A stretch of DNA of 44,613 bases, from NCBI GenBank assembly GCA_903834145.1, contig CAILHY010000021.1:1-44613 (forward strand), in the 5' to 3' direction. The translations under genes were made by a program, and so were the position numbers. The notes beneath the pieces were generated by a model, which made no database searches, had not been told where the DNA came from, and saw only the letters and a list, made by a program, of their open reading frames with translations. Each line of letters begins with the position of its first letter. Position 1 is the first letter of the stretch. Positions 1 to 44,613 of the stretch are shown piece by piece. Source of the DNA: an uncultured Actinomycetes bacterium (GTDB lineage: Bacteria > Actinomycetota > Actinomycetes > Nanopelagicales > Nanopelagicaceae).

Positions 1-1
1 A

Positions 2-442
2 TATAACACGGCATGGAATAACACCATGAAGGCCTATGAGGCTGCATGGCAAGTAACTGCCGCTGCCAACAAAGTTGCAAACGATGCCTACCAGGCAAAG
101 CTCGCTCCCCTGCAAGTTACTCGCGATGCCGCCCTTGATGCTGCCGATGCTGCATTCCTGGCCGCAGCTACCGCCAACAACACCTCTGCTGGACTAGATG
201 CCGCGTTAACCGCACACAATGCTGCAAGTACCGCGGCCCAAAATGCATTCACTGCAGCAGTTGCCGCCCTTGGTGCTAAACCAGTTGCTGTAGTAAAGCC
301 AGCAGCACCAGTAAAGCCAGCAGCACCAGTAAAGCCTGTTGATCCAGTCAAGCCCGTGGCACCTGTAAAGCCTGCTGCAACCCTCAAGTCATCTTCAGAT
401 AACAAGTTGGCGCCAACTCCAAAGGCAACAACTCATAGTTAA
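2..442 (+). CDS. Ala/Pro/Lys-rich protein, 5' end outside the window
   Basis: The frame is open from base 2, so the gene probably begins before the window; the first internal ATG is at 26. The visible part is very rich in Ala, with Trp/Tyr-spaced segments likely to be helical or coiled (AAWQVTAAANKVANDAYQAK). It then has a low-complexity tail of VKPAAP-like hexapeptides encoded by five 18-base repeats (about 294-383), and ends in a basic Ser/Thr/Lys stretch. Such Pro-Lys tails are common in wall-spanning or extracellular actinobacterial proteins, but no domain family is recognised. The stop codon lies in an 11-base tandem repeat, and a strong terminator follows about 60 bases later. Function unknown; a surface or envelope protein is an inference. 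Confidence 0.6.
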   Translation, partial: YNTAWNNTMKAYEAAWQVTAAANKVANDAYQAKLAPLQVTRDAALDAADAAFLAAATANNTSAGLDAALTAHNAASTAAQNAFTAAVAALGAKPVAVVKPAAPVKPAAPVKPVDPVKPVAPVKPAATLKSSSDNKLAPTPKATTHS

Positions 443-462
443 CTCATAGTTAACTCATAGCT
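430..462 (+). repeat. 11-bp tandem repeat across the stop codon
   Basis: Three successive copies of aactcatagtt (the last with one change) start inside the final codons of the preceding gene. The unit contains the stop region, so TAA/TAG triplets recur after the true stop at 440-442. Confidence 0.85.
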
Positions 463-500
463 AACTCCATGCATTTTGATCTTCGTGGAGAGTAAAGAAG

Positions 501-534
501 TCGGCCCCGAGGAATATGTTCGGGGCCGATTTTC
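501..534 (+). terminator. Rho-independent terminator
   Basis: A perfect 10-base stem (tcggccccga paired with tcggggccga, 501-510 and 520-529) with a 9-base loop is followed by a short T-rich tract. It sits downstream of the Ala/Pro-rich gene and would also face the end of the convergent lipoprotein gene. Confidence 0.9.
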
Positions 535-573
535 TTATTCTCAAACTTTTTGGCTACGCACAATCCGTAAGCA

Positions 574-3500
574 TCAAGTTGTTTGTCTTGCCGTAATTGT
601 TATATCGCTCGTGCAACTATCTGATCGGGTGGATGTATACGTTCCGCTACCCGACCATGTTCCCAATCCATCAGACCAGGAAGGATAAACACCGCCGACG
701 AAGGTCGCTGTCACTGATGTTCCAGTGGTACCGACTGCAAGTCTTTGAACAGATGTACCCGTCAGCGTTCCTGTACCCGATGCGACATAGGTAATTGTGC
801 AGAACGTTGTCACCGGAGCAACCGGAATTCCCACGTAGCTCACCTTTATTGTGTGGGATGCCGTCACATTCGTGAACGTGTATGTAGTGATCTGGCCATG
901 GGAGACATTGTCAACGAAAACTTCGCCGGCAAAGTATCCAGGGATCGAATCCATCGTGTAGGTCTGGTTTGCGCCAAAACCAATGGAAGTCACACCTGGA
1001 GTGGAAATGTAGTGCTGAGTTGCCGCGGTAGGAGTTTGGAAATCCATAATGACCGAAGCGCTCAAAGTAAATAGCTGAACCCAATTTGCCACGATGGTGT
1101 GCGCATGGATCACATTGGTAAATGTGTAGGTAAAGCGCGGAAATGCTGCGCTGTAGCCTGGCGCATAATCCACAGTAACTGGCGCTCCCCCATCAATACT
1201 GACACCACCTAACGTGTAGCCAGCTTGTGGAGCGAAGGTATAAGTGGCGTTGTCGCCATAATTAAAGGAAACCGTTCCCCCTGGGGAAAAAGAATTCATG
1301 CCATTGACGGAGATGCTCCCGCCGATAGCCGTGACTAATGAATTGCCAAGGTAGAGCTGGCCATTAACTTGAGAAGTGGAAGCGATCGTGTGAGGTGCTT
1401 TATTTGCGGACCATATTGCATACAAAGTCACATCGGCATCCAGGCCATCTGGAGTAAAACTACCTGAGATTAATGCCCCGCTAGGGCTTCTAGACCATCC
1501 AATAAAGATTTGATCTACACCCGCATTAAGCGATCCTTTATCGGGAAGAGTCATGGCAGATCCTGGAGTCACTTGCACATCCGCAGGTGGCGTGATCGAA
1601 CCTAAGCCCGTGGCAGGTTGAGAACCAAAATTGCCATCAAAGTGAACGACGTACTTATCAGGCATAAATTTCGCAACGAAAGAGTGATCCGCGGTGACGT
1701 TGTTGAGTGAATAGAGTTTTTCTGCACTTCCGGGAGTCGGAGGACTTGAGTAGCCATCCACAATTTCAGCATCCAGGTGATAGCCGGCGTCTGGATAAAC
1801 CCAGTAAACGAAATCATCATTTCCACGAATTCTCTGAGTCCCCGCGGAACTTACTCCTCCATGACCGATCACTGATGAAGTGAAGTTGTACCAGGCTTCG
1901 GAGAATTTTGCAGTGTAAATGTTTTCGGCGTAATTCCCGCAGTTCTTATCGTTGGCAACTTGTGACCAATCATGGTGATCACTATCGCAAAAACTTCCTT
2001 GTGCTTGGCCAGGAGTCGTCTTGGATGTAGACCCATCAGGCAAAGTCCACCATGTGAAGACAAAACCTTTATCCGCCAAAGGAGTGATCTCTGAAGAATC
2101 TCCAGGGTTCTGAGTGATTTCAGTAAGTGGTGTTGGAATCGTTGATGCCATGACATTTAAGGGGTTGCCATTTGAATCCTGTGTCAACGCTTGGAAATTA
2201 ACGCCAGGGTTAAGCGGGACAGTAAATGATGTTGGGAACTTACTTGCGTAACTCACACTGGATGGATGGAAGTAGGACTCCGTTCCAACTTGTGCAATAA
2301 AGGATTGAATAGTTTTTCCTCGACCATCTGATGATAAAACAGTAACCGTAACAATATTATTTCCAGGAACTAGATTGCTCGCACCGCTAACTGTTGCTCT
2401 GGTACCAGCACTTGTTTCTACTGTCACAGCTTTTGTTCCGATAGGAAGAACTACAGTGTCACCCGCATTTTTATCTATTCCATTTACTCGCAAAGTAAAG
2501 GTTGAGACACTTGCAAGAACTGGTTGCGGATCATGTGATAGTTCAACGGAAATTGCCTTCGTACTTTTGCCATCTTGCGCGGTCGCAACAATCGTGATGA
2601 TGTGCGAAGCGTGACCTTTTGGTTGGACAGTGAATGTGCAGCAGCCCTGGCGGGATAGCAAATATTCATTTCCGCCATCTGCAATAGAAAAAGTTGTGCC
2701 AGGGGCCGAGGGTGTCAGTGAAAAGATAAAGGAGTCATAATCTCGTGAATCCTGCGCGTGAAAACTGCAGTCACCTGTCCAAAAATTGTAATGTGCACAA
2801 TATGAAGTGGCTGCTTGATATGGGGCATAGTAAAGGACTCCACCATTAACGACTCCGCCTAGAGATTGTGTTACCCCAGGGAAGTAGGTTATACATGCAT
2901 AGCCTACGAGAAGCGTCTCGGTTCCCACGTGATTGCCGCTTGAGTTGCAGTCGTAGCTTCCCCCAACGGTTTTTGCAACACCAGGTATCCGAGTGACACT
3001 CGAACTAAATTCTGCGTCGTGAGAAGGTTCAACGGCTTTAGTAAAGGAAGCATCTGCCAATCCAGTGATACTTATTGGGGTGGTTGTATCTAGAAGGTAT
3101 GGGACTAAGGCAGAACCAGTGAAACCATTCGTAAGGGACAATAGAGCCGCGAACTTCTGCGAGTCAAAGTACGAACCATTTCCCGCTGCACCTGAATAGA
3201 GATAGTCGCGAACGTTATACGGCGGGCTTTGGGTAAGTGACGGAGCATAAGGTGCCAAACTGAATGTGAGACTGTTCTGCACTTGAGTAACTGATGTGAC
3301 TGCAAATGAAAAACTTTGCGTATCAAATAGAAGCTGTGATTCAGGATCTCGTGTCTGCAAATGTCCATTGGCGCCAGCTAAATAAACATTTGAAATAGGT
3401 CCACTGGCATTGGCGTTAGTAAGGGCATAGTAGGTGCGATCTTCTGTGGCAGTTTGGATAGGTAGTGTGCGTCCATGCGTAATGAAATGGCGCGCGCTCT

Positions 3501-4335
3501 CACCCATCTTTATGTATCCCCAACCGACTATCACGCCTTTTGATAAGGTCGAAGGTGATTTACTGTAATTTAGATACTGAATCATCGGTGGGGTCTGGTC
3601 TCCATACGCAACGACCTTGGTGCATGGCTCTGAACACTTCGTGAGCGAACCACCAGGACTCAATTGGTAGATATCTGAAAATAGGCCAGATACATAGGTG
3701 ATCGTGATGATCTTCTTCTGGAAGGTTGCGGTCGCATTGACATTTGCACCGTTGTCGGTACGTATTGGATTTGTTGAGTTGTTATCACTCCACTTAACGA
3801 ATTCATAGCCAGTTTTAGGAATGGCCGTAACGGTGTTTCCACCTGTGAAATAAGTAGCATTGGAATTGCATTGAGCGGTTGCGGCATCTGCGGTGACATT
3901 TGTACAAGGGATATTGATGGATCCACCTGCAGCCGCAGAGTAAATGAAGGTGAAAGTGGGAGTCACTGCAGAGGCGAGAATCGAAAAAGTCACGCTCTGG
4001 CTTCCGGCGTTCCATTCTTCATCAGCGATTTGTGTCGCCTTAATCGAGCAATTACCCACCGCCATCGCTTGAACAGTAGGTTGATTGGCTGTGGTGAGTT
4101 TTCCCGAAAATGTTACAGAGCAGATGTCGGGTGTGCTCGAGGCCATGATTAGGTCCTCGGTCACGTTCTTTGTTGTTACCGCTAATGAGCCATTGTGATT
4201 TACGGCAAGTTGGGATGTTGGAGCCGAGAGGGTTAAACCGGGATCCTTACCTGTTCCCTTTCTCCCATCGCCGCAGCCAGCCAAGACCAAAACAAGAGGC
4301 ATTATAAAAATGAGTGTCTTCTTGGATTTGTTCAT
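574..4335 (-). CDS. Large surface lipoprotein with InlB-like repeat domains
   Basis: The 1253-residue product begins with a lipoprotein signal peptide: basic start, hydrophobic core, lipobox LAGC with Cys21. It should be lipid-anchored outside the membrane. Residues about 35-118 resemble a bacterial Ig-like module. Residues about 120-210 fit a divergent InlB B-repeat (Gly-rich GGSINIPC, then GYEFVKWSDN, then NATATF). The middle (about 230-760) is Ser/Thr/Tyr-rich beta-type sequence with Cys-containing loops. The last third has further InlB/Listeria-Bacteroides-type units (IFIGWSRSPSG, DVTLYAIWS, then two segments sharing TYTFTNV). These families usually act in adhesion or carbohydrate contact; that role is inferred. 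The ATG at 4333-4335 follows a structured leader and has no clear Shine-Dalgarno site. It converges with the Ala/Pro-rich gene. Confidence 0.85.
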   Translation of the reverse strand: MNKSKKTLIFIMPLVLVLAGCGDGRKGTGKDPGLTLSAPTSQLAVNHNGSLAVTTKNVTEDLIMASSTPDICSVTFSGKLTTANQPTVQAMAVGNCSIKATQIADEEWNAGSQSVTFSILASAVTPTFTFIYSAAAGGSINIPCTNVTADAATAQCNSNATYFTGGNTVTAIPKTGYEFVKWSDNNSTNPIRTDNGANVNATATFQKKIITITYVSGLFSDIYQLSPGGSLTKCSEPCTKVVAYGDQTPPMIQYLNYSKSPSTLSKGVIVGWGYIKMGESARHFITHGRTLPIQTATEDRTYYALTNANASGPISNVYLAGANGHLQTRDPESQLLFDTQSFSFAVTSVTQVQNSLTFSLAPYAPSLTQSPPYNVRDYLYSGAAGNGSYFDSQKFAALLSLTNGFTGSALVPYLLDTTTPISITGLADASFTKAVEPSHDAEFSSSVTRIPGVAKTVGGSYDCNSSGNHVGTETLLVGYACITYFPGVTQSLGGVVNGGVLYYAPYQAATSYCAHYNFWTGDCSFHAQDSRDYDSFIFSLTPSAPGTTFSIADGGNEYLLSRQGCCTFTVQPKGHASHIITIVATAQDGKSTKAISVELSHDPQPVLASVSTFTLRVNGIDKNAGDTVVLPIGTKAVTVETSAGTRATVSGASNLVPGNNIVTVTVLSSDGRGKTIQSFIAQVGTESYFHPSSVSYASKFPTSFTVPLNPGVNFQALTQDSNGNPLNVMASTIPTPLTEITQNPGDSSEITPLADKGFVFTWWTLPDGSTSKTTPGQAQGSFCDSDHHDWSQVANDKNCGNYAENIYTAKFSEAWYNFTSSVIGHGGVSSAGTQRIRGNDDFVYWVYPDAGYHLDAEIVDGYSSPPTPGSAEKLYSLNNVTADHSFVAKFMPDKYVVHFDGNFGSQPATGLGSITPPADVQVTPGSAMTLPDKGSLNAGVDQIFIGWSRSPSGALISGSFTPDGLDADVTLYAIWSANKAPHTIASTSQVNGQLYLGNSLVTAIGGSISVNGMNSFSPGGTVSFNYGDNATYTFAPQAGYTLGGVSIDGGAPVTVDYAPGYSAAFPRFTYTFTNVIHAHTIVANWVQLFTLSASVIMDFQTPTAATQHYISTPGVTSIGFGANQTYTMDSIPGYFAGEVFVDNVSHGQITTYTFTNVTASHTIKVSYVGIPVAPVTTFCTITYVASGTGTLTGTSVQRLAVGTTGTSVTATFVGGVYPSWSDGLGTWSGSGTYTSTRSDSCTSDITITARQTT

Positions 4336-4460
4336 TGCAGCCCGGTCCCAACGCTCTTAAACCTCGTTGGACGAGGCTGCACGGGGTGATGCCCCCATGT
4401 TGGCAGTAATAGTAGGGGTGATTTCCCCTGAGTGCCAGCACTCAGGGGTGAATTCTTGTT
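4336..4460 (-). promoter_or_regulatory. Hairpin-rich 5' leader of the large lipoprotein gene
   Basis: Read on the minus strand, the leader contains a perfect 10-base stem with a 4-base loop (4425-4434 with 4439-4448, cccctgagtg/cactcagggg). A ggggtga element occurs three times (near 4383, 4415 and 4445), and a small hairpin CCUCGU-cca-ACGAGG lies near 4361-4376. In addition GCAGCC and GUCCAACG upstream can pair with CGUUGGGAC and GGCUGC directly before the ATG. The last pairing excludes the small hairpin and would mask the start, so a two-state regulatory RNA is possible. It matches no riboswitch class I recognise. The rest of the gap (4461-4667) is AT-richer and shows no gene. Confidence 0.45.
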
Positions 4461-4667
4461 GTCGAGCACAGGAAGAAATACCTGAGTGGGGGGCTAGTGG
4501 AAATCGATTTTCAGGCGTAAATCGAGTCTGATTTGAATCAAAATTTCAGATACATTCACACGGATTTTCTAAAAATTTCACACCCTTAAAGAACGCGATA
4601 CAACTGGGTTCAGTCAGTCTCACTGCGATTAATAATTCGGTTAGTGGAAACTCCGAGTTGTTAATGG

Positions 4668-4964
4668 TCAGAACGCGCGTATAGGACGAACAAAACGTGC
4701 GCTGGGCTTGAATCCTGTGTACGCATAGCCATTACTCATGAATTGATACCAACCATAGGTGGCGGTTTCTTCAGAAGAACTCCAGTATCCATTCGTATCA
4801 AATCCCGGCTTCCCAATTGTGCCTCCTGCGCAAACTGCTGGATGCGGTGGGAAGTTAGGGTCAACTGCCCATCTACACAGTTGGTTAAGTTCTGATGTTG
4901 TTGGGAGATACCAATCATTCAAAGATCCACCTGAATATGCCCGAGCCGCACCGGTGAATGCAGG
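4668..4964 (-). pseudogene. Truncated Lcl/DUF1566-type C-terminal domain
   Basis: This frame encodes a C-terminal Lcl-type domain (NDWYLPTTSELNQLC, then GYWSSSEE, ending ARFVRPIRAF). It aligns with the end of the collagen-like gene at 6225-7151 (SDWYLPSHAELIQLM ... YVRPIRAF). Homology continues upstream of the first possible start (TTG at 4922) as FTGAARAYSGGSL, until a TGA at 4965-4967. The first half of the domain, any collagen-like part and the signal peptide are missing. It is best read as the decayed 3' end of a paralogue rather than an 84-residue protein. The open frame could still be translated, but nothing visible supports secretion. Confidence 0.7.
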
Positions 4965-5228
4965 TCACTTCTTGTACTTAAAAGTCACGGCCTTCTGAGC
5001 TGCCGGAACCTGATAACCGTTACATTCACATGAATAGGCAAGGACCCCGGGTTCAAACTTCGCGGATGGTGAGGAACACTTTCAATCGTAATCTTGTACA
5101 CACTATTGGCTGATACGGGAGTGTGTGCTGCATCAAATGCGTGAAGTTCGTGCACGTCTTAAAGCTGTTGGCGGTATAACAATGCCAATTCCAAAGGGTC
5201 CGATGCCAACTCGCACACCAAAGCTGCG
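4965..5228 (-). other. Gap with short decayed open frames
   Basis: No intact gene is visible between the Lcl fragment and the TetR gene. On the minus strand two short frames look protein-like, one ending QKAVTFKYKK before the TGA at 4965, the other containing VYKITIESVPHHP around 5080. Each is closed by stops within about 60 codons. They may be remnants of the gene that lost its 5' part. Confidence 0.3.
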
Positions 5229-5855
5229 CTAGCACCAAATAGGCAAAGGTAGATTGACTAGCTTCTTCGCTTTTGAAGGAGTGATTCCAAAGATCAGCAA
5301 ACACTGGTAAACAAAATCATCTACACGCTTTTCAGGAATAGAAGGATTGTTTGCTCGCAACACCACAATGTGCTCTAACGATGATGCTGTGGCAATTAGC
5401 GCAATTTCCAGATCTTCTACCTTAATTAACCCCGCCTTTTTCAATTCATTTCCATGAACGCCAAAAACTGGTGAATAGCCGGTTTTACCCATCAGAACCC
5501 ACAACGGAGAATTAGTAATGATTGCCGCAAAGTGTGGGTGCGTATCAGGTGCACGACCAAATAGACGCAGATTTAGTACGAATTTCTCGAGAGGATCTTC
5601 TACATCCTTCTCGCGTTCGAACATATATTTTTCAAACTCAGCCATGGCTGCAGCTTTAGCTTCAGTCAACAATGCTTCTTTCGTTTCAAAGTGGTTATAG
5701 AGAGTTTGAGGAACAACTTCCGCAGCCTTTGTGATGGCCGCAACACTAAAATTGAACTCTCCTTCTGCCAATAAATCTTGTGCGGCGCGAATCAAAGCAG
5801 CACGGCTACGGGTATTGCGATTTACGGGTGCAGAACCTTCTTTTTTGCCTGCCAT
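5229..5855 (-). CDS. TetR/AcrR-family transcriptional regulator
   Basis: The product is 208 residues. An N-terminal helix-turn-helix spans about residues 16-65 (RAALIRAAQDLL ... VAAITKAAEV-VPQTLYNHFETKEALL), the typical TetR DNA-binding signature. A helical ligand and dimerisation domain follows. ATG 5853-5855 is chosen over the upstream starts because ggaggtgggg sits correctly before it. The gene is divergent from the collagen-like gene starting at 5988. The 132-base gap between them carries a perfect palindrome at 5925-5936, so self-regulation and control of the collagen-like gene are likely. The ligand is unknown. Confidence 0.85.
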   Translation of the reverse strand: MAGKKEGSAPVNRNTRSRAALIRAAQDLLAEGEFNFSVAAITKAAEVVPQTLYNHFETKEALLTEAKAAAMAEFEKYMFEREKDVEDPLEKFVLNLRLFGRAPDTHPHFAAIITNSPLWVLMGKTGYSPVFGVHGNELKKAGLIKVEDLEIALIATASSLEHIVVLRANNPSIPEKRVDDFVYQCLLIFGITPSKAKKLVNLPLPIWC

Positions 5856-5924
5856 AACCCCACCTCCGCGTGACATGTGAAAAGCATAACTGAGCGCTAG
5901 TCCCAAGTTTATTTAGATTGATTT

Positions 5925-5936
5925 TCCATATATGGA
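5925..5936. promoter_or_regulatory. Palindrome, candidate TetR operator
   Basis: tccatatatgga is a perfect 12-base palindrome in the intergenic region between the divergent TetR and collagen-like genes. Its position fits an operator overlapping one or both promoters. Binding is inferred. Confidence 0.4.
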
Positions 5937-5987
5937 TTACTATACCAAATAAGAAATTTTAACATTGAGCTCGAAAGGCCTTTGATC

Positions 5988-6221
5988 ATGCAACTTAGAA
6001 CTAGAAAGTTACCCACAATTGCCACAATTGTATTTGCTCTTGCAATTACTACAGTTGGTGCACAAGCCGCTGGTGTTCTTAACACTGCCTCAGGTGGATA
6101 TCTCTTTTGTATTGCACCAAATTCTAAAGTTGCATCTCATCCAACAACTACGACGTGTCCAAATGGTTTTAGGAAATTAATCCTTGGTGCACAAGGCTTG
6201 CAAGGTATTCCGGGAATTTAA
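5988..6221 (+). CDS. Collagen-like surface protein, N-terminal part (interrupted gene)
   Basis: ATG 5988 is preceded by a gaaagg ribosome site; a TTG at 5982 is the alternative. The 77-residue frame begins with a Sec signal peptide (basic start, hydrophobic IATIVFALAITTVGAQAAG). A short Cys-containing segment follows (LFCIAPN ... TTTCPNGFRKL), and then the first Gly-X-Y triplets (GAQGLQGIPGI). An in-frame TAA at 6219-6221 stops it exactly where a Gln codon is expected in the triplet pattern; a single CAA-to-TAA change explains it. The same frame continues without any shift into the next entry. As it stands only a short secreted stub would be made, unless the stop is read through or is a sequencing error. 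Confidence 0.7.
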   Translation: MQLRTRKLPTIATIVFALAITTVGAQAAGVLNTASGGYLFCIAPNSKVASHPTTTTCPNGFRKLILGAQGLQGIPGI

Positions 6222-6224
6222 GGT

Positions 6225-7151
6225 TTGCAAGGAATTCAAGGTTTGCAAGGTATCCAGGGTCTACAGGGACTAACAGGCCCAATGGGTACGGCTGGCGCAA
6301 ATGGATCAAATATTTTGCAAGGAATAGCCACACTAACAAACGATATGGGCCTTGATGGTGACTTCTATTTCAACTCTGCCTTAAAAATAATTTATGGACC
6401 AAAGAAAAATGGTTTTTGGCCAGAAGGAGTAAATCTCTCCGGCGGAACAGGAGCGACTGGTGCAACTGGTCCAGCAGGGCCGGCTGGAAGTAACGGTGCT
6501 GCTGGTGCTGCTGGAGCTGCTGGAGCTGCTGGAGCTACAGGAGCTACTGGAGCAACCGGTGCCGCCGGTTCAAATGCAACTCTGACGTGCGCACAAGGCG
6601 GTACATGCGCGCTCGGAGACACTGGACCTGGAGGCGGAAAAGTTTTCTACATTCATTCCGCAACTTTTGCCGCCCCTTGGAGATATTTAGAGGCCGCTCC
6701 AAGCACTTGGTATGACGGAGCCAGTGACCCCGCTTTTAAATGGTGTGACGGTACTCATTCGGCTCAGTATGCATATAAGTTAGCAGATGGCTCCACGCCT
6801 TCTACTACGGCAACTGGAACGGACATTGGATCTGGATTCGCAAACACAGTTGCCATGGTTCGAACTTGCACGGGCGGAGCGGGCAATATTGCCGCTGCAT
6901 ACAACGGTGGAGGCAAATCTGATTGGTACCTACCATCACACGCCGAGCTCATCCAACTAATGACAAATCGCTCATACATTGCTGGAACATTTACCACTGA
7001 TGGTCACTACTGGATGTCGAGCGAATGGGACACTCTTTCGACCGGGAATCTTAACGCTTGGGTAATTGTAGGTCCAGGTGCCGATGTCGCAATCACGAGT
7101 TATGACCTTAAGAGCACGGCACGCTATGTTCGTCCCATAAGAGCGTTTTAA
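6225..7151 (+). CDS. Collagen-like protein with Lcl/DUF1566 domain, C-terminal part (interrupted gene)
   Basis: This continues the preceding frame right after the TAA. It has Gly-X-Y repeats (GLQGIQGLQ), a spacer with DGDFYFNS, and a longer collagen-like block (GATGATGPAGPAGSNGAAG ...). The last 170 residues form a DUF1566/Lcl C-terminal domain: TGPGGGKVFYI, KSDWYLPSHAEL, HYWMSSEW and ending YVRPIRAF. Collagen-like/Lcl proteins are surface adhesins in several bacteria; Legionella Lcl binds glycosaminoglycans. The frame opens at a TTG with no ribosome site and lacks a signal peptide, so it is probably not an independent gene. The reading frame is otherwise undamaged, which suggests a recent or regulated interruption. 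A related truncated copy lies at 4668-4964. Confidence 0.7.
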   Translation: MQGIQGLQGIQGLQGLTGPMGTAGANGSNILQGIATLTNDMGLDGDFYFNSALKIIYGPKKNGFWPEGVNLSGGTGATGATGPAGPAGSNGAAGAAGAAGAAGATGATGATGAAGSNATLTCAQGGTCALGDTGPGGGKVFYIHSATFAAPWRYLEAAPSTWYDGASDPAFKWCDGTHSAQYAYKLADGSTPSTTATGTDIGSGFANTVAMVRTCTGGAGNIAAAYNGGGKSDWYLPSHAELIQLMTNRSYIAGTFTTDGHYWMSSEWDTLSTGNLNAWVIVGPGADVAITSYDLKSTARYVRPIRAF

Positions 7152-7153
7152 TT

Positions 7154-7285
7154 TTAAGCTCTTCTAGTTAGAACTGACCCGCTGAGTCGTTCGTAGATTC
7201 CGCGGCCATCGTCATCAAAAGTCACGGCTGTTATAACAAGTACCAATAAAACGGTGCGGATTAACGCCTGAACCGGAGTGATCAC
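7154..7285 (-). CDS. Possible 43-residue membrane peptide or 3' gene remnant next to tmRNA
   Basis: A GTG-started frame begins 6 bases past the tmRNA 3' end. It encodes one hydrophobic segment (LIRTVLLVLVITAVTF) followed by a charged tail (DDDGRGIYERL) and a basic end. The amino-acid pattern looks protein-like. There is no Shine-Dalgarno sequence, and the frame stays open upstream into the tmRNA acceptor stem. It could be a small membrane protein co-transcribed with ssrA, or the 3' end of a gene whose front was replaced. Its stop lies within 5 bases of the end of the convergent collagen-like gene. Confidence 0.35.
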   Translation of the reverse strand: MITPVQALIRTVLLVLVITAVTFDDDGRGIYERLSGSVLTRRA

Positions 7286-7290
7286 TTGAG

Positions 7291-7657
7291 TGGAGGTGCC
7301 GGGAATCGAACCCGGGTCCTTCGGCACTAAAACAGGGCTTCTACGGGCGTAGTGTGTTTAACGCTTTCTCAGTCCCGAATCTCTTACACACGAGTATCCG
7401 ACGAACTCATTTGCGAAACTGTTCTCTGATGTTGTTCGCAAAGCCAACATCATGAAAAGCCCTCTAGCGACGCTAGGTTCCAGACCGAAGGCCGAATCTG
7501 GGCTAACGGCTTCAAACTAGCTTATGCAGCGAGTGTGAAAGCTTGCTGATTAGTGTCAGCAGTTATTTTTGCACGGATTATTGGTTTACGAGATCATTCC
7601 GGCTTCCTCGGCCCGCTTCCCCTGTCCCAACAACCAAAGTCGAGACCGTTCACCCCC
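7291..7657 (-). ncRNA. ssrA: Transfer-messenger RNA (tmRNA)
   Basis: tmRNA rescues stalled ribosomes with SmpB. The 5' end GGGGGUG and 3' end CACCUCC-A form a 7-base acceptor stem. The T-arm GGGTTCGATTCCC is intact. The actinobacterial start GGGGGUGAACGGUCUCGAC is clear. The tag frame lies at 7522-7572 and gives AKITADTNQQAFTLAA, followed by TAA; GCA is the likely resume codon and the tag ends in the usual degradation signal. The terminal CCA is not encoded: the discriminator A is followed by ctc. The smpB gene lies about 260 bases upstream on the same strand. The promoter is described separately. Confidence 0.95.
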
Positions 7658-7707
7658 AAGATTTATATGTTTTGTTTTGCCGAAGTAAAGACTTACCTCG
7701 GCAAAAC
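7658..7707 (-). promoter_or_regulatory. Probable ssrA promoter with an overlapping inverted repeat
   Basis: On the minus strand TATAAAT ends 3 bases before the tmRNA 5' G, and TTTACT lies 16 bases further upstream, a plausible -10/-35 pair. A perfect 10-base inverted repeat (gttttgccga 7674-7683 with tcggcaaaac 7698-7707) flanks and overlaps the -35. It has no T-tract for termination, so an operator or a leader hairpin is possible. Confidence 0.5.
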
Positions 7708-7917
7708 AGGAATACGTATCTAGATTTACTAGAGCGTAATTTCCTGTTAGATAAAAATTGAGACTTGAAGCGTATTTCATCGCTATGTAGTTGTTTTGGA
7801 GCGCAGAATCTCTTCCGCACCTTAAGTGTAGAAGGTCATTCCGACATTAGGTAACCCAATTAATTGCATCCATATTCCCGTTTACTTACCCTGAGGTAGT
7901 ACATGCATGAATGAGCG

Positions 7918-8397
7918 CTAGTTGGATTTACCTGAACGCCTATTGGAGACCTCGCGCTCCATTTCGCGACCAGCCTGGCGCTCGAGCAAAGCGGCACGCT
8001 TATCGTGGGCCTTCTTTCCTTTACCGACTGCCAATTCAATCTTGGCCTTTCCATCTTTGAAATAGAGCGATAGAGGAACAAGGGTGATGCCACCTTCTTT
8101 GGTCCGGCCAATTAAGTCCTTGAGTTCATCTTTATGAACGAGAAGCTTGCGATCGCGTCGAGGTGTGTGATTGGTCCACGTTCCTTCGGTGTATTCAGGA
8201 ATATGTACCCCGCTGAGCCAAAGTTCACCGTTATGAATCATGGCGAAACCATCGATGAGAGATGCCCGACCTTGGCGCAGGGATTTAACTTCAGTACCCG
8301 TGAGTACCAGCCCGCATTCAAAGACATCTTCAATGGAGTAATCGTGACGCGCCTTTTTATTTTGCGCGATGAGTTTGCGACCTACCTCTTTAACCAT
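7918..8397 (-). CDS. smpB: SsrA-binding protein SmpB
   Basis: This 159-residue protein carries tmRNA to stalled ribosomes in trans-translation. Family features are clear: [28 protein letters not shown] at the start, the beta-barrel core with [19 protein letters not shown], and a basic tail ([23 protein letters not shown]). Length matches the family. ATG 8397 follows gaggtg at good spacing. The order ftsE-ftsX-smpB-ssrA is typical of actinobacteria and supports co-expression. A duplicated 12-base segment containing a second Shine-Dalgarno-like AAGGAG lies just upstream. Confidence 0.97.
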
Positions 8398-8409
8398 GGT
8401 CGCTCACCT

Positions 8410-8443
8410 CGCTCCTTATTAGAGCGTTGTTCGCTCCTTATTA
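8410..8443 (-). repeat. Direct repeat in the smpB leader
   Basis: cgctccttatta occurs at 8410-8421 and again at 8432-8443. On the coding strand it reads TAATAAGGAGCG, so a purine-rich AAGGAG and stop triplets are duplicated upstream of the smpB start. Confidence 0.6.
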
Positions 8444-8516
8444 TTGGTTTGATGAACCCCGGTTTCGGAGCCATCCTTGGAGCGAGTTTAGACCACAAGA
8501 GAATGCTGCGGTGCGC

Positions 8517-9419
8517 TTATACCTTGAGGTAGCGACGAAGAGTGAAGACCGATGCGGCGATGGAAACTACAAGCCCCGTCACCAACAAGTAGGCCGATGA
8601 AACCCACACTTCTCCCCAGCCGAAGAATTTCGTAAAGGTCAGAAGCGGTGCAACCTTGGAGTCGATCACACTCTTGAGGCCAGCTAGCAAGCCAGTGGCA
8701 ATCGCCCAACCCACTAAGGCGGAGATCACGCCTTCAAGTAAGAAAGGCAATTGAATGGACATAGAGGTCGCGCCGACGAGTTTCATTACTCCAGTTTCGC
8801 GACGCCTATTAAACGCTGCGATGCGCAAGGTGTTGCTAATTAACAAAGCGGCCGTGAGCACGGATGCCAGGCCAACCAACAATGCTGCATTTCGAAGCAC
8901 ACCCAGCAAGCGGAAGAACTTCTCCAAGATTGCTCGTTGATCCTGAACAACATCAACTCCAGGTCTGCCCGAGAAGGCACTGACAACAACTGGGAATTGG
9001 GTTGGATCAGTCAATTTCACTCGGAAAGATTCAGGCAATTGGTCGGCCGTGACATTTTGTGCGATTGCCGAATTCTTGAAGCGCTCCTCGAACCGCGCAA
9101 ATGCTTCAGTTTGGGATTCGTAATATACGTTGGCAACGACAGGCAAGGCTTGCAAATCTTTTTGAATGGATAGGCGCTGGTCTGGAGTTACAACACCTGC
9201 AGAACAAGATGGAGATTCTGAAAGCGGACCACATAAGTACACGGATACTTCAATCTTGTTATACCAATAATCTTTCATCGCACCGACTTGCGCATTGGAC
9301 AGAAGTCCGATGCCAAGAAGTGACAGTGAGATTGCAACAGTAATAATGACTGCAAACGTCATAGTGAAGTTACGGCGCAGACCAATCCCTACTTCGCTGA
9401 TGAGAAACCGTGCGCGCAT
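8517..9419 (-). CDS. ftsX: Cell-division protein FtsX
   Basis: FtsX is the membrane partner of FtsE and links septal assembly to peptidoglycan hydrolase activation. The 300-residue protein has one N-terminal membrane helix (TMTFAVIITVAISLSLLGIG) and an extracellular domain at about 45-165 with a Cys pair (YLCGPLSESPSCSAG). Three more membrane helices occupy residues about 170-295, in the FtsX fold. N-terminal MRARFLISEVGIGLRRN is typical. It follows ftsE, separated by a 21-base tandem-repeat region in which a stop codon lies 4 bases before this ATG. Co-transcription with ftsE and smpB is likely. Confidence 0.96.
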   Translation of the reverse strand: MRARFLISEVGIGLRRNFTMTFAVIITVAISLSLLGIGLLSNAQVGAMKDYWYNKIEVSVYLCGPLSESPSCSAGVVTPDQRLSIQKDLQALPVVANVYYESQTEAFARFEERFKNSAIAQNVTADQLPESFRVKLTDPTQFPVVVSAFSGRPGVDVVQDQRAILEKFFRLLGVLRNAALLVGLASVLTAALLISNTLRIAAFNRRRETGVMKLVGATSMSIQLPFLLEGVISALVGWAIATGLLAGLKSVIDSKVAPLLTFTKFFGWGEVWVSSAYLLVTGLVVSIAASVFTLRRYLKV

Positions 9420-9429
9420 TCCGTTACCC

Positions 9430-9502
9430 CTTAACCCGTGTGCTCATCTGCTTAACCCGTGTGCTCATCTGCTTAACCCGTGTGCTCATCTGCTTAACCC
9501 GT
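9430..9502 (-). repeat. 21-bp tandem repeat between ftsE and ftsX
   Basis: Three exact 21-base copies (9430-9450, 9451-9471, 9472-9492) plus a 10-base partial copy begin in the last codon and stop of ftsE. On the coding strand each copy has an ATG and, in another frame, the TTAA stop. The ATG frame from 9489 gives repeated MSTRVKQ units and ends at TAA 9424-9426, right before the ftsX start. This 21-residue micro-frame may be fortuitous or couple translation. Confidence 0.9.
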
Positions 9503-10183
9503 ATATCCATAAACGCCGCGAACCTGGTCGCGAATAACATGGCCACCATCGAGTTCAATAACGCGCTTTCGCATCTGATCCACGATTCCAGAATCATGGG
9601 TTGCCATCACAACAGTTGTGCCCTCGCGATTAATACGATCGAGCAACTTCATAATTCCAACACTCGTTGCAGGATCTAAGTTTCCCGTTGGTTCATCGGC
9701 AATCAGAATCGGAGGCCGGCTTACATAGGCACGAGCAATCGCTACACGTTGTTGTTCACCACCTGAGATCTCACTAGGTTTGCGATCGCCTTTATCTTCA
9801 AGGCCCACAAGTTCTAAAACTTCAGGAACCTCTCGATCGATTTCCTTTTGCGAAAAACCTAAGACGTGCAAAGTAAAGGCAACGTTCTCGAAAATCGTCT
9901 TGTTAGGGAGCAATCTAAAGTCTTGGAAAACTGTGCCCACTTGGCGACGAAGCTCTGGAACCTTGTGATTGGCCAGAGCCCCTAAATCCTTACCTGCCAC
10001 GTGGATCTTGCCGGTAGTTGGATGCTCCTCGCGCAGAACCAGCCGAAGAAAGGTGGACTTGCCCGAACCCGAAAGGCCGACCAGGAAAACGAACTCGCCC
10101 TTGGTCACCTCGAGATTGATCCCATCCAGAGCCGCCTTGTCCTGACCAGGATAAAGTTTGCTGACATTCTCAAAGCGGATCAC
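9494..10183 (-). CDS. ftsE: Cell-division ATP-binding protein FtsE
   Basis: This ABC ATPase forms the FtsEX complex at the division site. Its 229 residues contain Walker A GLSGSGKST (about 37-45), a Q-loop (GTVFQDFRLLPN), the signature SGGEQQRVAIARA, Walker B ILIADEPTGNLD and the H-loop ATHD. Length is usual. Start MIRFENVSKLY is typical; ftsE lies downstream of prfB after 171 bases with no gene seen. Its stop is duplicated in the tandem repeat that follows. Confidence 0.97.
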   Translation of the reverse strand: MIRFENVSKLYPGQDKAALDGINLEVTKGEFVFLVGLSGSGKSTFLRLVLREEHPTTGKIHVAGKDLGALANHKVPELRRQVGTVFQDFRLLPNKTIFENVAFTLHVLGFSQKEIDREVPEVLELVGLEDKGDRKPSEISGGEQQRVAIARAYVSRPPILIADEPTGNLDPATSVGIMKLLDRINREGTTVVMATHDSGIVDQMRKRVIELDGGHVIRDQVRGVYGYTG

Positions 10184-10354
10184 ACAGACTCCAATGGGGG
10201 TTCAAGCCCGGCACGTGCCGGACACGGGCCAGACGAAAGGTTGCTACCGCCTTAGTTTAGGCAACGGAGCCTGCGAGCGCCCCGCTCAACCGCCCTTTTT
10301 GCCTGATAATTTCACGAGATATCTCACTTCTTCGACCTCCGTCAGCATCTTTGC

Positions 10355-11464
10355 TTACGCGGAAATGTTGCCTCGGCGCCAACGGATTCCGGCCTCGATG
10401 AAGTCATCAATTTCCCCGTTGAGGACGGCTGAGGTATTTCCCGTCTCATGATTATTCCTCAGGTCCTTCACCATTTGATACGGAGCCAATACATAGGAGC
10501 GCATCTGATTTCCCCAGGACCCGCTGTTGTCGCCCTTGAGCGCATTCATCTTCGCCTGCTCTTCTTGGCGACGGCGCTCCAGTAATTTCGATTGCAAGAC
10601 TGCCATGGCGGTTGCCTTGTTCTGAATCTGCGAACGCTCGTTCTGGCACGAGACAACAATCCCCGTAGCCATGTGAGTAATGCGCACCGCCGAGTCCGTT
10701 GTATTTACGCCCTGACCTCCAGGACCCGATGAGCGATAAACATCGATGCGAATCTCCTTCTCATCGATGTCGATGTGATCACTTTGTTCAACAACGGGAA
10801 CAACTTCGACTCCGGCGAATGATGTGTGGCGACGGCTCTGACTATCAAAGGGAGATATACGAACTAGGCGGTGCGTCCCCTGTTCTACAGACAAAGTTCC
10901 ATACGCGTAGGGCGCGCTAATGCGAAAAGTTGTCGACTTGATGCCCGCCTCTTCCGCATAAGAAGTTTCTAGAACATCGACCTTGAAATTGTGGCGCTCG
11001 CAATAGCGCAAATACATGCGCATCAACATTTCTGCCCAGTCCGCGGCCTCAACGCCACCGGCCTCAGATCGAATAGTGATCAGGGCATCGCGATCGTCGT
11101 ACTCGCCATTGAGAAGCGTCTGAACTTCCAAGGTACCAATCGCTTTTGTTACTGCATCAAGTTCGCGTTCGGCATCTGCCAAAGCTGCATCATCGGCTTC
11201 GGCTTGCGCTAATTCGATAAGGATCGGCAAGTCCTCCACGCGCTGTCGCAATTCGGTGAGGCGTTTAATTTCGCTCTGCACCCGAGATAACTTGCTCGTT
11301 ACCTTCTGCGCGTTCTCCGGGTCATCCCAAAGATTAGGGATACCCGCCGCAGCCTCAAATTCAATGGCATCGGCACGCAATTTTGGAAGATTCAATACTT
11401 TTTCGATGGAAACAAGGGTGGCATCTATCGCGGCAATCTCCAGGTCATATTCGCGCGCAGCCAT
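10355..11464 (-). CDS. prfB: Peptide chain release factor 2
   Basis: RF2 terminates translation at UGA and UAA. The 369-residue protein has the tripeptide anticodon SPF (204-206), which defines RF2, and the catalytic GGQ (249-251, in [10 protein letters not shown]). The N-terminal coiled domain and the [14 protein letters not shown] region are colinear with other actinobacterial RF2 proteins. The frame is continuous from ATG 11464, so there is no programmed frameshift with an early UGA as in E. coli. It leads the conserved prfB-ftsE-ftsX-smpB group. A reverse start ATG is followed by [13 protein letters not shown], normal for the family. Confidence 0.97.
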
Positions 11465-11510
11465 GGGAGCAGAATACCCAGAATGAACAGGGCGTGTTTA
11501 TCCGAGCCTT

Positions 11511-12143
11511 TTAGCCAAAGAGTGACCACTTTGACTTATTCGCGCTAGCCCCTGCCGAAGCAGAGATATCAACGCTTTCCAATGTCGACTGCGGTAAACG
11601 AAAAGGTAGTGCCACGCGCGCACTTGTTCGCAAGTCCACCGTATTTCCCTCGCAGTAAAAATCCGTAAGCCGTATTTCGGATAGTTCGGGTCGGTGCATC
11701 TCATCTTTGCTCATCCATAGGTCGAGTTCCTCGAGAACACGGATGCGCGCCATTGAGCAATCAAGCGGAACGCCGACAGCCGAAGTGCCCTGGTAATAGG
11801 CGGCCTTGTCCAAACTTTGTACAGCGCGAAGAGCAGCAGCTTCGGTGGCTTGAGTGAGTGTTCGCTTTGAAAGCGCGATCGAAGAAACATCGCTCATGAG
11901 CAATAGCAGTGCGATCGTGATCAGAAATAGACCCATAATTAAAACCGATAATGAACCTTCATCACCTCGACTTTTCACCAAAGGTGCATTTGATCCCGCA
12001 GTTTGCCCAGGCAGATTCATTTTCTTCGGCAAGGAGTGCCTTGAGATGACAATGCCCGCAGTCACTGCCATGACAATGGCCGTAGTCACTGCCATGACAA
12101 TGGCCGTAGTCACTGCCATGACAATGCCCGCAGTCACTGCCAT
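11511..12143 (-). CDS. TadG-like / Rv3654c-like secreted pilus-locus protein
   Basis: A single membrane helix (SLSVLIMGLFLITIALLLLMSD) followed by a mostly extracellular domain with Ala/Ser-rich helices (QATEAAALRAVQSLD) and two Cys fits small TadE/TadG-type proteins of actinobacterial Flp loci. The helix is preceded by RGDEG, a possible prepilin-peptidase-type site. ATG 12143 overlaps the upstream gene's stop by 10 bases, but this start would add four hydrophobic octapeptides encoded by a 24-base tandem repeat (12046-12141). ATG 12020 (MNLPGQT) gives a family-like length of 169 residues. Neither has a good ribosome site. It is the last gene of a four-gene pilin-like cluster. Confidence 0.65.
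   Translation of the reverse strand: MAVTAGIVMAVTTAIVMAVTTAIVMAVTAGIVISRHSLPKKMNLPGQTAGSNAPLVKSRGDEGSLSVLIMGLFLITIALLLLMSDVSSIALSKRTLTQATEAAALRAVQSLDKAAYYQGTSAVGVPLDCSMARIRVLEELDLWMSKDEMHRPELSEIRLTDFYCEGNTVDLRTSARVALPFRLPQSTLESVDISASAGASANKSKWSLFG
12046..12141 (-). repeat. 24-bp tandem repeat at a TadE/TadG gene junction
   Basis: Four 24-base units (12046, 12070, 12094, 12118) with one or two substitutions repeat the segment holding the upstream gene's TGA (12134-12136) and the next gene's ATG. In the downstream frame they encode MAV-TAGIV-type octapeptides, so copy number would change the N-terminal length without shifting the frame. Confidence 0.9.
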
Positions 12144-12592
12144 GGTGAGACGTACATCTGCGCAGAAACGTCGATGGTCCGATGAGTTTCAGGTGAAGTA
12201 ATTTGCAGATGGGCTAGAACTCGTTCACCTTCGGTCAAGCAACTATGCGATGAGCAGGTAATGGAAAGCTTCATAGATGAAATTTCTTGTTCTGTGAATC
12301 CCATTCGTTTGGCACCATACTCCAGCATTGTGTTTGCGCGTGATTGTGCTTGGCCTAAATCTTCACTGGTGACATATGCTCGAACCACTTCACGCACTAG
12401 GTTGCGACCATTTATTTCCTTAGCGCTAACGTCGGCAAACTGACTGATGTAAATGAGTATCGGCAGGAAAAGCGGGATTGCCAGGATTACGAATTCCACG
12501 GATGCGCTGCCTCGATCAAAATTCCTGGACCTCGATTGTGCCCTTTCAATCCTCCAATGAGAATCCCTGAGAGCGCTCAAAGGTTTTCTCAT
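12134..12592 (-). CDS. TadE-like pilus assembly protein
   Basis: The 152-residue protein has a short basic leader, then RGSASVEFVILAIPLFLPILIYISQF at about 27-52. This is the hallmark TadE motif, with Glu at position 5 after the processing site and a membrane helix. The rest is extracellular, with a Cys pair (SITCSSHSCL). TadE proteins are minor pseudopilins of the tight-adherence (Flp) system. Its ATG overlaps the preceding gene's stop (ATGA at 12589-12592), which indicates translational coupling. No TadA ATPase or TadB/TadC platform genes lie in the window. Confidence 0.85.
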   Translation of the reverse strand: MRKPLSALRDSHWRIERAQSRSRNFDRGSASVEFVILAIPLFLPILIYISQFADVSAKEINGRNLVREVVRAYVTSEDLGQAQSRANTMLEYGAKRMGFTEQEISSMKLSITCSSHSCLTEGERVLAHLQITSPETHRTIDVSAQMYVSPWQ

Positions 12593-12963
12593 GGGAGTTT
12601 CTCCATGACTGCGATGCCCACAACATCAACCACGCGATCTTTTTCATTAGCAAGAAAAGGCATTGCGGGCAGGATTCGGGGTAGTGACCTCTGATGATGC
12701 GTGATCAGCACTTTCAATCTATCCAACGAGAACCACCCTGCATCAAAGGAGACCACTTCATCGGTATCCAATACTTGGCCGGTGATGGCCCCAGTCGTTG
12801 CCTCACTCTGGGCGTAAGACAAATCCAAGTTGCGGTAATTAACAGCGACGATGAGTTCGGCGGTTATTAGGAAGAGAACCATCAAAGGAATAATTACGAG
12901 AGTACTTTCGGCAACACCACGATCGTCTCGCCAAAAGCTAGAACGCTTTCGGGGGACCCTCAT
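12589..12963 (-). CDS. TadE-like minor pseudopilin
   Basis: Its 124 residues have the same layout: basic start, RGVAESTLVIIPLMVLFLITAELIVAV (about 15-42) with Glu near the processing site, then a short extracellular part. It is likely a second minor pseudopilin of the Flp/Tad type. It overlaps the next TadE-like gene by 4 bases and begins 6 bases after the pilin-like gene. ATG 12963 encodes MRVPRKRSSFW; no better start is visible. Confidence 0.75.
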   Translation of the reverse strand: MRVPRKRSSFWRDDRGVAESTLVIIPLMVLFLITAELIVAVNYRNLDLSYAQSEATTGAITGQVLDTDEVVSFDAGWFSLDRLKVLITHHQRSLPRILPAMPFLANEKDRVVDVVGIAVMEKLP

Positions 12964-12969
12964 ACCGAC

Positions 12970-13287
12970 CTAGCGAATCCCGTTCATCGAGTCCAAGGAA
13001 TTGCGCAAAATCGCTGTTAAACGTGGCGCTGCGATAGTCCAAATTGCGGTTACAAGACCGGTAGTCATCAATACAACAAGAACCCATCCGGGAACATCTC
13101 CGCGATCACTCTTTAATTCCTCGCGTGTTAATCCGCAATCCAGGACTTTCTCCCTCGTCACTCGAGTACGCACAACGACTTGAATAAAGAGTTCGGTCAT
13201 TCTCTCTGAAATCTTCATCGCAATCTTTACATAGCGTCCATAGAGCGCAGGAACGCTGACTTTAAATAGTTTCATTGCACTGTTCAT
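12970..13287 (-). CDS. Flp-type prepilin-like small membrane protein
   Basis: This 105-residue protein has an unusually long N-terminal part (about 65 residues, basic), then RGDVPGWVLVVLMTTGLVTAIWTIAAP and a short C-terminal helix. RGDVPGWVL followed by a hydrophobic helix is typical of small pilin-like proteins next to TadE genes in actinobacteria. The gene is first in the cluster and probably carries the promoter in the 209-base gap upstream of 13287. It may encode the major pilin. The start is uncertain: internal ATGs at residues 5, 24 and 30 would give more typical lengths. Confidence 0.65.
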   Translation of the reverse strand: MNSAMKLFKVSVPALYGRYVKIAMKISERMTELFIQVVVRTRVTREKVLDCGLTREELKSDRGDVPGWVLVVLMTTGLVTAIWTIAAPRLTAILRNSLDSMNGIR

Positions 13288-13496
13288 AAAAACTCCTGAA
13301 CCTCAGGTGCGCATGGCCTCGTGGCCTTATTACCCGCGCACTGTGAGGAGTCTTGGCTTCGAGGACTGACAGAGCGCCGGATGCACTTAAGGAGTGTGGA
13401 TAGCCGCCTTCAGTGCGAAATCAAGAGCCGAAGGCGAAAGAAGGGGGCGTATATGGCTGAGAATTAGCCGGCTCTCTGCAAACGAGCGAGATCTTT

Positions 13497-14471
13497 CTAC
13501 TTCTGGTGCGTAATCGAGTCCAAACCTGCGACCTTGAGTTCCTTGCGAAGTTCAGGTGGCAGTGCAAAGAGAAGGGATTCCTCTGTGGCGGTCACTGTTT
13601 CCACATCGTCAAAGCCGCGCACTGCTAGCCATTCCAAAAGATCGCGAACCAAAATTTCTGGTACTGAAGCACCACTTGTAACGCCGATGGTCTCCACGCC
13701 TTCTAGCCAGGCTTCTTGCGCCTCCGCAGCGAAATCGATCAAGTACGCGTTTGGCGTTCCGTACTCCGTGGCAACTTGCACTAGGCGAACGGAGTTTGAT
13801 GAGTTGGTTGAACCAACAACAATTACAAGATCAGCACGTGGTGCGATCTCCTTCAACGCCACTTGGCGATTTTGTGTCGCATAGCAAATGTCATCACTTG
13901 GTGGATCAATAATGTTTGGGAATCTTTTACGAAGTGCGGCAACAGTTGCCAATGTTTCATCAACGCTTAACGTAGTTTGTGTAAGCCAACCAACCTTGTT
14001 TTCATCGCGAACTTGGATCTCATCAATATGATCTAATCCATCAATAATTTGGACGTTGCCAATAGCTTCTCCAGCAGTTCCTTCTACCTCTTCATGCCCG
14101 GCATGACCGATAAGTAATATTTCAATATCCTCTGAAACAAATCTTTTTGCCTCATGGTGAACTTTTGTCACCAACGGGCACGTGGCATCGATAGTGCGAA
14201 GGTTTCGACTAGCGGCATCGGCGTGCACCTGAGGAGAAACTCCGTGGGCGGAAAAAACTACGAGCGCGCCTTCCGGGACCTCGTCGGTTTCGTCGACAAA
14301 GACTGCCCCGCGTGCCTCTAAGGTGGATACAACATGCTTGTTGTGAACGATCTGTTTGCGCACGTAGACAGGTGCGCCATAAAGATCTAGCGCTTTTTCA
14401 ACGGTGATCACTGCCCGATCAACACCTGCGCAATAGCCACGCGGGGCAGCAAGCAGAACCTTCTTTGACAT
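13497..14471 (-). CDS. ispH: 4-Hydroxy-3-methylbut-2-enyl diphosphate reductase
   Basis: IspH makes IPP and DMAPP in the last step of the MEP isoprenoid pathway using a 4Fe-4S cluster. The three cluster cysteines are visible: Cys14 ([13 protein letters not shown]), Cys98 ([11 protein letters not shown]) and Cys196 (ICYATQNRQ). Conserved His43 (VHNKHVV) and the Glu of GHEEVEG are also present. The 324-residue length is normal. It is divergent from xseA with only 26 bases between starts, so both promoters overlap. This arrangement is common in actinobacteria. Confidence 0.97.
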
Positions 14472-14497
14472 AGCGAGGAGTCTATTAGGATCGTGAC

Positions 14498-15703
14498 GTG
14501 CTCGAAACTTCAGCCGAATCTCCCGCCCCCGTCAGGGTTGTCTCCGAGGCGCTCAAAGGTTACATAGACCGCCTAGGGCCAATCTGGGTTGAGGGTGAAA
14601 TTTCCGAAATTAACGAACGCACCGGCATGGCCTTCATGAGATTGCGCGATCCCAGCGTAGATATGAGCCTTTCGGTGATGTGCCACAGAACCGTACTGGC
14701 CCCTGTTTCTCCCTTGCCTGAAAATGCACGTGTTGTTATTCATGCAAAAGTTTCGTATTACACAAAAAGCGGAACGCTTACTTTGTCAGCAAAAGAAATT
14801 CGACAAATTGGTATCGGTGAATTACTTGCACGTCTTGAGCACCTTAAACAATTGTTGGCATCGGAAGGATTGTTTGCACAAGATCGAAAGAAGTCACTTC
14901 CACTTTTGCCTCGCAGGGTCGGACTTATTTGCGGGCGAAATAGCGCGGCAGAAAAAGATGTCGTAGAGAATGCGAAGCGACGCTGGCCTGCTGTTGAATT
15001 TGAAATCCGCGAAGTTGCCGTTCAAGGCGCGGCGGCAGTTGTTGAAGTATCGGCGGCCCTTCGCGAACTTGAGGCGCACCCCGAGGTAGATGTCATCATT
15101 ATTACCCGCGGTGGCGGGTCCTTCGAAGACCTCTTGCCATTTTCTGACGAAGGCCTCGTCCGTCTGGCTGGTTCATGCCTGACACCAATTGTCAGCGCAA
15201 TCGGACACGAGCAAGATGCACCGTTGCTCGATCTTGTCGCCGATGTTCGCGCATCTACGCCAACGGATGCTGCCAAGAAAGTTGTCCCTGATATCGCTGA
15301 AGAGTCGGCTCTGATTAATCAATTAGTTGAACGTGCGCGCAGACGTGTCGTGAATCAATTAGAACTTGAAAGTCAGCGCATCGCAGGTCTTCGGCAACGC
15401 CCCGTTTTGAAAGATCCTCACACTCTTGTAACAACGCGCGCTGAAGTTGTCGCCTCTCTTCGCGATCGAAGTCATCGAAGCACTGCCCATGCCGTTGCCC
15501 TTGCCCGCGAAGAGTTGGTCCATGTCTATGCCCGCGTGCGTTCTTTATCCCCGCAAGCAACCCTGGATCGCGGTTACGCCGTCGTACAGCGCCAGGATAA
15601 TTCGGTGGCACGTGATCCACGTAACCTTTTTGCAGGCGAACACCTGCGTTTGCGATTGGCCTTGGGCGAAATCAGCGCCACTGTGAGTCAATCCGGAGAG
15701 TAG
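14498..15703 (+). CDS. xseA: Exodeoxyribonuclease VII large subunit
   Basis: XseA with XseB forms the single-strand-specific ExoVII nuclease. An N-terminal OB-fold (about 10-100: [22 protein letters not shown]) is followed by the catalytic domain with [34 protein letters not shown] and [27 protein letters not shown]. The C-terminal coiled-coil ends in [14 protein letters not shown]. The 401 residues fit the family. The start is GTG 14498 with AGGA upstream. xseB follows after 9 bases, and fumarase overlaps xseB, giving a three-gene operon. Confidence 0.97.
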
Positions 15704-15712
15704 ATTTGCCTC

Positions 15713-15919
15713 ATGACTCCAGAGGCAAAAGAGAAGAAACTTTCATACGAGGCTGCCCGAGATGAACTCACTGAAGTTGTGAGTGCACTTGAGGCAGGCG
15801 GTACAACACTTGAAGAATCCATTTCGTTGTGGGAGCGCGGTGAAGTATTGGCAGGTATTTGTCAGGAATGGCTGGATGGCGCTCGTGCGAAACTCGATGC
15901 GATTGCGCCAAAGAAATGA
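15713..15919 (+). CDS. xseB: Exodeoxyribonuclease VII small subunit
   Basis: The 68-residue small subunit has the family pattern: [44 protein letters not shown], a helical hairpin that binds the XseA coiled-coil. It starts at ATG 15713, 9 bases after xseA. Its TGA overlaps the ATG of the fumarase gene (15916-15919). Confidence 0.95.
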
Positions 15920-17580
15920 CTCCTACATTCTCCTACTCTGACCTCCTGCCACTGGGCGATGACACAACTTCTTATCGATCCCTCGGAAAAGACGGCGTTT
16001 CAAGCGTTAAACATGGCGATAAAACCTTTCTTGAAATTACTCCTGAAGCAATCACGCACCTTACTGAAACCGCACTTCACGATATCTCTCACTTCTTGCG
16101 CCCGGCTCACTTGCAACAATTGGCGAACATTCTCAAGGATCCAGAAGCATCACCCAATGACCGATTCGTTGCTCTCGATCTTCTCAAGAATGCCAACATT
16201 GCGGCCGGTGGAGTTTTGCCAATGTGCCAAGACACAGGCACCGCAATTGTTATGGGTAAGAAAGGACAACATGTTCTCACCCAAAGCAAAGATGAAGTAG
16301 CTGTAGCACAAGGTGTTTATGACGCCTATACAAAACTCAATCTTCGTTATTCGCAGATGGCACCCATCACCATGTGGGAGGAAAAGAACACAGGCAATAA
16401 CTTGCCTGCCCAGATTGAAATTTTTGCCGATACCGAACACCCCGATCAATATTCATTCCTCTTTGTTGCAAAGGGTGGCGGTAGTGCAAACAAGTCCTAT
16501 CTGTATCAAGAGACGAAGGCGGTTTTAAATCCTGCAAGTTTTTATCCGTGGCTTGAAGAGAAGATGCGTTCATTGGGCACCGCAGCATGCCCTCCGTATC
16601 ACTTAGCAATCGTCATCGGTGGCACCAGCGCCGAGCACACAGTGAAGACTGCAAAACTTGCGAGCACGAAATATTTAGATTCACTTCCAACATCAGGAGA
16701 TGCCGCTACCGGCCACGGATTCCGCGACCTGGAGATGGAGGAGGAAGTCCTCAAACTCACTCGCACTTTAGGGATCGGCGCACAATTTGGCGGAAAGTAT
16801 TTCTGCCACGATGTCCGCGTCATTCGCCTTCCTCGACACGGCGCATCCCTTCCGATCTCCATCGCCGTTTCCTGTTCAGCCGATCGCCAGGTCAAAGCCA
16901 AGATCACCCATGAAGGTATTTTCATTGAAGAACTCGAGCGCGACCCTGCCCGCTTCCTTCCCGACACCACTGAGGCCCATCTGATCGATAGTGATGACGG
17001 TGTGGTCAAGATCGATCTCAATGCAGGAATGGACAAAGTTCGCCAAGAGCTCAGCCGACATCCTGTAAAGACTCGCCTTTCCTTGACTGGAACCTTGGTC
17101 GTTGCCCGCGATTTGGCCCATGCCAAGATCAAGGCGGCCATGGATGCTGGAGAGCCCATGCCCTCTTACTTACAAGATTTTGCGGTGTATTACGCAGGGC
17201 CAGCCAAGACTCCTGAAGGCTATGCCTCTGGATCTTTTGGACCTACAACCGCCGGCCGCATGGACTCCTATGTCGAGTACTTTCAAGCCCGAGGTGGTTC
17301 GCTCGTGATGTTGGCCAAGGGAAATCGCTCCAAAGCGGTCACTGATGCCTGCAAATCCCATGGCGGTTTCTACCTGGGATCCATTGGCGGACCGGCAGCT
17401 CGCCTGGCCTTGGATTGCATTAAGAAGGTAGAGGTCTTGGACTTCGCCGAACTGGGCATGGAGGCGGTGTGGAAAATCGATGTGGTGGACTTCCCGGCAT
17501 TCATCGTGGTGGACGATAAGGGAAATGACTTCTTCGCCGAAACCTCAAAACCGATGTCGATTGGCAAACGTCCCGACTAG
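15916..17580 (+). CDS. Class I fumarate hydratase (4Fe-4S)
   Basis: This enzyme hydrates fumarate to malate in the TCA cycle. The 554-residue product matches iron-sulphur class I fumarases. Cys104 lies in [13 protein letters not shown], further Cys residues in [22 protein letters not shown] and [16 protein letters not shown], and the C-terminal TtdB-like domain has [16 protein letters not shown] and [25 protein letters not shown]. The start at 15916 ([11 protein letters not shown]) overlaps the xseB stop by ATGA; the frame is open further upstream, but that would run inside xseB. The stop lies in a 15-base tandem repeat. Class I enzymes are oxygen-sensitive, and many actinobacteria use class II instead. 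Confidence 0.95.
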
Positions 17581-17612
17581 TACCCGACCGACTAGTACCC
17601 GACCGACTAGTA
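17574..17612. repeat. 15-bp tandem repeat containing both convergent stop codons
   Basis: Units cgactagtacccgac at 17574-17588 and 17589-17603 are followed by a 9-base partial copy. The fumarase TAG (17578-17580) is in the first copy. The TAG of the convergent transglycosylase gene (17607-17609 on the other strand) is in the last. The core actagt is palindromic, so every copy supplies a stop on both strands. Confidence 0.9.
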
Positions 17613-18266
17613 GTAGCCAGACCACCGAAATTTTGAGAGCGCTTTGCACGGTGAGTGATACCTGGAATTAATATAGGCGAGTCCCCAACGAATCTGGGTG
17701 ACCGGATTGGTTCGCCAATCCAAGGCAATGGTTTCCATTTTGATTGCCGGCAGAGCCTGAGCAATTCCGTGAGCACCAGAATTGTAATTGTGCGATTTGT
17801 AATTCCAATGGCTCTCGCGATCCCACAAAGTCTTGAGGCATCCAAATTGCGAAGTACCCCATTTATAGTCGGTGGCCATGATTGCCTTGGCAACACCTTG
17901 AGCACCGACAGAAGTTCGGGCTGCCTCGGTCTGCGCACTTGCGAAGGAGACAAGGGCTAACTCGTTCGAGGAAGAAATCGCGCCACCGGTTTGAAGCTGG
18001 CTATAGAGAGCCACCGTTAATGAGGGCGCCGTAGTTAAGGATTGTGAATCCGGGAGAGCAATGTGAGTAGCCATCGGAAAGTCCAAGGCATAGGCGCTGG
18101 GTTGAACGGTGGCTAGGAAGATCAATGAGACAACACTGACCCAGGCGGTGACGGTCAACGTCAGGATTCGCTTGGAGTTGCTAAAGAGACGACCAGGAAG
18201 ACGTCGCATGAGTTCGTGCTCCTTCTTGAGAGAGCGTTTACTTGTCCTACTAATCGCTTTCCTCAT
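17607..18266 (-). CDS. Secreted transglycosylase (SLT-like) domain protein
   Basis: The 219-residue protein has a long basic leader, then a membrane/signal segment (TLTVTAWVSVVSLIFLATVQPSAYA, ending near residue 59). The C-terminal 85 residues match small actinobacterial lysozyme/SLT domains: LKTLWDRESHWNYKSHN with the probable catalytic Glu of RES, GAHGIAQALP, and DWRTNPVTQIRWGLAYINSRYHSPC. It probably cleaves or remodels peptidoglycan outside the membrane. ATG 18266 is preceded by aaggagg. The gene is convergent with fumarase, and both stops lie in the same repeat. A basic 40-residue N-terminal extension is longer than usual. Confidence 0.85.
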   Translation of the reverse strand: MRKAISRTSKRSLKKEHELMRRLPGRLFSNSKRILTLTVTAWVSVVSLIFLATVQPSAYALDFPMATHIALPDSQSLTTAPSLTVALYSQLQTGGAISSSNELALVSFASAQTEAARTSVGAQGVAKAIMATDYKWGTSQFGCLKTLWDRESHWNYKSHNYNSGAHGIAQALPAIKMETIALDWRTNPVTQIRWGLAYINSRYHSPCKALSKFRWSGYY

Positions 18267-18638
18267 GCCGCCTCCTTCCTTGAGTTCAACTTATTTCGAC
18301 CCGACTCACCCTGACTCGGCCCACCGCTCAAGCCATTACTGGCCCGAAGAAGGTTTAAGGGTGGCAAGGGCAACTGGTAAGGGCAAATCAGAACACGCGT
18401 GTGTCGGAAATTCTCAGAAAAATCATCCGCTGTGGAAAAGTTAAACCCCAGGTCGTACAGGGGAAAGTCCGAAATGCCCGATTTGTGAGTGTGATCTATC
18501 CCTTGAGCCTTTTCGGGCTCCTGTGGGCCACTTCCGGGCCTTGAGCCAGGGCGAGAAACTGAAAACCAACGGGAGGCATACACAGGAAAAACCAGCGATG
18601 AACCCGTTCAGGCAGAGATGAACCCGTTCAGCCCAGAC
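18267..18638 (-). other. Intergenic leader with hairpins and a 20-bp direct repeat
   Basis: No convincing gene is seen in this 372-base gap. It holds a short hairpin (gagcc 18505-18509 with ggctc 18516-18520), a ggcc-type hairpin near 18525-18540, and a direct repeat of gatgaacccgttca at 18597 and 18617 (period 20) just past the phoH stop. It probably contains the promoter and leader of the transglycosylase gene. I found no recognisable c-di-AMP (ydaO) riboswitch. Confidence 0.4.
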
Positions 18639-19964
18639 CTAAATGGTGACGGGGCCCTCGAGAAGTTCGGTAACGAGCGCGGCGATCGGCGAGCGCTCGC
18701 TTCGCGTCAGGGTGACGTGAGCAAAAAGAGGATGACCCTTCAAGGTTTCCACCACTGCAACGACTCCGTCATGGCGACCCACCCGAAGGTTGTCGCGCTG
18801 GGCAACATCGTGGGTCATGATCACTCGCGAGCCCTGGCCGATGCGTGAAAGGACGGTGAGCAAAACGCCTCGTTCAAGTGATTGGGCTTCATCCACGATC
18901 ACAAAGGAATCATGTAAAGAGCGACCGCGAATATGTGTCAGCGGCAAGACTTCAATAAGTCCGCGGTCCAATATTTCATCGATGACCGGCTGGCTGACCA
19001 ATGCACCTAAGGTGTCAAAAACTGCTTGCGCCCATGGTGACATTTTTTCGTTTTCACTTCCCGGCAAGTATCCGAGCTCTTGACCGCCCACGGGATAGAG
19101 AGGACGGAAGATGACCACCTTCTTATGTTGGCGTCGCTCCATCACCGCTTCGAGTCCGGCACATAAGGCAAGTGCGCTCTTGCCCGTTCCGGCGCGACCT
19201 CCAAGTGAGACGATTCCGATTTCAGAATCCATCAGGAGATCCAGGGCAACTCGTTGTTCAGCGCTTCGACCATGCAAGCCAAATGCCGATCTATCGCCTC
19301 GGACCAAGAGCAGTTTCTTATCGGGGGTGACTCGGGCTAAGGCGCTTCCTTTATCCGAGTGCAATACGACGCCGGTATGGCAGGGCAATTCATGGGCGCA
19401 TTCGTGTTCGGCAAAGTCGTGGGCATAGAGGGCGTCAATCACATCAGAACCGACGGTGATTTCGATGATCCCTGTCCAGCCGCTGTTAGAGACCAACTCG
19501 GCCCGATATTCCTCGGCCTCGATCCCCATTGAGGATGCTTTTACACGTAAAGGGAGGTCTTTACTGACCAGAACAACGTCTCGGCCATCGGCCATCAAGT
19601 TTCTGGCAACAGCCAGGATGCGCGAATCATTGGTGCCATCGCGCAAGAAACCTTGAGGCAAGGAGCTCAGATCTGAGTGGTTGAGTTCCACCGAAAGGGT
19701 CCCGCCCTCGGGGGTAATCGTGAGGGCTTGGTCTAAGCGGCCATGAGTGACACGAAGATCATCCAGGGCTCGAAGGGCGGCTCGAGCAAAAAAGCCAAGT
19801 TCGGGGTGATCGCGTTTGGTCTCTAGTTCGCTAATAACAACGACAGGCAGGACCACTTCATGTTCGGCAAATCGCAGGAGCGCGCCAGGGTCCGCCAGCA
19901 AAACACTGGTGTCGAGAACATATGTCTTCTTACCGGTCTGAACCGTCAAGCGCAGCGCCCTCAT
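18639..19964 (-). CDS. PhoH2-type protein: PIN domain plus PhoH ATPase
   Basis: The 441-residue protein joins an N-terminal PIN ribonuclease domain (about 13-150; acidic residues in [24 protein letters not shown] and SKDLPLR) to a C-terminal PhoH ATPase. Walker [10 protein letters not shown] is at about 255-263, Walker [12 protein letters not shown], then [12 protein letters not shown]. In mycobacteria, PhoH2 proteins unwind and cut RNA. The gene lies upstream of the transglycosylase gene and about 130 bases from the prenyl synthase gene. ATG 19964 gives [20 protein letters not shown], which fits the family. Confidence 0.93.
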
Positions 19965-20098
19965 TCTTTGTAATTATTCTCGAAGGTAACTAGAGGGGAC
20001 TAGTTCGGAAGTTCCTGTAGGAAAAATGTAGAACTTCATCCTTGGAGTTATTCAACGACACGCGCTATCGGTTCTTACAATTCACATGAAATTAATAT

Positions 20099-20911
20099 TT
20101 AGCTTCCAAAGCGTCGGTGGCGCAAGGCGTAGGCACGCAGGGCGCGAAGGAAATCAACACGGCGAAAATCTGGCCAATATGCCTCACAAAAATAGAACTC
20201 TGAATGAGCACTTTGCCATAAGAGGAATCCTGATAGCCGCTGCTCCCCCGAAGTCCTAATCACCAAATCTGGGTCGGGTTGACCGGCCGTGTACAAGAAG
20301 TTTCCGATTTCATCGACGGAAAGATTCTCCGCGGCATTGTCAATGCTGTGCCCTGCAGCAGATTCGTGAGATAAGTACTGCTTTACGGCATCAACAATTT
20401 CTCGCCTACCTCCGTAGCCAATAGCGACATTTACTTCGACGCCCTCATATGCAGCGCTGTCGGTAGCAGCCATTGCTAGGGACTTTTGCAGAGTCGGTGG
20501 TAATAATTCCAAAGCTCCAACGGGTTTAATCCGCCAACGCTTCGTGGCCGCTAACGCATCAACCGTTTCGCCGATGATTCCTAGAAGTGGAAGGAGTTCT
20601 GATTCTGGACGATTGAGATTTTCCGTGGAGAGCAACCACAACGTAACCACGTGAACTTGCGCCTCTTCACACCATCCTAGAAATTCAACAATCTTGCTGG
20701 CACCTGCGCGGTGACCTCTTGCCGAGGATGTTATGCCCACTTCATCAGGATTGGCTTTTGCCCACCGTCGATTGCCATCCAAAATTACCCCTACATGGTG
20801 AGGGGTTTGAGTGAAATCCAAAGAATGAACCAGGCGGCGCTCATAGAGCGGATAAAGGGAGGCCTTTATTGCTCTCTTAAAATTTTGGAGAATGAAACCG
20901 CGCTTGTGCAT
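20099..20911 (-). CDS. Z-prenyl diphosphate synthase (UppS family)
   Basis: This cis-prenyltransferase condenses IPP units onto an allylic diphosphate to make the polyprenyl carrier for wall synthesis, or its short-chain precursor. It has HHVGVILDGNRRWA with catalytic Asp45, SSARGHRAGASKI, LSTENLNRP, NVAIGYGGRREIVDA and DLVIRTSGEQRLSGFLLWQSAHSEFYF. Length is 270 residues. It uses products of the MEP pathway (ispH lies in this window). Actinobacteria often have two such enzymes; sequence alone does not fix the chain length here. ATG 20911 lies 4 bases after the DUF3817 stop, so the two are co-transcribed. Confidence 0.93.
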   Translation of the reverse strand: MHKRGFILQNFKRAIKASLYPLYERRLVHSLDFTQTPHHVGVILDGNRRWAKANPDEVGITSSARGHRAGASKIVEFLGWCEEAQVHVVTLWLLSTENLNRPESELLPLLGIIGETVDALAATKRWRIKPVGALELLPPTLQKSLAMAATDSAAYEGVEVNVAIGYGGRREIVDAVKQYLSHESAAGHSIDNAAENLSVDEIGNFLYTAGQPDPDLVIRTSGEQRLSGFLLWQSAHSEFYFCEAYWPDFRRVDFLRALRAYALRHRRFGS

Positions 20912-20915
20912 TTAT

Positions 20916-21242
20916 TTATTTATGACCATAACGTGAAACGACATGGCGCTCTGCAACCAGAGATGCAAGGGGCAAGGTGCCGGCCAAAATGTATGCAAAC
21001 ATTTTCGGCAAGGACACTCTTGCCTTAAAACAGAATTGAATCGCGGCCAAAACATAAATTGGATAGGTGAATCCGTGGACAACTGGGATCCACACCAAAT
21101 GACTTGCCAGTGATGGATTATGCATAAAGTGCTTCACCGGAATCTCAACAAAACAGAGCAAGAGCATCATGGTTCCAGAGAAGATGGCCATAATTCGATA
21201 ACGCTTAAGAATGGGATCGAGTGAATTATCCTGCGATGTCAT
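20916..21242 (-). CDS. DUF3817 membrane protein
   Basis: The 108-residue protein has three hydrophobic segments (IMAIFSGTMMLLLCFVEIPVKH, WIPVVHGFTYPIYVLAAIQF, FAYILAGTLPLASLVAERHV). The pattern PVVHGFTYPIYV and the end LPLASLVAERHV are characteristic of DUF3817. Function is unknown; in actinobacteria it often sits beside SURF1 or cytochrome genes. Its ATG overlaps the SURF1 stop by 4 bases (21239-21242). Confidence 0.88.
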   Translation of the reverse strand: MTSQDNSLDPILKRYRIMAIFSGTMMLLLCFVEIPVKHFMHNPSLASHLVWIPVVHGFTYPIYVLAAIQFCFKARVSLPKMFAYILAGTLPLASLVAERHVVSRYGHK

Positions 21243-21964
21243 TGAACGCTCTCTTTCTCGGAGTCCTTGCGCCTAATCCTACGTTGGTAAAAGGGAAGGT
21301 AAAGCACCACGCATCCCATAAACCACCAGATAAATACATAGGAAATATGTTGCCAGTAGAAGCCCGGAATTACCGACTGTGGAGTTGGGGAAGAAATCCT
21401 GGTGCGGGAAACTTCGCTCTTTTGTGCGCCCTGCACCAAGAATTCTCGTGAAATCACAAGGTAACCGTCGTAGAGATCCAGCGCTGTTTGATTGGCAACG
21501 AGGGCGCTATCAATGCGGGGTAACACTCCTACCAAATCTTGCGCATGTGCATCATTTTGATGGGGCATCACACTGGCGATGATCGCGAATTCCTTGGCTG
21601 AATCCACAACATCTCGATCGGCCCAAAGTCCGCGCACAACAAGAATTGCTGCCGTTGATGAGACTTGCATCAAATCCACTTCCCATGTGCCCGAACGTCC
21701 CGAGGCATCTGCTTGATTCGGTGCTTCAAAGCGAGAAATGTATTTTCCTGTAACAGTGACTTTTCGCAATACATCAGAACCATTCAGAGAAACTCTTGGA
21801 GGTGTCAGTGCACTCAGCGCGACAACCTTTTGATTAACGATGACAGGACGATTGCTTGCTTGGGCACGATGCAATTGCCAAAGGCCTAGAAAAGCACATG
21901 CTACAACGAGGGCGACAAGTCCTAGGTAGGCAAAGGCGCTCTGAAAGTTACTGCGTCTCATCAT
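21239..21964 (-). CDS. SURF1-family cytochrome oxidase biogenesis protein
   Basis: SURF1 proteins help insert heme a into cytochrome c oxidase. The 241-residue product has the standard two-helix topology: N-terminal helix (FAYLGLVALVVACAFLGLWQLHRAQ), a central extracellular domain (VTVTGKYISRF, ILVVRGLW), and a C-terminal helix (YVFIWWFMGCVVLYLPFYQRR). The conserved GLWQLHRA and the late HISYVFIWW segment are clear. ATG 21964 (MMRRSNFQS) is chosen; the longer frame adds an unlikely Cys-rich start. It overlaps the end of a small membrane gene by 17 bases and the start of DUF3817 by 4. Confidence 0.88.
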   Translation of the reverse strand: MMRRSNFQSAFAYLGLVALVVACAFLGLWQLHRAQASNRPVIVNQKVVALSALTPPRVSLNGSDVLRKVTVTGKYISRFEAPNQADASGRSGTWEVDLMQVSSTAAILVVRGLWADRDVVDSAKEFAIIASVMPHQNDAHAQDLVGVLPRIDSALVANQTALDLYDGYLVISREFLVQGAQKSEVSRTRISSPTPQSVIPGFYWQHISYVFIWWFMGCVVLYLPFYQRRIRRKDSEKESVQ

Positions 21965-22085
21965 CCTTGCGTTTTTCCATGCGCGTGAAGCGGCGATAGA
22001 AACTACGCAACAAGAAAACAACGGCAAGCGTCAATAGTGCAACGGTGGCCGAACCAGCCGCGCCCATCTCAACATTCTTTGACAT
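21948..22085 (-). CDS. Small single-pass membrane protein (45 residues)
   Basis: MSKNVEMGAAGSATVALLTL begins a 45-residue frame with one membrane helix (ATVALLTLAVVFLLRSFYRRF) and a charged C-terminus (MEKRKDDETQ). ATG 22085 has a plausible purine stretch upstream (gactggagtggaa). It overlaps SURF1, which suggests a translationally coupled operon of small membrane protein, SURF1, DUF3817 and prenyl synthase. No family is named; a small oxidase-associated protein is a guess from context. Confidence 0.6.
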   Translation of the reverse strand: MSKNVEMGAAGSATVALLTLAVVFLLRSFYRRFTRMEKRKDDETQ

Positions 22086-22121
22086 TTCCACTCCAGTCCG
22101 TACCTCTGTCACAATCATCCC

Positions 22122-22505
22122 ATGCCTGAACTCTCTATGGATGACCGTTATGGTCGCCGCCCTCCCCGATACAAAGGGTTGGCCATTACTCTCCTGATCA
22201 TCGGAGGAAGTTGGCTGGCATGGGCTGGATTGCACCATTCCAACCCTGAGATTCGAACCAATTTGATCTCCTTCTCCGTCGTCTCTGACCGCTCCATTTC
22301 ATTGCGCTACTCCATTGATCGCCGGACCCCCAGCGATCCGATCACCTGCACGCTGGTTGCCCACGATTTTGATAAAAACGTCATCGGGGAAATCAACGAT
22401 GTCTTCACTCCGGGTGCGACCCATGCTGAAAAGACCACCCTCATCGCTACCCGAAATACGCCTGTAAACGCAGCTATCTCGCGCTGTTGGGTCTCTACCC
22501 AGTAG
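22122..22505 (+). CDS. DUF4307 membrane protein
   Basis: The 127-residue protein has one N-terminal membrane helix (GLAITLLIIGGSWLAWAGLHH) and an extracytoplasmic beta-rich domain (TNLISFSVVSDRSISLRYSIDR, ITCTLVAHDFDKNVIGE). This matches DUF4307, which typically lies upstream of greA in actinobacteria. ATG 22122 is divergent from the SURF1 cluster with only 36 bases between starts. greA begins 13 bases after its stop. Confidence 0.85.
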   Translation: MPELSMDDRYGRRPPRYKGLAITLLIIGGSWLAWAGLHHSNPEIRTNLISFSVVSDRSISLRYSIDRRTPSDPITCTLVAHDFDKNVIGEINDVFTPGATHAEKTTLIATRNTPVNAAISRCWVSTQ

Positions 22506-22518
22506 CCTTCGCAGTCCT

Positions 22519-22995
22519 ATGACAACTCAGACCTGGCTCACCCAAGAGGCTGCCGATCGCCTTCGCGGCGAACTTGAGACCCTTGAAACAACGGGGCGCA
22601 CTGAGATCATCAAGAAAATTGAAACTGCTCGTGCCGAAGGTGACCTCAAAGAAAACGGCGGATATCACGCAGCTCGCGAAGAGCAAGGAAAGATGGAGGC
22701 TCGCATTCGCCAGCTCAAGCACATGCTCGAGCATTCACATATTGGCGCGCCACCGGCTGGCGAATCAGGATTTGTTGGCGCAGGAATGGTCATTACCGCT
22801 GACATCGGTGGGGATGAAATGAAGTTTCTTCTTGGTTCACGTGAAATCGCATCGGGAGACCTTGATGTCTACAGCGAAAAATCACCATTGGGTGCAGCGG
22901 TACTGGGTGCAAAGATCGGTGACACTGTTACATACAAATCACCCAAGGGGCTAGAAATTAAAGTCGCAATTCTCGAGGCAGAGTTTTACGCGTAA
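22519..22995 (+). CDS. greA: Transcription elongation factor GreA
   Basis: GreA rescues backtracked RNA polymerase by stimulating transcript cleavage. The 158-residue protein has the N-terminal coiled-coil with the acidic tip (IETARAEGDLKENGGYHAAREEQG, the conserved Asp and Glu in GDLKEN). The C-terminal FKBP-like domain has SEKSPLGAAVLGAKIGDTVTYKSPKG. Length is usual. It follows DUF4307 closely and is probably co-transcribed. Confidence 0.96.
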   Translation: MTTQTWLTQEAADRLRGELETLETTGRTEIIKKIETARAEGDLKENGGYHAAREEQGKMEARIRQLKHMLEHSHIGAPPAGESGFVGAGMVITADIGGDEMKFLLGSREIASGDLDVYSEKSPLGAAVLGAKIGDTVTYKSPKGLEIKVAILEAEFYA

Positions 22996-23018
22996 TCTTT
23001 TTCTCAGATAATAATCTT

Positions 23019-23813
23019 TTATTTCTTATTGGCATGTGAGTATTTGCGAACACTCAATGGAACAAAGATTGCCAAAATAACAACCATGTACACCAAAGAC
23101 ATCGTCAATGGATGTTGGCTGGGAAATGAATGCGCCGTCGCACCAAAGTGGTTTTGCAATCCAAAGAGTTCGCGGCAAGCAGCAACCATCGTTGAGACAG
23201 GGTTCCATTCGGCAACATACTGAAGCGGTCGGGGCATTCCCGTTGTTGGGGCGAATGCATTCGATAAGAAGGTCAATGGGAAAGTGATGAGAAAACTTAG
23301 GTTTTGTACAACACGAGCATCTCGAGCCGATAGTCCTGCAAAAATTCCGACCCAAGAGAGTGAATACCCAAATGCCAACAAGAAAATAAATGCCAAGCCG
23401 ATTTTTAGTATTCCTGAAGAAGGACGCCATCCGACAATAAATCCTGCAAGCCCCATTACGGACAAGACAACGATGTTGAGCAAGCCATCTCCCAATGTGC
23501 GACCAAATACAAGGGCGGAACGGGAAATGGGCAAAGACCTAAAACGATCAATCAAGCCTTTAGTCATATCCTCAGCAAGCCCGGAGGCGGTAGCAGCGAG
23601 GGTAAAAGCAGTTGTTTGCACGAAAATTCCAGGCATGAGCAATTGGACATACCCGCCTGGGTCGCCGGTTGCTATAGAGCCACCAAAGACATACCTAAAG
23701 AGCAAAACAAACATGACAGGTTGAATCGTCGAGAAAATAAGAACTTCAGGAACTCGTGCTAATTGCAATAGTTGGCGCTTGGTAATAATCAGCGCATCGG
23801 TTATAGCGTTCAT
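23019..23813 (-). CDS. ABC-2 type exporter permease (DrrB-like)
   Basis: The 264-residue protein has six hydrophobic segments and the ABC-2 signature region (TTAFTLAATASGLAEDMTKGLIDRFRSLPISRSALVFGRT ... LSFLITFPLTFLSNAFAPTTGMP). DRFRSLPI and the FLSNAFAP motif are typical of DrrB-like drug or lipid exporters. Its ATG overlaps the end of the ATPase gene by 4 bases (23810-23813), so the two form one transporter. The substrate is unknown. Confidence 0.92.
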   Translation of the reverse strand: MNAITDALIITKRQLLQLARVPEVLIFSTIQPVMFVLLFRYVFGGSIATGDPGGYVQLLMPGIFVQTTAFTLAATASGLAEDMTKGLIDRFRSLPISRSALVFGRTLGDGLLNIVVLSVMGLAGFIVGWRPSSGILKIGLAFIFLLAFGYSLSWVGIFAGLSARDARVVQNLSFLITFPLTFLSNAFAPTTGMPRPLQYVAEWNPVSTMVAACRELFGLQNHFGATAHSFPSQHPLTMSLVYMVVILAIFVPLSVRKYSHANKK

Positions 23814-24826
23814 GACTTTGCCTCCGACTTCTTATCTAGTTTTTCCTTCTTCTTGCCACGGCCAGTTTCGGAAACTACAACTTGATCCTCGGCTACATGT
23901 CCAGTCAATGACATGAAGACGTCATCTAGCGAAGGACGTTTCAATGCAACATCCAAAGGATGAATCCCTCCAGCATCGAGCAAGCGCAATACTTCTATCA
24001 GCGCCGTTGCGCCTGTAGTTACTGGAGCAGAAACTTTTCGCAAACCTTCATCAAGGGATGCAGTATGCCCACTGACTTTGGCAACCGCATCCATCGTTGC
24101 AGAAATATGTGCCTGATCGACAACTACTTCAAGCCGCTCTCCACCTACTTGCTTTTTAAGCGCATCCGATGTTCCGCGTGCAATTACTTTTCCATGATCA
24201 ACAACGATGATGTCGTCGGCTAATTGATCGGCTTCATCCAAATACTGCGTGGTTAGCAACAAGGTCACCCCGCCTTTAACGAGTTCTTCGATAACTCCCC
24301 ACATTTCTTGGCGACCGCGTGGGTCCAGCCCGGTGGTTGGTTCATCTAGAAAGAGAACTTTAGGTTGAACGATCAGCGATGCAGCCAAATCAAGTCGACG
24401 TCTCATTCCTCCCGAATACGTCTTGATCGGACGGCGAGCGCTTTCAGTGAGTGAGAATCGCTCAAGTAATTCTTCAGCACGTGCCACTGATTCTTTTTTG
24501 CCTAAGTGATAGAGGCGGCCGAACATGACCAAGTTATCCCAGCCCGTTAACGTCTCATCAACAGCTGCATATTGTCCCGAGAGTCCAATAATTTCGCGGA
24601 CCTTCTCGGGGTGTTTCAGCACATCTATCCCGCCCACCGTGGCGCTTCCTGAGTCGGGAGTGAGAAGAGTCGTGAGAACCCGCACAACGGTGGTTTTCCC
24701 CGCTCCGTTAGGTCCGAGCACGCTGAGAACGGTGCCCTCTTCAACATCCAGACTGAGATCGTCCAGGGCTTTAACTTCGCCATTGCGGTAGGTACGGACA
24801 AGATGTTCTGCAACGATTGATTTCAC
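23810..24826 (-). CDS. ABC exporter ATP-binding protein (DrrA-like)
   Basis: The 338-residue ATPase has Walker A GPNGAGKTT (about 38-46), a Q-loop (LSGQYAAVDETLTGWDNL), the signature YSGGMRRRLDLAASL and Walker B VLFLDEPTTGLDPRGR. The DrrA-type C-terminal domain ends in RPSLDDVFMSLTGH, and a Lys-rich tail follows. It energises the adjacent permease. The family exports antibiotics or lipids. It is divergent from the MFS gene at 24935 across a 108-base gap with two palindromes. Confidence 0.94.
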   Translation of the reverse strand: MKSIVAEHLVRTYRNGEVKALDDLSLDVEEGTVLSVLGPNGAGKTTVVRVLTTLLTPDSGSATVGGIDVLKHPEKVREIIGLSGQYAAVDETLTGWDNLVMFGRLYHLGKKESVARAEELLERFSLTESARRPIKTYSGGMRRRLDLAASLIVQPKVLFLDEPTTGLDPRGRQEMWGVIEELVKGGVTLLLTTQYLDEADQLADDIIVVDHGKVIARGTSDALKKQVGGERLEVVVDQAHISATMDAVAKVSGHTASLDEGLRKVSAPVTTGATALIEVLRLLDAGGIHPLDVALKRPSLDDVFMSLTGHVAEDQVVVSETGRGKKKEKLDKKSEAKS

Positions 24827-24847
24827 AAGGTAAAGTTACTCTTATAG

Positions 24848-24876
24848 TTGAACCTTCAAGTACCTGGCGTGCCAGG
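24848..24876. promoter_or_regulatory. Paired palindromes between divergent exporter operons
   Basis: ttgaaccttcaa (24848-24859) and cctggcgtgccagg (24863-24876) are two perfect short inverted repeats 3 bases apart in the gap between the ABC and MFS operons. They could bind a shared regulator. No regulator gene is adjacent. Confidence 0.35.
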
Positions 24877-24934
24877 GTGAATCCCCTTGATAGGGTCGAA
24901 GAATAAAGCCGATTAATAATCTGAAAGGCAGTTA

Positions 24935-26548
24935 ATGTCCAAACACGTCGCCGCAACAGGAGCACCAGCCAAAGCCCATACCCACCGCGAAATCATGATC
25001 ATCTTGAGCGGTCTTATGACAGGGCTGCTCCTTGCAGCCTTGGATCAGACCATCGTCTCCACTGCTCTCAAGACAATCGTCATCGACCTCGGTGGCCTCA
25101 AGGAATACACATGGGTTGTAACGGCCTACCTACTTACTTCCACTGCCTCGACACCGCTCTATGGAAAGATCTCCGACCTTTACGGCCGTCGAGTTGTCTT
25201 CCAATTTGCAATCGTTACCTTTCTTATCGGTTCAGCCTTTGCAGGTGCTGCAACAAATATGACTCAACTCATTGCTACGCGCGCATTGCAAGGTCTTGGC
25301 GCTGGTGGGTTGATGGCGCTGACATTCGTCATCATCGGTGACATCGTTCCCCCTCGCGAGCGCGGTCGTTATCAAGGTTACTTCGGCGCAGTATGGGGAC
25401 TCTCTTCAGTGGCTGGTCCGCTACTTGGCGGATTCTTCTCAGATCACCACCACATTCTTGGAATCACTGGATGGCGTTGGATCTTCTACATCAACTTGCC
25501 ATTTGGAATTCTTGCACTCGTAATCACTTCAGCCGTTTTGCATATTCCAAAAGTGAAGCGCGAACACTCCATCGATTATCTTGGCGCACTCCTTCTTATT
25601 CTCGGTGTTACATCAATCCTCATGGGTATCGCGGTTTATGGACCTGAATACGGTTGGTTGGACTCACGCACCATTGGATACATCGTTGCTGGTCTTGCCC
25701 TGTCAGGAGCATTTGTTTACTGGGAAGGCAAAGCAAAAGAGCCAATTTTGCCTCTTCGTCTTTTCAAGAATCACACCTTTACTTTGACTTCAGTTCTCGG
25801 AGCAGTAATCGGCGCAGGAATGTTCGGCGCCATTGTTATGTTGCCTCTTTACCTTCAAATCGTAAAGGGCAATACTGCAACCGCCGCTGGACTTAAATTG
25901 ATTCCGTTGATGTTGGGTATCGTCTCCATGTCAATTTTCAGCGGTAAGCGAATCAGCAGTAAGGGTCACTATAAGATTTTCCCTGTAGTTGGAACAGCAA
26001 TTATGACTATCGGAATCCTCTCGATGGTCACATTGACTCGGACAACTCCTTACTGGCAGCTCTCGATTTACGCGATCATCGTAGGCGCGGGCCTAGGTCT
26101 ATCCATGCAGACCATCGTTATTGCCCTCCAAAACTCAGTTGATTTCGCTGATATGGGCGTTGCTACTAGTTCAAATACCTTCTTCCGCTCCCTCGGTAGC
26201 GTTTTTGGTACTGCGCTCTTTGGCGCAGTCCTCAACAACCGATTGACCCATTACATGGCGAGCGGATTCTCTGGTCTTGCCAAGAGCAATCCATCAGCAG
26301 TTGCTGGGGTAGATCTTTCATCCAAGGGAATCACGGGGATTATCTCCGCACCTGGAAAAGTTTCTGTCCTAGTTCACAACACTGCACTCGATGCATACGT
26401 CAACGCTTTCCATATCGTTTTCCTTGCCGCAGCACCGATCACGGCTCTTGGATTCCTCCTGGCGCTAATGCTTCGCGAAGTTCCACTTCGTACAAGTCAT
26501 GATTACGCGGCTGCTCGAGAAGAAGCTGCTGGCGAGGCGCTTGGTTGA
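24935..26548 (+). CDS. MFS multidrug exporter, DHA2 (EmrB/QacA) family
   Basis: The 537-residue protein has about 14 membrane segments, the number typical of DHA2 transporters. Motifs include [19 protein letters not shown] in helix 1, [10 protein letters not shown] in the first cytoplasmic loop (motif A) and [32 protein letters not shown]2 proteins export cationic drugs, dyes or lipids by proton antiport. ATG 24935 has gaaagg upstream. Its TGA overlaps the TTG start of a second MFS gene, a sign of coupling. Confidence 0.92.
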
Positions 26549-27774
26549 TCCAACAAAAACTTCTCGCGGGTCTTCCGCGAGAAGTTAAGGTCCTCGTCGG
26601 TGCAGCGTTCTTTGTTGCCGTCGGGTTCGGAATTGTTGTTCCAGCGATTCCACTCTTTACCAAGTCATTCGGCGTAAACAACGCTGCCGTTGGATTTATC
26701 GTCTCCTCCTTTGCGATCGCGCGTTTTTGCTCTGGTCTCATTTCCGGACGACTGGTAGATAAATTTGGAGAACGTCCGGTGTTTGCTTTTGGCATACTCA
26801 TGGTTTCTTTCTTCACGCTTCTGTGCGCAATCGCTCACAGTTATTCGCAGCTTGTGATCTTCCGCACCGCTGGTGGACTCGGTTCATCCATGTTCTCTGT
26901 TGCCGCAGGTTCCATCATTATGCGTTCTGTATCTGATGACATGCGTGGTCGGGCGCAATCTATTTATAACGGAGCGTTTCTTGTCGGGGGAATTGCAGGC
27001 CCGGCAATCGGTGGGATTCTTATTGGTATCTCACTGAGGGCGCCATTCTTTGTTTATTCAGGATTCTTATTATGTGCAGGTACGGTGGGATTCCTCTTTC
27101 TCTCGCCAGGTAAACGTCGTTCTGTAATTGAGGATTCAAACGATGAGACCATGCATATCGCTGAAGCAATTCGGATTGCGCCTTATCGAACAGCGCTCAT
27201 GCTTTCCTTCGTCACAAGTTGGGTTCTCTTTGGATTGCGCTCATCGATCTTGCCTCTCTTTGTTACCGAAGAACTACATTCGACCGCATCCATTGTTGGT
27301 CTTGGTTTTACTTTGACCGCACTTTTCCAGGGGATTTTGCTATTGCCTGCAGGCGCCCTCTCTGATCGACGAGGTCGACGTATTGCATTGCTGATCGGTA
27401 CAAGCGTGGTTATGGGTGGCGTTTTGATATTGGTCTTTGCGCTCCACCCCTGGATGTACTTAGCAGGCATGTCCATCATGGGCCTTGGCGGAGCCTTTTT
27501 GTCCACCACTCCGGCAAATATTGTCGGAGATGTCATTCGAGGAAAGAGTGGGCAAGTTATTGCTCTCTTTCAGATGTCCGGTGATGCAGGAATGATTGTT
27601 GGCCCGGTCACCGTTGGATTCTTGTCCGATGTCTTCTCATTCCGCACGGCATTTATGACATCAGCGGCGGTCTTCTCTTTGGCCATTCTTCTAGCGTTTC
27701 GCCTTCCAGAAACGAGAAGATCCCATCTTCCCGGCGGAAGCTCATTCCCAACTTCTGAAAGTTCAGGCATATAA
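26545..27774 (+). CDS. MFS transporter (12-helix, drug-efflux type)
   Basis: The 409-residue protein has about 12 membrane segments. It shows [18 protein letters not shown] in helix 1, [17 protein letters not shown] (motif A), and [27 protein letters not shown] in helix 5, a pattern like the antiporter motif C. The second half contains [16 protein letters not shown]. The TTG start at 26545 overlaps the upstream stop (TTGA), so the pair is translated together. Substrate unknown. A strong bidirectional terminator follows. Confidence 0.9.
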
Positions 27775-27777
27775 AAA

Positions 27778-27812
27778 AAATTGGCCCCCACCATTAAGGC
27801 GAGGGCCAATTT
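27778..27812. terminator. Bidirectional rho-independent terminator
   Basis: A 10-base stem aaattggccc/gggccaattt (27778-27787 with 27803-27812) has A and T flanks on both sides. It lies between the convergent MFS and Bax inhibitor-like genes and can serve both. Confidence 0.9.
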
Positions 27813-27822
27813 CTAAACTGTA

Positions 27823-28638
27823 TTAGTTGCTATTTCGCAATATTGAAAGCAAGCGAAGAACTTCCATATACAACCAAACCAACGTGACCATGAGGCCAAA
27901 ACCCGCGCGCCATGATTCAACTTCTGGTAAACCTGCATTGACGCCTTTTTGAATTTGATCGAAATCCAAAATCAAGAAAACGCTAGCAAGACCAACACCT
28001 GCAAGAGCAAGGAGTAGTCCAAGGCCATGCACGCCATAAAGGCCCATTCCGCCACCCACGTGAGCGAATGCAGCGAACATGCTGATGAGACCTAATACCA
28101 AGTACCCAATTGCTGCGCCCATCACCATGCGATTAAAACGTGGTGTTACGCGAACGCGTCCACTGCGATAAGCGAAGAGAACGCCAACGAATGCGGCGAG
28201 TGTTCCAAGGATTGCTTGGCTTACGATCCCTGGGTAAATAGTGTTGTACACATGACTGAGTGCGCCCAGTGCTAATCCTTCGAGTGCTGCATAAGCAATG
28301 ATCAACGCAGGACGAACGGTCTTACTAAATGTATTGACCATCGCAAGAACGAATCCGCCAAGGAAACCAACCATCAAGAATCCACCGCCAAGGTTGAGTG
28401 TCCAAGCAGCAGCGCCAGTGATGACCAAGATTCCAAAGAGGATTCCGGTACGAGTAACAACATCATCAATGGTCATGCGACCGGTACGAAGTGATGAAGC
28501 CGCTGGTGCGTTGTAAAGATTCTCTAGCGTTTGTGGTGAATCAACGGGTGCCACCTGCTGGATAGTTGCTCCAGGATTCATAGATGCGAAGCCGCGTTGA
28601 TTAAAGGCTCTTCCCAAGACAGGGTTTGAGCTTTGCAT
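27823..28638 (-). CDS. Bax inhibitor-1/YccA-family membrane protein
   Basis: This 271-residue protein has a Ser/Pro-rich cytoplasmic start of about 65 residues (SNPVLGRAFNQRGFASM), then seven hydrophobic segments. The actinobacterial Bax1-I form is recognised by NPVLGRAF and the end ESWRAGFGLMVTLVWLYMEVLRLLSIL. Relatives are pH-sensitive calcium leak channels or protease regulators; the role here is unknown. ATG 28638 is preceded by aaggaga. Confidence 0.9.
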   Translation of the reverse strand: MQSSNPVLGRAFNQRGFASMNPGATIQQVAPVDSPQTLENLYNAPAASSLRTGRMTIDDVVTRTGILFGILVITGAAAWTLNLGGGFLMVGFLGGFVLAMVNTFSKTVRPALIIAYAALEGLALGALSHVYNTIYPGIVSQAILGTLAAFVGVLFAYRSGRVRVTPRFNRMVMGAAIGYLVLGLISMFAAFAHVGGGMGLYGVHGLGLLLALAGVGLASVFLILDFDQIQKGVNAGLPEVESWRAGFGLMVTLVWLYMEVLRLLSILRNSN

Positions 28639-28707
28639 AGTCTCTTGTCTCCTTCTGTAGCCGATGGAAGATCCATCAGTAGTAGAACAATCCTAGGTTG
28701 CAGATTC

Positions 28708-28744
28708 TTCCCAGCAAGCGTGGAAGACGCTCACAGGCTGGGAA
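28708..28744 (-). terminator. Hairpin, possible terminator after the nitroreductase
   Basis: An 8-base stem ttcccagc/gctgggaa (28708-28715 with 28737-28744) encloses a second short stem agcg/cgct. It lies after the nitroreductase stop and before the Bax-like promoter. There is no T-tract, so efficiency is uncertain. Confidence 0.45.
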
Positions 28745-28784
28745 TGAGCATAGAAAGAAGCCCTCTCAGGCCAAAAAGGAAGAC

Positions 28785-29369
28785 TTAGGCGCCAGGTAGC
28801 CCTGCGATAACCAACTCGGAAAGTGGCAATCGAACGCGTGGAGCCTTTTCGCGCTCTTGCAATGCTGGGTCAGACAATTGATCTGGCGATGCCTGGGTAC
28901 CTAATACCAAGATTGCCGTCTGTAGGTAGTTATCAGGAAGTGAATATTCGGCCTTCACTTTTTCCCGGTCATACCCGGCAATCGGGTGAACAGCAATGCC
29001 ACGATGATTCGCTTCCATAGTCATGAAAGCACTCGCAAGACCTGCATCATAAAGTGCAAAGGGGCGAGCCGAGCCATCGTCATTTGTCGTCACCGCAGCA
29101 ACGAGAACTAAAGCAGAAGCGGTTGGTGCCCACGCCGCATTAAATCCTGCGAAATGTTTACTCAGATTTTCAAAATGCGTATCCCCGCGCTTTGCAACAA
29201 TGAATCGCCAAGGTTGTTGATTGTTTGTCGAAGGTGACCAACGACCGGCTTCCAGAATCGCAGCAATATCACCATCTGATATTTCAGCAACCGCGTCGAA
29301 GGAACGCGGGCTCCATCGGTTGGCAATCAATGGGCTAAGGGTTACTGAGGAATCTGCGGGCTTGAACAT
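28785..29369 (-). CDS. Nitroreductase-family FMN oxidoreductase
   Basis: The 194-residue protein has the FMN-binding start NRWSPRSFDAVAEISDGDIAAILEAGRWSPSTNNQQPWRFIVA (about residues 16-58), which is diagnostic. The later segments ALYDAGLASAFMTMEANHRGIAVHPIAGYD and YLQTAILVLG follow. Such enzymes reduce nitro compounds, quinones or flavins with NAD(P)H, usually as dimers. The substrate is not predictable. Two overlapping palindromes lie upstream at 29404-29428. Confidence 0.92.
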   Translation of the reverse strand: MFKPADSSVTLSPLIANRWSPRSFDAVAEISDGDIAAILEAGRWSPSTNNQQPWRFIVAKRGDTHFENLSKHFAGFNAAWAPTASALVLVAAVTTNDDGSARPFALYDAGLASAFMTMEANHRGIAVHPIAGYDREKVKAEYSLPDNYLQTAILVLGTQASPDQLSDPALQEREKAPRVRLPLSELVIAGLPGA

Positions 29370-29403
29370 GTGTGCGAGTCAACCTTCTGCTGGATCACTT
29401 CTG

Positions 29404-29428
29404 CTCAACGCATGTGTTGAGTACTCAA
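29404..29428. promoter_or_regulatory. Overlapping palindromes upstream of the nitroreductase
   Basis: ctcaac-6-gttgag (29404-29409 with 29416-29421) overlaps the perfect palindrome ttgagtactcaa (29417-29428), about 40 bases before the nitroreductase ATG. It looks like an operator. No adjacent regulator is visible. Confidence 0.35.
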
Positions 29429-29480
29429 TCAAGAACTCGCCCGTCTGAAAGTTTATTCCCAGAATCCATGTGATGTTGGA

Positions 29481-30455
29481 CTAATGTGAAAACAGCGCCT
29501 TTTTGATTGCCAAGATGCGGTTTTTCCAAATGAGTTGAGACAGGGCAGCCTCGGGAGCAAATAACTCTGCTGCGTGAAAGGCGCCCGGGTAGAGGTGGAA
29601 TTCAATGGGCACACCAGAACTTGCGATGCGTCCAACCAACTCAATTACTTCGTCGCGGAATAGATCCACAGTTCCGACATCAATAAAAGTTGGAGGCAAG
29701 TTTGAGAAATCAACCGCACGTGCCGGAGCTGCATAAGCAGGAACATCACTAATTTCAGTGGTGGATCCGAGATACCACCGCCATGCTTCAAGTTGTTCGT
29801 GTCGATCCCAGACACCAACATCAACAACTTCGAAGGATGAAACCGTGGTACTTCGATCATCAACCATGGGATAAATGGGCGCAAGAAAAGCAATCTCAGG
29901 ACCACCACGATCACGAGCCATCAACCCCAAGGCCAAAGCCAAGTTACCGCCGGCGCTCTCGCCATACACCGCAATCTTTTTAGGATCAATCGCCAAATCT
30001 TGCGCGTTTGCAACTATCCATTCCAACGCGGCATAGCAATCTTCCAAACCTGCAGGATATGGGAATTCAGGAGCCAATCGATAATCGATAGCGATTGTCA
30101 CTGTTCCGGAATCCTCACATAGCGTGCTCGCATGTGCATCATCGGCGGCAATGCTTCCCATGAACATTCCACCACCATGAATAGCCAATATCGCGGGTAG
30201 CACTCCCGAACCATTCTTCGGACGGTATATGCGAATCGGAGTTGTGCCTGCACCAGATAATTGAGGGATTACGAGATCTTCTTTAGTGACATTCACATTC
30301 TCTGGAGTATCAGCGCTTGCGGCTTGCAAGGATTCCAAATGCGCCGTTCGTCTTTCAACGGGATCCTTTAGCACTCCAAGACCGCCTGGAAATCTTTCCA
30401 GATGAGCGGCTAACGCAACCTTGAGTTCGGGATCGATCTGATTCTTTATCGTCAT
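29481..30455 (-). CDS. Alpha/beta hydrolase, hormone-sensitive-lipase (family IV) type
   Basis: The 324-residue esterase has the HSL oxyanion motif HGGG at 93-96 (LAIHGGGMFMG), nucleophile Ser167 in GESAGG, probable acid Asp264 (GTVDLFRDE) and His294 (GAFHAAE). Family members hydrolyse short-chain or aromatic acyl esters, usually in the cytoplasm; no signal peptide is present. It is the last gene of the catabolic island, 8 bases after the MBL-fold gene. In context it could release an acyl group from the imported substrate. That role is inferred. Confidence 0.92.
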   Translation of the reverse strand: MTIKNQIDPELKVALAAHLERFPGGLGVLKDPVERRTAHLESLQAASADTPENVNVTKEDLVIPQLSGAGTTPIRIYRPKNGSGVLPAILAIHGGGMFMGSIAADDAHASTLCEDSGTVTIAIDYRLAPEFPYPAGLEDCYAALEWIVANAQDLAIDPKKIAVYGESAGGNLALALGLMARDRGGPEIAFLAPIYPMVDDRSTTVSSFEVVDVGVWDRHEQLEAWRWYLGSTTEISDVPAYAAPARAVDFSNLPPTFIDVGTVDLFRDEVIELVGRIASSGVPIEFHLYPGAFHAAELFAPEAALSQLIWKNRILAIKKALFSH

Positions 30456-30463
30456 GTGCTCGC

Positions 30464-31417
30464 TTACTTGTAGAGGGCTATGCCGGTAGAAGAAGTACTC
30501 TTTACAACTTTTCCGTATGAAACCAACACTTCAAGAGCGCCAAGAACGGGGTAAACCAAATACTTGTAGGCGGGATCTGGCCAGACTCCAAGTCGATCGT
30601 GAGAGATTTCAATGATCTCTAATAGCGAAATGGGTTTGGCGCTCTTTGTAAGAGTCTCCAAAGTTACGCTCTCAACCAGGTCTGTATAGCTCAAGGATAT
30701 GTCAAGAAAATCTATGCCATCTTGTCCGACGTAGCGTGGATAGTGCGAGGTAAGGATCTCGGCAGGATGCAAACCTTTAATCATCCGAATCGTGGATCGA
30801 TACGCTTCAACAAATCGGTAGGTCGGCGGGAAGGCATGTTCACCTGTTGCCAGCAAAACGGATTGTCCGAGCACGGCATCACCAATCATCATGGCGCCAG
30901 TAGTTTCATCGAGTATCGATAGGTGACCCCAGGAATGCCCAGGCGTATGCAATATCTGCACACAACGATTGCCAAGGTCAATGCGCTCGTTTCCGGCGAA
31001 ACCAATATCAACGGAAGTCTCAAAAGCCACTGTCCCAATGAAATCAACAGCTTCTTGAGATTCAGCAAAACCATGCTCCTTGGAGAATTCGTTATAGCGA
31101 TCATCTACCATCTTTGACAAATCAACGATCATGTCGCGATCGCGCTCTCCACAGCAAATCAAAGCGTTCGGCATCAATTCCTTCACTGCTTTATTTCCGC
31201 CGGTGTGGTCATAATCTGAGTGAGTATTTATTGCATAACGAACCTTCTCGAGAGAAAGCGAGTGAGCATTCATATAAGGAATAAGGGTTTCTCGAATGGA
31301 TTGATCAAATCCTGTGTCCAGCAATAGCGTGTAGTCATCTCCGACAACCAAGTACAGGGCAACGTAACGCGGCCCGATTGGGCATTCCACTCTATGTATC
31401 CCCGGCAATATTTCCAT
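30464..31417 (-). CDS. Metallo-beta-lactamase-fold hydrolase
   Basis: The 317-residue protein has the metal motif THSDYDHTGG (an HxDxDH variant seen in many MBL-fold proteins), then LHTPGHSWGHLSILDE for the third-metal His, and MIGDAVLG for the bridging Asp. The C-terminal part (about 210-317) is helical with EILTSHYPRYVG. Such proteins hydrolyse thioesters, lactones or phosphoesters. Beside CoA-ester genes, a thioesterase or lactonase is plausible. It starts 2 bases after the crotonase gene's stop. Confidence 0.88.
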   Translation of the reverse strand: MEILPGIHRVECPIGPRYVALYLVVGDDYTLLLDTGFDQSIRETLIPYMNAHSLSLEKVRYAINTHSDYDHTGGNKAVKELMPNALICCGERDRDMIVDLSKMVDDRYNEFSKEHGFAESQEAVDFIGTVAFETSVDIGFAGNERIDLGNRCVQILHTPGHSWGHLSILDETTGAMMIGDAVLGQSVLLATGEHAFPPTYRFVEAYRSTIRMIKGLHPAEILTSHYPRYVGQDGIDFLDISLSYTDLVESVTLETLTKSAKPISLLEIIEISHDRLGVWPDPAYKYLVYPVLGALEVLVSYGKVVKSTSSTGIALYK

Positions 31418-31419
31418 TG

Positions 31420-32211
31420 CTACCTCCCCTTGAATTGCGGTTGACGTTTTTCTATAAATGCCGCGCGCCCTTCATCGCTATCCTCCGTTGTGAAGCAATA
31501 GGCGAAGGTGTCATTCTCATATTGAAGTCCAATATCCACTGCAGTAGACATGGAAATTCGCACCAAGTGCTTAGCTAATTCAGTTGCAATCGGCGCGTTC
31601 ATCGCAATTCGTGAGGCCAAATTGGCGACCGCTTCGTCGATTTCGCTTTCTTCCAAAAGCCGATCTACCAGACCCTTTCGTTCTGCATCAGCGGCAGAAA
31701 CTAAATCACCTGTTAACAACATTTCTAGAGCTTTTCCTGTGCTCATAATTCTTGGCAACAGTTGAGTATTTCCGGCACCACCATGCCAGCCCAATTTGAT
31801 TTCACCCGCACCGAATTTCGATTCGACGGTGGCGTATCGAATATCAGACATAAGCGCCATCTCTAAACCGCCACCAATGCAGTACCCGCGAATCTTCGCA
31901 ATAACCGGCTTGCGAATTTGCCATATTCCGCGGGCATAATCCACACGATTTCGCAGCTCCCAATTTGAACCGTAGTCATCCAAAACTTTTACATCACTAC
32001 CTGCAGAGAATGCTTTCGATCCCGTCCCAGTTAAAATGATTACCCGAATTTCGGGATCATTATTTATATAGTTCACGAGTTCGATCAGCGCTTGTCCCAT
32101 TGCAGGCGTCATAGTGTTGAGTTTTTCAGGGCGATTTAATGTGATCGTTCCGATTCGATCAACAACTTCAAAGACGAGTTCGTCGGGCAACTTCGGGATT
32201 GTGAACTTCAT
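31420..32211 (-). CDS. Enoyl-CoA hydratase/isomerase (crotonase) family protein A
   Basis: The 263-residue crotonase has TLNRPEKLNTM, the oxyanion-hole regions AFSAGSDVKVL and GYCIGGGLEMALMSD, and both candidate acid/base glutamates: Glu137 (GAGEIKLG) and Glu163 (KALEMLLTGD). The usual P-G-A-G-G segment is replaced by GWHGGAGNTQLL, a feature shared with the paralogue at 34015. It may hydrate, dehydrate or cleave a CoA thioester from the CoA-transferase step. ATG 32211 overlaps the regulator's stop (ATGA). Confidence 0.92.
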   Translation of the reverse strand: MKFTIPKLPDELVFEVVDRIGTITLNRPEKLNTMTPAMGQALIELVNYINNDPEIRVIILTGTGSKAFSAGSDVKVLDDYGSNWELRNRVDYARGIWQIRKPVIAKIRGYCIGGGLEMALMSDIRYATVESKFGAGEIKLGWHGGAGNTQLLPRIMSTGKALEMLLTGDLVSAADAERKGLVDRLLEESEIDEAVANLASRIAMNAPIATELAKHLVRISMSTAVDIGLQYENDTFAYCFTTEDSDEGRAAFIEKRQPQFKGR

Positions 32212-32927
32212 TTACGCGCTTTCTTGCGAAAAGTATTTGACGAGCGCGTGGCTTCCTCAAGTAAGGCGCGCATCGCAATCTCAGCTGCATCTGCATCCTC
32301 ATCAATGATTGCATCTAAAGTGGCTTGATGGGTAGTCAAAAAATCACCATTGGAAATCACGTGGCGAACCATCTCATCTCGTATCTTGAGCAAAGGAATA
32401 AAGAGAAGCCCCATCTGCTTCATCAATTCATTCTGGGTTGCATCTAACAAGGCCTGATGAAATTCTGAATCCGCCTCTCCTATGATCGGAGAATCTGGTC
32501 CATCTTCATGAAAAGCATCGGTCATGCGCTTCATAGCCGCCGTCAAAGCATTTATATCTTTGGTGCCTCGACGTTTAGCCGCTATCCGAGCCACCCAAGG
32601 TTCATAGCTCGACCGGACTTCTTCTAAATCTTTCACTAACTCAGGAACGAGCCCTGAATCGTTGAGCCAGTGGATGACATCTGGATCTAAGAGATTCCAT
32701 TCATTACGACCCAAAACGATCGTGCCAATTTTCGTACGAGCACGAGTAAGACGTTTGTCATGTAAAACCTTGAGTGCTTCACGAACGACGGTTCGGCTCA
32801 CGCTAAATTGCAATTCTAAGGAATCAGCTGTCAAGATTGATCCGGCGGGAATTTTCCCAGAGACAATCTGACTTCCTAAGGTAGAAATTATTTGAGCAGG
32901 AAGGTTTCTGGCAACGGCAGTTCTCAT
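32208..32927 (-). CDS. GntR-family regulator with FCD domain
   Basis: The 239-residue protein has a winged helix-turn-helix (about 8-70: IISTLGSQIVSGKIPAGSILTADSLELQFSVSRTVVREALKVL). A linker with WNLLDPDVIHWL follows, and then a helical FCD ligand domain (residues 80-225) with metal-type residues in EADSEFHQALLDAT. The NLLDPDV segment is typical of sugar-acid regulators such as DgoR. Sitting inside the island and overlapping both neighbours by 4 bases, it is the likely local repressor. The palindromes at 36046 and 42156 are candidate operators. Confidence 0.93.
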   Translation of the reverse strand: MRTAVARNLPAQIISTLGSQIVSGKIPAGSILTADSLELQFSVSRTVVREALKVLHDKRLTRARTKIGTIVLGRNEWNLLDPDVIHWLNDSGLVPELVKDLEEVRSSYEPWVARIAAKRRGTKDINALTAAMKRMTDAFHEDGPDSPIIGEADSEFHQALLDATQNELMKQMGLLFIPLLKIRDEMVRHVISNGDFLTTHQATLDAIIDEDADAAEIAMRALLEEATRSSNTFRKKARK

Positions 32928-34012
32928 AAAAGGGAGTCTGCCTCACATATAGCAAGAGCCAAAGGCCCCTGGCCCCATGGAACAAGAAATCCACGTGGGG
33001 TGAATTCATAGTGGGACTTTCGAGTCGAAGCCATAACCGCAGCCGTAACATTAAGTAGGTGGCCGTTTTCATCTGTGTCTGCGATAGCACCGGCTAATGC
33101 CGCAATAAGAGCGGGCTTAACGAGCGCTTCATCAACAATTCCCATCTTGATTGCTCGTGCGAATCCTGTAGCCATAAAGGCTGCAGTAGAACCCTCTTCG
33201 CCAGATCGCTCGCTATCAACTACGCAAAACCAACGACCATCTTCTCTTTGCAGCTCGATCATTCTATAAATTTGTTTCGTGAGAGCTTCAACTAAACGAG
33301 AGCGGTGTTCGTGATCTTGTGGAATGTTATGTAAAACATCGAGTAACCCAAGCATTGACCACCCTTGGCCTCGCCCCCATGCTGGGCCAAACGTTCCTGG
33401 AACTCCATTGAGGAAGAAGTGATCGAATATTCCCTCGGGGGTTTGCAACGCATCAACATATGCAAGTGCCTGTGTGACGCCTACTTCAGTGAACTCTTGA
33501 TTTTCCAGAGCCTTACCCAACGCAGTGAAGAAGGGTGGATCAAAGTGCAGACAATCAACGCACGTGCCCCCCGGTGGTTCGGCAAGTAGCGCGGCTTCAT
33601 AAGGAGGTAGCGCTTCTCCCCCGTACGGTGGAATTAAGCAGAGCGATTCCCACGTGTCATAAATGCCACGATCAACGGTGCGACTCATGAGATATCGCGC
33701 AAGTGGAATCAGGGCTTCCAATAAAACGGTGTCGCCAGTTAACGTGGCAACTTCCACCATCGCCATTCCTGGCGCAGTGGCGTCCATTCTTTTGAATGGT
33801 GTCTGTCGAGTCGCCCAGGAGCGCATCCAGCCATGTGCGAAAGCTAGATAAGTGGGGTCTCCCAATAGTTTCCCTGTTTCAATAATTCCTTCAAAGCCCG
33901 TGGAGTCACCAAAATTCCAGGTGCTGTAGCGCATATCAGTGAGGGACTTGCCGATCTGTGACAACAAAACTAGACGATCTTCACGATTTGGAAGCGAAGG
34001 TGCTCTACTCAT
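32924..34012 (-). CDS. Glycoside hydrolase, GH88/GH105-like
   Basis: The 362-residue protein resembles (alpha/alpha)6-barrel unsaturated uronyl hydrolases. It has GTCVDCLHFDPPFFTALGKAL, then FGPAWGRGQGWSMLGLLDVL (about 207-226, the most diagnostic segment), REDGRWFCVVDSERSGEEGSTAAFMATGFARAI and HYEFTPRGFLVPWGQGPLALA near the end. Those families remove 4,5-unsaturated uronic acids from oligosaccharides made by lyases. No signal peptide is present, so it would act on imported substrate. It overlaps the regulator by 4 bases and lies 2 bases past a crotonase gene. Assignment to family is good, exact substrate unknown. Confidence 0.78.
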   Translation of the reverse strand: MSRAPSLPNREDRLVLLSQIGKSLTDMRYSTWNFGDSTGFEGIIETGKLLGDPTYLAFAHGWMRSWATRQTPFKRMDATAPGMAMVEVATLTGDTVLLEALIPLARYLMSRTVDRGIYDTWESLCLIPPYGGEALPPYEAALLAEPPGGTCVDCLHFDPPFFTALGKALENQEFTEVGVTQALAYVDALQTPEGIFDHFFLNGVPGTFGPAWGRGQGWSMLGLLDVLHNIPQDHEHRSRLVEALTKQIYRMIELQREDGRWFCVVDSERSGEEGSTAAFMATGFARAIKMGIVDEALVKPALIAALAGAIADTDENGHLLNVTAAVMASTRKSHYEFTPRGFLVPWGQGPLALAICEADSLL

Positions 34013-34014
34013 AT

Positions 34015-34809
34015 TTAGCGCCCCTTGAATTCTGGTTTACGTTTTTCGGCGAAGGCTCGTTGACCTTCTGCCGCATCTTCTGTTGTCATGCAATAAGAAA
34101 AAGAATCATTTTCGTAAAGTAAACCAATATCCAGTGGCGTATTTTGCGCCATGCGGATCATATGTTTTGTCATCTGAGCTGCGATTGGGGCTTTCTCGGC
34201 AATAGAGTCGGCAATTTCAATTGCTCTACTAAGAACTTGGTCCCCGCTCACCAATTCCTGTACCAATCCCATACGCAATGCAACATCTGCAGTAACTGCC
34301 TCGCCATGTAATAAGAAAAGTGAGGCATTGCCCGGTCCAACCGTATGAGTAAGCAATTGTGTCTGCCCAGACCCGCCGTGCCAGCCCCAACGAATTTCTC
34401 CAGCCATATATTTTGCCTCAGGGGTAGAAATGCGAACATCCGACGCGCATGCCATCTCTAATCCGCCACCTATGACCCAACCGTGAAGCGCGGCAACAAC
34501 AGGCTTCTTGATCAACCAAATGGCACGGGCATAATCAAGATTTCGAGAGAATCTGTTGCGGTACTCCCAGTTGCTTCCATACTCATCGAGCTCTGTGAGG
34601 TCACTCCCGGCGCAAAAGCCTTTCTCGCCCTTTCCGTAGAGAACAACGGATCTGATTGCCAAGTTGTTATTGATCTGCCCGATGTATGAATTCATCTGCT
34701 CATCCATGACTACGGTCATGGCATTGATCTTTTCGGGCCGATTGAGAATCAGATGCGCTGTCGCTCCGTGAATTTCAAGGTCAACACTGCCAGAGAGTTT
34801 TGCGCTCAT
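34015..34809 (-). CDS. Enoyl-CoA hydratase/isomerase (crotonase) family protein B
   Basis: The 264-residue protein resembles the crotonase at 31420: GFCAGSDLTELDEYGSNWEYRNR, GWVIGGGLEMACASD, GEIRWGWHGGSGQTQLL, and an identical ending EFKGR/QFKGR style. Glu138 is kept, but the second glutamate position is Leu164 (NASLFLL). A standard hydratase mechanism is therefore unlikely; isomerase, decarboxylase or C-C cleavage activity should be considered. It begins 3 bases after the CoA-transferase gene stop. The two may have arisen by duplication in the island or form a mixed complex. Confidence 0.9.
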   Translation of the reverse strand: MSAKLSGSVDLEIHGATAHLILNRPEKINAMTVVMDEQMNSYIGQINNNLAIRSVVLYGKGEKGFCAGSDLTELDEYGSNWEYRNRFSRNLDYARAIWLIKKPVVAALHGWVIGGGLEMACASDVRISTPEAKYMAGEIRWGWHGGSGQTQLLTHTVGPGNASLFLLHGEAVTADVALRMGLVQELVSGDQVLSRAIEIADSIAEKAPIAAQMTKHMIRMAQNTPLDIGLLYENDSFSYCMTTEDAAEGQRAFAEKRKPEFKGR

Positions 34810-34812
34810 GTA

Positions 34813-36039
34813 CTACTCCTTCACCGATGCAACTGCGTTTGATTGGATTAACTGATCAATTTTCGTATCTGAATATCCCAAAATTTGAGCCAAGATCTCT
34901 CGTGTGTGTTCACCCAGGGCAGGCGCACCTCGAGTGATCGCGGGCGGAGTTTCGGAAAGACGAAGTGGTGGGCGAATAGTTTTTGCCGAGCCCCCACGAA
35001 ATTGCGGTTGTTCCCAGATGTAGTTGTCTTCAATAATGTGGCGGTCTTTCACTAGGTCTTCATAATTGTAGACAGGCCCACACCAGGCACCAGCCTTGTC
35101 GCAGATTTCAATCCACTCATCCGTTGTCTTGTCTTCGAAGCTGTGACGAATTAATTTATAAACATCATCACGGTGCTCATGCCCTGCGTTGTAATGCGTG
35201 AGTGAACGCAACCATTCGTTATCTAGAATCTCTCCCAGGATATTGAGAGGCACCATCGCCAAGGTCAGCCATGCATCTTTTGTCTTGTAAACGCCATACG
35301 GAGCCGGAATTGAACCGTGGGCACTCCGCTCATTAAGACGGCGTGGCATTCGTCCTGCATTTAAGAAGGTTACAAACTCTTGAAGCTGGCAATCCATTAC
35401 AACAGATAACATATCGATTTCAACGTGTTGTCCGACTCCGGTGGTATGACGCGATTCAACGGCGGCCAGAATCCCAATCACTGCTTGATAACCCGTCATG
35501 ACATCAGCGCCCCACAGCGCGCTAGGTGTTGGGTCATCACCTAGTGCACCCACGCTAAACATCGAGCCGCTGTAGCCTTGAACGATCAGATCTTGACCTG
35601 GACGATTCTTATATGGTCCGGTAGATCCGTATCCAGAGATAGAGCAATAGATAATCCGAGGATTTATTTTTTTCAAATCCTCATAACCAATGCCAAGTCG
35701 TGCCGCAGTTCCATGTCGAAAATTTTGTAGAAAGACATCTGAATTCTTGATCAATTCATACATTATTTCTTTGGCTTCCGGATTCTTTAAATCGATTGCT
35801 AAAGAACGTTTGTTTCGGTTAACAGCCAAGTAGGTTGTCATTTCACCATTGCTCTGTTGATCTTCAAAGCCTCGGGTTCGATTAAACTCACCAATCGTTG
35901 GCGGTTCGATCTTGATGACATCGGCACCAAGGTCGCCAAGTCTTGTGCCAGCCAAAGGACCCGCCAACATCTGGGTGGCATCGATAACGCGAAGTGAGGC
36001 CAAGGCCCCGGCTTTTGATGGATGTGCTTGGGATGTCAT
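34813..36039 (-). CDS. Class III CoA-transferase (CaiB/BaiF family)
   Basis: The 408-residue enzyme has the family start LRVIDATQMLAGPLAGTRLGDLGADVIKIEPP, then NRNKRSLAIDLKNPEAKEIMYELIKNSDVFLQNFRHG and the likely catalytic Asp150 in PGQDLIVQGYSG. Such enzymes transfer CoA from one acyl-CoA to a carboxylic acid. In this island it would activate an acid for the crotonases. A palindrome lies directly upstream (36046-36057), and the 73-base gap to the SDR gene suggests an internal promoter. Confidence 0.94.
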   Translation of the reverse strand: MTSQAHPSKAGALASLRVIDATQMLAGPLAGTRLGDLGADVIKIEPPTIGEFNRTRGFEDQQSNGEMTTYLAVNRNKRSLAIDLKNPEAKEIMYELIKNSDVFLQNFRHGTAARLGIGYEDLKKINPRIIYCSISGYGSTGPYKNRPGQDLIVQGYSGSMFSVGALGDDPTPSALWGADVMTGYQAVIGILAAVESRHTTGVGQHVEIDMLSVVMDCQLQEFVTFLNAGRMPRRLNERSAHGSIPAPYGVYKTKDAWLTLAMVPLNILGEILDNEWLRSLTHYNAGHEHRDDVYKLIRHSFEDKTTDEWIEICDKAGAWCGPVYNYEDLVKDRHIIEDNYIWEQPQFRGGSAKTIRPPLRLSETPPAITRGAPALGEHTREILAQILGYSDTKIDQLIQSNAVASVKE

Positions 36040-36045
36040 CGTTAA

Positions 36046-36057
36046 ATACTTTAGTAT
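36046..36057. promoter_or_regulatory. Palindrome atactttagtat, candidate GntR operator
   Basis: A perfect 12-base inverted repeat lies 6 bases before the CoA-transferase ATG. It closely matches ataccttggtat at 42156-42167, upstream of the binding-protein gene; both fit atac-y-tt-r-gtat. FCD-type GntR proteins bind short palindromes of this kind. Confidence 0.45.
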
Positions 36058-36112
36058 GAAGAATCTAATGTCAATGGATTTTGGGCGCGATTATTCGTCA
36101 TGGGGGCGCCTT

Positions 36113-36871
36113 CTAGGCGAATCTCGCGTGAAGTCCGCCATCAACAATCCAATCGGCTCCATTCACGAATGAGGCCGCGTCCGAAAGCAAGAATGTGACG
36201 ACTTTTGCAATCTCGGATGGTTCACCCATTCGAGCCATGGGTTGAACGGCCATCGATTCGGCAGCTTTTTCAGGTAGGCGATCAAACCACTCCTGCAAGA
36301 GTGGAGTCAGTGTGTATCCAGGGGAAACAGCATTCGTTCGGATGTTGTTTGCGCCTTCATCAAGAGCCAAGTTATGCGTTAGCCCAATAACACCTGATTT
36401 TGCAGCGGCGTACGGAAAGTATTTTGGATAAGTCATACGCGCATGGATCGATGCGATGTTAACGATCGAACCTTTCTTAGCAGCGCGCATGGCAGGTAAA
36501 ACTAATTTTGCTGTGTGCCAAACACTTTTCAGATCGACATTCATAAACTTATTCCACTCGTCATCGGTCATTTCAACCGGATCGGCGTTGGAATTAACGC
36601 CGGCATTATTTACTGCGCCGTTAACTGGACCAAATTCGCTCACAAGTATGTCGTGGGCAATCTTGAGCGATTCAAACTGACCTACATCTGCCTTCGCAAA
36701 ACGAACATCAAACCCTTGTGATGTCAAAGCGGCCACGTAGGCCTGGCCCTTGGCTTCATTGATGTCGCAAAAAGAAGTACGCGCTCCGGCTTGTAAAGTA
36801 TCCAAAACTATCGCAGCGCCAATTCCATCGGCTCCGCCCGTTACGAAAATGTGTTGACCATTTAGATTCAT
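36113..36871 (-). CDS. Short-chain dehydrogenase/reductase
   Basis: The 252-residue classical SDR has the nucleotide-binding TGGADGIG (11-18), NNAGVN, the catalytic Ser in NIASIHA and the YAAAK pair Tyr/Lys (about 154-158). The C-terminal NGADWIVDGG is standard. Asp near the end of strand 2 (FCDINEAKG) favours NAD(H). It probably oxidises or reduces a hydroxyl of the sugar or sugar acid. It follows the dehydratase-like gene by 12 bases. Confidence 0.94.
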   Translation of the reverse strand: MNLNGQHIFVTGGADGIGAAIVLDTLQAGARTSFCDINEAKGQAYVAALTSQGFDVRFAKADVGQFESLKIAHDILVSEFGPVNGAVNNAGVNSNADPVEMTDDEWNKFMNVDLKSVWHTAKLVLPAMRAAKKGSIVNIASIHARMTYPKYFPYAAAKSGVIGLTHNLALDEGANNIRTNAVSPGYTLTPLLQEWFDRLPEKAAESMAVQPMARMGEPSEIAKVVTFLLSDAASFVNGADWIVDGGLHARFA

Positions 36872-36883
36872 ATTTTTCTCCTT

Positions 36884-38047
36884 TTACCAGTCCGCTACAG
36901 AGCCGTCATTGTGAAACCATTGTGTTGCTGAAACTGCATTGAAGGGATGCTCCGCTGCAAGAATTTCATCCATCTCTACGCCGATACCTGCAGCCGTAGG
37001 TGGATAGATAAAGCCATCTTCAATTTCTGGGACACCAGTAAAAACTTCATTGCGCCAGGGAACATCCGCACGCATAACCTCTTGAATAAGAAAGTTAGGA
37101 ATCGTCAGACCAAGGTGCACGTTGACCATTGTTGCGATGGGGCCAAGCGGATTATGTGGCGCCATTGTTACGCCGTACGTCTCGCACAAGGAGGCGATCC
37201 GACGAATTTCGGTAACGCCGCCAGCATGACAAACATCAGGTTGTGCCACATCAATGAGTCCAGCTTCCAATATCGGCAAGAAGTCCGCCCGTGTAAGGAG
37301 CCGCTCACCAGCAGCTAGCGGAACCCGTATCCCAGCACGGGCCACTTTCATAGCTTCTACTTGATCAGGTTGAACCACTTCCTCTAAAAAGAGCGGATTA
37401 AATGGTTCTAACACTCTGGAGTATGCAATTGCTTGTGCGGCCGTAGTGCGGCCGTGGAAATCGATCATGATGTCGACATCTGGCCCCGCAGCGCTGCGCG
37501 CAGCTTCCATGAGTTCCCCGGCGTGACGAAGATTCTCAGCTTCGCCTAACGGACCTGACTTGGGAACAGCGAGGATCTTTACCGCCGTGAAACCATCGGA
37601 AATACTCTTCTTCATCTTTTCCGCAAAGGAAGATCCGGAATCGGAGTTGTAAACAGCATCTGAATTACCTCCGCCAAGATGGTCATACATCCGAACTCGG
37701 TCTCTGGCCAAACCACCCAAGATTCGGTACAGGGGAACGTTGAGGTCTTTTGCCGAAATATCCCACAGTGCCTGATCGATGCCACTGATGGCCGACATTG
37801 TTACAACGCCACCTTTAAAAAAGGGATGTCTATAAAGGATCTGCCAATTTCTTTCGATCTCACGAGGATCGCGCCCAACGATAAGTGGTGCCAAATCATC
37901 GATCGCACCGACAACGGCTTGGGCCTGGAATTCCACGGTAGCTTCACCGATTCCAATGAGCCCGGCAACATCGGTGTAGACACGAACTATTACCCAGTTT
38001 CGCATTTTCGCATTAACAACTGTGGAAGTTATCTTCGTGATCTTCAT
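36884..38047 (-). CDS. Enolase-superfamily sugar-acid dehydratase (galactonate dehydratase-like)
   Basis: The 387-residue enzyme has a capping domain (1-115) and a barrel with metal and catalytic residues: Asp196 and His198 in DIMIDFHGR, Glu222 (FLEEVV), Glu248 (AAGERLLTR) and His298 in APHNPLGPIA. PDVCHAGGVTEIRR is also typical. The DFHGR and HNPLGPIA pattern resembles D-galactonate dehydratase (DgoD), which forms a 2-keto-3-deoxy sugar acid. The next gene encodes a DHDPS-family lyase, the usual partner. The true substrate may be another aldonate or uronate. Confidence 0.9.
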   Translation of the reverse strand: MKITKITSTVVNAKMRNWVIVRVYTDVAGLIGIGEATVEFQAQAVVGAIDDLAPLIVGRDPREIERNWQILYRHPFFKGGVVTMSAISGIDQALWDISAKDLNVPLYRILGGLARDRVRMYDHLGGGNSDAVYNSDSGSSFAEKMKKSISDGFTAVKILAVPKSGPLGEAENLRHAGELMEAARSAAGPDVDIMIDFHGRTTAAQAIAYSRVLEPFNPLFLEEVVQPDQVEAMKVARAGIRVPLAAGERLLTRADFLPILEAGLIDVAQPDVCHAGGVTEIRRIASLCETYGVTMAPHNPLGPIATMVNVHLGLTIPNFLIQEVMRADVPWRNEVFTGVPEIEDGFIYPPTAAGIGVEMDEILAAEHPFNAVSATQWFHNDGSVADW

Positions 38048-38101
38048 TCCTGTGCACCTCGTACTTTTCCGATGACGTTATGGATTTTTGAAAACTGATG
38101 A

Positions 38102-39010
38102 TCACACATTCGTTGCCACCGATTCCACCAATGCTAGAACTTCGGCAATTTCTCTTTCGTTCTGCGCGGTTATCTTCGAGGTGGGATTTCGACAATAGTC
38201 CGTAGCAATAATTCCTCTGCGTTGCAGAATTCGTTTTTCTACCGCAATTAGCAGTTCTAGGTCTTGAAGCCAGGTAGCAATATAAGGAATAAATTTATCG
38301 AGGCGGGCTGCAAATTCAACGTCATCGCCATCAGATAAGGCCACTTGCGCCCAGTGATAAAGATCAGTTAAGCCACAACCTGGTTGTATGCCCTGAGCAC
38401 CTGCTTTGACGCCATCCTTCCAATAAATTCCGCCCCAGCCAATCAATGTTTTTACTCTGTCGTTCGTCACCTCGCGCACTTTTACTATTGATTCCATCGG
38501 AGGGTTCGCTTCACATTTAATTATGCGCATATTAGGAAATTGATCCGCCAACTTGAGAAGCTCTCCCACATCTTGCATACCACCAGCCTGAGGCAGATGC
38601 TGAATTACGGTAGGTATGCTCACAGCGCCAAGAATCATTGAAATATGTTTCCTGACTTGGTCGCTAGTTGGCGCGAAGAATGTAGGGGGCAAGATATTTA
38701 TGTAATCAACACCCATCGACTGATAATCGTGAGCGCGTTTCACCGCTAATTCCGCCGAATGGTCAGCGACGGAGGCGATAACTTGCAACTGCGAACCTTG
38801 CCGTAAATCCAGCAGCATCTCTAAAAGTGAATATCGTTCGGGATCCGAGAGTTTGATGTTCTCACTTGCCACGCCAAAGAAGAGCGTGGACTTAGTGCCA
38901 ATGGAGATAATCCATTCAACCAACGAAGCAAAACTTTCATAATCAACTTCGCCTTCGTTGGTGAAAGGCACTGCCAATACTGGACAAACCCCTTCGATCG
39001 TGGATGTCAT
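38102..39010 (-). CDS. DHDPS/N-acetylneuraminate-lyase-family aldolase or dehydratase
   Basis: The 302-residue barrel enzyme keeps the Schiff-base lysine, Lys165 (RIIKCEANPP), and a G-x-x-x-E pyruvate-binding variant (FFGVASE). The position normally holding the catalytic Tyr (LYNVP) reads VIQHLPQ, with Gln137. It may therefore not be a normal synthase or aldolase; related proteins act on 2-keto-3-deoxy acids as aldolases or dehydratases. Context beside a dehydratase-like enzyme supports cleavage or dehydration of its keto-deoxy product. It lies 19 bases downstream of the permease gene. Confidence 0.88.
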   Translation of the reverse strand: MTSTIEGVCPVLAVPFTNEGEVDYESFASLVEWIISIGTKSTLFFGVASENIKLSDPERYSLLEMLLDLRQGSQLQVIASVADHSAELAVKRAHDYQSMGVDYINILPPTFFAPTSDQVRKHISMILGAVSIPTVIQHLPQAGGMQDVGELLKLADQFPNMRIIKCEANPPMESIVKVREVTNDRVKTLIGWGGIYWKDGVKAGAQGIQPGCGLTDLYHWAQVALSDGDDVEFAARLDKFIPYIATWLQDLELLIAVEKRILQRRGIIATDYCRNPTSKITAQNEREIAEVLALVESVATNV

Positions 39011-39029
39011 GGGGAATGGCGTTCGATCG

Positions 39030-40037
39030 TTACTTCTTGACTCTTCTGCTAATGATTGCTTGCAGGATTACCGACGCAATGATTACTAATCCAAAGAAGA
39101 CTTGGGTGTAGAAGGCGTTAATTCCTGCAGCAACAATTCCTGCGTTGATTGCCCCAATGATGAAGGCGCCCACAAAGGTGCCGGTAACAGTTCCGGTTCC
39201 ACCAAATACGCTAGTACCCCCCAAGAAAACAGCAGCAATAGAGTTAAGAAGTAAACCTCCACCCATTGTTGGCCAGAAGTATGAAACCTCGAAAGAACCG
39301 ATCATTCCTGCAAGAGCCGAGAAAACTCCCACCAAGGCAAAACTCCAACGCTTCACGCGATTGACGTTGACACCCATAAGCTGCGCTGAAATTTTGTTAT
39401 CACCCGTAAGGAATACATGCGAGCCAAATTTTGATCTATTGAGAACTAACCAGAGAACACCGGTTGCAAATATTGTCCACCAGAACTGGTTTGCAATTCC
39501 AAAGAATGTACGGCCAACCAACAACTTATCGATGAGGTTGAACTTAGGATCGGTGAGATCTGCGCCAGAACCATTGGTCCAAGCTAGCTCTAAGCCAAGA
39601 AAGAGGAATTGAGTGCCGATGGTAATAACGAGCGAAGGAATATTGAAAGCAGTAACGAGATAACCATTAATGAATCCACAAGCTAGTCCCATGGCAACAG
39701 CCGCGAGTACACCAACAAAAATCGGTGCCCCTCCTGAGACGGTCTTCGCAAAAGCGCAGGTTGAGAGCGCCATGATTGACGGGAAGGAAAGGTCGATCTC
39801 CCCTGTTATGACCACCAAAGTAAGCGGAATAGCCATCAACGCGAAAATCGGAGTTGTGGCAGCAAATGCTAAGTAAATCTCTGGGTGAGTAAAGGAGCTT
39901 GGCGCGGAGATAACGAAGGCCAACCACATAACGATTCCAACGGACCAGATACCAAATTGCATACCAAAACGTCGCCAAAATGACGGCGGGCGAGCTGCAT
40001 TGGCTTTTGGCTTAACTTCTTGGCTATCTTGCGACAT
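39030..40037 (-). CDS. Sugar ABC transporter permease (RbsC-like)
   Basis: The 335-residue protein has about nine or ten membrane helices. The RbsC-type signature is seen: GEIDLSFPSIMALSTCAFAK, GFINGYLVTAFNIPSLVITIGTQFLFLGL, and MGGGLLLNSIAAVFLGGTSVFGGTGTVTGTFVGAFIIGAINAGI. It forms the channel of a ribose/xylose-type importer. Its ATG overlaps the ATPase stop by one base (TAATG). Only one permease gene is present, so a homodimer is expected. Confidence 0.94.
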   Translation of the reverse strand: MSQDSQEVKPKANAARPPSFWRRFGMQFGIWSVGIVMWLAFVISAPSSFTHPEIYLAFAATTPIFALMAIPLTLVVITGEIDLSFPSIMALSTCAFAKTVSGGAPIFVGVLAAVAMGLACGFINGYLVTAFNIPSLVITIGTQFLFLGLELAWTNGSGADLTDPKFNLIDKLLVGRTFFGIANQFWWTIFATGVLWLVLNRSKFGSHVFLTGDNKISAQLMGVNVNRVKRWSFALVGVFSALAGMIGSFEVSYFWPTMGGGLLLNSIAAVFLGGTSVFGGTGTVTGTFVGAFIIGAINAGIVAAGINAFYTQVFFGLVIIASVILQAIISRRVKK

Positions 40038-40813
40038 TAGTTTTGCTCCTTCAAATTTCCGGTGCGAGCAACGCGATACATGCTCTCAATTAACTCGTCC
40101 ATTGTTATTTCACTCTTCTTGTACATACCTGCAACTTTGCCTCGATCCAGAACAATCATGCGATCAACGGCAGGATAGATATGGAAAATATTGTGATCAA
40201 TAAAAATTGCCGAACGACCTGATTTTTTAATATTCTGAACAAAATCGAGCGTCTTCTTGGTTTCAGAAAGTGAGAGCCCAACTGTTGGCTCATCCAAGAT
40301 CACTAGTTCGGCTTCAAAGTGCAAGGCGCGGGTAATCGCAACACCTTGTTTTTCTCCACCTGACATAGTTTGGACCGGATTATCTGGGTGTACTGCGACC
40401 GACGTGAAGCCCATGTGTTCACTCATGAGCCTGGTGGCTTCCGCCTTCATCGCTTTGACATTGAGCATTCCGAAACGATTGACGATTTCGCGTCCCATAT
40501 ACATGTTGCGCCAAATGGGTTGCTGCTCACAAAGTGCGCGTTCCTGATAAATGGTTTCAATTCCAAGTGATCGTGCTTTTGCAACGCTCCAATCGGTGAT
40601 CTTCTCACCTTTAAACCAAATCTCACCGCCATCATCAGGCTTATGAAAGCCCATGATCGTCTTTACCAAAGTGGATTTACCTGCGCCGTTATCTCCAAGC
40701 AATCCAACGATCTCACCTGGAAAAATTTCCAAGTTCACGTCAGAGAGTGAACGCACCTCACCAAATGTCTTAGAGACATTCTTCAATTGGATAACTGGTT
40801 GCTGGCTGTTCAT
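40037..40813 (-). CDS. Sugar ABC transporter ATP-binding protein, single domain
   Basis: The 258-residue ATPase has Walker A GDNGAGKST (about 36-44), a Q-loop (ETIYQERALCEQQPIWRNMYMGREI), the signature MSGGEKQGVAITRA and Walker B LVILDEPTVGLS. The sequence resembles RbsA/XylG/FrcA. RbsA-type proteins usually carry two ABC domains (about 500 residues); this has one, like FrcA, so a homodimer is likely. It is followed without a gap by the permease and preceded by the binding-protein gene after a hairpin. Confidence 0.94.
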   Translation of the reverse strand: MNSQQPVIQLKNVSKTFGEVRSLSDVNLEIFPGEIVGLLGDNGAGKSTLVKTIMGFHKPDDGGEIWFKGEKITDWSVAKARSLGIETIYQERALCEQQPIWRNMYMGREIVNRFGMLNVKAMKAEATRLMSEHMGFTSVAVHPDNPVQTMSGGEKQGVAITRALHFEAELVILDEPTVGLSLSETKKTLDFVQNIKKSGRSAIFIDHNIFHIYPAVDRMIVLDRGKVAGMYKKSEITMDELIESMYRVARTGNLKEQN

Positions 40814-40862
40814 TAATGTGGCCTCTCGCTATTACTCAATGAGAACAATGTTAATTCGGAGG

Positions 40863-40896
40863 GGACCGACTGGAGTTTTTACACCCCAGCCGGTCC
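40863..40896 (-). terminator. Intergenic hairpin between binding-protein and ATPase genes
   Basis: An 11-base stem with one G-T pair (ggaccgactgg 40863-40873 with ccagccggtcc 40886-40896) has no T-tract on the minus strand. It probably acts as a partial terminator or mRNA stabiliser that gives more binding protein than membrane components. Confidence 0.55.
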
Positions 40897-40932
40897 TTAC
40901 CTTACTTTCGATATTTATTTCTCGTTAACGAA

Positions 40933-41955
40933 TTAACGAATGAGCTTTGCTGCAAGTGGAGCAATGATTGCAACGTTTGAGCTGTCAATGAATCCGCCTG
41001 CAGTATTGATATCCAATCCTGCGAATGCGTACTTCTTTGTCAAGCAGACCTGAAGAATTGGCAAGTATCCTTGTAGCCATTCTTGCTGATCAATTACCAA
41101 GCTGAGGTATCCGGACTTAATTGCGGTACCAACAGCTGGTGACATGTCGAAGCCTGCTACATAAACTCCGCCTGGCTTAATGCTTGCTGCCTTTAGGTAA
41201 GTCTCTGCAGTTGCTGTCAAACCACCGTGATCAAGGAATACTGACTTGATATCTGGGTGTGCTTGCATAACTCCAACGAATGTTGGTGCACCAGAGGCAG
41301 GAGTTGTATTAGTTGCTTGATCAATCTCTTGATAAACAACCTTGATTCCGGCCTTTGTTAATGCATCAATGATTCCAATTGTGCGTTGTGCACGATCTCC
41401 TGCAGCGCCCTTAAGGCCCCACACGAATGCACTTCCGCCGCTAGCAAGTTTGCCGCGCTTGATTGCTTCGTTAGCTAGATCGAAGCCTGCTTTGTAGTTT
41501 GTAGCTCCAACGAAGCCCATACCTGAAGCAGCATATGATGGTGTCAACACTGGAAGTTGTGAGTTTGCGTTAGCAACAACAATTCCCTTGCTAAATGCAT
41601 CTTTGATGATTGGACCAGCAGATGCATCACCGATCAAACCGACGATGCCGGCAATTCCATCTGGCTTAGAAGCAATAGCTTCTTTGAGCTGTGATGTCAT
41701 AAGGCTTGGGTCCCAGTTTGACCAATAATATTTAACTGTTGCGCCGAGATCTCTGGCTGCTTGAACTTGACCGTTATAAACGTTCACGGCAAAAGTTCCG
41801 CCTTGCGGTCCACCTGGGAATGCGGCGATCTTTACGCCTGCACACCAACGGGTTGTTGCTGCAGCTGTGGCGGGAGTAGTACTAACTACAGCAACAGAAG
41901 CAGATGCAAGTAATGCGATGGCAGAGATGCCAACCTTTAAGCGAAGTGCTTTCAT
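40933..41955 (-). CDS. Sugar ABC transporter substrate-binding protein (RbsB-like)
   Basis: The 340-residue protein has a Sec signal peptide (about 1-32, LLASASVAVVSTTPATAAA) and a two-lobed periplasmic-binding fold of the Peripla_BP_4 type: GIAGIVGLIGDASAGPIIKDAFSKGIVVANANSQ, GATNYKAGFDLANEAIKRG, SVFLDHGGLTATAETYLKAA and VAGFDMSPAVGTAIKSGYLSLVIDQQ. No lipobox is seen, although most such proteins of Gram-positives are lipid-anchored. It is the first gene of the island. The 324-base upstream gap (41956-42279) holds its promoter, the candidate operator at 42156 and a terminator for the next gene. The substrate cannot be read from sequence. Confidence 0.93.
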   Translation of the reverse strand: MKALRLKVGISAIALLASASVAVVSTTPATAAATTRWCAGVKIAAFPGGPQGGTFAVNVYNGQVQAARDLGATVKYYWSNWDPSLMTSQLKEAIASKPDGIAGIVGLIGDASAGPIIKDAFSKGIVVANANSQLPVLTPSYAASGMGFVGATNYKAGFDLANEAIKRGKLASGGSAFVWGLKGAAGDRAQRTIGIIDALTKAGIKVVYQEIDQATNTTPASGAPTFVGVMQAHPDIKSVFLDHGGLTATAETYLKAASIKPGGVYVAGFDMSPAVGTAIKSGYLSLVIDQQEWLQGYLPILQVCLTKKYAFAGLDINTAGGFIDSSNVAIIAPLAAKLIR

Positions 41956-42155
41956 ATATCCTCCTGACAGTGGGTCGAAAATCGAACCCTGGATATTTAT
42001 ACTTCATACTTAATGTTAAATACATAGTTTTGCCAAAGTTATTTAATTGTTACAAACGCAACTTTCCAATTAAAAGAACTAATGGCTTCGAAAGTGAATA
42101 TCAATTGTTCGGGAAAAGACCTCCAAGTACCGTAATCCCGACCGGGGGTGAGGCC

Positions 42156-42167
42156 ATACCTTGGTAT
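42156..42167. promoter_or_regulatory. Palindrome ataccttggtat, candidate operator upstream of the island
   Basis: A perfect 12-base inverted repeat lies about 200 bases before the binding-protein ATG. It pairs with the similar site at 36046-36057. The distance is long for a classical operator, so a distal promoter or a looping site is possible. Confidence 0.35.
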
Positions 42168-42211
42168 TTCGTTCCTCTTGCGAGAATGCAAGCACAGGTG
42201 TAGTGAAATAG

Positions 42212-42259
42212 AAAAACACCCACACGAATCCAACAGCAATGCTGCATAACGTGTGGGTG
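42212..42259 (-). terminator. Rho-independent terminator
   Basis: A perfect 10-base stem (cacccacacg 42217-42226 with cgtgtgggtg 42250-42259) is followed on the minus strand by five T residues. It ends the secreted-protein gene at 42280-42864. Confidence 0.85.
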
Positions 42260-42279
42260 CCGAACTTGATGCTCGTCTT

Positions 42280-42864
42280 CTATAGAAGCGTGTTTGTTGA
42301 CTTAATGAATGCTAATAGAGATTGTGAAGGTGTGGCTGATGCCGGTGCAGAGAAAGTCAAAATGATGAACTTTCCGCCAGCAACCCATGCATCTAGGCGA
42401 ATGCTTCCGGCAGTAAGTGTGGATCCAACGCCATCTTCTTTGCCGTTACCCAAATCTAAATAGTCAGCGACTCCGCCAACGGGAGTGTTTTTCATGGCCC
42501 CGGCAGATTGCTTTGCCATGTAAGACAGGTATTGAGTAGCGGTCATCGCCGGCTTGCTTTTACCTTGAGCTGTAACAGAAAGTTTTGCAATATCGGCCGG
42601 GCTTACGCAACCAACGACGAGCGCCTTTGCACCGAAATCGATCGTAGTGCCAAGAGCATTGGCCTGATTAGCTGAAACGGTTTTGTAGTTATACGCAGTA
42701 ATTTTTGGGCCCGTTGCCAGTGTGTATCCATCTGCCACGACGACGGCCTTTGTGATTGAAGCGCATGTTGGAGAAGAAGCGCCAGCTGCCTCAACGCTAA
42801 GAATCCCCATGCCACCGGTGAGAATGACAGTGAGTGCGGTTGCAATGCTTTTTTGTAGTTTCAT
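42280..42864 (-). CDS. Secreted protein of unknown function
   Basis: The 194-residue protein has a signal peptide (SIATALTVILTGGMGILSVEAAGA, cleavage near residue 30) and a soluble domain with two Cys (PTCASITK, VVGCVSPADI) that may pair. The sequence is rich in Ala/Thr/Lys with alternating beta and helical stretches (GSIRLDAWVAGGKFIILTFSAPA). No family is recognised. It is a single gene with its own terminator. Its location, between the import system and the partial tRNA copy, does not reveal a role. Confidence 0.75.
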   Translation of the reverse strand: MKLQKSIATALTVILTGGMGILSVEAAGASSPTCASITKAVVVADGYTLATGPKITAYNYKTVSANQANALGTTIDFGAKALVVGCVSPADIAKLSVTAQGKSKPAMTATQYLSYMAKQSAGAMKNTPVGGVADYLDLGNGKEDGVGSTLTAGSIRLDAWVAGGKFIILTFSAPASATPSQSLLAFIKSTNTLL

Positions 42865-42977
42865 GACTAATCCTTGTCGTAGGTCCTCGAGTTTTGTGAA
42901 GAGTAGAAGAAGGAACCTCGATTAGGACGAGAATATCCTGAGCCTTGGCTGAGAGAAATCGGAGTCCGAATAATTGC

Positions 42978-42996
42978 GTGCCCCGAGTGGGGGTCG
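42978..42996 (-). repeat. 19-bp copy of the tRNA 3' segment (attachment-site-like)
   Basis: gtgccccgagtgggggtcg matches 44443-44461 exactly, in the same orientation. It covers the T-loop and T-stem 3' side and the acceptor 3' strand of the tRNA. No other part of a tRNA is present. Such partial copies mark integration sites of tRNA-targeting elements. Confidence 0.85.
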
Positions 42997-43075
42997 GTAA
43001 GTCTCAAGCCAGCACGCCACAGATCGAATAGTCCAGAATTTACGGTGCAGGCCAATCACCAACGTTTCGGCTTGT

Positions 43076-44269
43076 CTACTTTTTCTTGTAGCCAGTTGGG
43101 CACACAGGTTTAACTGCACTTACTTTCTTGGTGGCATCGCCTTTTATACAGATAATGGTCGACATTTTCGATGCAACTTTTTTTACCTCAGGGATGGTTA
43201 CCAGAGCCGAAAGCGATAGGTCATTTGACGCTTTTAAGATAATCGTGGGCGAACTGTAGTGAAAACCAAACGCTTTAACTCTTAATATTCCCCTTTCAAT
43301 ATTCACAGAAGTTGTCGCAATTTGTACCGTTCCATCTGTGTTAACAACAGAAATTTCTACACGAGGTGATTTTGTTAAAACGTTTTGTGGCCATCTGCAA
43401 TCCAGATACGCGATGGGAATGTCAGCGGTGAAGAACCCTTGATTAACCTCTCCCGTAGACAATTTATGTGGAGCACCTATATTAAACTTTAACGTTTCAT
43501 TGTCTGACATATATGGCTGTCCAGCACCAATTGCATTGGTAGATGTGACCGGATATCCAAATCCCCCGCAGGTAGGATCCCAAAAAGACCCTCCGCTAAT
43601 TGAACTTAAGTGATCGATAACAAAATAGAGAACTGGGCGCTCTCCATCAGAAATTGTTGTGTCCTGTACGGGAGTATTTAAGAGTGCGTACTTCTCAGCC
43701 GAATTCAGGGATGTGGAAAGGAATGGGCTTGCAATAAAAGTGTAGCGACTACCGACAGCAAGCTTCTCCTCAGAATAAGATGCATTTGCGCCATATAATC
43801 CAACTTCTTCCGGTTTCAACCAGGAAGTTCGTAGCACCAATTTAAATTTTTCACCAGACTTTATTTCGGAAGGATCAATATCTAGAAATGTGAACCACAT
43901 TGCTGGATAGCTCTTTTTATAAACTGGACTTATATAATTCTCACCATTTAATGAAGCTGTAACTACTAATTTACGCGTAACGGCATTCAAATCCTTGTAA
44001 GTCCAAACCGAGCCACTGTTGTCGATGGTTTGACCATACTCGTCGAGAAAATTCCCTGAAGCCGGTTGAAGTAGTTGCAGACTAGAAGATTTTCCATTTG
44101 GGTACAAAACAAGCAGGGACTCTATACAGTCTAACTCTGAAGTATTCATGCATGGGCGCAATGCCTTTTGCATACTTGATGATCGATCTATGTCACCAAT
44201 CGCAGTTGGAATAAGCGCAAGAGTTAGAACGGAAACTAAAGGGATTAAGAGAATCCGAATCAATTTCAT
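43076..44269 (-). CDS. Secreted protein with C-terminal CPTGYKKK motif
   Basis: The 397-residue protein has a signal peptide (IRILLIPLVSVLTLALIPTAIG). A mainly beta domain follows with paired Cys (PCMNTSELDC, PTCGGFGYP), then a C-terminal module ending TIICIKGDATKKVSAVKPVCPTGYKKK. I believe similar Cys/Lys-rich tails recur in acI-type secreted proteins, from memory only. It may be a sorting or wall-binding element. No enzyme motif is seen. The gene is bounded by the tRNA and its 19-base partial copy and looks more AT-rich than the flanking genes, so it may be transferred cargo. Confidence 0.8.
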   Translation of the reverse strand: MKLIRILLIPLVSVLTLALIPTAIGDIDRSSSMQKALRPCMNTSELDCIESLLVLYPNGKSSSLQLLQPASGNFLDEYGQTIDNSGSVWTYKDLNAVTRKLVVTASLNGENYISPVYKKSYPAMWFTFLDIDPSEIKSGEKFKLVLRTSWLKPEEVGLYGANASYSEEKLAVGSRYTFIASPFLSTSLNSAEKYALLNTPVQDTTISDGERPVLYFVIDHLSSISGGSFWDPTCGGFGYPVTSTNAIGAGQPYMSDNETLKFNIGAPHKLSTGEVNQGFFTADIPIAYLDCRWPQNVLTKSPRVEISVVNTDGTVQIATTSVNIERGILRVKAFGFHYSSPTIILKASNDLSLSALVTIPEVKKVASKMSTIICIKGDATKKVSAVKPVCPTGYKKK

Positions 44270-44440
44270 AGATGAATTCTAACTTCTTTAGGTAATACCG
44301 CTTAGTGCTTGGTACGCAACCTAAACCCTGAGTGTAAGAATCTAACAATGGGCGATCTACATTGATCCGCCAGCCCAATGACAGAGGCAGTAGGAGCGAG
44401 AGCGCTGCCCGAGTGCAGATGAATTAGAATTTCTGCGAAC

Positions 44441-44515
44441 TGGTGCCCCGAGTGGGGGTCGAACCCACACTGGGAGGATTTTAAGTCCTCTGTCTCTGCC
44501 ATTGGATTACGGGGC
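44441..44515 (-). tRNA. tRNA with anticodon UAA (Leu)
   Basis: On the minus strand the sequence GCCCCGU pairs with UCGGGGC (six pairs plus a T-T), with discriminator A and encoded CCA. The anticodon stem GAGGA/TCCTC encloses CTTAAAA, giving UAA, which reads the Leu codon UUA. The T-arm GTGGG-TTCGACC-CCCAC is intact. The D-arm is weak. The variable loop is only about 5 bases, whereas bacterial tRNA-Leu normally has a long variable arm. Identity rests on the anticodon. Length is 75 bases including CCA. Confidence 0.85.
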
Positions 44516-44516
44516 C

Positions 44517-44550
44517 AGAAAGGCGCTGCCGCACTGGCCTACGCCTTTCT
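44517..44550. terminator. Hairpin next to the tRNA 5' end
   Basis: A perfect 9-base stem agaaaggcg/cgcctttct (44517-44525 with 44542-44550) ends 2 bases before the mature tRNA start on the minus strand. It could terminate an upstream transcript from outside the window or guide 5' processing. Confidence 0.5.
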
Positions 44551-44613
44551 TAACTAAATCTGATTATCCAGCTAGAAGTGTGATGGTGTCTGAATCTAAG
44601 TGAGCATTTGATG

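Follow-up and report, generated by a model that had tools for sequence, protein, structure and literature searches.

The 1.5-kb segment that follows a tRNA-Leu(UAA) gene at one end of the DNA analysed here is best read, with a probability of about 0.85, as a non-autonomous, single-gene integrative cassette, inserted by tyrosine-recombinase-type recombination in the T-loop of the tRNA gene and forming one unit of an additive array. The whole stretch of DNA (the window) makes up one entire contig of 44,613 bp (G000:C21), among the 33 of a 1.75 Mb genome from a family that includes the isolates IMCC26103 and IMCC19121. The reading draws on pairs of occupied and empty sites, a hybrid fragment in the relative G020, a census of 107 loci, an integrase beside the tRNA-Leu gene or its fragment, a left end shared with elements in genomes G305 and G244, and the low GC content of the cargo. 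Counted against it are a displaced fragment of only 19 bp in the window, the lack of a member of the integrase family in G000 and in most cassette-bearing genomes, the missing start of the left end, the absence of any observed circle or excision product, and the lack of an empty-site counterpart sequence for the window tRNA copy, both relevant contigs ending next to tRNAs.

Site-specific recombination in the T-loop would replace the tRNA 3′ end with the tRNA-like end of the cassette itself, pushing the old 3′ end to the far side of the cassette, where 19 bp are still recognisable, and the cassette would join an additive array at the family's tRNA-Leu(UAA) hot spot. Autonomous members carry an integrase beside the displaced fragment and the small cassettes have none; the latter are probably relatives of the autonomous elements with internal deletions, mobilised in trans wherever a related integrase occurs, or else passed on as the array undergoes homologous recombination.

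Displaced tRNA 3′ end and cargo gene in the window

The minus-strand 19-mer CGACCCCCACTCGGGGCAC is present in identical, directly oriented copies at 42978–42996 and 44443–44461. The second copy is the 3′ part of a tRNA-Leu(taa) gene called by ARAGORN at 44441–44515 (minus strand). The 19-mer starts at the CGA of the T-loop and takes in one base, the first C, of the CCA that the gene encodes; its displaced copy (putative attR, minus strand) lies downstream of the tRNA 3′ end. A search of the window allowing up to 3 mismatches returned the two exact matches and no others (0 expected from 100 shuffles), and outside the tRNA itself the window has no exact match of at least 13 nt to it other than 42978–42996. 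The longest tRNA match in windows simulated by a first-order Markov model (200 runs) was 14 nt against the 19 nt observed, and the repeat is therefore real and not attributable to chance. The duplication of the tRNA 3′ end in direct orientation, with the segment downstream of the tRNA, thus holds as originally predicted.

The window tRNA, which would be the reconstituted att site on the attL side of the cassette (from the ARAGORN call, the repeat and the covariance score), scores weakly against the covariance model (35.5 vs 58.9–61.8 in relatives) and carries a T-T at acceptor pair 7 in its sequence; its 5′ half resembles tRNAs found beside integrases. The 98 bp from the tRNA to the contig end (44516–44613, minus strand) hold a hairpin 1 nt upstream of the tRNA (44517–44550, AGAAAGGCG/CGCCTTTCT). 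Together, the tRNA and these 98 bp are 97% identical to contig C13 of G020 over 171 bp, whereas the chromosomal flanks of the same two genomes are only 81–84% identical. The first base of this G020 contig is the same base as the window end (44613).

The upstream side of the G000 locus is found on contig C2; this contig stops 2 bp past a better paired tRNA-Leu(UAA) gene that it carries itself (C2:39040–39113). With the upstream side on C2 and the Bax1-inhibitor-like gene in the window, G000 has two tRNA-Leu(UAA) copies, the island lying between or behind them. The window copy was probably brought in as the att site of an element, and the C2 gene would then be the working resident; that the window tRNA is itself the resident gene was considered and is less likely, because the conserved upstream genes sit on C2. 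The tRNA locus of the original prediction is accordingly retained as tRNA-Leu(UAA), but given the better-paired copy on C2 it is probably not the resident gene. Both contigs end at tRNA-Leu copies (C2:39115 and window 44613), and assembly breaks at these copies suggest strain variation or repeats there.

Between the two repeats lies one gene (43076–44269, minus strand), co-oriented with the tRNA and ending with its stop codon 79 bp before the 19-bp fragment. The ORF encodes a predicted exported protein of 397 aa with a hydrophobic N-terminal segment and a C-terminal ...KPVCPTGYKKK tail; the protein had no match in Pfam or NCBIfam, and an AlphaFold model made without an alignment (mean pLDDT 30.8) was set aside. 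Predicted content of one secreted-protein gene and no integrase was therefore found, and the suggested check of GC and codon use gave a foreign-looking cargo of low GC (0.413 vs 0.489 for the window), with a GC3 of 0.36 that is not decisive for foreign origin by itself because neighbouring genes have values of 0.36–0.47. Matches to the segment in 60 relatives were the tRNA itself and, in three of them, a stretch of ~55 bp coding for the C-terminal tail; elsewhere the cargo gene has distant paralogues only, the best full-length one being 33% identical.

Empty and occupied sites in relatives

Searching named genomes with the 3′ end of the tRNA recovered mostly uncultured actinobacteria, many named as lake samples; Ca. 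Planktophila, Ca. Nanopelagicaceae and the two isolates (IMCC26103 and IMCC19121) were among the genomes recovered. Relatives carry mfd-like, MazG-like, enolase, Ppx-like and uracil-DNA-glycosylase-like genes on one side of the tRNA, and a Bax1-inhibitor-like gene with two transporter genes on the other, these names coming from reading and clustering the sequences rather than from a family search per gene. When an empty site is defined by a Bax1-inhibitor-like gene within ~300 bp of the tRNA, 38 of the 107 oriented loci are empty; others carry cargo. Displaced 3′ fragments, sought with a 25-mer core at up to 4 mismatches (0 matches in 200 kb of random sequence), were identified in 16 loci of this set and at further loci in the named-genome scan, with two fragments in tandem in IMCC26103 (L273), L292 and L310.

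The occupied locus L197 and the empty locus L142 are 80.6% identical as far as the 3′ end of the tRNA and 89.9% identical where the alignment resumes at the beginning of the fragment, the one-gene insert of L197 (1.96 kb) having no counterpart in L142; L175 against IMCC19121 (L173; 95%) and L134 against L221 (99.7%) behave in the same way on the fragment side. By alignment, such pairs show textbook attL, attR and attB. One contig of G019 has the fragment beside an integrase gene, and another has an intact tRNA joined to the same downstream sequence. The comparison of relatives that the original prediction had called for therefore returned empty sites, or other cargo with longer displaced fragments; the secreted-protein gene and the 19-mer are not invariant features of this locus. 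Bacteriorhodopsin-like genes (PF01036) were also observed in the variable region beside tRNA-Leu (L067:9030–9836 and L076:8571–9344), in G010 on the downstream side of the fragment and in G007 on the upstream side of the tRNA.

Probable crossover point and candidate integrase

The fragment that follows a cassette with a 196-aa gene in G020 is a hybrid, of cassette type as far as GGTTCGA and continuing as the G000 C2 tRNA does at its 3′ end (GTCCGACCGGGGGCACCACC); in G013 the same 196-aa cassette is followed by a different displaced 3′ end. Taken together, these ends point to a crossover within GGTTCGA of the T-loop, and the window fragment starts with the last three bases of this motif, matching expectation. 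The G020 DNA beyond its displaced end finds its match in G000 only at the end of C2. Differences between the G020 and C2 tRNAs reach into the 5′ half as well, despite identical DNA just upstream, such that conversion or replacement of the whole tRNA must also have occurred there.

The integrase beside the G019 fragment is a tyrosine recombinase with Phage_integrase (PF00589) and Phage_int_SAM_3 domains, and 24 of the 296 family genomes hold relatives of it (E up to 1e-30). The closest of these mostly adjoin tRNA-Leu(UAA) or its fragment, and more distant ones adjoin other tRNA genes. Autonomous relatives of the cassettes span 7–13 kb with the tyrosine integrase next to the fragment, as in the complete element of G305 (tRNA, 7.9 kb, integrase, fragment, flank). 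The element of IMCC26103, likewise complete and with type IIG restriction-modification and helicase-like genes, occupies ~12.8 kb between two tRNA-Leu(UAA) copies (C1:89581–89654 and 76652–76727); beyond it lie two smaller units, both terminated by a fragment. Most cassette-bearing genomes are without the integrase, and G000 holds no member of this integrase family, its genome having XerC/XerD-like genes and a remnant only. Viral contigs gave neither an exact match to the 32-nt tRNA end nor a relative of the integrase, and no phage carrier was therefore identified. Defence genes matching HmaB and HmaC were observed beside an integrase relative at L281:907–7065 (G009:C60).

Anatomy of the cassettes

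Nineteen distinct integrase-less intervals, bounded on the left by the tRNA or a fragment and on the right by a fragment, were examined; some of them are not independent of others, and availability decided which loci entered the set. One gene is present in 14 of the 19, two genes in four and three in one, and the distance from stop codon to fragment is often 10–22 bp. Twenty of the 25 cassette genes are co-oriented with the tRNA, 19 of these 20 having a strongly hydrophobic N-terminal segment (by a simple hydropathy measure, not a signal-peptide predictor), and nine of the 25 end in a CPxGY(K) tail. By these features the cargo is mostly one exported protein read in the direction of the tRNA; any benefit that it brings is presumptive.

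The tail, ITCxKGKxTKKVTAVxPxCPxGYKKK, is common to many otherwise different exported proteins of the family and could possibly, from its sequence, be a surface or sorting signal; no Pfam match covers it in the tail-bearing proteins tested. Confinement of tail-bearing genes to the tRNA-Leu site was considered and rejected, many being found elsewhere and some beside tRNA-Met or tRNA-Arg. Tail-bearing or related genes adjoin tRNA-Met(CAT) and tRNA-Arg(TCT) in L033 and L040, where they directly abut the tRNA 3′ end, with tRNAs also near L039 and L042, and these neighbourhoods may be further integration sites.

A structured left end

Approximately 320 bp between tRNA and cargo are common to 13 loci (L082, L272, L273, L276, L298, L304, L305, L307, L314, L318, L319, L327 and L344), comprising a box resembling TTCGTGCGTAAATTATC, repeats of the form ATGCATACACAA/ATTAATACATAA, the sequence GGAGGATTTGAAGG, two hairpins (the second of them short) and TCTGCCTCTGCCATTGGGCT, in which the D-arm region of tRNA-Leu appears as its reverse complement. 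Covariation is seen in the first of the hairpins, with 0 of 500 shuffles scoring as high and slid controls far lower; over both helices, 20 cells are changed on both sides against 7.8 in shuffles. A covariance model run on the 296 genomes found ~18 strong copies, all of which lie immediately 3′ of tRNA-Leu(UAA) in the sequence examined around them, and two weaker or partial copies (L382 and L387) with no tRNA in that sequence. Its weak 41-bp matches are the antisense strand of the tRNA itself, which confirms the inverted tRNA segment. No Rfam family covers the module, which also occurs in the integrase elements of G305 and G244, and its shared presence suggests derivation of the cassettes from an integrase-bearing element.

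The window has a partial copy between tRNA and gene (44234–44423, minus strand; nhmmer E 7.7e-20), which keeps profile positions 134–312 of ~320, lacks the first part, and holds an inverted piece of the tRNA-Leu 5′ half (CTGCCTCTGTCATTGGGCT); a partial match to covariance model R1 covers 44372–44496 (E 5.6e-8). The left end may act at the DNA level (arm sites), as a promoter, or through an RNA. Somewhat doubtful, and offered tentatively, is the further proposal of a dedicated system, in which interchangeable one-gene exported-protein units with this common structured left end (arm repeats, covarying hairpin and inverted tRNA-Leu segment) would be inserted in fixed orientation behind tRNA-Leu(UAA), an integron-like entry site, by the trans-acting integrase of sister elements; if so, transcripts running on from the tRNA would include a leader able to pair with the 5′ half of that same tRNA.

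Remainder of the array in G000

Beyond the 19-bp fragment, a 13.4-kb block (29481–42864, minus strand) separates the cassette from the conserved downstream flank (27823–29369, minus strand), where the Bax1-inhibitor-like gene (27823–28638) and a nitroreductase-like gene (28785–29369) are found. The block, made up of transport and catabolic genes, encodes an ABC sugar transporter, galactonate-dehydratase-like, DapA-like and CaiB-like CoA-transferase proteins, an enoyl-CoA hydratase and an esterase; it is absent from the matching position in G020 and G250, and its far end falls where these two genomes have their fragment. A second, decayed fragment was sought at that end, where the best match was no better than shuffles. 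The block is probably an older addition to the same array, tandem accretion in G000 amounting to one fragment plus this block only. A tmRNA gene was also observed in the window at 7290–7657 (tag peptide ADTNQQAFTLAA).

Alternative explanations

The segment could be an ordinary genomic island in decay, a larger integrase-bearing element having integrated once and lost all but one gene; full integrase elements do exist at the site, and the truncated left end and short fragment of the window fit such a history. The one-gene layout nevertheless recurs in those 14 of 19 intervals with different genes, intact frames and often the same short spacing from stop codon to fragment, making independent decay to one layout less likely, and the same 196-aa cassette stands in two hosts with different displaced ends; on balance this history is unlikely. 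The original suggestion of an integration scar therefore stands as regards integration into the tRNA 3′ end, but the segment reads as a unit of a recurrent cassette class rather than as a scar. Nor is the residue of an imprecise excision the best reading, small cassettes in tandem arrays being recurrent and related to integrase-bearing elements.

Movement between strains by homologous recombination, with the tRNA and the tail-coding sequence as arms and no recombinase, would account for the high identity of the 171-bp tRNA-containing stretch relative to its flanks, for the difference of the whole G020 tRNA from the C2 tRNA (more than a 3′ exchange), and for the C-terminal tails common to cargo genes. 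Displaced 3′ ends and hybrid fragments come from site-specific integration and not from simple gene conversion, however, and integrases adjoin the fragments, leaving this route quite improbable as the full explanation; it may act as a secondary means of spread. Partial self-complementarity of the 19-mer raises the idea of a chance or convergent repeat unrelated to integration (for example, a hairpin CCCC-GAGT-GGGG), for which the simulations and mismatch search reported above, and the longer fragments at the matching place in relatives, leave almost no room. Integration of a single-gene cassette by a tyrosine recombinase remains the preferred reading.

Relation to known systems and significance

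Reports on Ca. Actinomarinales (PMC7771536), Ca. Methylopumilus (fGI-2; PMC10872708) and Alteromonas (PMC4119200) describe cassettes directed to tRNA genes and bounded by direct repeats. As in the additive flexible genomic islands of those reports, the tRNA is a repeated target for cassettes at a conserved site with strain-variable content: the same site in relatives is empty or carries different cargo, tRNA repeats are present, and several units stand in tandem in IMCC26103 (L273), L292 and L310. Unlike the islands as the passages used here describe them, the present locus is the tRNA-Leu(UAA) gene of the IMCC26103/IMCC19121 family with mostly one exported-protein gene, its crossover is narrowed to GGTTCGA, and an integrase family and a shared structured left end accompany it.

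CIMEs are cis-mobilisable, att-flanked elements without recombination genes, regarded as decayed ICEs or IMEs (PMC5704250). The window segment likewise has attL and attR with no recombination genes, and the cassettes resemble CIMEs in their att-like sites on both sides, lack of an integrase, and build-up in tandem with integrase-bearing elements at the 3′ end of a tRNA gene. The shared left end would also suggest derivation from an ICE or IME; compared with CIMEs, the one-gene size and shared left end suggest a recurrent cassette form. Tycheposons are presented in PMC10872708 as tRNA-flanked elements of streamlined plankton with a tyrosine recombinase, 4–200 kb in length and variable in cargo. 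By that description the IMCC26103 element, 12.8 kb long and flanked on both sides by complete tRNAs, looks similar to them, whereas the window segment, at 1.5 kb and with no recombinase, falls outside the class. Integron gene cassettes share the order of gene then recombination site, the common orientation, the tandem arrays and the single entry point, although the site here is a tRNA 3′ end and not attC. Of the features of an Islander-type island (PMC4383910), the regenerated tRNA and displaced 3′ fragment are present and an integrase inside the segment is absent. The kind is thus a known one, an additive tRNA island with a CIME-like cassette, here apparently in an undescribed variant: the open-access literature yielded no description of the tRNA-Leu(UAA) locus, and the site, integrase, crossover, one-gene exported cargo and shared left end are new as far as seen.

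Small mobile units of this type would escape island finders that depend on an integrase. The locus, also present in the two complete isolate genomes IMCC26103 and IMCC19121, offers a defined att site, a crossover within a few bases, a candidate integrase, and natural pairs of occupied and empty sites. The comparison with ~100 relatives shows tRNA-Leu(UAA) to be a plug-in site at which freshwater actinobacteria exchange small, mostly one-gene cassettes, some members of the cassette family having an integrase of their own; the bacterial genomes are small, yet hold variable exported proteins, transporters and defence genes, for which this locus is a concrete entry point.
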